Assembly: GCA_036874045.1 (NCBI GenBank)
Contig: CM072345.1
Span: 7,527,501 to 7,591,500 of the forward strand
Direction: 5' to 3'
From: Cymodocea nodosa
Lineage: Eukaryota; Streptophyta; Magnoliopsida; Alismatales; Cymodoceaceae
Length of the DNA: 64,000 nucleotides
Below, in pieces: positions 1-64,000 of the stretch; the stretch's first letter is position 1, and each line of letters begins with the position of its first letter. The notes beneath the pieces are model-generated. The model was not told the DNA's origin, made no database searches, and saw nothing but the letters and a program-made list of their open reading frames with translations. Both the position numbers and the translations under genes were made by a program.

Positions 1-177
1 TTCTACATAATAGGAAATGACCTATAAGTTAAAAATGCATATAATGTTCAAATTTAAATGAGTTTAAATTGGAACACTACATTAATGTAATGTATTTAAC
101 TTTATTTAAGTTGATAAAATGTAGGAAAAATATATAGAAGTTAAGATGAGAAGTAAGTTTTTTTTTAAAATTTGCTA

Positions 178-365
178 AGTGTTAACTTAACGAAGTTAGT
201 TTGTGGAGTTAACCTTAACTTTACAAAGTTAATGTTAAAATATAAGGTCACTCCATTGAGTTATCTATAACTCAACGAAGTTAGTTCATGGAGTTAGCAA
301 ACAGTAACCGAGGCTAGCCTGTTGAGTTATCTGTAACTCAACAAGGTTAGTTTATGGAGTTAGTG
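178..365. repeat. Cluster of GTTGAGTTA/TAACTCAAC palindromes, copy A leader
   Basis: Three or four imperfect copies of TTGAGTTA, then a spacer, then TAACTCAAC, and of GTGGAGTTA, lie in 190 bp ahead of the gag-like region. The same cluster sits at 57420-57605 in copy B. Confidence 0.7.
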
Positions 366-661
366 TAACGATTATTCTTTTAGCCACAAACAAAACTTCG
401 TAGGTTTAGCAGTTATTGAAATTTAAAAATTAGAAGTGGAACATGTATCCATAAAAATAGGAACCATACTACACATTACAAGATACGTTCTTGCAACGAG
501 ATTCATTTGCCTTATGAACGTGTATTATAAATATATAACAGAATGTTATTTACTGGTTACCAGCAATTAAGAAGAGGAAAGAGAATTTGTTGGGGAACTA
601 GAAGGAAAGTAGCTGATTTAACTTCATTCGTCAACAATAGTTTATTGAAAACAAAGCTTCA

Positions 662-957
662 GACTATCCGAAGATCTACTTAAGTCTCTAACTATCGGAT
701 ACTTAGATTCTTAACTATCTGAAAGTCCACTTAAGTGTCCTTTAAGTCATTTCGGAAGGTTACAGCCAGTAACCATCCGAAATCTTCCGACTTTCAAATA
801 GTTAACTCAAAGCCTCTGACTAAAACTTTATTTTCGGATACTTAGGTCTGATAACCTACTGAAAATATAAATCTGCCAAATACTTATTGTTAACAAGCCT
901 CTAATTTAACCTAGACTTCTTGTGGCATACTCTACACATGTACTACTTGCCCTAACA
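662..957 (-). repeat. 3' LTR (partial) of the Copia element
   Basis: This stretch matches the outer end of the LTR at 5016-5952 and ends in the same CTAACA at 957. The purine-rich tract of the element (minus strand, CCAAGTGGGAGA) follows directly at 958-970. It includes a hairpin at 751-781 with 13-nt arms and one mismatch. Confidence 0.85.
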
Positions 958-1353
958 ATCTCCCACTTGGAGTTTGGCATAATGATTGAAAGAAAAATCA
1001 ATCTCTACACTTGGCTTACAGATTATTGTAACAACTGCTCAAATAAACATCAACTCTTCATCTCCTTTTTATTTTCAATTTTTCAAGAGACCAATTAAGG
1101 CCATATAGAGCCTTAATTTCTACAGATTCAGAACTTTGGTTAGCATATTTGCTGCATTTTCAGATCTTGCAATCTTTTGCAGATCTAACCTGTTCTGCTC
1201 TATCTCTTCCCTTATGAAATGAAATCTCATTCTCATATGCTTGGACCTTGAATGAAGCTTCGAATTTTCAGCTAAATAAATGGCACTTTGATTGTCTCAG
1301 AACAGAATGCTTCTTTTCTATTTGTGTCCTAATTTGGCTAGTACATTCTCTAG

Positions 1354-4300
1354 CTAGATTCTCTTTTTAGCTGCCTCTACTACTACAACATATTCAGCTT
1401 TTGTGGTCGAAAGTGCAACAATACTTTGCAACTTGGATCTCCAGCTAATTACAGTACTTCCTATGTAGAAAACATAGGCTGAAGTACTTCTGCTTTTATC
1501 CAACTCTCTTCCTAAATCAGCATCACAGTAGCCAATCAATTCAACTAGTCTTTTCTTGAAATTCAGATCTACATCTAGGGAATATCTGAGATATCTAAGT
1601 ATCCACAGTATTGCGGACCAATGCTTAGCTCCTAAATCTACCATATATCTACTGACCACTCCCACTACATGAGATATATCAGGTCTTGTGCATATCATGG
1701 CATACATTAAACTTTCCATTACTGAAGCATATGGTATTCTAGACATTTTTGTCCTTTCTCCTTCAGTCTTAGCTGACTGAATTTTAGACAACTTGAAGTG
1801 GGGTCCGAGAGGTAATTCAGTCTTCCTCTCATTTGAGATATTAAATCTCCTTAGTACATTTTCTAGATACTTCTTCTGATTTAATCTCAAAGTGTCTGCC
1901 ACTCTATCTCAGATAATTCTCATACTCAAGATTTGCTTGGCTTCTCCCATATCCTTCATGTCAAATTCTTTTGACAGTTGTCTCTTTAATTGCTTAATTT
2001 GTTCCATACTAAAATATGTAATTAACATATCATCTACATAAATCAATAGAATAATGAAGCAATCATTAAATAGTTTTATGTAGCAGCAATAGTCTACATC
2101 ACATCTTTTGAAGCCTAGGGTACAGATAAAGGTATCAAATCTCTTGTACCATTGTCGTGGTGCTTGCTTCAAACCATACAAACTTTTTAGTAATCTATAT
2201 ACTATTTTTCTTTTCTTGCCAGTTACTGCAAATCATTCTACCTGCATCATGTAGAGTTCTTCTTGCAAGTCACCATGTAGGAATTCTGTCTTTACATCCA
2301 TTTGCTCCAAGAGAAAATTTTCTACAGCAACAATGCTTAAGACTATTCTAATAGTATTCATATTCACAATAAGAGAGAATACTTCTATATAGTCTATGTC
2401 TTGAATTTGCTGAAAACTCTTGACAACAAGTCTGGCTTTATATTTCTTGCTGACATCTGGTTGTTCTTTCATCCTAAACACCCACTTGTTTCCTAGGATT
2501 TTCTTTCCTTCTGGCAATGAAGTTAGCTCCCAAGTATTATTCTTCTCTAGGGATCTCATTTGTTCTTTCATTGCTAACTCCCATTTGTGTGCATCACTTG
2601 CATAGATTGCTTCCTGATATGTTTCAGGTTCACCATCATCCGTTAGTAATAGATAATTGAATGATGGTACAAACTTTTCAGGTTATCTGGAAACCCTTCT
2701 AGATCTTCTAAGTTGTCTAGTGACAACTTCATCTTCTTAATCATCTAGATGTTCTTGATGTTCAACCTTTGGAAGCTGAATTTCTTTTGTAGGTTCCTTT
2801 TGAGGTTGTTCAACATCATTATCTAGACTGATCTCAGTAGTACTTTCAAACTGAAGCTTTGACTACTGTTCATCTGCACTTTTTCTGTGCTTATACATCT
2901 TGGATTCAATGAATATGACATCTTTTGCACAAATTATTTTCTTAGTTTCTTCTACCCAGAATCTATAACTAAAATAATCCTTACCATAGCCAATGAAATA
3001 ACATTTTTGTGATTTTGAATACAACTTGTCTCTTTTATCACTATTCAAGTGGACAAATGACTTGGATCCAAAGACCTTTAAGTGAGCATAGTTGACCTCT
3101 TTCTATGTCCACAACTCTTTAGGGTTCTTAAGCTCCATTAGGACAAATGGTCCTCTATTTATTAGATAGGTAGCTATATTAATAGCTTCTACCCAGAATG
3201 TTTTGGGAAAGCCTACATGTAGTCTCATGCATCTTGCCCGTTCATTCAAGGTCCTGTTCATCCTTTTAGCAACTCCATTTTGTTGTGGAATTCTAGCTAC
3301 AGTCCTCTGCCTTCTAATCCCTTGCTCCTCATAGTAAACTTTAAATCCATGGCTATCATATTCTCCTCCATTATCTGACCTATTGGATTTGATTTTTCTT
3401 CCACTCTGATTTTTCACTTCTGCCTTCCATTTCTTAAAGTCTTGGAAAACTTCAAACTTCTGTTTCAAAAAATAAACTCATACCTTCCTTGTACTGTCAT
3501 CAATGAAGGTGACATAAAAGAGAGCACCTCTTAAAGAACTGTTAGGGGCAGGCCCCCACACATCCGTGTGAACCAACTCCAATTTCTATGACTTAGGATC
3601 ATGAGGAGTCCTGACAAAGCTGACTTTCTTTTACTTTCCCTCAATACAGTCCTCACATATCTCTAAATTGACATTCTTGAGCTTAGGGATTTTCCCTTCT
3701 GCCACTAAAACTTTCAGTCCATTCTCACTAAGGTGTCCTAGTCTTTTATGCCATAAGTCAGTGTCTTCAGTATCACTAACTAATGCAATAGAGTCATCTT
3801 GATCCGATGTTAGATATAAGGTGCCAGTCCTCTATCCTAAGGCAATAATTCTTGCACATTTGGTTACCTTTCATTTGCCTACACCAGAGGTAATCTGATA
3901 ACCATTGTTGTCTAGGGAACTTATGGAAATTAATTATTTTGCAAGATCTGAAACATATCTTACTTCTTGCAATTTCCATATCCCTTGCTTTGTTTTTATG
4001 TGTACCTCTCCTATTCCCAACACATCCAAACTTGTGTTGTTAGCTAGGTACACCTTTTTCATAGGAGTTGCACGATAACTATGCAACAAATCCTTCTTGT
4101 AGGTAGTGTGGAAAGAAGCTCCTAAGTCCAGTATCATTGAGTCAATTGAACTGTCTACACAACATACTAGGGCATCATCTGAATCGTAGGAGACTACATT
4201 TGCAATTGCTCCTTTGATTCCTTCCCTCTGTTGTCTTTCTTGGGAGCCTTACACTATGACTTGAAGTGCCCCCATTGATTGCAGTTCCAGCATTTGATAT

Positions 4301-4980
4301 CTAATCTCACTTTACTGGTACCTCTAGACTTTGACCTTCCTTTAGATTTAAATTGTTTTGATTTATTTCTCCCTCTAATTTCAATAGTAAGGGTAGAAGT
4401 TGAAGCTGACAATTCACTTTTCTTGCGAATGTCTTCACTCAAAATTAAATCTCGGATGTCATTCATCTTGAGCTTCTCATGACCTAGTGAACTACTTACA
4501 CTAGTCACGATAGAAGACCAACTTTCTAGTAATGAGGATAATAAAATCAAGGCCCTGACTTAATCATCAAATACTATATCTACTGAATGCAGTTAATTCA
4601 AAATAGTATTTAGCTCATTAACATGGTCTGTTACATTTCCACTTTCATGCATTTTCAGATTAAATAATCTACGTATGAGAAATACCTTGTTGGCAGTTGA
4701 TGGCTTCTCATACATATTGGACAAAGCTTTCATCAAGTCAGCTGTTATTTTCTCCTTGGCAACATTAAAATGAACGTTCCTTGCCAATGATAACCTGATG
4801 GGACCTAGAGCTTTTCTGTCCAGTAACTCCCACTCTTCCTGATCCATCTTCTTTAGTTTTCTTTCGAACAAAGGTTGATGAAGATCCTTCTGATACAAAC
4901 AGTCTTCAATTTGAGACCTCTAGTATCAGAAATCTTTGCCATTAAACTTCTCGATCTTGAGCTTTCTATCGTCTGCCATT
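1354..4980 (-). pseudogene. Copia gag-pol remnant
   Basis: Reading from 4980 downwards on the minus strand, the region opens with a gag start (MADDRKLKIEKFNG) and a gag core at 4593-4898. A CCHC knuckle (CWNCNQWGHFKS) ends near 4254, and a protease region lies at 3934-4137 (SFHTTYKKDLL). The integrase core is at 2863-3600 (SDNGGEYDSHGF, PQQNGVAKRMNRT). RT lies at 1909-2571 (NKWVFRMKE, MYGLKQAPRQWYKRFD, YVDDMLI) and RNase H at 1354-1902 (GYCDADLGRELDKSRS). Integrase before RT identifies Ty1/Copia. The reading frame is interrupted several times and is not expressed as one protein. Confidence 0.88.
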
Positions 4981-5015
4981 CTGTTAAACTGAAGAACCTT
5001 CGCTCTGATACTAGT

Positions 5016-5952
5016 TGTTAGAGTTGGAACGGATCGTTTAGTCAACTTTCTATGGCACGATACTGAAACACTCACCTCTAAACTTACCAAAATTGGAAGT
5101 TAAGAGTAAAAGAAGAAATAACACAGTGAAGACACAGGATTTACGTGGTTCAGTAACAGCCTACATCCATGAAGAGTTGAGGTTTCTTCTATGAGCTTCG
5201 ACACAATCAACTGCAATGTTTTACATACAAGCCATTACAGTAGAGAAATAATGCTTCGGAGAAGGGACTCTCAATTTCGGAGCATTATCTTCTTATCTTT
5301 CCAAATTCTGCAACATTTTGGATAGTTACAGACTTAACTATCCGAAGAGATTCTTCTTTCCAACGGGCGGTACTGTAGCAGACTAACTGTCTAGAGAGAT
5401 TCAGTATTTTAGACAGTTATAGACTTAACTGTCCAAAAACCCACTTACTTCTCTCTCTTTGTCCTTTCAGAAGGTTCTACCGTTAACTCTCTGAAAACTA
5501 CATGTCTTTCGGATAGTTACTATCTTAACCATCCGAAAACTCACTTAAGTGTATTTTTAGTCATTTCAGAAGGTTAACGGCTTAACCTTTTGAAAACTTA
5601 TGATTTTCTATCTGAAGATCCACTTAAGTCTCTACTTTTCGGATACTTGGCTTCTTAACTATCTGAAGATCCACTTAAGTCTCTGACTTTCGGATACTTA
5701 GATTCTTAATTGTCCGAAAGTCCACTTAAGTGTCCTTTAAGTCATTTCGGAAGGTTACAACTAGTAACCATCCGAAATCTTTTGACTTTCGGATAATTAA
5801 CTCAAAGCCTCTGACTGAAACTTTATTTTTGGATACTTAGGTCTGATAACCTACCGAAAATATAAATCTACCAGATACTTACTATTAACAAGTCTCCGAT
5901 TTAACCTGGACTTCTTGTGGCATACTTCACACCTATACTACTTGCCCTAACA
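5016..5952 (-). repeat. 5' LTR of the minus-strand Copia element
   Basis: The repeat is 937 bp and bounded by TGTTAG at 5016 and CTAACA ending at 5952. Its right 295 bp match 662-957. It is packed with short hairpins whose arms resemble TTCGGATAGTTA and TAACTATCCGAA, for example at 5317-5345, 5390-5430 and 5507-5538. Confidence 0.85.
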
Positions 5953-6980
5953 ATTATTTCCTTAGAGAATTTAATGAAGTTTGTCAAATGATGAAAATGT
6001 CGAACATGAGTATTAATGTTATTAAACTTAGATATATTCCTTTTGCTTTAAAAGATACAACTAAAAGAAGGTTATATACTCTGTCATCTGATTCAATTTC
6101 TGCTTTGATTGAATTTTACTCTATTTTTCTGGAAAAATATTATCCAACACGTCACACGATTAAAAAGAAAAATGAAATATTAATGTGTAAGCAAAAACAG
6201 GGAGAATCATTTTGGAAATATTTTGAACGATTTAAAGATTTACTAACTCAATGTCCACATCATGCAATGAGTAAAACACAATTAATAGGTATAATTTATG
6301 AAGGCATAGAAGTTTCAACTAAATCTTTATTAGAATCTACTTGTCAAAATGGATTTTTAAAACTATGTAGTGAAGAAGCATGAGCATACTTAGAAAACTT
6401 TGCAAAAAGAACTAATTAGTGGGAAAATTCGGTTGAAGCTATTATAGATAAAACAATATTGTCAAGGGGAATGCATGAAATAGATTCAAGCACTATGCTT
6501 GAATTAAATTAACTGAGTTAACAAAGAAAATTGAGGAGTTATCATTAAATCAAAAACTAACAAAAAAGAATGTAAATATTAATGACTTAAATATTATTTA
6601 TGCTAGAAACCAGAAAAATAACTTTGGAAATTCTTATAACCCTAATTAGAGAAATCACCCGAACCTATCTTAGAGAAATAATAATTTCCAAGGAGGAGAA
6701 AATATAAATGACAAAAATATAAGTTATGAAGTATTAATTGAACAAGGATCTAAAATAGAGAAGTTAGAAAAGATAATTCAACAATTAAACAATTGTCTAA
6801 ACCATGTATTTGAAAATGCTACCATTTAGAATCAAAATATGAATAAAAATATACCCCCTAAACAGAAGGAATTAATAGAAGTTAAACCTATTAGAGGATT
6901 GCCAATGCAAGTAATGTCTAACCTTGTCAATAAAACTATTAATGAAATTGATACCTTTTTTAGGAGGGAAGCTGAATGAA
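5953..6980 (+). pseudogene. Gypsy gag-like region, copy A
   Basis: The translation at 5988-6383 shows a plant Gypsy (Athila/Tat type) capsid region, with motifs LRYIPFALKD, FYSIFLEKYYP and WKYFERFKDLLTQCPHH. The next 600 bp keep gag-like spacing (NHPN near 6655, then a coiled segment). It matches 58259-59280 of copy B almost base for base. The upstream part of this gag is absent here, because the Copia element lies across the junction. It is a fossil and the frame is broken several times. Confidence 0.75.
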
Positions 6981-7085
6981 GCAGCATGACTGAAGTAACT
7001 ATGTATAATATAGTAAGTAGAAAAATATAAAAAGAAAAGAAAATGAAAATTTAATTATAGTTAGTAGTATCATAGAGTTATTACT

Positions 7086-7114
7086 TAACTCAACGAACTT
7101 AATCTGTTGAGTTA
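7086..7114. other. Hairpin motif between gag and F-box regions, copy A
   Basis: The arms TAACTCAACG and TGTTGAGTTA pair at 9 of 10 positions around a 9-nt loop. The equivalent hairpin in copy B (59382-59410) pairs at 10 of 10. Confidence 0.7.
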
Positions 7115-7199
7115 TGGCCTAACTCCACAGAGGTATGTAAGTAGCTATGTTAATTTTATCTCTACTAAATTTTGTTTATGTTATATAGAATCACAACAG

Positions 7200-8345
7200 A
7201 TGGAATTGATGAAATTACCATTGGTTGCACTAAGGGAAGTATTAAGTAACTTATCAACTAAAGATCTATACAGATTGTGTTGTGTGTCAAAAGAAATTAA
7301 AGAATGTGTCAAAGAAAAATATTTTCATGGACTACAAGCTACAAAGATCACTAATATTAGAGATGAATTTTTATAAAAGTCATTTAATCATAGTTCAATC
7401 AGCTATGAATATCTGAATATGGAAGAAACTACTGGAATTCCACCCAATACATTAGAAGAAATAAGTCATATTATGGGGATAGATAAATGATTGATTATTT
7501 ACAGAACCAAACTAATGCATGCTATTCTGTTACCCGATATTTTGATTAGAAATCCTATTATTAGAGAAGAATGAAATATAGGAAGGCCTAATAGATTTGA
7601 AGTAGCAACGAAAAATTGTGGGTCAGCTTTAACATTTTCTCATAAAAATTTGACTATTCTTGAAAAATTGTATTATTGGAGACCAATTGGAAATTAGGAT
7701 GAGGATCTATGTTTAAGTGTGTATAATTTTCTAAATAAATCTTAGACTGAAAATACTATGATATATCTAAAAGAGAAAGTATTAGTTAACAATATACATA
7801 TCATACTTGATGGATATATATATCTAGTCACGAATATATCAATTACGTTTAGATCTGATTTATACATAGTAAGCATAGACAGTTATGATGATGACTTTAT
7901 AAAAATATTGCCTATACCTAATGATATAGCTGAACTACCATCTCCAGAACATGATAAAATTCAATTAGGAATGTGGTATAATGAATATGATGATCCTATT
8001 TTATGTCTAACAAGATGGTGGGATGAATTGATGAAATTTCAAATATGGATTATGAAAGACCTGAATGAATGGAAGTGGGAAGAGAAATATATTAAAATAT
8101 ATGTAGAAATAGAAATAACTACATTATCTTGGAATAGAAGATGATCCCTTTCTACATTTCAATTCATTAATGGTAATACACTTATATTTAGTATTGATGA
8201 CATACTACAAGTTTACAAGTTAAAAAGGAAAGTAGACTACATTAAAAAGGAATTAATAGCAAGAAGAATTATGCCTAAAAGTTTTACTTGGACTGAACCT
8301 TTATTCTATTTGTCACTACTTTTCAATCATATTCTTAAATTGTGA
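7200..8345 (+). pseudogene. F-box-like ORF carried by the Gypsy element, copy A
   Basis: The N-terminal segment, starting at the ATG at 7200, reads as a canonical F-box: LPLVALREVLSNLS, then KDLYRLCCVSKEIKECV. The following ~330 residues resemble the variable C-terminal part of plant F-box proteins, with segments such as ILIRNP and a run of beta-rich blocks. That is my inference from pattern only. It follows the gag-like region by about 220 bp and is matched by 59497-60588 in the second copy. F-box proteins recruit substrates to SCF ubiquitin ligases through SKP1. What this one bound is unknown. It is a fossil with a handful of interruptions. A hairpin at 7086-7114 and a donor-like GTATGTAAG at 7131 lie just upstream. 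Confidence 0.7.
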
Positions 8346-8540
8346 TTTTATAATTTTAATGTTGTGTGTACTCTGCATTTATTTTTAGAAAAGAAAGAAA
8401 GGAAAAAAAAAATTTAGTTTTTGATTCATTTATCTTACAATGAAAAGAAAAGAAAAACAAAATATTAATCCAATTTGTTGGTATTTGTTCTGAAAAATCA
8501 ACTAGTTTGCTTGTGAGCCACCAAAGGCAACAACTTTTTG

Positions 8541-8830
8541 ACAATAGAGGAGGTTGGTCTAATGGGCAATGATGATGGTTCTAATAGCTTTCAAATGATG
8601 AAGTGGGTTGGTCCAATAAGTAATGATGATGGTTCCAATGACTTTCCACTAGTGGAGTGGGCTAGTTTGATAGGTGGCAACGATGGTTCCAACGAGCAAT
8701 GATGGTGATTTTGGCAATGGAGGAGGTTGGTCTAGTGAGTGACAATGGTGGTTCTAATAGTAGAGGAGGCTAGTCTAACGAGTGGTGATGGTGTTTCTAA
8801 TGAATGGAGCGATGGTTCTAGTGGGCCAAA
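8541..8830. repeat. Degenerate tandem repeat, units of about 45-65 bp
   Basis: About five units share GGTTGGTCTAAT-like and GATGATGGTTC-like cores, alternating with GGAGTGG-like starts. They begin directly at the break in similarity between the two Gypsy copies, so they belong to whatever interrupted or replaced the end of copy A. I recognise no gene. Confidence 0.6.
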
Positions 8831-9277
8831 TGGTGATTTTGATGGGCAAAGGAGTAGTGCCTATGGAGGGGGAGGAGCCTTCTTGCTTCTCTTGTAAAGA
8901 GAGCTAGGAGGCTTTAAGCTAGTGGATTGTTATGTCTTAACTAGAGGATGGGGGGAAGCCTTTTATAGGCTCACCAATAGGAGGCAAATGGTCATTAGTG
9001 GTTTTAAGTCAAGGAGTCACATTGAAAGTCTAGGAGTCTCATTGGAAGTTGAGGAGTTAACATTGAATGTCATTAAATCTACAAAATACTAAGAGATTCT
9101 TTAAGAGATGAAGGGAACTTTGGGAGATGAAGGGTGCTTCAAGAGATGAAAGGATGTTTCAAAAGACAAAATAGTGCTTTAAAAGATGGAGTGCTTCAAG
9201 AGACAAGAGGACATCAACATGTCAAAAGTTGAGGAGTTGACATTGAATGTTGTCAAATTGAATAAATACAAGGAGGT
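8831..9277. other. Non-coding, repeat-like DNA
   Basis: The stretch holds short imperfect direct repeats (AAGTTGAGGAGTT and AAGAGATGAAGGG types) leading into the 38-bp array. No gene is seen. Confidence 0.5.
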
Positions 9278-9965
9278 ATGATTTGATCTAGACCATTAGA
9301 TTAGATCGAGAAGGTAAGATCTAATTTGGGTCATTAGATCAAATCATGATGCTAAGATATGATCTAGATTGTCAAATCAGATGAGAAGGTGAGATTTGAT
9401 TTAGATCATCAAATCAAATTAAGATGTTGAGATTTGATCTAGACTATCAAATCAGATTGAGAAAGTGAGATCTAATCTAGGTTATTGGATCATAACAAGA
9501 TGTTGAGAACTAATCTAAATTGTCAAATCATATCAGGAATGTGAGATTTGATCTAGGTTGTTAAATTAGATTAGGATGCTAAGATTTGATTTAGACCATT
9601 GAATGATATCAAGATGCTAAGATATGATCTAAACCATTGGATTATATCAGGAAAGTGAGATATAATCTAGGCCATTGGATTTGATTAGGATACTAAGATA
9701 TAATTTATATTATCAAATCAAATAGGAAAGGCAAGATTTGATCTAGATCATTGGATTAGATTAAGATGTTGAAATCTAATTTAAACCATTAGATCAAATC
9801 AAAAAGATAAGATTTGATCTAAGTCATCAAATCAGATCAAGATTTTAAGATTTGATCTAGATTGTTGAATCAGATTAGGAAGTTGAGATTTAATTTAAAC
9901 TATCAAATTAGATTGAGAAGATAAGATCCAATCAAGACTATAAAATCAAATTAAAGGCATGATTT
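9278..9965. repeat. 38-bp tandem array, each unit a potential hairpin
   Basis: About 18 units of 38 bp lie head to tail. Each starts AGATTTGATCTAG and carries ATCAAATC near its middle, so GATTTGAT and ATCAAATC form an 8-nt inverted pair inside almost every unit. Unit endings tend to alternate between GATGCTA/GATGTTG and GAAAGTG/GAAGGTG types, hinting at a 76-bp higher-order dimer. Unit divergence is high, so the array is old. No ORF crosses it. Confidence 0.85.
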
Positions 9966-11165
9966 GATCAAATAAAATGCAACCTATTGTTGTGGTGTTG
10001 ACATGAGCAAACAAATAAAAGAGATTTTGTAAGTACATTAGGTGAAGTTTAATTTTTTTGACAAGATACTACAAGAGGGATTTTACCAATGAGCTGCCAG
10101 GCTTATACAAACGATAATCAAGAGTTCTTAAACTCACAAGAGGGCAATGGACGTCAAAGGCTCACCATAGGTTGCAAGTGTGGTAGGAGTGTTAATCACC
10201 CTACCTAGCTTAAGAATAAGGTTCAAAAGTAAGGTGTCTACAGATATATAATTGTTTACAATTCTATAAAGATATTTACTACAACCTCATAGTAGCTAAT
10301 AGGTCATCTCTTGCTCATATTGCATTTGAAAAACTTCGTGAAGACCTAAAATAAATAAACCACCCATAACTCAATAAGGAATATATTAATAATACATAAA
10401 TAGTATAAATATCCAATGCACATCATTTAATTTGGAAAGATTAATCATTCAAAATTTGTGCACAAATTGGGAGATAATATGAAATAGTTAAATACATAAT
10501 GTACATGATAAATTACAAGTCACGTGCTACAATTTATTTATTCATTTCAATAATTATAATATCTAGCTATAGTTACATATAATCCCTACGTCTTAGTTTA
10601 AAAGTTACATTTAGTTCCATGATGAAGTCCAAAAGTAACATATGGTCCCGTGATGGAACTCAAAAGTAGACCAGTGTCATGATTATGCATCTAATATTAC
10701 AATTTAACTCGTTGTAGTTGGATGCTGAATACAATCACACTCTAATCTACACATGTATGAGTTACAATTACATGCTTCATGGCAACTAATAAATACATAA
10801 ACCTTTTTCAATGCATTCCTCATAATTTAATATAAAAAGTAAACAAGTCATTCACCGTCAATTATTCACGCAAAAATGCACTAAAATTTTTCAAAATAAA
10901 TGCATAATAAACGATATATCTAATAATTTCACGTAACAGAATGTAATCCTAACAAATCAATCCTGATGATGCATAATTCACTAAGAATTATAATAAAAAT
11001 GTCATGCTTAACACTAATCTACAATGACATGTATAAACTAACAGTAATATACTTTAATCAAAATAAATGCATAATGATCAATAATACTATTTTTAGATTA
11101 ATGAATAGAAATCAACAGTATTCTCCAAAATCTCCTTCCCACGTCTTCCTCTTCTCCCTCTCTCT
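9966..11165. other. AT-rich DNA without recognised genes
   Basis: The only ORFs are short and unconvincing (such as 10966-11178). I see no repeats beyond simple A/T runs, and nothing I can name. Confidence 0.5.
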
Positions 11166-11184
11166 CTCGAAAATTTAATGCTTT

Positions 11185-11312
11185 GTATGGAGTGAAGGCG
11201 GTGGACTAAAGCATCAAGGCGGTGGATTAAAGCATCAAGGCGGTGGATCAATCACCGCCAAAACACCATATAAAGCATTAATGCGGTGGATCAATCACCG
11301 CCTTTGTCAATC
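11185..11312. repeat. GGCGGTGGAT direct repeats with CACCGCC hairpins
   Basis: The word AAGCATCAAGGCGGTGGAT recurs about three times. At two places (near 11240-11262 and 11282-11303) GGCGGTG or GCGGTG and CACCGCC flank the 7-nt spacer GATCAAT, forming GC-rich hairpins in very AT-rich surroundings. A small foldback element or transposon end is possible. Confidence 0.6.
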
Positions 11313-11317
11313 GTTAT

Positions 11318-11445
11318 ATATATATATATATTTAACAATTTACATGCAAGCCTTTAAGCTTGAGTTATTTACATATAAGTCCAATTACTAACTACTAAGG
11401 ACTTTTCTTTTTCTTTTTCTTTTTCTTTTTCTTTTTCTTTTTTAA
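11318..11445. repeat. Microsatellites (TA)n and (CTTTTT)n
   Basis: There is a TATA run near 11318-11332 and a CTTTTT run near 11404-11443. Both are simple sequence. Confidence 0.85.
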
Positions 11446-12751
11446 TTCATCACATGTGTGGAGTAGGTTAATGTGTTTGAAGGCAAGATAGACGAGTCAT
11501 ATTTTATGAACTACTGCATCGATATTAGGAGGGCAAAGGTAAAATCATCTGTTGGACAACTGTGCAGGTCGAGCCATTGTGTATTCATAAATACCGCAGA
11601 CCGCCATGTTGTATTCGTAAATCCTGTGAAAACTACTGTCTTGGTTAAGTGAATTATTATAACAGCTGGTTGGTTGGTGGTAAATTGTAACGTCAGAGGG
11701 GAAATATTGAATTCAAGGTTCAGGTAAAAATACCGAATTATGAAAGAATATCGTGCTTACTTACTTTCCCCAAGATGCTCGCCCTACTCGTCAGCTGTCC
11801 AATTTCCTTGACTAACAATGGTGTACGTTGTAATTGATTTTGTTGATTTATTCCAAGGAAAAAGGCTTCCGATCCACGTTCACAGTCACCGCAGCAACAC
11901 GTGGTTGGAATTCACTCCGCTGCGATGGATGGACGAGTCTTCAACTTTTGAATTAAAATTAAAACGAAAATGTTATCGATATCCAAAAGATTCGGTCAGT
12001 GCAGTTTGACCCCCATTGTCAATAAAAACCGCGTTATGAGTCAACTTGGAAATAGAAACAAAGCCCATTGTGCAGAGAAGAGACCAGGACGAAGTCAAAG
12101 AGCGTTGTTCTTGGGAAATAAAACCCTACGAGGATGTGAAGGGGAGCCAGAGCACTTGACAGAGTTATTGTGCTGTTTCAACCACACGTCTTGAAACTAT
12201 TCCAAATCATTTATGAGGTCAACCTTCAGAGCTTATAAATATTCTGGTAGTATCCTAATTAAGTATTTTTAATGGGTGCAGAAGAGGGTGAAACTAACTG
12301 TATGGATTTGACTGGTAAAATTTTTCTACTTGAGTTTAAAAAGCATTGGTCCCTGATCTGAAAAAGCCTTGAATTTCAACACTTTTAACCATCCATCTTT
12401 TTATGTAAAAATGTAACAATGAATGTGTAACTCAGTTTAACATAGAAATTTAGTATACAGAAGAAGATTGTACAATATATTAACTACGTTTATAATTATT
12501 TTTAAATTTTAAAATAATATATACATTGGGTAATCTCTGCCTTCTTTTGTTGGCATGCTAGCCAACTTGTGGTTGATCTTGTATGATAAGTTTCGTGAGT
12601 GGAAGGAATCTTAATTCGAATTCAAAATAAAAACGTTATGGATATAATGGGGGTGTCCTTCAAAACGATATGGCCATCCAATATAAGGTTTGAAGAAAAT
12701 GCATGTTTTTCGCTGGAGAGTCTGAATTGGAGTACAACCAATATTACAAGA
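11446..12751. other. Low-repeat DNA without a recognised gene
   Basis: Base composition is closer to host unique DNA. An imperfect direct repeat of about 25 bp lies at 11573 and 11603 (TGTATTCATAAAT and TGTATTCGTAAAT). Short ORFs at 11818-12194 have no recognisable domain. Confidence 0.4.
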
Positions 12752-12887
12752 TTAAGGTTGCATTTGGTAGAGGTGTTGAAGTGCATCTTTACCTTGGAAC
12801 ACGTGCTAGGAGTGCATCTTAGGCTACGTTTGGTAAAGGAGTTGAGGTGCACCTCTATCTTGGAATGCACACCAAGAGCACGTCTTA
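12752..12887. repeat. 68-bp tandem duplication with transposon-end-like sequence
   Basis: Two imperfect units of about 68 bp each begin TTAAGGTTGCATTTGGTA or TTAGGCTACGTTTGGTA. The complement of the latter end occurs at 22209-22231 (TACCAAATGTAGCC followed by TTA). TTA plus a G-rich terminus is the usual style of Tourist/Harbinger ends. The element type is inferred. Confidence 0.45.
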
Positions 12888-12892
12888 AATAA

Positions 12893-12995
12893 ACAGCCTA
12901 GCCTCTCTTCGACATTAGAAGTCCTGGAGCTAGAACAACGGCCAACACAGTGTATTTTTTGGCATTGTACTTTTCCAGTTCTAGCAAGACATCAC
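12893..12995 (+). repeat. Dispersed repeat, copy 1 (copy 2 at 22232-22330)
   Basis: By eye this ~100-bp stretch matches 22232-22330 in the same orientation at roughly 70-75 percent. Both copies directly follow the TTTGGTA/TACCAAA terminal-type sequence, so they are probably remnants of the same non-autonomous repeat. Confidence 0.5.
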
Positions 12996-13920
12996 TGATC
13001 GAAAGTCTAAAATACATTTGTCATCTCTGTAATCCTAAACAGCATCTCCGCAACTTTTACTTGATCTACAATGGAGTATGCTCCTCTTTCACCTAGTTTT
13101 TTCTTTTATCGATCTACGACCATCGTATATTTTAAGCATTGAAATATTTGACACTTTAGCACATTACAAAATAAGAGTTACATTAGAAATGATATATTAC
13201 CATTTCTTTATTACATTTGGATTATATTACTTTACCATTTAACGTGAAAGTTTTTTTTTTCTCGTCAAAAGAGGTTTCTAGGTCAATAAAATCATTATAG
13301 TTGAATGCATCTCTTCTCGCATGCTTCTTCTCAATTTTCTTTGATCTAGTCAATACCTTTTGTACTTGTAGAGTATGATTGAAAATGGGAAACAAACCAG
13401 AATATTTTTAAAAAAAATTCTACAATACCTTTTATAGTTATATATCATCAATCTAGGTTAATTTCAAATATGGAAATAATGGAGCTAAGGTATAAGATAA
13501 CTAATGAAGATATTTAGAAACAGTCCTGGCATAAGAATTTCCAGACTCTACCTGAAGTTTCAAAGCTTCGACCTTCTATGCAACCTTAAGCTTTTTTAGC
13601 TCTTTCTCCTTTGCTTAAGAGGAGAAATATTTCAGACAATAAGAAGAAGAAATAGTAGTGGTAGTAGTAATAGAAAAAAAAGTCTGTGGACTGATCAAAA
13701 ATCCATGCAACTTGTAAAATTTTGAGTTTTGCTATTTTCTTATTTTTATTAAATAAATATAGAAACTATATTTTTATTGATGGGAGTCATATGAATCATG
13801 CTTATTTTTATTTGAATGTTTTCAATCACTTGTTTATTTGAATAGTTTTTAATTAAAATCATTTTGTGTTTGTTTCATGCAATTATATTCAAACTTACAC
13901 TATCTTATTTGTACATTTGT
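12996..13920. other. AT-rich DNA without recognised genes
   Basis: Nothing recognisable lies here. It may include the unidentified left end of the Harbinger element that follows. Confidence 0.4.
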
Positions 13921-13929
13921 TTAGTACAA

Positions 13930-15223
13930 TGGAGAAATTTTTAGAAACTAGTGATTTGGTGAATGTTGAAATTGAGGAAATTTTTGAGTTACTTCTATTG
14001 TTTTATGCAAGCATAATACAATTGTTGCAAACTTACAATTCAACCAAAAGGCAATAAGTACATATCATGCCCTATTCTGGAAAAGATGTTATTGATAACA
14101 TGTTAGGAGGACATTGGAGGGTTTGTTTTGACATGTCTCATATGATCCCATCCACTTTTATCACTTTGTGTCAAATATTAAGGGAGAAAAACCTTTTGAA
14201 GAATGGGAGGTGGGTTATTATTGAGGAGCAAGTGAAGATTTTTTTGCAAATAGTTGGACATGGATATAAAAATAGAATAGTACAGAACTACTAACAACAT
14301 TCTAGGAAAACAATTAGTAAATATGTTCATAAAGTTTTAGATGTGTTACTATTATAGGCACTTGAGGTTATTCAACCCAAGGAGGATTTCAATGAGACAC
14401 TACAATTTCTTAAGGACAATCCTAGATTTATGCCATATTTCGAAGATATAATAGGAGTACTTGATGGTACACATGTTCATTGTGTTGTTAGAAAAAATAA
14501 ACAAATCTCATTTAGATGTGATAGGCATGGCAAGCAGACAACTCAAAATGTATTGGGCATATGTGACTTCAACATGTTATTTATTTTTGCATCAACTAGG
14601 TAGGAGGGCATTGCACATGATTGTCGAGTACTTAATCATGCAATGTCTGATCCATGTCACAAATTTCCTAATTCACCTGTAGGTACTATATTTTTAATTT
14701 ATTAAGAACATTATAGAGTCTACCTTAAACATATTTTTGAATTAATATTGTTGTCAAATTTATAGGTAAGTAATACTTGGTTGACTTTGGCTATACAAAT
14801 GTAGTTGATTTTCTTGCATCATACAAGACTACTACATATCATTAGATATCACTTACTAGAATTACAATCCTCACAACCACATGATGTAGAGGAGCATTTC
14901 AATTATTTACATTCTTCTTAAGGAATGTTGTTGAGCATGCATTTGAAGTATTGAAGAGGAGGTGGAACATTTTGAATTATAGGTCGTCATTTCCATACCC
15001 TACTTAAGTAAAATTAGTGGTCACTTGCATGGTCTTACACAATTTCATAATTGATCAAAAGTATGTAATGGATCAAGAAGTATTATCAATTGATCAAGAC
15101 AAAGAACTTATTGAAGTTCATAATCAAGAAATGTTAATAAGTACCAACTATAAAGTTTTTGTTATGTTAGATAAGTTGGACATGGGTACTATGCATGACA
15201 ACATTAGGGATCTAATAATATAA
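13930..15223 (+). pseudogene. PIF/Harbinger transposase, element 1
   Basis: This is a DDE transposase that would cut and paste its own element. The order seen is an N-terminal helix region (13930-14057), then DNMLGGHWRVCFDMSHM at 14067-14294, then YFEDIIGVLDGTHVH (first catalytic Asp, near 14461). GIAHDCRVLNHAM follows (second Asp, near 14620), then VVEHAFEVLKRRWNILNYR (catalytic Glu, near 14930). A probable intron lies at about 14682-14764, between the second Asp and YLVDFGY. All three catalytic residues survive, but in-frame stops (for example at 14055, 14292 and 14356) and frame shifts mean no full product can be made. Confidence 0.8.
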
Positions 15224-15329
15224 AATGAATGATTTGTTTAATAACTTAAATTTCAAACATTTTATTCTATTGTTTTGTTATTTCTATTGCTTAAATATTT
15301 CCAATGTTTGAATGTTATTTGTTATTGTT

Positions 15330-15660
15330 GGACTTCTCTAATGATTGCTAATAGAATGTACATGAATCTCTTAAGGAGAGAGCAAGTGTCAAAATGTGTC
15401 CTGAAGACGAGCACTCCTAGAGTAGCATAGGAAGATGATCTAGTTTCTACATTGCTAGATATTTGCATAGAGCTTACTGACTTGGGACACAAACCTAACA
15501 TATACTTGAATGCAAAAGAATACGAGTTATATGAACAAAAATTATTGGAGAGGATAGGAACAAGGCGAACAAGATTGCACTTAAAGAATAAATTGGAAAA
15601 AATTGAGGAAAGATTAGCAATTGTGGAAAACAATTGGCTCCCAAACAAGTATTAGATGGA
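15330..15660 (+). pseudogene. Myb/SANT-like protein of Harbinger element 1
   Basis: The segment at 15440-15655 reads LLDICIELTDLGHKPN, then a tyrosine-rich helix and a lysine-rich LKNKLEK helix. This is the pattern of the plant Myb/SANT-like DNA-binding domain that accompanies Harbinger transposases and helps them bind and enter the nucleus. The preceding stretch carries an in-frame stop at 15428-15430 just ahead of the domain. It lies about 100 bp downstream of the transposase remnant, on the same strand. Confidence 0.6.
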
Positions 15661-16289
15661 ATCCTACAACCAAGACTTAGGAATGTATAAATGACATAAG
15701 GGACATCGGCACACCCATTATTGGAAGCACACTGATGTCGACATCTATTACATCTTTTACAGATAGAAGACGTCAACAAGTTGCAAGCCTAAATGATCAG
15801 ATTGATTCATTAGAGTCAGCCATATTAAAATTTGAAGAACGTAGATAGATGTATGATTATCCTTAATGCATCAAGAAGCTTAAAGAGATTGGATTTATGG
15901 AGGGCATAGAAATATGGGTCTATGCCATGTTGAAATTTGAGAAATAAATCACTCGAGAAAGCTTTCTAAAGGTAAAACTAGATTCGATGAAGGTCTAATG
16001 GCTAGAAATGACATTTATGAATTGGAAGAGGACGGGGATGATATGAAGACTTTTAGTTACATGCGTGAATATCTAAAAATTAAAAGACTTTAATGTTTTC
16101 AAGACATTTTTACTATTTGAAGACTTTAATGTTTTAACTTTAATTATTTTAACTTTATTACTTATTTTTGAATGATTTATGAATGAAGAATTATGTTTGA
16201 TGTTCATATATTTATAAATAAAATAATGTATTTGAATGATGAATTGATTATTGAATAACATTGTAATTTTTTATTTTAATTTAAAATAA

Positions 16290-16960
16290 AAAACATCGAT
16301 CCAACTGAATTTAAGCTTCAGTCAAACCGAAAGAAAAAATACCAAAAATAAAAAATATCGGTCTGACAAAAGGTGAGATTTAGTAAGACCAATGAAAAAA
16401 TAAAAAAACTTCAATCTGACCAAAGTTGAGATACATTTAGATTGATGAATAAAATAATAAAATAAAAAACTTCGGTTAGTTGGACCAAAGGAAAAATAAA
16501 AATAATAATAAGCTTCAATTAGATAGACCAAAAAATCAAAAACTTCAATCCGACCAAATTGTTTTTAGTTTTTTATTTTTTAACGGTATGACCGTATCTT
16601 TACTTCGATCTAACCAAAATTTTTATTTTTTTATTTTCTTTTCAATCTAACCTAAGCTCAACTTCAGTCCAACTGAAGTTTTTGATTTTTTTTAAATTTT
16701 TATTATTATTATTTTTCTTCGATCTAACTAACCGAAGTTTTTTATTTTTTCCTTCGGTCTAATTGACATATTTTAATTTCTTAATTTTTTTCTTTAGTTA
16801 GACTGAAGCTTTTTAAATTTATTATTTTTTCTTTTGATTTGACTAAAGATAATCTTCAGTTCGATCGAAGTATTTTATTTTTTTTTTATTTTTTCCTTTG
16901 ATTTGACTGAATCTTAACTTCGGTCCAATCGAAGATTATGATTTTTTTTATTTTAAATTA
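16290..16960. repeat. AT-rich block with CTTCGGT/ACCGAAG palindromes
   Basis: More than ten copies of short words such as CTTCGGTC, CTTCAATC, ACCGAAG and ACTGAAG are separated by A-rich runs on the left half and T-rich runs on the right half, so the block is itself a loose inverted repeat centred near 16560. The design resembles the palindromes at 54050-54350 in the Gypsy element. No coding potential is seen. Confidence 0.6.
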
Positions 16961-17802
16961 AAATAAAAAAATTAGCTTTTCAACTCTCTCACAAATCTTC
17001 AAATACATTTTATCTAAATATATTTAACGTAACTTCATATATACAATTGTCATTCTCAGATTCTTTTTTTCACTATTATTTATTTAATATTATGATTATT
17101 GATTCTTATTGTTCCATTACGTTATTTATTTTCATTCTTTTGTGATTATAATAAGTTATTATTTATTTAACATATTATATCATAATTATATCACGATAAT
17201 TATTAATGTATTATATGACATATAATATATATTATATATATTTATTGTGTTATATAATAATTGTTTATTTAATGTGTTATATAACTATTATTATTATGTT
17301 ATTATAACGTTAACTTATAACGCATTTATTACTATTAACATTGATACAACTTATAATTATACTATATTATTTATTTAATTAATGTTAACATATTATAAAT
17401 AAATAATGTATCATTTATTAAATGTAATAAATTACAAATTTTTATTAGTATGTATCGTCAATTTAAACTTATATATTGGAACATTAATCTTATTATGTGC
17501 TACATTAGCATAATTTTATAAATAATGATCAATGTCCATTAAAAATAAGTCGGGCCAAGCTAGTCTGCAATGGCCTAACTTAATTGATACCTCTAGATTA
17601 AAGTCAAATTTCGGGCCAAACCAGCTACCTTAAAAAAATTTATTTATACAATATTTTGATATTTTAATACACCATATTTATTTAAGTACAAATAGTGAGG
17701 GAATAATCATCAAAAGATATAACATTAGTTTAAAAAAAAAAAGTAATAGGAGTTGAGGCATTAGTAATCCCAATCAAACGACTCTTGAGAGCTCCTCAAG
17801 AG
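16961..17802. other. AT-rich DNA without recognised genes
   Basis: Runs of ATTATA-type sequence fill most of it. I see no genes. The last 40 bp contain CTCTTGAGAGCTCCTCAAGAG, an inverted repeat abutting the Harbinger element 2 insertion. Confidence 0.5.
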
Positions 17803-17989
17803 TTAGGGGGGGTTAGTGACTAACGTAATTCAATTGACAGAAAGGAAAATTATTGAATTCCGTCAGAATGGTGTTAGTGTGCATTACACTTGATGGAAAG
17901 AAAAGTCAGATTTTACCGTTGTATAAAATCCGAAAATTTCTTTTACCGTCAGATACTTTCCCATTGCCCCCGTTCAGAATTTCTCTCGC

Positions 17990-18370
17990 AAAACCCTCGA
18001 CCGAGGCTTCTCTCCTTCTCGCGCCTACGTCGGTAGTGGCGTCGCTCGCAGTCATCGCTCACGCCGCTCACGGTTTGGTAGTGGCGTCGCTCGCAGTCGT
18101 CGCTCACGCCGCTCATGGTCGCTTGTAGTCGCCTGCGCCGATAGTGGCATCACCTACGCCGGTAGTGGCGTCGCTCGCAGTCGTCGCTTGTAGTTGTCGC
18201 TCACGGTCGCCGCTACATCCGCCGCTGTCGCTCGCAGCCATCGCATCTGTTGCGACTGCTTGCAACCATCGCTGACGCTCGCAACACTCGCAATCGTCAA
18301 TCACGGCCGCTGCTACTCGCATCCACCGCGCATCTGCCGCTACCGCCGCACCATTCACGCTCGGTATTCT
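17990..18370. repeat. GC-rich degenerate tandem repeat in the Harbinger 2 leader
   Basis: Units built on GGTAGTGGCGTCGCTCGCAG, CGTCGCTCACGCCGCTCA and related words recur about every 50-75 bp. The block is far more GC-rich than anything around it. Open frames cross it on both strands only because of its composition. It lies between the left terminus and the first gene, where a promoter would be. Confidence 0.7.
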
Positions 18371-19279
18371 GGCATCCATACATAATAGTTTTGTTTAATC
18401 AATATTATACTATACTATGGTTCAATTAATGGCATATTATCATTTAGCAGTACTTGCTATGCTTTATGAATGCTAAATTTCACTTAAAGCTCAAGTCAAT
18501 TTTTTAATCACATTGATGATTCGTGTATATTATAGTTTTCATTTAACGATCAAGTCAAATTTTCAATCACATTGCCGATGTGTTATACTGGAAATTGTCA
18601 ACTTTTCTTCTTATCCAAACTTTAATAATTGACACATTATCATTAGGTTACTGTTGCCGTAGTATAAGAATGTATTACTGTTTTTCTGGCCAATACCATG
18701 TAAGATGATACATAAATTGTGTAATGACTTACGATCATGTAATTTTTTTAAAAGTTGTAGTAAATGCTGGTGTTTAGTGTTATACTTACAGGGTTATGTA
18801 TGCTAGTGTATAAATGGATCATCTTCTCTAATGGCCTGATATATCTATATAAGGGACTCATTTACTTACTAACAGTCACAACCCACTAAATATATCACTC
18901 GACACTAACTCCAACTGTAGCATGTTAAATTCACGGGTCCCTCTTGAATAGATGCAAAGAATTTCTAATGCCATGATTTTGTCAAAAACTTTTTTTCTAA
19001 AGAAGGGTGACCTTATTTATCCTGCATGAAGTTTTGTTTCGGCAACATCATGTGTCTGGTCATTTGTTTCGTAAGATAATTCTGTTTGGCATAGGATATT
19101 GTTTTGCATTTATTGTTTGGCATAAATTATTTAATTCATTAACCATTTAATATTAATATATATTTATTGGTTTGCTTTCATTTTCAATTATTGAGTAGAT
19201 TGACAAAATATATTATGTAGTAGTAAATCTCATAATCTTCTGTCAGAGCAGTTAATTAATATTTGATTTTATGTAGTAA

Positions 19280-20240
19280 ATGAGTACTCATGATAGAGGA
19301 CGGGGTAATGGAGGACGAACTTATATGACTTGGAATGTTGATGTAGATGCATTCTTTTTAGATATTTTGTCAGAAGTATTAAATGAGGGAAACAAAAAAA
19401 CCCAAGATGGAAAGATAAAAGGGAGCACTTGGGATGAAATAGTTGAAAAATACAATAATAGAAGGAATGCATGTATTACAAAGAAGAATGTGGAAAGTCG
19501 CTTAAAGACATGGAGACAAATTTATCGTAACTACTCAAAAATTGCAAATCAGAGTGGATGGGGATGGAATTTCATACAAGGGTATACTAACATAGATGAA
19601 GAGATATGGAAGGAGTTTATTAAGGTAAGATTTTTATTTACATACTTTAAGATTATCCCAATTGTATTGAATTTTTCTTAATATATATTGTAATTTTATG
19701 TAGGCACATCTAGAGTGTGAAAGCTGCAAGGGAAAATCATGTTTGATTTATGAACAATTACAACTCATTTTTGAAGGTACTATGACTAGTGGAAATATGT
19801 CTAGATAGGCAGAAGAAGTAGACATTGTACCAAACACTCAAGTTCCAAATACATTTACTCTAGACATTACACAAGATAGAATGGACCTCGATTCTAACAT
19901 ACCTCCTAGTTCAGGAGGAAGTGCACATGTTCCATTGGAGCAGAGGAAAAATGGGAAGCGAGCACGCCCTCATGTAGAATTTCAACAAATGATAGCAGAA
20001 AGTTTGAAAGATACGTCACGAGCTTTTCTTACTTTGTGTGAACAAGATACTGTTAATGGTGAGGTACGTAATGAACAAATGAGAGAGATGGTTCACATAC
20101 AAAAGGAGATGTTTGTATGTAAGAAGGAAATGTTTGCATGGAAGAAGGAAATGTTTGCATGGCAAAAGAAGTCTGAGTCTTTTTTAGATAAAGCTATTGC
20201 TTCAATATTTGAGATTGAAAATCTATCTATGACTAATTGA
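19280..20240 (+). pseudogene. Myb/SANT-like protein gene of Harbinger element 2
   Basis: The start at 19280 opens MSTHDRGRGNGGRTYMTWN, and the Myb/SANT-like domain runs to about residue 110 (DAFFLDILSEVLNEGNK, then VESRLKTWRQIYRNYSKI, then GWGWN). Exon 1 ends at 19624 (AAG, then GTAAGA) and exon 2 starts at 19704 after TTATGTAG. It continues with AHLECESCKGKSC and a lysine-rich coiled tail holding three KKEMFAWK-like repeats, ending at 20240. A TAG stop near 19806-19808 cuts exon 2, so the product would lack its C-terminal half. In this family the protein assists the transposase in DNA binding. Confidence 0.75.
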
Positions 20241-20553
20241 TATAAAGCTACTCAATTATTCCAAAAGCAAGAAATCAGTAAAATATTTCTATCAATTCCA
20301 AAAGAAATGCGACAAAGATGGTTGAAGTTTCACTTAGAAAAGATGGAAGACTAAAGATGATTTACATGTTTTTTTTTTTGTATTAGATGTATGATGTAAC
20401 TACTTTTTGTTTGGACAAGGAAATGTGGAATGATATTATTATTGATATTTGTTTATCATATTTTGTTATGTTCTTTTAATTGTGGAATGATTTCATGTAA
20501 TATGTTTATTTGTATTACAATCTTGTAATATGTTTGGACATGAAATTTTGTAG

Positions 20554-21846
20554 GTGACGATGGATTTTGAAGAGGATTTTGACGAACTAGTAAATAACAC
20601 ATTGATGTTATTTGAAGAAGAGGAAGAACATGCTAGAAGAAGGCGAAGACGTTTACTTGCTTTTTGGAATATTTTAGCAGGGATTGCAAGTACCTCAACT
20701 TTGTTTTCAAGTACAAGTCGTATTTATAGTAAAGAAGGTGCAGATTATATAAGAAGATTACTAGATCCTTCTTTACCACATCAAGTTTACAATTGTCGAA
20801 AGATTTATAGAATGAGTCAAAGTGTTTTCAAGGGTTTTTGTAAATTAATGAGGAGGGAAGAAGTCCTGAAAGATACCAACAATATCAGTGTAGAAGAGAA
20901 GTTTGCCATGTTCCTTGTGATAGTTGGGCAAAATCAAAGGTATGGAGTAACTACAGAATGATTTAGTCGATCAAGTTGGACAATTAGTAAATACTTTAAT
21001 GAAGTCTTGAATGCTGTATTACGACTAAATCATGTTCTTCTAGCAAGACCTTCATTTGAAACACCAAGTCGAATTCGTCAAGACTCAAATGTGTACCCAT
21101 ATTTTAAGGTACATTTCCACACCTTTGGTGTTTCCTTATCTTTAATGTTATTTTAATCAATATCAAAATAAAAATGCATGTTTATAAGATTGTATTGGAG
21201 CTATTAATGGTACACATATCAAAGCAACTATTTATGGACAAGAAACAGCAAGATTTAGGAATAGGAAAGGTGAATTATCTCAAAATGTAATGGCAGCATG
21301 TAATTTTGATATGGAATTTACATATATTTTAGCTGGTTGGGAAGGATCAGCTACTGATGCTTGTATTCTCCAAGATGCAGTTACTAGACCTAATGGTTTT
21401 CAAGTTCCACTAGGTAAATGTGTTTTCCACTTCTACAAGTTAGGAAGACATCACCATACTAATATTTTTTTTATACAGGTAAGTTTTACTTAGTTGATGT
21501 TGGATATCCAAATCGACCAGAATATATTTGTCCATATCGAGGTGTAAGATACTATCTATCTGATTATGTTAATGATAGAATTTCTCGTAATGCTGTAGAA
21601 AATTTCAACTACACACATTCACAACTGAGAACAGTCATTGAGCGTACATTTGGAGTTGTGAAACATCGATTCTCAATATTACGTGGTCAAATGCCATATC
21701 CATATGAAACACAAGTAAAGATTGTCATTGCATGTTTTTTGCTTCGTAATTTTATTCGTAAGACTGATAAGGAAGATTTACTTGAGGACCTGTTAGATGA
21801 GTTGGAAGAGTTAAATATTATTGATGACATACAACCAATGGAATAG
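20554..21846 (+). pseudogene. PIF/Harbinger transposase, element 2 (first catalytic Asp replaced by Asn)
   Basis: The start at 20554 gives an acidic N-terminus, then an HTH-like region (YNCRKIYRMSQSVFKGFCKLM) and the DDE domain. The first motif reads GAINGTHIKA, with Asn (AAT, 21206-21208) where the family has catalytic Asp. The second reads AGWEGSATDACIL with its Asp intact. The third reads VIERTFGVVKHRF with its Glu intact. A TGA at 20959-20961 sits where relatives have Arg (CGA in many), consistent with CpG decay. One intron is inferred at 21109 to about 21189, with an imperfect acceptor. Another at 21414-21478 gives a clean join (L-G-K-F-Y-L-V-D). The stop is at 21844-21846. It is nearly whole but inactive on at least two counts. 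Confidence 0.85.
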
Positions 21847-22159
21847 ATACATATAGAAAGCAATGCCTAGATTTGAATGACTTAAGAACAAAGAAAAGAA
21901 ATGGCAAATAAGATGCGAGAAAATATGATGATGGCAACGTGGGATGGAAGAACTGGATGATATTATTTTGTATTGTAATATTTCAATTAAGATGTATTTG
22001 TATTTTTCAAATATTAGTTGTAATAAACTTTTGTCAGAATTTCTATCAAAATTTTTCGTCCTGCACTAAACCCCTCTTAGAATTTTCCTTTTCCTTTCCG
22101 TTACAAATTTTCCATTTCCTTTACGTTAGAATTTTCCATCATGCACTAACAGACCCTTA

Positions 22160-22231
22160 GAGTTAGAGCCAACATGTCTTCTAAAGTTAAGCAGCTCTAA
22201 CTTCTAAGGAATGCTACCAAATGTAGCCTTA
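22160..22231. repeat. Right flank of Harbinger 2: remnant of an older small transposon
   Basis: The stretch ends TACCAAATGTAGCC followed by TTA, which is the complement of the terminal-type sequence at 12822. Harbinger 2 may therefore have landed inside an older Tourist-like element. The matching left half next to 17803 was not convincing. Confidence 0.35.
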
Positions 22232-22330
22232 AACAAATAGTCTAGTTCTTCGTTGACACTAGAAGTGTTAGTAGTGATGACCAACACAATGTAATTTTAG
22301 GTATTGTGTTTTTCTAGCTATGAAGGTATT
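22232..22330 (+). repeat. Dispersed repeat, copy 2 (copy 1 at 12893-12995)
   Basis: It matches 12893-12995 by eye, sharing TAGAAGT, CCAACACA and TTTTCTAG/TTTTCCAG words at equal spacing. Confidence 0.5.
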
Positions 22331-22755
22331 ATCAAATGACTTCTAAAAGTTACTCAAGAGTTGAAATTGAAGTCAATACGTCTTTCAAAATTAAACACCT
22401 TGAATAAATGATTATCAAAAAAAAAAAAAAAGCTAAGCAACATTAAATGTTTTTAATTGCAAAACGTTTATATGGATCTTACGATAAAGTTCATTTTCAA
22501 TTGTATCGGGAAATGTTTATTTAATAAGCACTTACAAATGCTTACGTTACAAATTTTCTTGATTATGAGGCCTTTGTTCATTCAGTATTATTGATTGCAG
22601 ATTTATTTAACGTGAAAGGATCAAAATTTATACCATAAAATAACAGTAAAAAAAAATTCTTGGTGATAATATGGAAAATATATTTATGAATTTTAAAAAT
22701 CATAAGCACATTAAAAATATTCATAATGTGAGGGACATAAAAGGAGCATGCTGAA

Positions 22756-23046
22756 TTAGGTTGTATTTGATTACTTGAAGACTGAGAATTGAGAATTAAG
22801 AATTAGGTGCAACTTTCCAGTTTTTATTTAGAGAGTCAAAAGCTAAGTGCTTACAAAGTCTGGAACTCTTAATTAAAATAATTAAATGGTATAATAACTT
22901 TTGTTCATCTAGCTCTTCTAATAAAAAGGGGTTTCGTTTATTGAATGATATTTCCCCTATCTAGTTCTTCTAACAAAAAGAAGTTTTCCCCCTTAACTCT
23001 CCAAAGTGTTTGTAAGTTGAAGAGTTGTACAATCAAACAAACCTTA
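22756..23046. mobile_element. Tourist-like MITE with TTA target duplication
   Basis: The element 22759-23043 (285 bp) is flanked by TTA at 22756-22758 and 23044-23046. The left end is GGTTGTATTTGATTA and the right end on the opposite strand is GGTTTGTTTGATTG. It has no coding capacity. Size, TTA duplication and terminal G-rich repeats fit a non-autonomous PIF/Harbinger (Tourist) MITE. Internally, CTAGCTCTTCTAATAAAAAG and its near copy are repeated 55 bp apart. Confidence 0.7.
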
Positions 23047-25630
23047 GATTTTTAATTTTAAATTATTTGGCATCATATCAAACCTTATACAAATCACTCT
23101 ATCAAATAATTTTCCTATAAATATATTCTACGAATTTTCCATGATTGCTCTAAGTGTTCATAATATTTTTATTATAGGTACGTATTAGGGTTTTACTGTA
23201 ATTATTTAAAAATAATATATTAAATTTATTTTTGACATATTATTTTATTTCTACATGAGTCTTATAAATATATCTTGCATTTTTTATCTATGAATCACTG
23301 GTCTAATATCATAAAGTGATATAGTAAAATTAATTTTGATATATTATTTTGCATACTCATGGGAAAAAAAATTTGTGAATACTTACATGAAGAATGTGTG
23401 GTGAAATTAATTGATTTATTTGTTTCAATAACTAAACGAGGATAGGTTATTTTTCCAAATGTGTCTCTAGGAAACTTTTTCTCTAGAGGTGCTTCTATAT
23501 CCCTTCGTCAATACAGAGGAGAGTAGAAATAACTGTATGGATTTTTAAATTAAATGATTACAAATATTTATTATTGTTCTAAACGTCTCAAAATTGGCCA
23601 ATTTTGGTTAAATTTCAGTCATTGCTTTTAAATTAAAAAATTAATGAAAACAACTTAGATGAAGTTGAAATTTTAATAGGTAGTATCTTATAGTATAGAT
23701 TAACAGATTGAATGATTAGATTCTAATATTTATAAAAAATAAAAAATAATTTTAAGAAAAATTACTAAAGAAATCTTTAGAAATACTTTTTGGATCGTTT
23801 GGGAAGTGGGCTACGACATGGGCTTAACCCAACATATTCTGGACTTATACGCCCTTTTCCATTTGCACATCGTTAGGCCCATTTCCAGATTGCATGCACG
23901 GCTTAAATTAGGCCCATTCTGCTGCAAATTCATTGGGCTTGACTTGATTAAGACTAGACATATCGATTGGATAGGATCCAACCGTGCCGGACGAGGCACA
24001 CACGATATGGTTTTTCAAGCCTTGTTAAGTTGTGCCTGGAACGAGATGTACTGACATAAGACAAGTGGGTTTTGCTAAAATCAGCTTGACATGATACATA
24101 GGGTAAAAGTACTTACTAAGTTTGATTGTATTGGATTTGATATATTAAATTACAGAATTAATGCATAATATTTATAAAAATAATATACCAATTTATATAT
24201 TTGGCATATCAATTCTGTAATTTGGTATATTGAAAAACATAGCTCAATACAATATAGTACGGTTAGATTATGTCGTTGACCGACATTCTTAGCCATGGGT
24301 TATGGATCATGTCTAATAAGTCACTTCCTTGGCAAAACATGATCTGATTGTTATTTTTGAATTATTATTCTAAGGCTTATCTTATACAGCATATAATCTA
24401 TATAATGTCTTTTGTTAAATTATTAATTAAATTCATTTTTATTCATATATATATATATTATAATTAAAAATTTATAAATGCCTAACTAGACATTCTTATT
24501 AGAACCCTTTGAAACAATGCTTCCACTTGAATCCTTGCCTAATTAATCCTATACATTGATGGGCATCTTCTACATTGTATTTATCTTTTCTTTTTTCAAT
24601 TGACAATGAGATTGCTACTTATATATATATATATATATATGCAATGGGTTAGTCTTTTTCTATTCTCATTAAATTGCCTTTTTTATTGATACTTCCTTCA
24701 TAATGACAACACGAAAGTGAAACATTGAACAACTAAGTTTTGCCCTCAATTAGATTTCACTTTTGCCCATGTTAATTATTTTACAATATACAATTGTTAC
24801 TTTTGTAATTTATTATTAGAAATTTGTCCAAATAATTTTTACCTATTATTCATAGTCCTATCATGTATACTTTCAAATACGTGCACAAATACTTAAAATT
24901 TTAGCATATGCAAATGTATTATTTTCATCAAATGCTAAACTTCTCCTTATAGTCACTCGTAAATTTGGATATTGGATTGCTACTCGATCGATTAATTGTA
25001 AATTAGACGCTTGACAAAGTATCACATCCATATAAAAGGAAGAAAACCTAATCTTACATGGAGAATTGAACTTTTTACTTATTATCACTCAATTTTAAGT
25101 TAAAGGTTTACTTGATATTAGGGTAGATTCCTGTTATAGATTATTCTCGTAGATATAGGGAATACAACAAATTAAGTTTCATGTCAATACAACACAAGAG
25201 AGAAGTTGATTGACTTAATTCTCATATCAATACACGGCTGTTAAAACGATTTTAAGTTAAATTTTAACTTTAACATATAAGGAGTTTCTTGTATACATCC
25301 TACGCAGGAATAAAGCCATCCTGACAGCCCAAAAGCTTCATTACAGTACTTGTCCCCAATTCAGTCTTCGTTTATCATGATTCCTCGCGAGAATTTTGAA
25401 TTTTGTGTTAGATTACCACGATTAATGAATCCTCACCAGTGGCTCCTCTCCAGCTAGAGATACATGTATGAAGAAGAGAATCCATGTGTTCGCTTCTGGA
25501 GTGCACAAGAAGAATACCAAAGCAAAAAGTACTCCGAATGATCGCCAGAGAAGAAAAAAAAAGAGGAGGGAAGACAATGTGGACTTCAGAAAGATCACCT
25601 GATCCAACCCATGAAGCAATTCTCGATGCT
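23047..25630. other. AT-rich intergenic DNA
   Basis: No gene is seen. The ORFs at 23806-24054 (either strand) and 24873-25088 lack any recognisable domain. A hairpin lies at 24137-24232 and a TA run near 24617-24640. Confidence 0.5.
24137..24232. repeat. Imperfect foldback, possible tiny MITE
   Basis: The left arm starting GATATATTAAATTACAGAATT pairs with a right arm ending near 24232 (AATTCTGTAATTTGGTATATT). The arms are about 22-28 nt long and about 80 percent matched, around a 40-nt AT-rich loop. Confidence 0.6.
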
Positions 25631-25636
25631 TTCACC

Positions 25637-25643
25637 TATAAAT
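25637..25643 (+). promoter_or_regulatory. TATA box of the LEA_2-like gene
   Basis: TATAAAT stands 69 bp upstream of the chosen start codon. A transcript would be expected to begin about 30 bp further on, near 25668, which argues against the earlier in-frame ATG at 25484 and makes 25679 very close to the cap. Confidence 0.6.
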
Positions 25644-25705
25644 GCGCGCAACACCACCGTCACCACATACATGTAAACATGAATCTGTCTAATATCCACA
25701 CCACC

Positions 25706-26314
25706 ATGTCCGGCGGTCCGGTACATGGACGTCAGCCGACGATCGACGGGCGTCCCCGGCCACGTTTCCTCCGGTTCGTCGTCATCACCGCCCTCTCGCT
25801 CATCTTCGCCGTCGGCCTCCTGGCACTCATCGGGTGGCTGGTCATCAAGCCGGCGCCCCTCGAGTACACCGTCGAGGATGCCTCCATCCGCGGCTTCAAC
25901 CTCACCAGCGACGGCAGGCTGAACGCCACCTTCCACTTGCGCCTCACGGCCGACAACCGCAACAAGAAGGTGTCGGTGTACTACGACTCCATGGATGTCA
26001 CCACGTGGTACGACGGTCAACAGGTGGCCGGCACGGAGGTGGCGCCGTTCTACCAGCCCACGAGCAACGCCACGCGCATCGTGGGCGACGCGGTGGCGCG
26101 GGGCGTGCAGCTGCCGCCCGCGAGCGCCGAGGACCTGAGGAAGGACAGGTCGTCGGGGAAGGTGGAGCTGGAGGTGGAGGTGGTGGCCAGGATCAGGTTC
26201 AAGGTGGCGGGAATGAAGTCGAGGCACCACGTCTTGAAGGCCCACTGCTCGCCCGTGCTCGTCTACTTCTCGAGTAACCAGTTCGAGAGGTCATACTGTG
26301 AAGTTGATATATGA
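25706..26314 (+). CDS. LEA_2 / NDR1-HIN1-like membrane protein
   Basis: This single-exon gene encodes 202 residues. The layout is a short basic N-terminus (residues 1-23, many Pro/Arg), one membrane segment at about 24-47 (VVITALSLIFAVGLLALIG), and an extracytoplasmic LEA_2 domain at about 55-185. The domain contains DNRNKKVSVYYD, the counterpart of the NPNK...YYD motif of NDR1/HIN1-like proteins, and possible N-glycosylation sites NLT and NAT. Members are small plasma-membrane proteins, several of them linked to defence and stress responses; the specific role here is unknown. The start at 25706 was chosen because ACCACCATGTCC is a strong plant context 70 bp below a TATA box; in-frame ATGs at 25679 and 25484 are less likely. 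Third codon positions are overwhelmingly G/C, unlike its AT-rich surroundings and the next gene. Frames open on the other strand are a by-product of this bias. Confidence 0.9.
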   Translation: MSGGPVHGRQPTIDGRPRPRFLRFVVITALSLIFAVGLLALIGWLVIKPAPLEYTVEDASIRGFNLTSDGRLNATFHLRLTADNRNKKVSVYYDSMDVTTWYDGQQVAGTEVAPFYQPTSNATRIVGDAVARGVQLPPASAEDLRKDRSSGKVELEVEVVARIRFKVAGMKSRHHVLKAHCSPVLVYFSSNQFERSYCEVDI

Positions 26315-28426
26315 TTAATCTCAATTTGTTTTTTTGAACGTTGATTGATATGCTAATTATCTGAATTTTTATCAGAACAATGTTACATTTAGTCAAACAT
26401 TTCCAACACCTATTTAATTATGCATTCAGGACAACAATGCTTAGTCTATTGTGAAGTTCAAATTTTACAACCAAACATCTGATTTATTTAATTTCTACCC
26501 TACTACGTACGTAAAAAAACAAAAAAAAAATCAATCTTGAAATCGAGTTGCATGAGTCGTCTTCAATGAGAACCTCCGAGATGGTTTTATTTTGATATTT
26601 TGCATTAGTCAATTCGAGCTTAGAATACCAGAATAATATTGGTTGTTTCGCAACGCTGGCTTAAGTTTCTTGGGTCCAACAGGTTGGCGTAGAGACATGC
26701 AGTTGCTGTTATTCCTTGTTAAAAAATACCAATAGCTGTTATTTTATAACTAACTTTTAAAAAAATTATTCTCAAGAAATAATATTTGTAGAGTGAAAAG
26801 CAGTAACACATCACATGTAGTAGTAGTAGTTGTTGATATCGTTTGGAATATGATATAATTTGATTCCAATTTAAAGTTTAAGAATCGGTGGGAATTCTTA
26901 TTGTCTGTGCACAACGGTGTACATTCCGACTATCGGCATTAATTTTAATTGCAACTATTATATCAGGAATAATAACAACAATAATAATAAATTCCAAGTA
27001 ATTGATTTCTTCAAAGCTGTGTGGTTTAAAATATTTTCAAAATAGGTATTGATGTAAATAAAACATTATTAATTTTGACACGTTTACCTTTTTATTTTAT
27101 TTTATTTTATTTTTGTTTTTCAAAGTAAGAAGTTCCAAGAATTGCGCACGCAATAGGAGAGGAGAAGGTGATTTGGACCACCGTTTTCAGGTAAAATAAA
27201 ATATTACTTTAGTCGCTTAAGATTTATTTTATCGTAATCTACCTCTTCTGCCAAAATGAAAATTGTAAATAAAACATTAAAAGAAGATAATAATATATTG
27301 GTTGATTTACAAAGTGGACCTTCGACTTTTCTAGATTTCACAATTAGTAGTTTCGGCATGGGCATTTGTGAAATGAATTAAGAATCCTGTAACTTACGGT
27401 GGAGAAAGTTGTGTCATGCCTCGGCCACTTGCGCACGCTGGGATCACATGTCGATTCCTTCCACATGTCACGTGAACGGTATTTATTTATTTATTTCTCT
27501 CTCGCCGCATGTGCTTCCTTCCGTCGCGAACACGGTATTCGAACTTACAATTTAAACAAATAATAAAAAAAAGTTCCCTTGCCACGCGAACGTAAACAGT
27601 ACGTGATTTTTACTAAAATTTAAATTTTAATAAACGAAAATTTATAGTTAATTAAAATATTATTTACCACTTCTTATTTAATTCATTACGTTCTCGAAAT
27701 AATAATTGTAATCATGGCCTATAAATTAAGTGACAAAAATACCATCCATCACATGGTTTGTTGTTGGTACGCACGATCCACGTGGTCGTGGAGCAGACTC
27801 CATTTATGGCTACCAATACTGAAACTTCGACAGATCAATATTCACGCCATTTAATAGTAATTGACGTGTGAATGAATGTCAAATTTAATGGAACTTAAAT
27901 TTTCTTGCCATTTATTGACTTCTTATTTTCTTGCTGTTTGACTGTAATTTCTTTTTTACTCGTCGTTCGTGTGTCCATGCTTTGAGAACAAAATTAAAAA
28001 TTAACAGTAAAATTTAAGTCGATGGAGCATGACATCGAATGACTACGATTAAAAGTTAATTAAGGTTTTGTTTGTATACAAAAAATCAAGAAAGAAGATT
28101 GGAAAGAGGAAAAGAAGAAAGACGAAAAGAATAAAGAAAAAAAAATGAAGACAAAAGTTTCACTTACCATCATATTTTGTCGTTTTCGGAAATTTTCTTT
28201 TTATCATTTCTCTGGTACGCAAATATTACTTAAATATATACCTGCAACTAAGAGGATATCTGTGTATAGAAAAGAAAATCTGAAAAATGATAAAAATAGA
28301 AAATGACAAAAAACGGCTTATTTTATTAACATTTTTTTATAGAGAAAAAAGTAACAAAATTTAAAAATTAAATATTTATGTACGTGACGTGAAAATGATA
28401 AAAATTGAAAATTAAAGGTTAACAAT
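26315..28426. other. Intergenic, AT-rich, with G-box-like words
   Basis: No gene is seen. A TTTTA run lies near 27093-27115. The palindrome CCACGTGG near 27779 and TCACGTG near 27468 are G-box cores of the kind bound by bZIP/bHLH factors. They lie over 1.6 kb upstream of the next gene, so a link is only possible. Confidence 0.45.
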
Positions 28427-28717
28427 TTACCTTAGACCCCGGATATTTTTCTCAGACTGAATACGTTGAAAGCCCTTCAAGGACTCTGCCGCCGTCTCGG
28501 TGGAGGCGGAAAGAACAGAAACAAGTCTCTTCGGAATCACAGCAGATCCGGAAGAAATGGAAGCACGGCAAGGAAAAAGGCCGGAGAAGAAGAGGGAGAG
28601 AGGTTGATGCGTGATCTCATGTGACGAGAGAGAGGTAAAAGGACGTGAGCGGAAGAATACAACGCAAGCGACGGGCGCCCGCGTCTGGAGTTCCACGGGA
28701 GGAAGACGACTCGTCAC
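28427..28717 (-). other. Isolated open frame, possible first exon or promoter DNA
   Basis: A 96-codon minus-strand frame lies in a locally GC-richer stretch. Its N-terminal half is rich in Ser/Arg with few acidic residues, like an organelle-targeting peptide. Its end coincides with a good donor (CTAAG, then GTAAAT on the minus strand). No continuation is recognisable at lower coordinates. It could equally be promoter DNA of the gene at 29405. I do not recognise the protein. Confidence 0.25.
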
Positions 28718-29301
28718 AAGCTTACAGTCGAAGAAATGGAAACGGATCGTGTGGGCCGACTTCCCCGACTTCGTCTGGAGTTACTCTCCTTCCTCTCTCT
28801 TTCATGAATTGATCGTTTACTTTAAATAACTAATGATAATTGTTTGTTGTGGCGTTGCCTTCGGTCGTTCATCATACGTTCGGTGACAGGCATATAATTA
28901 ACCTTCAGACACGATTTCTTCTTCACTTTTAAGTAAAAGGCCAGGATTGACCAAATTCACGGTAAGAAATGACGTTCTAACTTTTTGTATAATGACAATT
29001 ACAAGTAACTATTTACGGTTATTTTTATAAATGATGGCCGTCGAGCGGTTCGGAAAAAGGAGAGACCGAAATACGAAGACCCGAAAGACCATTATCGACG
29101 TCATCTTTCGTCTGTCGCCACTTGGGGAAATTTCACGTAAGTCCTGCACAACCAACACCGTCGCATTCTTTTGTACGTGCTGGGAAAATTTCATGTAACC
29201 CCTACATTCCACTCACAACCTACGACTTTGTTTTGCTTCTACTTCGTTCTTGGTTGCCTCTGTTCTTCTTCTTCTTCCGCCTCCTCCTTTAGATTCTTGC
29301 A

Positions 29302-29322
29302 ATGGAGATCGATTGTGATTAA
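29302..29322 (+). CDS. Possible upstream ORF in the leader of the NT-C2 gene
   Basis: ATG at 29302 opens a six-codon frame (MEIDCD) and ends TAA at 29320-29322, 82 bp before the main start. It follows a CT-rich stretch (29261-29290) typical of plant 5' leaders. Whether the transcript includes it is unknown. Confidence 0.35.
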   Translation: MEIDCD

Positions 29323-29404
29323 CGCCACGGATCGTTGAGTGGTTGGAGACGAGGAGAAGGTAGTCGGATTTGTCACAGGGGAGCAGAAGGAGGAGGAGGA
29401 GGAG

Positions 29405-32400
29405 ATGTTCAAGCTGCACAAGCACAGGTCCGACAAGTTTAGGGAGAAGGTGGAATTCAAGTTCACCAATCTCCACGCCTCCAAGGTTTTCTTTTCCACC
29501 TCCTTTTTTTCCCTTCCCTCTTGCTTGGCGATTTACACGTTTTCTTTTTACTGGAAAAAGAAACGACGCTTTTTTTCCCTTTCTTCCGTCACGCAAGCGA
29601 GTGCGAGTTTTCTGTTTCCTAACTTTTGATGTCCGTTGGTTCTGAAATGGCGTCGTCGTCGCACTCACTTCTGAAAATTCCCATATTTTCTTTCCTATTG
29701 GAGATGTGTTTTTGTTCCAGCACGTGTGATAATAATTGTTGCTTGGTGTTAGAGGAGGAAACGCGGGGAAATTGCTGCGGAAATGGGGTTTTTGGATTTG
29801 TGGGTTGGTGATTGAAATGGAGTTGGTGGCTATTCTTTCGAGCAGGTTAGATATAACTATGATGACATTAATGCTGATGTAGTTTTCTCAAGGCGATTGG
29901 TGGTGTGCTTTGGTAGATTTGTCTTCTGGCAAGAGTGCGCTGCCATCCTTATTTTCGTTGAAGACAGTTGTTCTATGGAAGTTTGGAAAAGATATACGGA
30001 TGCTGAATTTCTCCCTTTCTTTCTTTCTTTCTCCGATACTATTGTCTAACTACATCAAGTTTTGGCTTCTCAGAGTTCTTACCCAAGGACAATGTGTTGT
30101 TGAAGCAGGTGCCTAGAGGATGGGATAGGCTTATGGTTTCTATCGTGTCTGTGGATACTGGAAAGACAATCACGAAGACTAGTAAAGCTGCAGTTCACAA
30201 TGGAAACTGTCAATGGTCCGACACTTTGAATGAATCCATATGGATTTCTCAAGATGACATGACAAATGAGCACGGGGACTGTCTCTGTAAGATTGTCGTT
30301 TCCATGGTATGCAGTCGATAAATGTTTTAATCTACAATCGTCTACCAAATCCTCGGATTGATATTTGGTGAAATGTGATATTTCCTTAAGTTCTCCATAA
30401 ATTTCCATTTTCTGTATTTTAAGCACAAATACCAGCATCCCTCTTTTCCCATCCCGTTGCGGAACCTTTTTGAAAAAAACTCATTTTTGTGGCAAAATGT
30501 ATATCTCCTTTTTCTCTAAATATCCAAAATATATGCATACTTGTAACCAATGACTTATTAACATATCCTCAAGTTATCGATTACATTTACAGGGATCAGC
30601 AAGATCTGGCATCCTTGGTGAAGCTTGTTTGAACCTAACAGATTACATAAAGCCCAAAGATTCTGGGCCAATCTCGTTGCCACTGAAAAAATGCAGCCAT
30701 AACACTGTGATACAGGTAACTGTTACTCGGAAATCCTCATAAAGCTATGAATATGGTTGGGCAATTTCTCAGGATTTTATATATTAACATAAATTTATTT
30801 GTGCATCATTTTTAGTTGCTATGTGATAAGGCTATTGATGCACAATAGAGTTCCATAGATGCTACCGTAAATAGCCACCACTACCATGCCCTTAATTGTA
30901 CCATCTAGTTTGCAAGTGTTTAAGCAGGAGATTGATTGATAATTAGGTAATGGGACGATGCTCACTATTTTATAATCATTGTGTGCTTACACAGAAATTA
31001 GGTCTGCTGCTTAAGTGCTTTTTGGATCCTATTCAAGGAATGTTTTGAAATTTCACAAGAAATTGTGAAATATCATAAAGCATGTCTCAGAGTTACAAAG
31101 CCATGAATGTGTTATTAAAAGGTTATTAATTCTCATTAACATTAGGTACTTCGGGCAAAACTCATGTGAAATGAAAGTGGGTTTCTATTTTGATTGGAAA
31201 TTTAGAACGACAATGACAAAGCTAGATGATAAAATATGCATGGATTGCAATGCCTTTACCAATCCTAATAAGCCTTGCTAAATGTGGACATGAGCCTCAA
31301 TTTTAACTATGATCCAACATTGTTGGTTTCCCATATTAGAGAAAGCAAGGCTTTGCCACTGCCGTGAATATGATGTCTGTAAGAAAATAGTGAGTTATTG
31401 CAAATATTTTGACTTGTGTAATTGCTCCACCTTTTGTAACTATTTCATGAATTCTGATGTTGTCAATCATGACAGTCATATTTGTATGATTTTCATAATG
31501 AACATTGTATCATGCAAACATTTAACGTTATATTATTAATGCAAATTATTAAAATTAAATTTCTCTGTTACTTCTGGCCCTACCATTTACGGTTGGTGGA
31601 GATCAGCATTTCTTATGATTGTGTACTTATTTTTTTACGATAATAATTAAAACATGCTTTAGGTGTATGAAATCTTTTAACTGGTGTTTGGAGAATGCTA
31701 TGGTAAATAACATTACATTGACTTTGATTTGCAGATTAAAATTCAAGGCGTCAGCCCAAAAACAAAGTTCAGGTTCTTACGTTCATATGATGGCTCTTCA
31801 CACTGTTCAAGATAACAGTGTCGAATGTTTCAATTTTAATTTCAAATTTTATTGTCTACAGGGACAGTAGGCATCTGAAAGAAACCACCTCTTATGATGA
31901 AGATCCTTCTGCAGATGATATGGAGAAGAAGTCTGATGATTCTGATATACTCAGCCGCAGTTTTGGGTCCTTTTCTGGCTCTTATCCAGATGAGAGTGGA
32001 AATAGGGTGTGTTTTCTTTAAAATAGTTGCTTGTATAGTTGTATGGACATTCAAAATTTTCTTGATAAATTATGTGAATAAAACTGTTATCATGGCAACC
32101 TCTTGATTAAAACAATTGCTTACATGAAACACAAGTACTTGGACAAAACATTTTACTTTTCTGCATCATTAAGGATAAATATTTATTGATCTATAAGAAC
32201 ATTACTACGAAATTCTTGTCTGATATTCTAACTTAAATATTTTTTGTGTTTCTCTCCTAGACAGTATCGGTAGATAAGTAGAGAGTGTAAATGCCATTCT
32301 ATCTTACTACATAAATGAATCTAGCCATAAGTTTTCTTTTGATCAGATCTAAATCTCCAAGTATAGATGAATTTCTCACATAGGATGGTTGGCATCTGTT

Positions 32401-35400
32401 ATTTATATTTCCAAAATTTGAAGTTAAATATGCATGTGCACAATAACCATCATTGTGTCCCTTCTAATGTAAACTTCTTGAAAATTTCAGTGCTTTTCAG
32501 CTTCTGGATCACATCGCAGTTCTGATTCCAGTGAAAGTTGCATGACCAGGACAAATTTATCTCCTAAAAATAGTGGAAGTGGAGTACATAACCTCATTGG
32601 AAGACAAGATTCATCCAGTTCCCAAAATAGCATTGGTGGTGGTGATGATATTTCTAGATCAAATTGTTCATCCTTCAATTCAAAGAACTCAGGTTCTCAG
32701 TGGCCAGAGACTAATGGTCACCCTTGTTCAAATGTTTCTCTAAGGCACTCTGATTCTTCCAAGGAATTTCTTGAAGCTGCTCGGGAAACAATTGAAGAAC
32801 TCCGTGGAGAAGCTAGGATGTGGGAGAAAACAGCTCGTAAATTCAAAGTTGATCTTGAGGCATTGAAGAAGGAATTATCTGATCAGTCAAATCATCAAGC
32901 AAAGTTGGATATGGATCTTTCAACTGCATGCTCTGAACGTGACAATTTGAAACTGGAGCTTGAACAACTGCAACTAGCACTGGAAGATTCAGCAGCAAAA
33001 CATGACATTTCTGAATCATCTAAATTTCAAAATGATGATGTAATTCGCAGGCTGAAGGAACTGGAAGATGAATTAAAGTTTGAGAAAGAATCCCATGCCA
33101 ATCTATCTCTTCAGATGAAGAAAACACAAGAATCAAATGTTGAGCTTGTTCTTGTTCTTCAAGAACTTGAAGAAACAATTGAGAAACAAAGAGTGGAGAT
33201 AGAAAACGTGTCATCACATAATCAGGAGAGAGGACACAACCTGGACTCATGCCAAAAAGATATGAAACTAAATGCGGAAGAAAAGAATTTTAATAGTTTC
33301 CCAGCAAAGCTCTCTGAAAATGATTTCCTATCTGCTGGTTGTACCAATCTGGAAAAGGAAGTGGAATTGTTAAAATATAAAATACAAGAGCTTGAGAGGG
33401 ATTGTGCTGAACTTACAGAAGAAAATCTAAGCCTTATATTCAAGTTGAAGGAATTAGAAAAAGATGATGCAAAGTTAGATATGTCTGTTGGCTCTATATC
33501 AAGTGCACTGCAGTATACTATTCAGTCCAGTAACAAGGATCCAGAACAGGAACCAGAGAAAAAGAAACTTTTGAGTGAAGGAATTGCTATTGAGCCTCTG
33601 ACAACATGTTTTCAAGACCTTGAGAAAAAATGTACAGACCTTGAGCTTGACCTGCAATTTTTTAAAGATAAAGCTTGTGATCTTGGTGTTAAACTTCAAA
33701 GCAGTCAACTAGAGATAGAAGAAAAAAGGCTTGAACTAACAGACCTACAGAAAGAGCTGGAAAAATGGCAGAGAATTGACACTCCAAACTCACATTTTTC
33801 TGCCGTTAGAAACATTCAACAAATTGATCCAGGGGACTATTTGAGGACGTCAACCCTTATGCATAAAATGCACGAGCAACTATGCAATTCCATTGAACTT
33901 GTGAAGGTGCCATGGTTTCAAAGTGATGGTTCTGTGATTACTGAAGCAAATATTTCTGTCAGCAGAAACTCTGCCTCTTTACAGGAAAAAGCGGAGGATA
34001 CACTGCAAAATATCCTTGAACTGAATAAGCTTTTGGAAGAGAAGATGGCTATTTGCAAGGCTTTCCTTGAACGCAAATATTTGAAGAATACTGTTCAAAA
34101 CAATAGTTTCATTCCAAGAACTTCAAATCTGGATGAAGGCAATACAAGAGACATAAGAAAAAGTTTTCCGCTGGAACAGGACATTTCTTCTCTAACACAA
34201 TCAAAAAAGGAACTGGAAGGTTTAGTTTGCAATCTCCATAGTGAAAAATATCAGTTGCAGGACAATATGGCAACTGTACCAAAGGAAAGCAGTATTACTC
34301 CTAAATGCCATGATGGCGTGCAGGAGTTAATGAAACATACCAGCATTATGGATTCACTTGTTTTGGATAAGAAGATGCTTGAAAGGAAGGCAGTCGAACT
34401 TGAAAGTGCAAAGAATGAATTAGAATTCAATGTATCTGAGCTTGAGCAAGAAAATGTTCACTTGTCTGAACGTATATCTGGCTTAGAAGCTCAGTTAAGA
34501 TACATGACAAATGAGAAAGAATCTTACAGATTGGAACTTGAAAATTCTAGATCTCTGGTATTGAACCTTAAGAATGAGATTAGCAAACTTGAAGCTGAAG
34601 TAGAAACACACAAGCTAGAGTTAAAACATAAGTTGCAAGAGGCACAAAAGAGATCTTCTGAAGCTATAGAAGAAACTGAATTCCTAAAAAGATCACATTC
34701 TAAGTTAGAATCAACAGTGGAAAGCCTAATTGATGAATGTACCTCTCTTCAGAAGTTAAATGGAGATTTGAGGAAGCAGAAGCTTGACTTATATGAGAAA
34801 TGTGCACTCCTGGAATTTGAATTGAGTAAATCACAAGAGAAGAGTGATGAGTTCTGCAAGAAAGCTGACAGCATAGAACTCAAGCTTACATCTATTGAAA
34901 GGGAAATTATTGTAAAAGAGAAGCTATTCATCACACAGTTGGAAGCTATTTGCCAAGAACATAAGGAGCATGTGGAAAAACTGAGCAAGGTACAGTTCCT
35001 GCTAAATGAGATGGATGTAGAGAACATGAATGAAGTTGAAAACCTTCAGAGACAGGTTGCACATCTCACGTCTCAAATGTCTTCAACACATGATGAAAGG
35101 GAAAGAATAGCTTCAGATGCAGTGCTTGAACTTTCCAGTTTGCGTGCCACCAAAACTAAACTTGAAAATAATCTTAATGAAGTACTTGCTAAGGTTAAAT
35201 CATATGAAAGTGAGCTTTCTAATGTTCAACAAGAATCTGACGGTAGATTTCGGGATCTGAATGATTTATTTAATGCTTCCAAGCAGAGTGAAGAAATGCT
35301 GATGGCAGACATTGCAAATATGTGTAGCTTGATGGAGGATGTCAAACTAAGAGAAGAGAAGTTCAAAAGAACAGCAAATGAACTAGAATTAAAGCTCAAA

Positions 35401-38400
35401 GCATCTGAATATGAAAGGGAACAATTAAGTGAAGAAATTTCTAGCAAAAAAGTTCAATTGCAGAAGATACCACATCTGCAAGATGAAATATCAGTATTGA
35501 AAAATTCCATTGATGAGGCAAAATTTGAGAAGGCCAAACTGGAGCATTCGCTCAAATTAATATCTGATGAATGTGAAGAAGTGAAAGCTGAAAAAATTTC
35601 ATGTATGGAAAAATATTATACCTTGCAGAAGGCTTTATCTGATGGTGAAGATGCCAGGGTAGGTAAGCTGGCCTTGGAAGAAAAGCTTCTGCGACTGGAG
35701 TCTGATCTATCTGCAATGAACGCATTATATGCTCAGGATGCTGAGCTCAAAAATGAAATTAATCGTATCAAAAGAGTAAATAGCCAATACCAAAGGAAGA
35801 TAGTTTGCCATGAAGAAGAGAAGAATGAACTCATGAAGAAAGTGCAACTTCTCCAAAAAGAACTTGGAACTAAAGCAGAACATGAGAAAAATGACCATCA
35901 GGTACTTTCTATGCTTCCTATCTCCTAATTATTCATATTTCTCCATTCATCCTTTTCATTTTAGCATTAAAAAACTCTTATTTTGTAAGATATCATATAA
36001 TAAATTTAAATTCTTGCACAGAATGCAATGTGCATGGATGGATCTGAAAGCTACATAAATATAAATGAAAGGCATACGGTAACAGACCTTGATAACTCAC
36101 ATAGATGTAGTGGCTCAGAAAGCATGAAGCACACCAATATTGATTGGCAGGCGCAAGTTGTTTTTCTGCTTTGATACCTGTATAAATAGACAATTTATTT
36201 ACTTCATTGTTCACAGACGCAATCCAGTATTAGGTGAAAAATCTAGGATGTGTTGGCTTTTTCAATGTTATTTCTAGCCTTAAAATCAATTTTCAGAAAT
36301 TGATAGGTCCTGGAATTTCTTGCAAAGAAAGTACAAGGACAGATTTGGCTGGATTGTTTGGGTGTAAGATTGCACAATTGCCCTTTATGTATTTGGGACT
36401 TCCCTTGGGGCTTTCATGGTTCAAAGTGAAGGATTGGAGCATGATTATTGATGGATTTGAGAAAATGCTTTTAGGAATGGATGGCATTTGTCTTAGGGCG
36501 GTAGACTCACATTATTGGCTTGTGTGTTATTTAACCTTTCAGTTTACTTTCTTTTAATATTTAAAATTTCTCATCATGACCAGCCAGCTTACTGTTTTCT
36601 AGAAAGGGGGGGAAAAGTTCAGAAAAGTGGATATCGTTTGATGCCATGGTGAAAGTTTAAAAGATTAAGGCTGAAGGTGGCCTGAGGATTTAGAGATCTT
36701 TGACTTTCAATCTGCCATTAATTGCTTAATTGTTGTGGAGGCTTTGATGAAGGTGAAGTGATACTTTCCCTTGACAAATTATCATTACTGAGAATTGGTA
36801 TAGAGGAAGCTTGTCAGGGTGGCTAAGTGGAAGGGTGTTTTAGATGCCGGAGACATCAGGAACTGTGGTATGATACTAATAGTTGGAAATGGTTGACTTC
36901 ACTTTTGGATGGATGGTTGGATGGGACCCTCTCCATTGATGATGTTCTTTCCAAATTTGTTTAGAATTTCCTCCCACCCCATTGGTAAGTTTCCTGAGTA
37001 TTTTGAATGTTCTGTGCCAGGTCCCAATTGGAATGTCTGTTTTTGAACTGATATGAAGACTTCAAATGTGTGGACCATACTAATCTCATTTTTTTGTTGA
37101 ACTCTTCTGGTATCATTTTGTGGGAATCCAAAGTCAGATCAATTCAGATGAAAGTGGAAACAAGATGGATGCTTCTGATGTTCATCTGCTTTCAAAATTC
37201 TACACGAGGATGGGGTCCAACTATAATGGTATAAACTGCTTTCAAATGGATATATCCCAACAAAAATTCACGTATTTGGTACCACAAAATGATATTCTTT
37301 CTAAAGAAATAAAGTTGCCCTCCAACCACACTGATGGCAGCTGGATAGTAGATTTGTTTTTCACTTTTGCTCAGCTGAGTCCCTTATGGCAGCTGTGGTT
37401 GGGTTGGCTTGGTGCAAAGTAGAATTAATTTCAAATCAATGGAAACTTCTGGATTGAATAGGTGCTTTCAAAGTAAGAGGAGAGCAATATAGAATTTGAT
37501 TCCTTGTTCATCTGAATGGGCAATATGCTTTGCCAGAAACAAAGATATTTTTACTTAAGAGGAGGTGCTTTACTGGCCTAACTTGGTGAATTCAATGGGG
37601 TTTGAGTGGACAGGCACTTTAGGGAGTGATTCAGAGACAGATGTGGCAACATCAAACCAGAGCAGATGCTTCACTTTGATTTTTAGTTGTATGGTTTTGT
37701 TTGTTTCTTTGTTTGCTCTATGTTTAGATCGGTTTGTGGTCTCTTTCTGTGTATGCATTGATTTTCTATTTTTCTTTAGTTTCCCCTCTTTTTTTGGCCT
37801 ATCGTGCCGACAGGTTTGTCTGGCTTGTTTGTAATTTTTCGAGTATAAAATCATGTCTTGCTTCTTTCTCAAAAAAAATGAATGTAAGTATTGTCTATTT
37901 TTGAATTCAAGACCTTCTCTCGTAATAGTGAGAAGACCAATTGCATTATATGTTATTGAATCAAAGTTTTTTTAACATATTTTTATGAAGATTTACTCAA
38001 TGAAATAAGGTAGTGACATAGGATTAGGGAATCGATGGAATGACTAATGGAGCAAAGAGGAACAGGGGGGCATGTAAGCTTACTTATCATGTTCAGAAAA
38101 TTGGGTGCATGTGATTTTATGGAGTGGTGATTTACATTTTTTTGGAAAATAAATTGATCACAGTTTGATGTTGACTTGATTTCTAACATAACTTATTTTG
38201 GACCATATAGGGTTGTGTTCTGTCAAAGCAAAGCATAAACAGATGCAGTAATCAATCACTAGGACAAATGTGATTCTCGAAAAACTAAGTTAAAGAATAT
38301 AAGCTTAACTGAAAGTCGTAATAACAACATTATAAATTTAATATATGACAAATGTACTCAGATATTTTTTTTCTCTCTTTGCAGGGCAAAGGTAAATTTG

Positions 38401-38995
38401 AGGAAAATAACGTGAAACAACAGCCTCTGGAAGGTGTTGAACTGGAGACGAAGATTCATAAACTTGAATCTGAACTTGCTGAGGCTTTGCATACGAATAA
38501 CATGTACCAAAAGCAACTTCAAGAGTAAGTCAAGCGAACAGGAAACACATTTAGATGTGCATACTAAATACACACATGTATGCTTGTGATTGCAATTCTG
38601 GATTCATGAGATGAAGAAATTAGTCGCTTTTCTCTTGCTATGCCTTCAAGCCATAATAACTTGAAGAATCATATGTTTTTGCTACTAGTAATGCTGCATC
38701 TGCGAAGAATTTGGACCTCCGAAGAGTGTCTTCAATAATTTGTCTGTTATTTTTTTATTGCAGCTTTCAGTCAGAAAAGCAGATTGCCTATAATGGTCAC
38801 GAGAATTCTTCACTCGGAGATGAAGGAAAACCAAACAATCATGATGGCAAATTAGCTTCCCTAGAGTCCGAATTGAAGGACATGGAAGAGCGGTACCTCC
38901 AGATGAGCCTCAGATACGCAGAAGTTGAAGCTCAACGTGAGGAGCTGGTGATGCAACTCAAGACCGTAAAGAAAGAAAAGAAGTGGTTCTCTTAG
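29405..38995 (+). CDS. NT-C2 domain coiled-coil (myosin heavy chain-like) protein, nine exons
   Basis: Exons read by eye: 29405-29485, 30109-30306, 30593-30715, 31735-31772, 31862-32006, 32491-35901, 36022-36150, 38385-38524 and 38764-38995. All phases fit and give 4497 nt, 1498 residues. Residues 1-147 form an N-terminal C2 (NT-C2) domain (start MFKLHKHRSDKFREKVEFKF; PRGWDRLMVSIVSVDTGKT; GEACLNLTDYIKP), thought to bind membranes. Residues 148-285 are Ser/Asn-rich. From about 286 (KEFLEAARETIEELRGEARMW) to 1332 a long heptad coiled coil is encoded by one 3.4-kb exon, and a last coil covers the C-terminus. It lacks a myosin motor. The architecture matches plant 'myosin heavy chain-related' proteins, probably membrane or cytoskeleton tethers; exact function is not established here. 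Intron 7 is 2.2 kb, holds a LINE fragment and seems to use a GC donor (CAG, then GCGCAAG at 36151). Codon use is AT-rich. Confidence 0.92.
36230..37878 (+). mobile_element. 5'-truncated LINE (L1-type) fragment in intron 7
   Basis: The translation at 36234-36490 shows the C-terminal part of a plant LINE reverse transcriptase: LKINFQKLIGPGIS, GCKIAQLPFMYLGLPLG, then a WSMIIDGFEKML helix. Degraded downstream domain sequence follows to 37850. The 3' end at 37878 is a short A-run after CTTTCTC, as usual for plant L1 tails. It lies in the same direction as the host gene. Several stops and shifts show it is dead. The left boundary is approximate. Confidence 0.75.
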
Positions 38996-39230
38996 TCTAA
39001 ACAGGTTTCTCTTAATGAGGCCACATTATACGACTAGAAGTGTTTATCTTCTTCAAATTCTTTTCTTTTTCTTTTTCTTTTTTTCCATCGGAATCAACAC
39101 TCCGCTGCCATTCTTCCGAGAGAGTAAATTTTCTCACCGCTGGGAGATGTAATGTATATGATATGGTAGGAAGTTGGATGTGACATTTGGATACAGTAGG
39201 AGAAGAAAGAGAAGAAATAAAAAAACGTTT
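38996..39230 (+). other. Probable 3' UTR with AATAAA signal
   Basis: The stretch follows the TAG stop of the NT-C2 gene. It contains a CTTTTT run at 39060-39083 and an AATAAA at 39216-39221 that could serve as the polyadenylation signal. The UTR end itself is not visible. Confidence 0.45.
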
Positions 39231-40956
39231 TTTTCCCCTGAATTCGAAATGAAAAAAGCGGTACAGAATTCCCTTACGTTCATCCCCCATTTGTACTTTT
39301 GTTGCATATTCTCTTGAGAGAGGACATGTAAGGCGTGTCTGTGTATAAAAGTGATGGAAAATATTTTGATTATTCTCATGTTTATATATAACAAAAAGTT
39401 TGAAAAGTGATTGATTGTTTTTTTTTTTGCAGTATAAAAATTAAAATGTTTGAACTTTTCTTCTTTACCTCTTTTCCATTGAAAGTTTAAAATCAAGTGT
39501 GACCTTTCCTCTCATTTGATCTCTTTTATTGCATTACTTATCTTTTTATTTGACCTCTCGTTTTGTCTACGTACTTTTGCAGTTCTCTTCTTTCATTTGA
39601 TTTCTCTTATTGCAGATTTATTCAAAAGTTATGGTGAAAGTGAACACTACAAGAATTTGATGATTTAGGTAAGAATGGTATGATACAATGGAAGAACTAT
39701 AGGTATTGGGTTTGCAGGTTAATGTCGTAGGTGTTAGATAAAAATAGCTGTTAACTGTAGGTTAATTTTAATATATTGTTTTTATAAACAGTATATTCAA
39801 GGATTTCAATCTTATTATCTTTGTAGAAATTAATATGTTGATTATAAAAATAATTTGGTATATTGATACATAGAATGATATGCTGATTTTAGATTCTTGT
39901 AAATTTCGAAATAGACACAAATGACAAGAAAATAAAGAATGATGCCTTCACTTTCCCTTTGTTATAAATTCAATAGTTATTATTTCGGATTCAATAGTCA
40001 TTTCATGACAAGTTGAACTTAATTAACATGGTTAATTACAAATGTCAAACAGTCAACAATCAGCCAAACAAAATTCGATCATCTATCTCAATTATTACAT
40101 TATGTAAGCAATGAATGATGGTGGTTTTGTAATGTATATACAGGAAAAAAGGGTCGAGTTTTTTGATGTTTGATTCTCAACAATATTTTGAGTTTCCGAA
40201 TGATCAGTGAGCAAGAAAGCCTTTAACTTATCCAAATTTAATACTTGTAGTATATATAATAAATTAGGTTATATGAGTAATTGGTTTCATCCTTTAGGAT
40301 CAGGTTCATATTTGATTAGTTGAATGATTATCAAGGAATGTAATTTCTTATAATCATATGTCAAAGGTTCCAATTTTAGAATTCAAATATTATTATAACT
40401 GAATCATTGACATTATAATACATTACATTACAAAAGTTAAATTATATAATATTTCTAATCAATTCAACTTCAAGCCTTTCTAGCATAAATCATACATTAC
40501 CATATAGATTAAGGTCTATTTGTGCATGTTAGAAAATTTTGATGGAAAGAAAATGAAATTAATAGAAAGGAAAAGAAACAAAAAGTTTAAAATGTTAGAA
40601 GAAATTATAGTCTTTGTATACATGTTAGAAAGTAAAGAAAGTTAGAATTCTTAAAAGACATTTGTGCGAATATATAGAAATGAAATGTTCATAACATCAC
40701 AATAAATTGATTGAGTTAAACAATAATATCAAATCAAAGTTAACACATTTGAAGTTTTCTAACATAAAAAGTATACTAATAAATAAATATTGTTCAAATT
40801 TATAATAACATTTTCAATAATATTATGTTAGAAATTTTGATAATAATATTAAAATTACATTCCATCTTACATTACTAGCATCATATCTTCACACATATTA
40901 TCTGTTAGCATTATATTTTTATGATTGATAAAAATATATATATTCATAAGCATAAT
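39231..40956. other. AT-rich intergenic DNA
   Basis: No gene or clear mobile element is recognised. There are only short ORFs and A/T runs. Confidence 0.5.
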
Positions 40957-40957
40957 A

Positions 40958-41337
40958 ACCAATGACAAATCATAAAGAGAGAAACATATATATTCATGAG
41001 CACATGACAAAAGTAATTCGTCAATTCATTATGATGGATGTTGTGGTGAGCGTCTTTGGATATAAGATCCTCAGATACACTAAGATATGAAATTGAATTT
41101 GTTAACCATAGGTATTATATGTTTTTTAAGAAAGAAACTTTGATGAACCAATGACAAATCATAAAGAGAGAAACATATATATTCATGAGCACATGACAAA
41201 AGTAATTCGTCAATTCATTATGATGGATGTTGTGGTGAGCGTCTTTGGATATAAGATCCTCAGATACACTAAGATATGAAATTGAATTTGTTAACCATAG
41301 GTATTATATGTTTTTTAAGAAAGAAACTTTGATGAAC
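40958..41337. repeat. Tandem duplication, two 189-bp units
   Basis: The segment from AATGACAAATCATAAAGAG at 40961 is repeated from 41150, with no difference seen by eye through TTTGATGAAC at about 41337. Identity between neighbouring units in non-coding DNA points to a very recent event or an assembly artefact. Confidence 0.9.
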
Positions 41338-42399
41338 TAAAATTGTACTTGCAAGCCTACAAAATTTGCTACAATATATTTCACATTTTAGAGCCATCTA
41401 GCTCATATGAATGATTTGCACTTAGTTTAAGATTTCACATATTCAAGATAGCAAAAGATAAGTAAGATTATACAATCTTATATTATTGATACTAAATTTT
41501 TGAATACATATGACTGTAAGGGCTAGTGATCCTTTGGTTTGTGTATTGAGATTGATAGATTTAGACGATAGACTATGGAATATTTTTATGAAACTATAGA
41601 TAGAGTTGATAACTAATGGTAGTCCAATGCCTTGTCCAATGTCATTCATATTTCTATTAGGAATGAACATTTTGGGTAAAAATGGGAACATCGATGTATT
41701 ACCTTCACACCATGATTAAATGACGAGTGATGATGAATTAGTGTGCTTTGTTAATGCAAACGTTGCATGGTTGAGAAGGTCGATTTTTGAGGTTGTGATG
41801 ATGGTAAAGGAGGCATCCAATTTAGGTGGATTTTTGTCTACCCCACTAATGAGGGGTTTTGGACTAAGTAGAGTTGTGTTAGTTGGTAGAGGGAAAACCC
41901 ATTGTTATGTTGATTTCTAGGTCATGATGATGGCGAAGGAGGCATCTAGTTGAGTTTTGCATAGAAGCTATGTCTTCAGGTGGATTTTCATTTGTTTGAT
42001 TGATAGACGAAAAGGAATGACAAAATTGTCAAGGTTGGAGGTTAGAAATAAATGGAGGGAAATGAATTCACCAACTTTTATATAGATGGAAATTAAAACT
42101 TTTCATCCTTGAACTTTGACATGCACAAATCATGTTACCCACTAGAATTTGTCAACTTTCCTTTCTACTCAACATATCTGATGGACACAAACCCTCGCCT
42201 CCCCTAAAGTAAATTGCTTTCAAAAAAGGAGTTTTTCAATTCTTATAACATTGTAGAAAGTTAGGATTTCATGCTTTTAGATATCAAGAGATAATGAAAA
42301 AGTTTAATATTTGTGTCTGAGACTTTACACGATCTTTGACAATTCAAATAGGTATAGGACAATAATAATGCAAGTATGAGACAACAATAATTAATAATT
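41338..42399. other. Intergenic DNA without recognised genes
   Basis: The ORFs at 41443-41691 and 41720-41920 show no domain. The words GGAGGCATC and AGGTGGATTTT occur twice near 41810 and 41940, suggesting old duplication. Confidence 0.4.
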
Positions 42400-44190
42400 G
42401 GCTTATAAATGATTGAAGGAAATCAATGAAATCAGAGAATGAAGCTATCATATGCAAACCCTAGTATAACATCAAGACTTTAGAAGTAAATATTCCCTAA
42501 TGAAAATGAAACAAGGGGGTTCTACTAAATATATATACTATTACAGATGGATCTGGGTTAATCAGATTTGTGTTCAACAAAATATAGAGAAGAAACAAAA
42601 CTATGTATATGAATTCTCTACACTCCCCCTTAAACTAGGGAAAAAATATTAATTAGTCCTAGTTTAGAAATACAATGATGTAAAAGTCATGGGCTGAGAG
42701 ACTTCATTAACATGTCTACAACTTGGTGTGAATCGAATGTGCTTTAAATCAATAGTCCCTGCAACATACTTTTCTCTAGTAAAATAACAATCTACTTCAA
42801 TGTATTTTGTGTTAGAACCCTTGTGTTTTGATAATGCAAAAATCTATGAGAGGAATTAAGATGTATTTCACAAGTATAGTTGAAGAGTCAAAGCTAGATT
42901 GAAAATAACCAAGCCAACCTAGAGATCATGACAACAAAAGAATAGTCACAAATAGAAGGAAAAAGTCAAATGATTATTCCATGAGTAAAGTAGGAGAAGT
43001 CGAATAGTTATGAGATAACCATTTGAGTTTCTCGAAAGGTTATAAGTTAACTACTTGTATTTAAGTGACTTCACATGTGCAACTTATAATATCACATGAC
43101 TGAGAAAAGAAGGCAAAACTCGTATAGTTATGAGTTAATTGTTAGAGTTTCTTGAATAGTTAAGATAACTCTATGACTTTACAAGGTTGTCATGTGCACA
43201 ACTTATAATATCATGTGATTGAGGAAAGAAAGCAAAACTTGTATAGTTATGAGTAAACTATTCGAGTTTCTCAAATGGTTAAGATAACTCTACAACTTTA
43301 TAGAGATCTCACACACGGAACTTTAAGTCATCATGTGACAAGTATAAGTAAACAATAGAAGGAAAAACTCGTACAGTTATAGTTTAATTATTTGAGTTTC
43401 TTGGAGAGTTATGAGATAACTATTTGAGTTTGGTAGAATAAGAGTTAGAATCTCTGATAAGTTAGATAAACAGTAACTTTCCATTCTTAAGATTGATAGA
43501 TTAATAAGTACAATAGGTTGAATAACGTTGAAGATCAAGTACAACTAGTTGAATAACATTGAAGATCAAGTACAATAGATTAGTACCATTGAAAGGAAAT
43601 ATGATCGTTGGAATTATAGGTATAAATATAACCAAATTATTGAACAACAAAACAAGAGAGAGATATACATTGAAGATCATCTACCACTACAAAAGAAAGT
43701 ATAAATTTAGATCATATAAAATAGAGAATAGATTGAGAAAGCTGAATTCAGAAGAAGATCATCAAAGCTCTCCATGCGTTAAAAGTCTAATCTAAAAAAG
43801 ATCATTGGTTTGTGGCTTCAACTAGAAAGGTACACATTATAGTTGGTTAAGAGCTTCAACTTAAAAGCTCAATGTTGGTTAAGAGCTTTGACCTAAAAGT
43901 TCAAGAAGTTGGTTGTTGCTTCAACCTAAAAGCAAGTGTATGTAAGTAGTTGAATACTTATTGAAGCCCAAATGATCCTTGGGGGTGGACTAGCCAAGTT
44001 GGTGAACCACCTAAAAACTTTTTGTGTTCTTATCTTTCTTTTCCGCTGTGCATGTTTTACTTATCAATTTAATACTTGGGGATATTGAACACTCATATAA
44101 GTTAGAAATATTTTAAATTGGCATAGATCTCCATTCACCCCCTTTTGGGGATCCATTCGGTCTTAACATTTTGTCCATTGATGAAAAACT
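42400..44190 (-). mobile_element. Copia 3'-end fragment, minus strand, interrupted by a solo LTR
   Basis: On the minus strand, 42650-42809 encodes the end of Copia RNase H (YIEVDCYFTREKYVAG, HIRFTPSC). The polypurine tract lies at 42623-42640, next to LTR sequence ending CTCTACA at 42622. The coding match resumes at 44169-44190 (FFINGQ-like), so the solo LTR at 42810-44168 was inserted into it. The rest of the element lies beyond 44190 or is lost. The left limit is uncertain. It is a fossil. Confidence 0.75.
42810..44168 (+). repeat. Solo LTR of a Copia (Sirevirus-like) family with 5-bp target duplication
   Basis: The 1359-bp repeat runs from TGTTAGAACCC to CTTAACA. It is flanked by TTTTG at 42805-42809 and 44169-44173. 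It shares start, end and the block GGGGGTGGACTAGCC plus TGGTGAACCACC with the LTR at 44191-46003, so they are one family. No internal domain is present, as expected after LTR-LTR recombination. It is rich in short hairpins with TAGTTA/TAACTA arms. Confidence 0.85.
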
Positions 44191-46003
44191 TGTTAAAACC
44201 CTTGTATTTTGATAATGCAAAAATCTATGTAAAGAAATAATTTGTATTTCACAGAACAGTTATAGATGATAGATAAATAGATACAGATAGTTCAGAAAAT
44301 GTTGCTAGAGAAAAATAAGAATTTTAGATAATTTAAAGCTTAAGTATCTAGAAGAAGAAGAATTTCATAAGGTTACTAGAGAAAGTATCTGAAAAGTCAG
44401 TTTAAAGTAGCAAGAATTCCTTTGGAAAGTTAGGAGACTAACTATCTGAAAGTCAAGTTTGTTCAAAAGGTTACCAAAAAAAGTATCCGAAAGGCAGTCT
44501 AAAGCATCAAGAATTATTTTGAAAAATTAGAAGGCTAACTATCCGAAATCAGAAGTCCTTCGGAAAGTTAGTAGGATAACTGCTTGAATGATTAGAGAGT
44601 TAAGAAGCTAACTATCTGAAAATCCAAGAAAATTGGAGAGTTAGAAAAGCTAACTATTCGAATAGTTAAGTTAGTTAAATATGCACGTGTAAAATTCAGA
44701 AACTTAGTTGAAAGCTTAAAAGGATCTTTCGAAAAGTTAGAAAAGATAACATCTGAAAAACAAGAAGGTTTGGAAGGTTACAGATTTAACTATCCAAAAC
44801 TTAAGTCTTTCAAATACGCACGTGGAGAAAGTTAGAAATATTAAAAGTTAGTTGTTTGAATTTTTCGATAAGTTAAGATAGGAAACTATCTAAAAATAAG
44901 ATAGAATTAGAGAATTAGAAAAGCTAACTATCTAAACTTAAGTTATTTAATTATGCACGTGCAGAAATCAGAAAACAGCAGTTGGAAGCTTAGAGGGAGA
45001 ATTAAAAGGTTACTATAGCTAACTATTCGAAAGTTGAAACATTTCGATAAGTTAACAGTTACAACTATTCGAAACTTAAGTTACTCAAATAAACATGTGT
45101 AGAAATCAGAAAGTAAAAGTCAAAAGCTTAGAGGGAGAATTGGAAGGTTATTGTAGCTAACTATCTGAAAGTTAAAACGTTTTGGTAAGTTAACAGTTAC
45201 AACTATCCAAACTTAGAGACTCACGTGCTAAATTTAAAGTCACACGTAGAACTTAAAGATCACGTGAAAGGAATAACTCTTCAAGGTTTTTCGAAGAGTT
45301 ACATATCAAACATTTGGATTTTTGGAAGGTTACAATAGCTAACTATTCAAAAATCAAAGGGAATCAAAAAGTTATCTTGAAACATCTTTCTAAATGGTAA
45401 CTTACCATATTTAGGACTAGAAAAATGGTAAATACAATAGAATACATCTGTTAGATAGAATATGATTATTGTGCACTTTGGTATAAGTATGATCAGAATA
45501 GAAAGATAACAACCACTTTTTATTATATACTTTTGAGAGATACACAAAACATTCCATGATACACATTTTAGAAAATACTGAAGAAGAAGAAGAATAACAA
45601 AAACTACCTACACTCACATTCTGAAAGAAAGCAAGATTATTGGTTCGTGGACTTACACCTGAAAGTTCATTGTTGGTTTAGAGCTTGCACTAAAAAACTT
45701 AAAGAAAGGTTGGTTTAGAGCTCTTACCTAAAAGCTCAAGTGTAGGTTCTTGCTTATACTTGAAAGTAAATGTTGTAAGTGATAATTTACTTAGTGAAGC
45801 TTAAGTAAATATTGGGGGTGGACTAGCCAAGTTGGTGAACCACCTAAAATTTTCCTGTGTCGTTTATTTATTACTATTGTGAATGTTTATTTTATAACTA
45901 TGCTTACTAATTAATTAAATCAAGTGACTAAGTTAAAAAAGAATTAAAATAACACATAGATCACCATTCACTCCCCCCTCTGATGAGTCATTTGATCCTA
46001 ACA
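44191..46003 (+). repeat. 5' LTR of the Sirevirus-like Copia element
   Basis: The long LTR (1813 bp) is filled with hairpin-forming words, for example 44770-44798 (arms TTTGGAAGGTTA and TAACTATCCAAA). It ends immediately before a primer binding site. Confidence 0.85.
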
Positions 46004-46054
46004 ATTGATATCAAAGCTTGGTTAATCTATATAAAGATTTAATCATTTGGATTA

Positions 46055-46975
46055 TAATGGCATAATTTACTAAGGGGCAAAACATCCACAAACCTCCTTT
46101 ATTCGATGGTTCTAATTATAATTATTAGAAGAATAGAATGGAGTGTTTCCTTAGGAGTTTTGATGTAAGATTCTAGAAGATTATTGTCATTAAAACTACA
46201 CTTCTTATTAGTAATGTTATTGATTGGATTGAGGAGGATGAGCGAATCATTTAGTTGGATGCTCGAAAGCTGAATGCTATATACCATGCACTTACAGTTG
46301 AATAATATAATAATGTATCTACATGTAAATCAGTATATGAAGCTTAGAAAATTCTCTAAGTCACATATGAAGGCACTAGTCAAGTAAAAGATACTAAAAT
46401 AAGTATCTTATTGAGAAAATTAGAATTATTTAAGGTGAATGAGAATAAATCTATTACTGAAATGTTTTCAAGATTTACTGAAATCATTAACAGTCTTAGA
46501 GGCTTGGGAAAGGAATTTTCTATGTGTGAATAGGTATAAAAAATTCTAAGGAGCTTAACTTTAGAGTGGAAACAAAAGTCCACTTCAATTGAAGACTCCA
46601 AGGACCTTAACAACTACATTGTTGAAGAGTTGTTGGGCAATCTACTAGCTCATAAGGTTCAGATGAAAAATTGGAAGGAATAGGAGGGAACTACTAAAAA
46701 GAAAGCTGAGAAGAAAAAGAAAATTGCATTTCCTTCAACTGAAGAAGTTCGAGCTCAAATGATGATGAAATTATGCTGTTGATAAGGAACTTCAAAAAAT
46801 TTATGAAGAAAAACAATAAGACCAGCTCCTCTAAAAGAATGATCCCCACATGCTTTAAATGCAAAAGGCAAAGACATATACAAGTCTTTTGTCCACTACA
46901 AACTGAAGAGGATCATCATGAAAAGAAAAAAAGATAGAAGAGCAAGAGAAAAATGGTTTTGTAAGCTACTTGGGA
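46055..46975 (+). pseudogene. Copia gag remnant
   Basis: It shows the gag capsid core of the Copia UBN2 type, followed by a lysine-rich stretch and a CCHC-like knuckle (CFKCKRQRHIQVFC). The reading frame is interrupted several times. It stops where the Gypsy LTR begins. Confidence 0.75.
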
Positions 46976-46982
46976 TGATAGC

Positions 46983-49286
46983 TATTTAGAATTAAAAAGT
47001 GCATAATATTAACGGTTAAATGATAGTTAATTGCATAATATTTAGCTTATCATATAAGAATTAAGCCATTATGTTATAATTGCACTGTTATATGCTTTAA
47101 TGAAAGAATCTACATAATTTCAGGGAATTAGTGTTAATTAAGTACATTTCTGAACTATTGGTAAATTACAGGCTTTGAAATTCTTAAGTATTCAAATTTT
47201 CTGTTATTTCGGAGAGTTATATTGCATGTACCGGACAATTATGTTTTTAATGATAGAAGAATATTTTATTATTTCCTAGAGTACACATGTTGAAACCATA
47301 ATGCATGACTTAAGTGGATTTTCGTTAAGTTATCTACTAACTATCCGAAATGCATTTGGCATCAGATAGTTAAGGTTTGTAAGTATCCAAAATATTTGAA
47401 CTCGTTAAGTTAGATTTATGCACGTGTTGAATTTAAATGCTTTAGTATATCATGTGAGATGCACATGTTTAACTCGTTAAGTTAGCATAACTATACACAT
47501 TGAATTACTTGAATATACATTAAGGTAACACGTTTCGTTATATAGAAATAGGAAAAGTAAACTTTTGGATAGTTAACGTTTCATTTTTGTCGAAGAATTA
47601 TGTTAAAAACTCGTATAGTTAAGTTATTTGCATGTGTGTTTTTAATGTTTTAAGTTGTCATGTGTTTTCTATATGCGTTCAGTAATGAAAATTGAAGAGT
47701 TAGATAACTATTCGAGTTTTATATACATGGATAGATAACTGTTCGAGTTTTATACACATGGATGGATAACTGTTCGAGTTTTATAAAATGACTAACGAAC
47801 AAATAAGTTTTCTTGGTTAGTCATGTGTTTTGCAGGTGCAAAAAACTCGAAGAGTTACAGATAAGTGTTCAAGTTTTTACAAGACTTAAAAGATAAGTGT
47901 TCGACTAAAACGAAGACTAATATGCCACTGTAGCAATTACAGAAATAGAACATTCGAAGGAAAACTACGATTACACGTATCACGCAGGAATTCACTCGTG
48001 GAATGAAGAAGAAATCACCATCGTTGATATAAATGAAGTAAATCCAATCTATCATTTAAGTAGAAACAGTTACTACTGAAAGAAATATAAAAGAAGAGGA
48101 GAAAAACGAAGAAAGTGTGTGTGCAGAGGTGGAGGACCACACTAACTACAGGCAACGTTGGAAGTTCCCTGAAGCTCCACACCACCACCAAAATCACTAA
48201 TCATCGGAGGTTTGTGAGGATACTTTCCTAATGTCGGGTCGATTCCGAGCCAAACACGATGTCTGACAACCACTGTGAGGAGTGATCACGTCGCGGGAAG
48301 GGAAGCCATTTTCACCAAACATCGACTCATATCTTAAGAGATCGTAAAGCTTCTAGCCTTGGTTTCAGGTTAATGCTAGTATGCTAAAGATGAGATCATC
48401 TTGCAATTTTGGACTCGCAATTCTATAGGGAGAGGAGGCAGGATTGTAAGTAATTAAGTTTTCAATTGTGTAATTGCATCGCATGTAATGACGGAAGTTT
48501 TTACCATCGATAGAGATTTTTACATTTCACCTTTTATTCATCTTCAGGAACATATCAAAACAAAAATACCAAAAACAACAAATTATTTGTGTTTACATTT
48601 AGTATTTAAGTGTTGTATTGTTTGTTTTGTATCATGATTAATGTTATCATTGCCAGTATTGTGAATGTTTTATGTTTGTTTGATTTAGAAAATAGAAAAT
48701 AGTTTTACAGTTTACTAAAATTAATTCGTTTCAGATACTTAAAGATTTTATTAGTTATTGTTTGAAATATCTGAATGTTAGTGTTGCTTAATGATAAATC
48801 TAATGTTAACTAACATTGAAGAGCTTAATTGATGTTATTTACAATCTATGGAATCGCCCAATGGTTGGTCGAATTCCTCTGTAAATAGCAGTATTTAACT
48901 GGAAAGATAGGCTCGTGGAGTTAACTTAAGTCCACGAGGTTAGTCTATTGAGTTAGCCATAACTTCACGAACTTAGTCTGTTGTGTTAACTGTAACTCAA
49001 CGAAGTGGTTAACTGAACACACATAAACTTCAATATAAAATTGAAATAGTACACAATTCTTACTCAATCTCTATGTGATCGACCTATACTTGCACACAAA
49101 TACAATATACATTGTGCATTTGTAGTTAAAATACAAATTGAAATTAATATCTAATTTGTGTGAAAGATTATTTGTTTACTTCTAAAAGTAATCATTGATA
49201 TAGGCATAAAGATAAATTAAACAAGTTTAAAAACAGAAGTTAACAACCATAAACAAGTCTTCTTATTTAACCTTTCACATCCAAGA
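46983..49286 (+). repeat. 5' LTR of the Gypsy element
   Basis: The LTR is about 2.3 kb. It contains tandem words (ATAACTGTTCGAGTTTTAT, three times at 47695-47790), a TATA box at 48086-48092 (TATAAAA) matched at 63426-63432 in the 3' LTR, and hairpin motifs at 47338-47372 and 48912-48938. The exact 3' limit is uncertain by about 10 bp. Confidence 0.8.
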
Positions 49287-49295
49287 CAAGTTTTA

Positions 49296-49312
49296 TGGCA
49301 CCGTTGCTAGGG
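49296..49312 (+). other. Primer binding site, Asp-tRNA type
   Basis: TGGCACCGTTGCTAGGG is close to the TGGCGCCGTTGCCGGGG site used by Athila/Tat elements and sits just after the LTR. Confidence 0.8.
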
Positions 49313-49394
49313 ATTGAGAAGCTAAGCAACTGTGAGTGTTGTTTTGTTTTAATAGCAGGAGGAGTGTTGTGTGTTTTATTATATAATTGAGAAT

Positions 49395-52300
49395 ATGGCA
49401 TATGCTTATGCTCAAAGATTTCTGAAACCTGTAGTTAGCATATGTGAATTCTACAATTTGGAAGCTCACGACATCTCTAATTGTTTAAAACTGAGACGAT
49501 TGCAGATGGTTAGATCACATGAACAACAAATGAATTATATTTAATATAATAGAGTTGAGTATGAGAATCCTATAGTTTACCTAACTAATGGTCAATATGG
49601 AATGTATAATATGTTGAGAGACAGAAGTTTGGGATAGGTATGACAGACTGAAGCATAGCTTAGAGTAAAACATGGACGAACTGAAACAATATATGTGTTA
49701 GCAATAAGAAGTCAATCAATTAAACTACAAGGAAGCATATTTAGAACCTAAAATTGATATTATTTACGAAACTGAAAAAACTATAATGAAAATTGATCAA
49801 AAATTGAATGCAATGAGATTAGATGATCTAGAAAGAAAATTAAAAGCATTGGACGAATATACAATGAAATTACAAGTTATGCAACAAGAAAACACAAATG
49901 AAAACTTTAATGTTACAGATTTGCATAATTTGCAAGACATACAAAAAAAAGAAAATATCAATGCAATAGAATTTAAAGAATGCAGTTTAAAACTAAAAAT
50001 AGTTGAAGATCATAAGCACGAAAATGAAATACAAAAACATCATAAAAGTAATGAAAATCTGAAAGATGTATGTATAACATTAAGATCTGGAACTAATATA
50101 CCACCAAGAATTCAACAAGAAAATGACATGAAGGTGGATTAGAACAAAAATCAAATTGATAATGAAAATATAATATTTGAAAATTTAGAAGTCAATGAAG
50201 AAAAATCTGAATCTGAAAATGAGACTAAAAATGATCAAACAAATGAAATGAAAGATAAGAATCTTTTAAATTACAATCATTAGCACCCTATCCTGAAAGA
50301 TTACAACAAACATTTCTTGAAAAATAAGGAAAAATTAGAGAAATTTTTAAAAAAGTACAAGTTAACATTCCTTTGTTAGACTTATTGCAGAAAATGCCAC
50401 CTTGTGCTAAATTTCTTAAGGATTGGTGTATTAAGAAAAGAGAGCGAAAAGTTTTAAGGAATGTCTTCTTAGCTGAGCAAAGTAGTTTCCTATTTCTGCC
50501 ACAAATTCCTAAAAAGTTATCTGATTCTGGAATCCCTGTTATATCATGCACAATAGGAAATACCATTCTAGAAAGAACTTTAATAGGCCTAGGTGCAGGT
50601 ATAAATGTTATGTTGAGTGATATATTTGCATCCTTAGGATTAAAAGGCTTAATCCCTACTAGGATTGTTATTCAATTAGCTGATAGAAGTATAAGATATC
50701 CTAGAGGAAAAATAGAGGATGTCCTAATTAAAATCAAAAACTTCATATATCCTATTGATATTGTAATTTTGGATTCCCAACAAATTAAGCATCAAAATCA
50801 AAACACATCTTTAATTTTGGAAAGACCGTTCTTAGCAACATCAAGGGCTGTTATAAGTTGTAAAACTAGAGTAATGAAGTTAGCATATGGTAATGAGGAT
50901 ACTCAATTAAAGAATTTCAAATCAGAAAAGTTTGAGGAGTTAGAAATGTCCTTACATACTATAGACTTTTTAGAGGATGAAGGAGATATGTTAGATGATG
51001 TGATTCAAGAAGAACTAAATAAGCAACTAAATTTTGAAAATTTAGGAGAAAGTGAAAGCATAAATATAGAAGGAGATCAAGAAGAAATTAATATAGAAAA
51101 TGAAAATGTTTAATTAGGAGCTCTAGCTTCTGATGGGCAACATTTAGATTTAAAACATTTGCCTCCTGAATTAACCTATATATTTCTGGAAGAAAAGCAA
51201 ACATACCCAATCATTATTGCTTCAAATTTAGAAGAGAATCAAATTGCTGGATTAAAAGATGTAGTAAAAACTTATAAAGAAGAAATAGGATGGACTATGA
51301 CTGATATAAAAGGGTTAAGTACAACTTTATGCTATCATCACATATATTTAGAAGAGAATGCTAAACCAGTTAGAATTCCTGAGAGGAGATTAAATCCAAA
51401 CCTTAAAGAAGTAGTTAGGAAAGAAATAGTGAAATGGTTAGATAATGACATAATTTATCCTATTTTTGATACCTCATGGGTTAGTCCAATCCATGTAGTT
51501 CCCAAGAAATCAGGATTAACAATTATTAGAAATGAAAGTCAAGACTTGATACCTATTAGAATTCAATCAAGCTGGAGAGTGTGTATAGACTATAGAAAGC
51601 TGAATGTTGTGACTAAGAAAGATCATTTTCCCTTACCTTTTATAGATCAAATGCTAGAGAAATTAGCAAGGTAAGAATATTTTTGTTTCCTAGACGGGTA
51701 TTTAAGATATAACCAAGTTCCAATAGCATTAGAGGATCAAGAGAAAACAACTTTCACCTGTCCTAATGGAACTTATGCTTTTAAGAGAATACCATTCGGA
51801 TTATGCAATGCACTAGTCATCTTTTAAAGGTGTATGTAGGGCATATTCACTAAAATGACTGAAGATTTTTTAGAAATATTTATGGAATTTCATATGAAGT
51901 GTGTTTAAATAATTTAGACCAAGTATTAAAATGCTGTGTGGAAAAAAGTCTGGTTCTAAATTGGGAAAAATGTCACTTCATGGTTAAACAAAGAATAGTC
52001 TTGGGATATGTTGTTTCAAAGAAGGGGTTGGAAGTAGATAAAGCTAAAATAGAAGTAATTTCTAATCTACTAGAACCTAAATTAGTAAAAGATATTAGAT
52101 CATTTTTAGGACATGTTGGATTTTATAGAAGATTTATTAAAGATTTTAGCAAAATAGCTAGACCTTTAACTAATCTCTTAAAAGATGTCTCATTTAACTT
52201 TGATAAAAATTGCAAAGAAGCATTTTTCAAGCTTAAAACTAGTTTAATTTCAACTCCTATAATACAAGCACCTGATTGGAGCTATCCATTTGAATTAATG

Positions 52301-53950
52301 TGCGATGCATCTGATTTTGTTGTAGGAGCAGTACTAGGACAGAAGATAGAAAGATCTCCTAGAGTGATTCATTATGTAAGCAAAACTTTAAATGATGCTC
52401 AAGTTAATTATACAACTACTAAAAAAGAATTGTTTGCCTTAGAAAAGTTTAGATCATATCTAATTGGAGCTAAAGTGATAGTATACATGGATCATTTAGC
52501 TTTAAAATACCTAATAGCAAAGAAAGAAACTAAGCCTAGATTGATCCGATGGATATTATTATTACAAGAATTTGATCTAGAAATTAAAGATAAAAAAGGT
52601 TGTGAGAATGTAGTAGCAAATCATTTATCAAGATTACAAATAGAAAAATCAAATATGGAAATTAAAGATAATTTTCCTGATGAATAATTAATGACCATCA
52701 ACACAATGCCTTGGTATGTAGACATAGTTAATTACTTGATTATTGGTTTAACACCTAAGGATTAGAATAGATAGGATAAGAAATTGTTCTTTTCAAGAGT
52801 AAAATATTACTATTGGGAAGACCCATACTTATTTAAAAAATATCCTGATCTGGTTTTAAGGAGATGTGTTCTAGAAACTGAATATTAGAGCATATTGTCT
52901 TTCTGCCATGACCAAGCATGTGGAGGGCATTTTGGTTTAGGGAAAACGACTACTAAAATTCTACAATGTGGTTTTTATTGGCCAACACTATTCAAAGATG
53001 CTCATAAATACTGCTTAAGTTGTTTAAGATGTCAAAAAATAGGAAGAATATCAAAGAGGAATATGATGCCTCTTAATCCTATTATTGAAGTTGAAATCTT
53101 TGATGTGTGAGGAATAGATTTTATGGGTCTATTTCCTATGTCTAATCAATTTAATTATATATTGTTGGGAGTGGATTATGTATCTAAATGGATAGAAGCT
53201 ATTCCTACAAAAACTAATGACAACAAAGTGGTAATACATTTTATAAGAACTAATATAATTGCCAGATTTGGAATACCTAAAGCTATTATAAATGATAGAG
53301 GAACTCATTTCTGTAATAGAAGTTTTGAAGCTTTAATGAAGAAATATGGAGTAAACCAAAAAATTGCAACATCATATCATCTGCAAACAAGTGGACAAGT
53401 AGAAAGTGCAAACAAACAAATTAAGTTAATCTTAGAAAAAGTAGTAAATCCTACTAGAAAAGATTAGGCTAATAGATTAATAAATGCACTTTGGGCTCAT
53501 AGAATTTCTTATAAGACAAGCTTAGGTATGTCACCTTTTAGGCTAGTATATGGGAAAAGTTGTTATTTACCAGTTGAAATAGAACATAAAGTTTATTGGG
53601 CATTAAAAACTCTAAACACTAATTTAAATCAAACTGCTGAAAACAGGAAAATGTAATTGATTGAATTAAAAGAATTTAGGAACAAAGCTTATTCGAAAAC
53701 TGTAAGAGAAAAAGAGAAAATGAAGTTCTGGCATGACAAGAAAATTATTCCAAAAACCTTTGAAATAGGACAAGAAGTATATCTTTACATGACTAGACTC
53801 CATAATCATCTAGGAAAATTAAGATCTAGATGGGCAAGACCTTACATAATTTGAAATATTTATTCCTATGGGGCCATTGAAATTGAAAATCCTAAAAATT
53901 AGAATATATTTAAAGTAAATGGACAAAGACTTAGACTTATTTTGAAAATA
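49395..53950 (+). pseudogene. Gypsy zinc knuckle and pol remnant (PR-RT-RH-INT)
   Basis: The start near 49395 gives a short lead, a knuckle-like segment (CEFYNLEAHDISNC) and a coiled spacer ending CITLRSGTNIPP. The protease region follows at 50373-51113 (LPQIPKKLSDSGIPV; RSIRYPRGKIEDVLIK). RT starts at 51159-51674 (RRLNPNLKEVVRKEI, WVSPIHVVPKK, WRVCIDYRKLN), with RT end and RNase H at 51899-52687 ([33 protein letters not shown]). The integrase zinc finger is at 52895-53110 and the core at 53123-53467 (YILLGVDYVSKWIEAIPT, YHLQTSGQVESANKQIK). The family-typical end YGAIEIENPK lies near 53870. RT before integrase identifies Ty3/Gypsy. Roughly a dozen interruptions make it non-functional. A full gag does not precede it. 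Confidence 0.88.
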
Positions 53951-54049
53951 CTAAAAAGTTCCTTTGGAATTATAGAGGAAGTAAGAGTAGAGGACTACTT
54001 GAGCTTTACTTAGTAAGAAATTTTCTAAGTTTTTTTTTTTTAAAAAAAA

Positions 54050-54350
54050 AAACTGTATTTAAACATAGTCACGATTCAGCCAAAAGAAATTATTGATTTT
54101 ACCGAAACATATATTAAAAGGAAAAAAATCATTACGGTTCAACCGATAAGATTCATCGGTATGATCAAAACATAAAAACATAAAAAATCTGTATATTATA
54201 TTAAGTAAAAATGTCAATTTTACCGAAGCATAGTATCGATTCAACCGGAGAAAAAAAAGAAGAAGAGAAAGAGAGTAATTAATTTCGGTTCAACCGAGGA
54301 ATATAACGGTTTGACCGAAAATTCTTTGATCTTGACCGAAGTAAATATTA
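54050..54350. repeat. ACCGAA/TTCGGT palindromes after pol
   Basis: About eight copies of TTACCGAA, CGGTTCAACCG, CGGTTTGACCG and similar words lie in an A-rich stretch, next to a T-run/A-run palindrome at 54030-54051. The style matches 16290-16960. Confidence 0.6.
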
Positions 54351-54393
54351 TTATTATAAATATTTTTATTAGATATAACTTTACGGGAAGTAC

Positions 54394-54545
54394 GTTGAGT
54401 TACGCTTAACTCAACAAACTTACTCCGTTGAGTCTAAGATAAGTTAACGAGCTTACCCCATTAAGTAAACTATAACTCAAAGGAGTACTGTAGTTAAGTC
54501 CACGGACTTAGTCCGTGGAGTTAACCATAACTCCACAGAGAGGTA
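54394..54545. repeat. Hairpin cluster between pol and the extra ORF
   Basis: A perfect hairpin with arms GTTGAGTTA and TAACTCAAC and a 4-nt loop lies at 54394-54415. A second at 54494-54524 has 14-nt arms, one mismatch and a TTA loop. A donor-like AGGTAAGTG follows at about 54541. Confidence 0.75.
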
Positions 54546-54715
54546 AGTGAGTGAGTTAGAGTTTGCACAGGAAAATGACTCGATCACCCGCCTAAACTTA
54601 GGGCTTATTTAACTAAAACTTAGGATTTGGGGGCATTATCCGTAGAATCATTTAGAATTTAGAACAATAGAGATCAGAGCGATTCTATTCTGTTTTGTAA
54701 CTCCACGATGACAAA

Positions 54716-56960
54716 GATGACATTCGAGTTCTGGGAGGAAGTAGTTGACATGTCAGAATTTCTTAAAGAATCGAAAGAATGACACATGAGGTAGAAGATC
54801 AGAAATACAACGAGGGAAAAAGAGCTATAAAAGGTACAATCTGACCTTTTCTATTGGAGGAAAGTGTTAGTGGATTTAGGCATAAACATACCTCAGATTA
54901 TGGAAACGAGAATCAAAGTAGCAACGGAAGTTGCTGTAAATCGAGAAAGACGAATCAGGCCAAATAATGAAGTTGCCCTAGAATTGATCCAACGTAAGTC
55001 CCAACTCTGGTTCAAAAGATGCATAGGTAGACGGCTCATTGGGCAATCTAGGAGTAACAAAGGGAAGTAAATGAAGAATAGGCCGCTGAAAAATAACAAG
55101 AGGAACTGACTACTGAAAGACCTATCCTTGAGGAACAACAGCTAGGACATTCAGTTTAGCCAACAGAACCACTATCACGAATAGCATTTGTTTGGCCAAA
55201 AACTGAAGAAGAAGATAAAGAGTTTGCTAGCTTGGTCAAAACAGCAAAAGACCAAGGAGATAAGGAAGAAATGACTATAGCCAAGGCACATATTTTGTAT
55301 GATACTATAAAGAAAAGGCAGGCAGAAGAAAAGTTGAAGGGCCAATACAAAATTAAAATAGAGCAACATCAGGAAGCAACTAGATTAAGTGCTATAAAAG
55401 AAACTGAAGTTAGTCCTTCGATACCAATAATTATAGAGACAGTGAAACAGGAAAGCTAGTACCTGTGGCTCGAAGGCCTGTAGAGCCTATTGTTGTAGAT
55501 TTAATCTCAGATGAGGAAGAGGAAGATCAGGCACAATTAATTAGAAAAAGGAAAGGAAAAGAGATAGTGCTTGAACATCAAGAAGAGATTAAATCTTAAA
55601 TGCAAATATCAATAGGGCATGTAGAGTCAATTTTTGTAAACCTATTATCCGAATCTAAGGAGGAGTAGGAGCAGCAGTAATAAGAGCAAAGAGAAAAAGA
55701 AAAATAGGCTGAAACTAATCTACAGCCTGTACAAACAAAAGAAACAGATATTAGGGCAAAAGTTGATTTGTCCATGACTCCATCCCAATCTGCTATAAAA
55801 TCAGAAAGAATAGTGACAATGCAGATTGGTAGTCAGGAGGAAGAAGAAAAAGAAGAAACTGAACAAGAAGTTGAACAAATACTCATTGAACAAGAAAGGA
55901 ATGACTCGACAGATTCCACTGAAGAGGGAGAAACTCTTCAGCAAATTTTGGAAAGAATTCAAGACAGAGTGGAGAGTTCTGTCAGCTCACCACTATAGAC
56001 AGAAGTAGAAGCAAAAATGTAGGAATCTCCAGAGCATTCCTAGCCAATTCAAGTTCAGCACATGGAAGAGGAAATTCAAGAACAAACTCCTCTAGAGCAA
56101 CAAATTCAAATTTCTAACCCAACTGAAACAACAGTTTTGAATGAAGTGTACTTTTGGAGTCAGGAAGCATATAATAAATATCAAGAGATTAGGGGTTATG
56201 ATATTATTTACAGTAGACTAGTAAATTGGGATGATATGTAGGAAATTTAAATAATTAAATTTCAAGATCTACTGCAATTTATTTCTCAACAAAAAGGGCA
56301 TGTAGTGTATGAGAATCTAGTGTCTTGCTTCTATACAAATTTAAGAGAAAGAGAAAGTGGATTAATTTTCAATGTGGAGCAAGTTGATGTACAGATAACA
56401 CTAGAGCTTCTCCACAACATTTTAGGACTAAAGAATGAAGGAATAGAAATTCTGGAAAGCACAACTGCAATCGAGTGGATAGAATAGATAATAAAGGATT
56501 GTTTAGCTATCAATCTTGGTATGCCATTATTAAATAGACTGAAGCACTTAAATGGTAAAGCATACATGATAGCTAATATTTTGATTAAAATGTCTACTAA
56601 TGACAAGACCATGACATTGAATTAAGTCAGTTTGTCAAATGGGCCACATGCAGTTGTGAACAGAATTCAGATTAATTGGTCTACAGTATTTATCTCCAAA
56701 CTGAGAGCAGCAAAGAAGAAATTATTTTATGAAGATCTGATGCCACTGTTGATGGTGGATAGTATTGATTTCACAAAATAGACGTCTAAAAGGATTAGAT
56801 CTAGAGCCATTTCAGTGAAAGAATACAGAAATTATGTTAGCTGTTGAGATTATTGAACTTTCTTGAAGTATTACAGGAGCTATAGAGAGGATAAATCAAT
56901 TAGAGCAACAACTAGAAAAACTCCAAAAGGAAGTAGATGAACTTAGGAAGAAAGATTAAA
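54716..56960 (+). pseudogene. Extra ORF region of the Gypsy element (plant-transposon-protein-like)
   Basis: The region encodes a Glu/Gln-rich stretch (55200-56100), then a segment with ENLVSCFYTNLRERE and LELLHNILGLKNEGIE. That pattern recalls the 'putative plant transposon protein' domain found as an additional ORF in some Athila/Tat/Ogre elements. It ends in a coiled segment near 56950. The function is unknown. In Ogre-type elements a comparable ORF lies upstream of gag, and here too it directly precedes the gag-like block. It is broken in several places. Confidence 0.5.
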
Positions 56961-57236
56961 TTGTATTGTTCGTCTATTTATATTTATATTTGTATGAAAA
57001 TATCTGATTGAATGTAAATGTAAATTATTCATATAAATGAATGAATATTTTTCAGATGTTTTTACATTCATGTTTGAGAATGAATGATGTAATGGATGAA
57101 CTATCTTGAATATTATATAACTATTTAAACAATGTGCAAGTTTGTTTAAAAGATTTACAAATTTTCTGAATGACATGATTAAATGCATGATGTTTAGTTA
57201 ATGCTAAAAATATCTACATGCTGAAAAGTAAAATGT

Positions 57237-57910
57237 AAATTCTACACAACAGGAAATGAACTGCAAGTTAAATACACATATAATGTTCAGATTTAAATGA
57301 GTTTAAATTGGAACACTACATTAATGACATGTATTTAACTTTATTTAAGTTGACAAAATGCAGGAAAGAAAAATATATAGAAGTTACTACTAGGATTAAG
57401 TTTTAGAAAATTTGCTAAGTGTTAACTCAATGGAGTAAGTCCGTTGAGTTAACCTTAACTCCACGAGGTCAATAATAAAATATAATGTCACTCCATTGAG
57501 TTAACTGTAACTCAACGAAGTTAGTCCGTGGAGTTAGCAATAGTAACTGAAGCTAGTCCGTTGAGTTAACTGTAACTTAAAGAGGTTAGTTCGTGGATTA
57601 AGCTAAACGATTATTCTTTTAGCCACGAACGAAACTTCGTGAGTTTAGCGGTTACTAAAATTTGAAATTAAAAGTGGAACACGTATCCATAAAAATAGGA
57701 ACCATACTACACGTTACAAGACATGTTCTTGCAACGAGATCATTTGCTTTATGGACGTGCATTATAAATATAAAACAGAATGTTATTTACGAGTTACCAG
57801 TACTTTTGAAACAAAAGAAATTTCATTGGGGAACTGGAAGGAGAAGTAGTTGATTCAACTTCATTCTTCAACAACTATTTACTGAAAATAAAGCTTCAAA
57901 CTGGTATGTA
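57237..57910 (+). other. Leader-like block before gag, shared with copy A (1-661)
   Basis: This non-coding block aligns by eye with 1-661 over its whole length. It contains the palindrome cluster 57420-57605 and ends in a donor-like CTGGTATGTAA near 57902. It is not LTR sequence of this element. Confidence 0.65.
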
Positions 57911-58029
57911 ATTAATATTCTGCTATTTCACTTTATGTTAAGAGTTTATGAGCACATGGATTTGTTCTCCTAGCACTAAATGATTATAATGATTATTCAA
58001 CATAGAGCCGTACTAAAATATTTTCTAAA

Positions 58030-59280
58030 TTGGACTTTAACGAAATCCTTAAGGGTGTAGCTAACCTTTCTTTAAAAGAGAACAAAGATATGGCTACTCC
58101 AATAGAAAAACCATTAGGGGAAATTCTGTATCCTGAATTAGTTGATAAACCTTCATATATTCGATTGCCAAACTTTGAGGGAGATAGGTTTGAACTGAAA
58201 TCTAATTATATTAGTCAATTGCCACATTTTCATGGATTAGAAAGAGAGGATGCCTATTATTTCCTTAGAGAATTTAACGAAGTTTGTCAAATGATGAAAA
58301 TGCCGAACATGAGTATTGATGCTATTAAACTTAGATATATCCCTTTTGCTTTAAAAGACACAACTAAGAGATGGTTATATACTTTATCGCCTGATTCAAT
58401 TTCTACATTAACTAAATTTTACTCTATTTTTCTAGAAAAATATTATCCAATACATCAAACGATTAAAAAGAAAAAGGAAATATTAATGTGTAGCCAAAAA
58501 CGAGAATCATTCTAGAAATATTTTGAAAGATTTAAAGATTTACTGACTCAATGTCTACATCATGCAATGAGTAAAACACAATTAATAGGTATAATTTATG
58601 AAGGCATAGATGTTTCAACGAAATATTTATTAGAATCTACTTGTTAGAATAGATTTTTAAAGCTGTGTAGTGAAGAAGCATGAGCATACTTAGAAAACTT
58701 TGCAAAAAGAACTACATAGTGGGAAAACTCGGCTGAAGCTATTACAGATAAAAGAATATTGCCAAAGGGAATGCATGAAATAGATTCAAGCACTATACTT
58801 GAAGTTAAATTAACTGAATTAACAAAGAAAATAGAAGAGTTATCATTAAATCAAAAACTAGCAGAAAAGAATGCAAACGTTAATGACTTAGATATTATTT
58901 ATGCTAGAAACTAGAAAGATAACTTAGGAAATTCTTATAAACCTAATTAGAGAAATCACCCGAATCTATCTTGGAGAAACAATAATTTCTAGGGAGTAGA
59001 AAATATAAATGACAAAAATATAAGTTATGAAGCATTAATTGAACAAGGATCTAGAATAGAGAAATTAGAAAAGATAATTCAACAATTAAATAATCGTTTA
59101 GATCTTGTATTTGGAAATGTTGCAATTCAAAATCAAAATATGAATAGAAATATACCCCTTAGACAAAAGGAATCAATGGAAGTTAGACCAATTAGATGAT
59201 TGCCAATGCAAGCAATACTTAACCCTATCAACAGAATTGTTAATGAAATTGATACCTCCTATGGGAGAGAAGTTGAATGA
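58030..59280 (+). pseudogene. Gypsy gag-like region, copy B
   Basis: A start at 58030 (MDFNEILKGVANLSLKENK) leads to a capsid core of the Athila/Tat type: YYFLREFNEVC, LRYIPFALKDTTKRWLY, TKFYSIFLEKYYP. Later parts show KLTELTKKIEEL and the gag-type segment NHPNLSWRNNN near 58965. The family's zinc knuckle is not seen here; a knuckle-like segment stands instead at 49440, before pol. It lies downstream of pol, which is abnormal for Gypsy elements. It matches copy A (5953-6980). It is broken several times. Confidence 0.78.
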
Positions 59281-59381
59281 AGCAGTATAATTGAAGTAAC
59301 TATATATAATACAATAAGTATATAAAAAAAAAGAAAAAAAAAAAGTTTAATTGTAGTTAGTAGTATCGTAGAGTTATTAGT

Positions 59382-59410
59382 TAACTCAACGAACTTAGTC
59401 CGTTGAGTTA
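59382..59410. other. Perfect hairpin between gag and F-box regions, copy B
   Basis: The arms TAACTCAACG and CGTTGAGTTA pair fully around a 9-nt loop. A donor-like GGGTAAGTAAG follows at 59427 and an acceptor-like T-rich stretch ending ATACAG at about 59486, just before the F-box start at 59497. Confidence 0.75.
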
Positions 59411-59496
59411 TGACCTAACTCCATGAGGGTAAGTAAGTAGCTATGTTAATTTTAGCTCTGTTAAATTTTTGTTTATGTTATACAGAATCATAATAG

Positions 59497-60588
59497 ATGG
59501 AATTGATGAAATTACCATTGGATGCACTGAGGGAAGTATTGAGTAACCTATCAGCTAAAGATCTGTGCAGATTGTGTTTTGTATCAAAGCAAATCAAAGA
59601 CTATGTGAGAGAAAAATATTTTCATGGACTACAAGCTACAAAAATGACTAAGGATAGAGATAGATTTTTATGGAATTCATTTAATCATAGTTCAATTAAC
59701 TATGAATATCTAAATATAGAAGAAACTGCTGAAATTCCACCCAATACATTAGAAGAAATAGATCATATTATGGGGATAGATGAAAGATTAATTATTTACA
59801 GAATCAAACCAAGGTATGCAATTCTATTACCCGATATTTTGATTAGAAATCCTGTAACTAGAGAAGAATGGAATATAGGAAGGTCTAATAGATTTGAAGT
59901 ACCAACTGAAAACTATGGGTCAGCTTTAACATTTTCTGATAAAAATTCGACCATTCCTGAAAAATTGTATTACTAGATACCAACTAGAAATTGGGATGAA
60001 GAGTTATACTTAAGTGTGTATAATTTTTTGAATAGATCTTGGACTGAAAATACTATGATATATCTAAGACATAAAGCATTAATTAACAACATACATGTCA
60101 TACTTGATAGATATATATATCTAGTCACAGATATATCAGTTGCATTTAGATCCAATCTATACATAGTAAGCATAAATAGTTATGATGATGACTTTATAGA
60201 AATATTGCCTATACCGAGTGATATAGCTAAACCACCGTCTTCAGAATATGATAAAATTCAATTAAGAATGTGGTATAATGAATATGATGATCCTACTTTA
60301 TGTCTGATCAGATAGTGGGATGAATTGATGAAATTTCAAATATGGATTATAAAAGACCTAAATGAATGGAAGTGGGAAGAGGAATATATTCAAATAGGTG
60401 TAGAAATAGAAATAGCTACATTATCTTGGAATAGAAGAGGATCCCTTTTTGCATTTCAATTCATTAATGGAAATACACTTATATTTAGTATTGATAACAT
60501 ACTGCAAGTTTACAAGTTAAAAAGGAAAGCAGACTACATTAAAATAGAATTAATAACAAGAAGAATTATGCCTAAAAAGTTTGCTTAG
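59497..60588 (+). pseudogene. F-box-like ORF carried by the Gypsy element, copy B
   Basis: The first 50 residues form a clear F-box (MELMKLPLDALREVLSNLS, KDLCRLCFVSKQIKDYV). The long C-terminal part has patterns such as LLPDILIRNPVTREEW and YLVTDISVAFRSNLYIVSI, as in F-box-associated repeats of plant F-box proteins. No Kelch or LRR motifs are obvious. It is the last coding block before the 3' tail of the element. Copy A carries the same ORF with about 90 percent similar residues. Only a few interruptions are present, fewer than in pol. F-box proteins of plant viruses such as polerovirus P0 suppress silencing; whether this one did is speculation. Confidence 0.75.
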
Positions 60589-60599
60589 ACTGACACGTT

Positions 60600-62413
60600 T
60601 ATTCCATTTGTTACTACTTTTCAATCATGTTCTTAAACTATGATTCTGTACGTTTAATGTTGTGTGTATTCTAATTTTTATAGAAAAAAAAGAGAAAATT
60701 TTTAGTTTTATTTTTATTTTATAAGAAAAAAAAAATTTCAATCCAATTTGTTGGTATCTATTCTGGGAAACCAATTGGCTTGCTTGTGAGCCACCAAAGG
60801 CATAGGAGCCTCGGTTCCACACAAGACATTGATTTAACAAGTTATGTTTTATTTTTTTATTATATATTCTGCTTTTATTTGTAAATGAAAAGTTTTTAGA
60901 ATCAAAAGTTGAAGGATATTGAAGGAGATACAAAAGAATAAGGTATGTAATTGATTACTTATCTTGAATTTAGATTTAAACTCAGTTCATGGAGTTATTC
61001 ATTAACTCAACGAATTAAGTTTGTTGAGTTAAGTGCTAAGTCAACGAAACAATATTCCTGCCTGCTAAATTTACTGTAGTTACTGTAAAATCTTTTACAT
61101 TGAGGACAATGCAAAATGTAGTTATGGGAGGAGGTAATTTGATTAGTAGCCAAGTAATTTTGTTAATTAAAGGAATTAGAATGATACTGCAAAAGTTCTG
61201 TGGAAATTGAAAATTTTTATGTATTTGTTGTAACTATTCGATGATTGAGACTGTAAAATTTTTAAGAACTGTAACTGCTTAAATGTTATATTTCTAATCT
61301 TATATATAAGATGGTACAAACTTTTACTATTCATACAAATCTAGATATAGTATCTTATGTTTTTGCTGAATTTTATGAGTTTAATAGTTTCACAATTTTA
61401 AAAAGAAATCAGAATGCTTAACTAAAACTCAGTAAATTATCTGAAATCCTAAACGAGCTGAAATGTTGATTTTTAGATTAAATGAGATGCATATGATCAA
61501 GGATACATTTAATTTGATTGATTAAACTTGTAGAATGATTTATGTGTAAATCTTATTAAACTACAGAGAATGTATGAGCTTATTGATATGGATTCATATT
61601 TTCAGTAAATAATAGAAGTATGACTATACGAGATTTTTGTTTTATTGCATCTGTATTAATGAAATACGTATATATACTGCGTTAAAAAGAAAAAAAAGAG
61701 AAAAACTTTGAGAGTTTATTGACTTGTTTGATCACGAGCCTTTTGTACTTGAGCAAATAGGTATGTAAGGATTGTTGACCTGAAAAAGGACTCTTTAAAT
61801 TTGGCAATCTAAAATCCTGATCAGATCTAGGATTGTTAACTGAAAGCTCGATACATGGGTACACTAGAAAGCTCTTGTATGATTCAAGCTTTTCAAATTA
61901 ACTTTTAAAGTACAAATATGCATATATTGTTTTGGAAAGATAAAAGTGTTTTGTGAAATAGAGATATCTTTTGAATCGAGTATATTTTATGTTATCTAAG
62001 ATTGCTAAAGTATAAATCTAGAATAAACTTTTGAAGTTGTTTATTTGATATACAATTCTTTATTCTATTTGTTTTAATCATATTGAATTGGATTTTGTTT
62101 TGATTCGTATGAAGTTAAAATTTATTTTGGAAATCATATTGGAAAATTCAAGACAATAGATGTTTGAAAAGAAGAGAAAATGATAATATAATTACCACCT
62201 ATATGATGCTAATATATTTTGTATGTAATTTACATATGTTTTAAATATATTTCCAGGTTGAAGAGGAGAAAACAAATTACTAAAAAATACCAAATATCTA
62301 TATAGTAATCTAATTTATTATTCTGAAGAAGAACAAAAGGAACAATTAATTTTAGCACTTTAGAAAGACCAACTAGTTATATCTTAGTTTGCTAAAGGAC
62401 TAGCAGAATTTAA
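60600..62413 (+). other. Non-coding 3' tail of the Gypsy element
   Basis: It holds a hairpin at 61003-61031 (arms TAACTCAAC and GTTGAGTTA) and the word GAGGACAATGCAAAATG near 61102, which in Athila/Tat elements marks the end of the coding part. A purine-rich ATGGGAGGAGG lies at 61124-61134. The rest is AT-rich DNA with no credible ORF. Confidence 0.6.
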
Positions 62414-62425
62414 GTATGGGGGAAG
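62414..62425 (+). other. Polypurine tract
   Basis: GTATGGGGGAAG lies directly before the TG of the 3' LTR. Confidence 0.8.
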
Positions 62426-64000
62426 TGTTTAGAATGAAAAAGTGCATAATATTAATGGTTAAATGATGGTTAATTGCATAATATTTTGATTATCATATAA
62501 GAATTAAGCCATTATGTTATAATTGCACTGTTATATGCTTTAATGAAAGAATCTACATAATTTCAGGGAATTAACGTTAATTAAGTATATTTTTGAACTG
62601 TCGGTAAATTACAGGCTTTGAAATTCTTATGTATTCGAATTTTCTATTATTTTGGAGAGTTATATTGCATGTACTAGACAGTTATGTTTTTAACGATAGA
62701 AGAATATTTTATTATTTCCTAGAGTACATGTTTAGAATGAAAAAGTGCATATTATTAACGATTAAATGATGGTTAATTGCATAATATTTAGCTTATCATA
62801 TGAGAATTAAGCCATTATGTTATAATTGCACTGTTATATGCTTTAATTGAAGAATCTGCTTAATTTTGGGGAATTAATGTTAATTTAGTACATTTATGAA
62901 CTGTCGGTAAGTTGCAGGCTATAAAATTCTTAAGTATTCGAATTTTCTGATATTTCGAATAGTTATGTTTAACAGACCGAATATGTATCGGATAGTTATG
63001 TTTAAATTGCCGAACAATTATGTTTAGAGAGAATATTTTATTTCCAGATGTACACGTGTTGAGATCTGGTAGATTTATTTAAGTTATAACTCGTTAAGTT
63101 AGCATAACTGTACGCGTTGAGTTGCTATATTGAACATTAAGGCAACACGTTAGGTTAGCGTTATAAACTTAAGTTGTTATTTTTGCACATGTTTTATAGT
63201 TAAATCAACGAAGAAAGTTCGTTGAGTTATCTGTAACTCCACGGACTATATATTTTCTAAAATGCCACTGTAGCAGTTGCAAGAACAGACAGTTGGAAGG
63301 AAAAACCACGTTTGCATGTATCACGTAGGAATTCAATCGCGTAGGGAGAAAGAAATCATCGCCGTTGATCTCAATGAAGGAAATCCAACCGACCATTCAA
63401 GTAGAAGCAGTTACTACGGAAGAAATATAAAAGAAAAGAAGAAAAAAAGAAGAAGTGTGTGTGATCGATGGACGGCCAGTGTATACAAAGGAGGAGCACT
63501 GAGCTTTCTATAGACAGTATCGGTGATTCTCTAAAGTATCACACCAACCATCGTATCACCACCATAATCACCAATCATCGGAGGTTTGTAAGGATACTTG
63601 CTTGATGTCGGGTCGATTCCGAGCCAAACACAGTGCCTGACAACCACTGTGAGGAGTGATCGCATCGCGGGAAGGGAAGACATTTTCACCAAGCGCCGAC
63701 TCATATTTCAGGAGATCGTAAAGCTTTTAGCCTTGGCTTTGGGTTGATGCCTGTATGCTGAAGAGGAGATTATCTTGCAATTCTGGACTCGCGATTCTAT
63801 AAGGAGAGGAGACAGAATTGTAAGTGGTTTAATTTTTAGTGGTGTAATCGCGTTGCAAGTAGTGTCGGAAGTATTTACTGTCAAGTGAGATTACTTTACA
63901 TTTCACCTTTCGCCCATTTCATCAAAAACAAAAATACCAAAAACAATTTATCTTTGTTTGTATGTTGTATTTTAGTGTTGTATTGTTTGTGTTGTAACGT
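62426..64000 (+). repeat. 3' LTR of the Gypsy element (continues beyond the window)
   Basis: It aligns with the 5' LTR, but its first 303 bp occur twice: TGTTTAGAATG starts at 62426 and again at 62729. From 63262 the match to 47930 onward is close (TATA box at 63426; block 63580-63700 equals 48206-48330). At 64000 it has reached the equivalent of about 48640, so some 650 bp remain outside. Confidence 0.8.

What the first reader, a model, noticed from the sequence alone, without database searches (positions are those of the whole stretch)
59497..60588. A Ty3/Gypsy family carries an F-box-like gene
A clear N-terminal F-box followed by a long C-terminal region sits inside the LTR bounds of a Gypsy element, between a gag-like block and the polypurine tract. 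The same ORF at the same place after gag occurs in copy A (7200-8345). Two copies with the same layout mean the ORF was carried through transposition. F-box proteins target partners for ubiquitination, and some plant viruses use one against silencing. An LTR element with its own F-box could have used it against host defence or to tune capsid turnover. The role is inference only.
Basis: partly seen in the sequence, partly recalled or inferred. Interest (0 to 1): 0.88.

Follow-up and report, generated by a model that had tools for sequence, protein, structure and literature searches.

The report
Jumping gene carries conserved F-box gene
A very abundant family of plant jumping genes carries its own F-box gene, of the kind cells use to mark proteins for destruction, and selection has kept that gene's protein sequence, so the element may be steering the plant's protein-disposal machinery for its own benefit.

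Summary
Window 59497-60636 encodes an F-box protein (PF00646, E 5e-11) inside a Ty3/gypsy LTR element; the window copy is broken by three in-frame stops, the last of them the finding's end at 60588. A structurally complete copy elsewhere has a perfect 5-base target duplication with the F-box inside. The family is large: of 5135 loose first-look places 150 were scored, 82-100% identical. F-box domains found with the general Pfam model lie 1308-1359 bases after the capsid gene in 6 cases, 0.002 expected. Across 33 copies the frame's N/S ratio is 0.41, against 0.84 in a neutral simulation, like gag, RT and integrase; the F-box domain itself gives 0.18. Two older copies, 62-66% identical in protein, keep it. 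So it is a long-held accessory gene, not debris. The gene order is also odd: the capsid domain lies behind pol. Most likely the protein is an SCF substrate receptor serving the element; a host-defence target is inference. No F-box-bearing LTR element turned up in our literature searches, which lack most subscription papers.

The parts
46983..49288 (+). 5' LTR (2.3 kb); left flank ATAGC, right flank of the distal LTR ACAGC (4 of 5 bases agree)
   Evidence: self-comparison; flanks printed
49296..49313 (+). PBS-like TGGCACCGTTGCTAGGGA, seven bases between it and the LTR
   Evidence: sequence; the tRNA type is recalled, not tested
49708..50142 (+). ORF before the protease with no Pfam match; no capsid domain found here
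   Evidence: window; L039, L035
50328..51113 (+). protease region (weak aspartic protease matches, below cut-offs)
   Evidence: PF02160 E 0.001; PF09668 E 0.001 in L039
51114..52687 (+). reverse transcriptase and RNase H (broken into ORFs)
   Evidence: PF17917 E 2.2e-29; RVT_1 in L039 and L029
53111..53467 (+). integrase core
   Evidence: rve E 1.8e-12
54000..57200 (+). zone between pol and gag; weak Transposase_32-like ORF in L035 and L039, below its cut-off, not in the L029 ORF scanned
   Evidence: PF20167 E 0.00038 and 0.0092
58006..59280 (+). gag-like gene behind pol; capsid core 58165-58716; broken in this copy
   Evidence: PF03732 E 3.9e-4 here and 4.5e-13 in copy A, 1.9e-16 in L021; tblastn
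59497..60636 (+). F-box ORF of the family (379 or 380 codons with stop, by copy), 3 premature stops in this copy
59506..59622 (+). F-box domain
   Evidence: PF00646, residues 4-42; N/S ratio 0.18 over codons 1-45
60097..60453 (+). FBA_1-like stretch, placed by correspondence with natural copy L044 (approximate)
   Evidence: PF07734 22.8 bits in L044; 24.5 bits by the genome search
59383..59410 (+). inverted-repeat motif in front of the F-box ORF; related motifs before gag, in the LTR and near 61.0 kb
   Evidence: in 16 of 33 upstream stretches, two of them duplicates
62418..62425 (+). PPT-like GGGGGAAG
   Evidence: sequence
62426..62728 (+). start of the 3' LTR; a second LTR starts at about 62729, and the rest of the 3' LTR lies beyond the window (L042 620-2677)
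5953..6413 (+). copy A: gag capsid part
7200..8340 (+). copy A: F-box ORF, 6 premature stops and a frame-breaking indel

Best explanation
An Athila-like Ty3/gypsy element took up a plant F-box gene (F-box plus an FBA-type substrate domain) and kept it through many transpositions as an accessory gene placed after gag and before the 3' LTR. Shown here: the gene is element-borne, sits at a fixed place, is shared by divergent copies, and its protein sequence was under purifying selection, most strongly in the F-box. Inferred: the product binds SKP1 through the F-box, enters an SCF ubiquitin ligase, recognises a target through its C-terminal domain, and removes a host factor that limits the element; RNA silencing or another restriction factor is the first candidate, by analogy with polerovirus P0. 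Rough odds for the steps: carried 0.98, selected 0.93, SCF receptor 0.75, host restriction target 0.45.
For: Carriage: Pfam and tblastn; copies A and B 87% alike over 2.5 kb including gag and F-box; LTR sequence downstream in 10 of 10 long stretches, pol sequence upstream in 5 of 10; L039 with both LTRs and TSD TTATG on both sides; gag and PF00646 places paired at 1308-1359 bases in 6 cases, chance 0.002 (65 of 150 and 68 of 150 places typed in); gag and F-box distances correlated over 14 copies, r 0.69, 0 of 5000 permutations as high. Selection: pooled N/S 0.41 in frame against 0.62 and 0.75 in the other sense frames and 0.59-0.77 in the 3' non-coding control (33 and 30 copies); neutral simulation 0.84 (0.71-0.98); gag 0.40 (23 copies), RT 0.45 (7), INT 0.36 (6); F-box codons 1-45 0.18; variants shared by 4 or more copies N/S 0.98, singletons 2.87, p 1.2e-5. 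Depth: L047 and L048, 66% and 62% protein identity, keep it. Viral F-box precedents: P0 and CLINK (PMC3588083, passages).
Against: No transcript, protein, SKP1 binding or target is known. Most copies are broken: 5 of 33 have no premature stop, 4 of these no frame-breaking indel either. The first 20 copies were chosen by protein likeness and most of the ten long ones for long frames, which favours low N; the six copies not so chosen give 0.50, still under the simulated range but less strong. The two window copies against each other give 0.52. In one pair (L041) a shifted frame is as low as the true one, 0.40 against 0.39, and for gag the +1 frame (0.47) is close to the true one (0.40). Pairs of copies are not independent. 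The FBA_1 match is marginal. One copy lost the F-box and runs from gag to LTR, so it is not needed in cis. The structure models were too poor to use (mean pLDDT 40.5 and 34.1). The 3' non-coding control also shows a weak fall of N/S in shared variants (p 0.054).
Confidence: 0.55

Rival explanations
1. Self-regulation: the F-box protein targets the element's own Gag or Pol and tunes capsid turnover or copy-number control.
For: The gene lies directly behind the capsid gene, about 220 bases from its end (sequence), and the two have evolved together.
Against: Nothing here tests a Gag contact. Restraint alone would be selected only weakly within an element; this is general reasoning.
Confidence: 0.2
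2. The ORF keeps an F-box fold but not a ubiquitin role, for example using SKP1 or another partner for localisation, RNA handling or assembly.
For: F-box most constrained (0.18), the C-terminal part less so (0.51). The FBA match is marginal.
Against: F-box domains are best known as SKP1 ligands (established knowledge), and the C-terminal part is still below the simulated neutral range for the whole ORF.
Confidence: 0.12
3. Passenger: a captured host gene fragment carried without function.
For: Gene capture by LTR elements is described in plants (PMC7264820, section 0, parts 1-2 of 3 read); most copies are broken.
Against: In-frame constraint like that of pol and gag, shared-variant test, and persistence in copies 62-66% alike.
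Confidence: 0.06
4. Host F-box genes with element debris beside them by chance.
For: A host F-box gene is present (L046, F-box plus At3g26010-like propeller and kelch).
Against: Fixed spacing to gag, LTR downstream in 10 of 10, TSD-bounded copy, thousands of first-look candidates. The host gene gives no significant match to the element ORF (E 0.88).
Confidence: 0.01

Closest known systems
Athila lineage of plant Ty3/gypsy (OTA superclade, non-Tat)
   Same: PR-RT-RH-INT order, no second RNase H, no chromodomain found, large size, extra sequence between pol and 3' LTR
   Different: Capsid domain behind pol, none found before it; F-box ORF. RT phylogeny not done.
[quoted passage not shown]
   Same: Sense-strand accessory ORF in the same zone, as in the env-like class
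   Different: An identifiable F-box. Retand sense ORFs in this zone encode no known domain (PMC11963269, section 11 part 1 of 2).
Phalaenopsis Gypsy elements with an AlkB-type m6A demethylase ORF (PMC9289625)
   Same: Large Gypsy elements that fixed a host-type domain
   Different: Different domain. F-box has 0 occurrences in that paper's main text, which screened 121 angiosperm genomes; figures and supplements not seen.
Polerovirus P0 and nanovirus CLINK F-box proteins
   Same: Mobile or viral plant element encoding an F-box protein (PMC3588083, passages)
   Different: P0 and CLINK are unrelated in origin as far as I recall. Here a canonical F-box plus FBA-like domain in a retrotransposon.
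Host F-box/FBA genes (FBA_1, PF07734)
   Same: Domain layout F-box then FBA_1-like
   Different: In this genome the search found two FBA_1 matches among 31 candidates, both element copies.

Membership tests
LTR retrotransposon, Ty3/gypsy | Paired LTRs with target-site duplication | tested here: met
   L039: TTATG on both sides. Window copy: 4 of 5 bases.
LTR retrotransposon, Ty3/gypsy | pol order RT-RH before INT | tested here: met
LTR retrotransposon, Ty3/gypsy | gag in front of pol (usual order, not what defines the superfamily) | tested here: not met
   Capsid domain found only behind pol in the three copies searched. INT to gag 4980-5420 bases in 8 of 9 same-strand pairs within 20 kb; the ninth is at -6582.
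Athila lineage | RT phylogeny with Athila | not tested
   No reference set in the tools; likeness of RT and gag motifs is recalled.
Athila lineage | No additional RNase H (which marks Tat) | tested here: met
   One RH domain in L029, about 300 bases between it and the integrase zinc domain; criterion from PMC6317226, passages and section 13.
Athila lineage | No chromodomain after INT | tested here: met
   Integrase ORF of L029, 305 aa: rve and H2C2, no chromodomain; one copy tested.
Athila lineage | Athila ORF-1 domain PF03078 (in 16% of Athila per PMC6317226, so not required) | tested here: not met
   Not matched by the ORFs scanned.
F-box protein | F-box domain over the curated cut-off | tested here: met
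   42.4 bits against 20.5; also L029 and L044.
F-box protein | C-terminal substrate domain | tested here: inconclusive
   FBA_1 over cut-off in L044 and L045 by the genome search and in L044 by hmmscan; two other stretches below.
F-box protein | Binds SKP1 and works in an SCF complex | not testable with these tools
   Needs a binding assay.
Captured gene fragment (transduplication) | Few copies, no constraint | tested here: not met
   Many copies, constrained frame.

The most novel reading that the evidence does not exclude
A plant Ty3/gypsy lineage has rebuilt its genome: pol comes first, gag is moved behind it, and a host-derived F-box gene follows, so that gag and F-box form a 3' module with its own expression. 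The F-box protein is a viral-style counter-defence receptor that turns the host's SCF machinery on a silencing or restriction factor, and it helped the family spread to the thousands of candidate places seen in this genome.
Probability: 0.3. Interest if true: 0.88.

Novelty: new variant of a known kind. Interest (0 to 1): 0.72.

Why it matters
The extra ORFs of plant LTR elements are highly divergent, few carry a shared known domain, and their role is open (PMC6317226 section 13; PMC7264820 parts 1-2). A conserved F-box gives a directly testable biochemical activity: which host or element protein does it send to the proteasome? If the target is a silencing factor, endogenous retroelements and plant RNA viruses would have arrived at the same weapon. 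The displaced gag also asks how capsid is made in the right ratio when it is not translated ahead of pol.

Tried and rejected
Host gene plus debris: rejected on spacing, LTR and TSD evidence. Passenger fragment: disfavoured by selection tests. Close host ancestor: PF00646 in the own genome scored 150 of 4219 candidates; three of those places were read: two are older element copies (L047, L048), one is a host F-box gene that is not close (L046). FBA_1: 31 candidates, 2 hits, both element copies. FBA_3: none, but its controls did not ring either. PDB sequence search with one natural open copy: best E 1.5, nothing. AlphaFold on two natural open pieces of the window: mean pLDDT 40.5 and 34.1, not used; no fold search was made. 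Inverted-repeat motif before the F-box: in 16 of 33 upstream stretches (two are duplicates), no conserved fold by alifold. Rfam (gathering threshold) and tRNA scans of the window: none. Literature searches for an F-box in an LTR element: (12 of 12 listed; 20 of 21; 25 of 35; 10 of 24; 0 papers): no such report seen in the listings; for gag behind pol: 0 papers. One paper looked up by a recalled DOI was not held.

Full report
What is there. The window is G000:C17:7527501-7591500, in a 374.6-Mb genome held as 28 contigs; a plant is inferred from gene content (for example an LEA_2 gene). At 59497-59973 an open frame of 159 codons matches the F-box domain PF00646 at 42.4 bits (cut-off 20.5) and F-box-like PF12937. 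The family's frame runs on to 60636. In the window it has three premature stops; copies without stops exist elsewhere, 5 of 33.

The element around it. The LTRs are 46983-49288 and, downstream, 62426-62728, followed by an LTR of another copy starting at about 62729 and by the remaining part of the 3' LTR outside the window (L042 620-2677). The window's LTR pieces are 93.7% and 90.2% identical, so the insertion is probably old. Flanks are ATAGC and ACAGC. A PBS-like TGGCACCGTTGCTAGGGA begins at 49296, and a PPT-like GGGGGAAG ends directly before the 3' LTR. Protease, RT, RNase H and integrase lie between about 50.3 and 53.5 kb. In copy L029 there is one RNase H and no chromodomain in the integrase ORF, which by the scheme in PMC6317226 (passages and section 13 read) points to Athila rather than Tat or chromoviruses. 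I did not build an RT tree.

An unusual order. The gag capsid domain (PF03732, E 1.9e-16 in L021; 4.5e-13 in copy A) lies behind pol, at 58165-58716. tblastn of the capsid piece against three element copies found it there in all three and nothing significant in front of pol (other hits at E 6 to 8). In the genome, integrase and capsid places pair at 4980-5420 bases, capsid downstream, in 8 of the 9 same-strand pairs within 20 kb; the ninth is at -6582 (85 of 129 integrase and 97 of 150 gag places were typed in). So the order looks like a family trait. The F-box ORF follows gag.

Carriage by the element. The F-box protein query gave 5135 first-look candidates; 150 were scored, all matching, 82-100% identical. 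First-look counts are loose. The capsid query gave 6136, the PF00646 family 4219 and the integrase query 11321 candidates. Comparing gag places with PF00646 places, found with a general family model and not with the element's own protein, gave 6 pairs at 1308-1359 bases against 0.002 expected; the other three pairs within 20 kb lie at -15818, 19357 and 19674. In ten 20-kb stretches chosen by the F-box, LTR sequence follows in 10 of 10 (rearranged in L033 and L035) and pol sequence precedes in 5 of 10; the others are cut or nested. In the window, L041, L042 and these ten stretches, 13 capsid hits were found and 12 have the F-box ORF within 2.5 kb; nine of the 13 are in F-box-chosen copies or the source copy, and of the other four (copy A among them) 3 have it. 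The exception, the minus-strand copy in L029, runs from gag directly into the LTR. Of 17 F-box stretches, 5 have no gag in front. L039 has both LTRs (the 3' one with an extra 1-kb stretch), TTATG on both sides and the F-box inside; its own F-box frame is broken.

Selection. Copies were aligned to one natural intact ORF. For 33 F-box copies the pooled N/S ratio is 0.41 in frame, 0.62 and 0.75 in the shifted sense frames and 0.56-0.73 in the antisense frames; the 3' non-coding control (30 copies) gives 0.59-0.77 in its sense frames. A neutral simulation with the control's mutation spectrum gives 0.84 (2.5-97.5%: 0.71-0.98). Gag (23 copies) gives 0.40, but its +1 frame also gives 0.47; RT (7) 0.45; integrase (6) 0.36. 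Within the F-box ORF codons 1-45 give 0.18, codons 46-180 0.42, and the rest 0.51. Variants shared by four or more copies have N/S 0.98, singletons 2.87 (Fisher p 1.2e-5); the control shows the same trend weakly (p 0.054). Because most copies were chosen by protein likeness or frame length, I repeated it on six copies not so chosen: 0.50. Copies A and B against each other: 0.52, other frames 0.75 and 0.77; for L041 the +1 frame (0.40) is as low as the true frame (0.39). Before the counts, L018 and L002 were dropped as the same places as L021 and L039, and identical rows were merged.

Depth and origin. L047 and L048 carry the F-box at 66% and 62% protein identity; L047 also matches the end of gag and the spacer before the F-box, L048 the spacer. 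Their LTRs were not read. dN/dS to the reference ORF is 0.55 and 0.29. Gag and F-box distances correlate over 14 copies (r 0.69, 0 of 5000 permutations; copies with two places in one stretch or short alignments left out). The gene has thus long been part of the element. The C-terminal part resembles FBA_1: over the cut-off in L044 and L045, below it in two other stretches. In the whole genome the FBA_1 search had 31 candidates and matched two places, both element copies. The donor gene was not found; the one host F-box gene read, L046, is of another type.

How it most likely works. Shown: element-borne, fixed place, constrained, F-box most constrained. Inferred: SKP1 binding, SCF assembly, a target bound by the C-terminal domain, and benefit to the element. 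P0 of poleroviruses and CLINK of nanoviruses show that plant viruses use F-box proteins (PMC3588083, passages). Whether the target is a silencing factor, another host factor or the element's own Gag is open.

What is known. A screen of 121 angiosperm genomes reported 15 uncommon domains, all in Gypsy elements (PMC9289625, section 12 read); F-box does not occur in its main text; its figures and supplements were not seen. Retand sense ORFs between pol and LTR encode no known domain (PMC11963269, section 11 part 1). Searches showed no F-box-bearing LTR element in their listings (some listings were partial); most subscription papers are not held. I therefore call it a new variant of a known kind: an LTR element with an accessory ORF, but with a new accessory domain and an uncommon gene order.

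Noticed in passing
window 58006-59280 and genome-wide: The gag capsid gene lies behind pol; the ORF in front of the protease has no capsid domain found. 8 of 9 integrase-gag pairs have the same spacing.
   Followed up: yes
window 57423-57567, 59366-59426, 60987-61047, 48913-49003, 63091-63244: A motif like AACTCAACGA with inverted copies (hairpin-like) recurs before gag, before the F-box ORF, after it and in the LTR; 50 matches in the window against 10 expected.
   Followed up: partly
window 62729 to beyond 64000, L042: A second LTR of the same kind sits inside the 3' LTR of the window element.
   Followed up: partly
window 663-5954: Another element with its own direct repeats (90% alike) and minus-strand ORFs is nested in copy A.
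   Followed up: no
window 32482-35928: A 1148-codon plus-strand open frame with only a weak, below-cut-off Pfam match (CENP-F_leu_zip, E 0.004).
   Followed up: no
window 9278-9954: Tandem array with a 38-base period, copies 61-78% alike to the reference copy.
   Followed up: no
window 40957-41334: Tandem duplication of 189 bases, 100% alike.
   Followed up: no
L029 3137-5163, minus strand: A copy that runs from gag straight into the LTR without the F-box region.
   Followed up: partly
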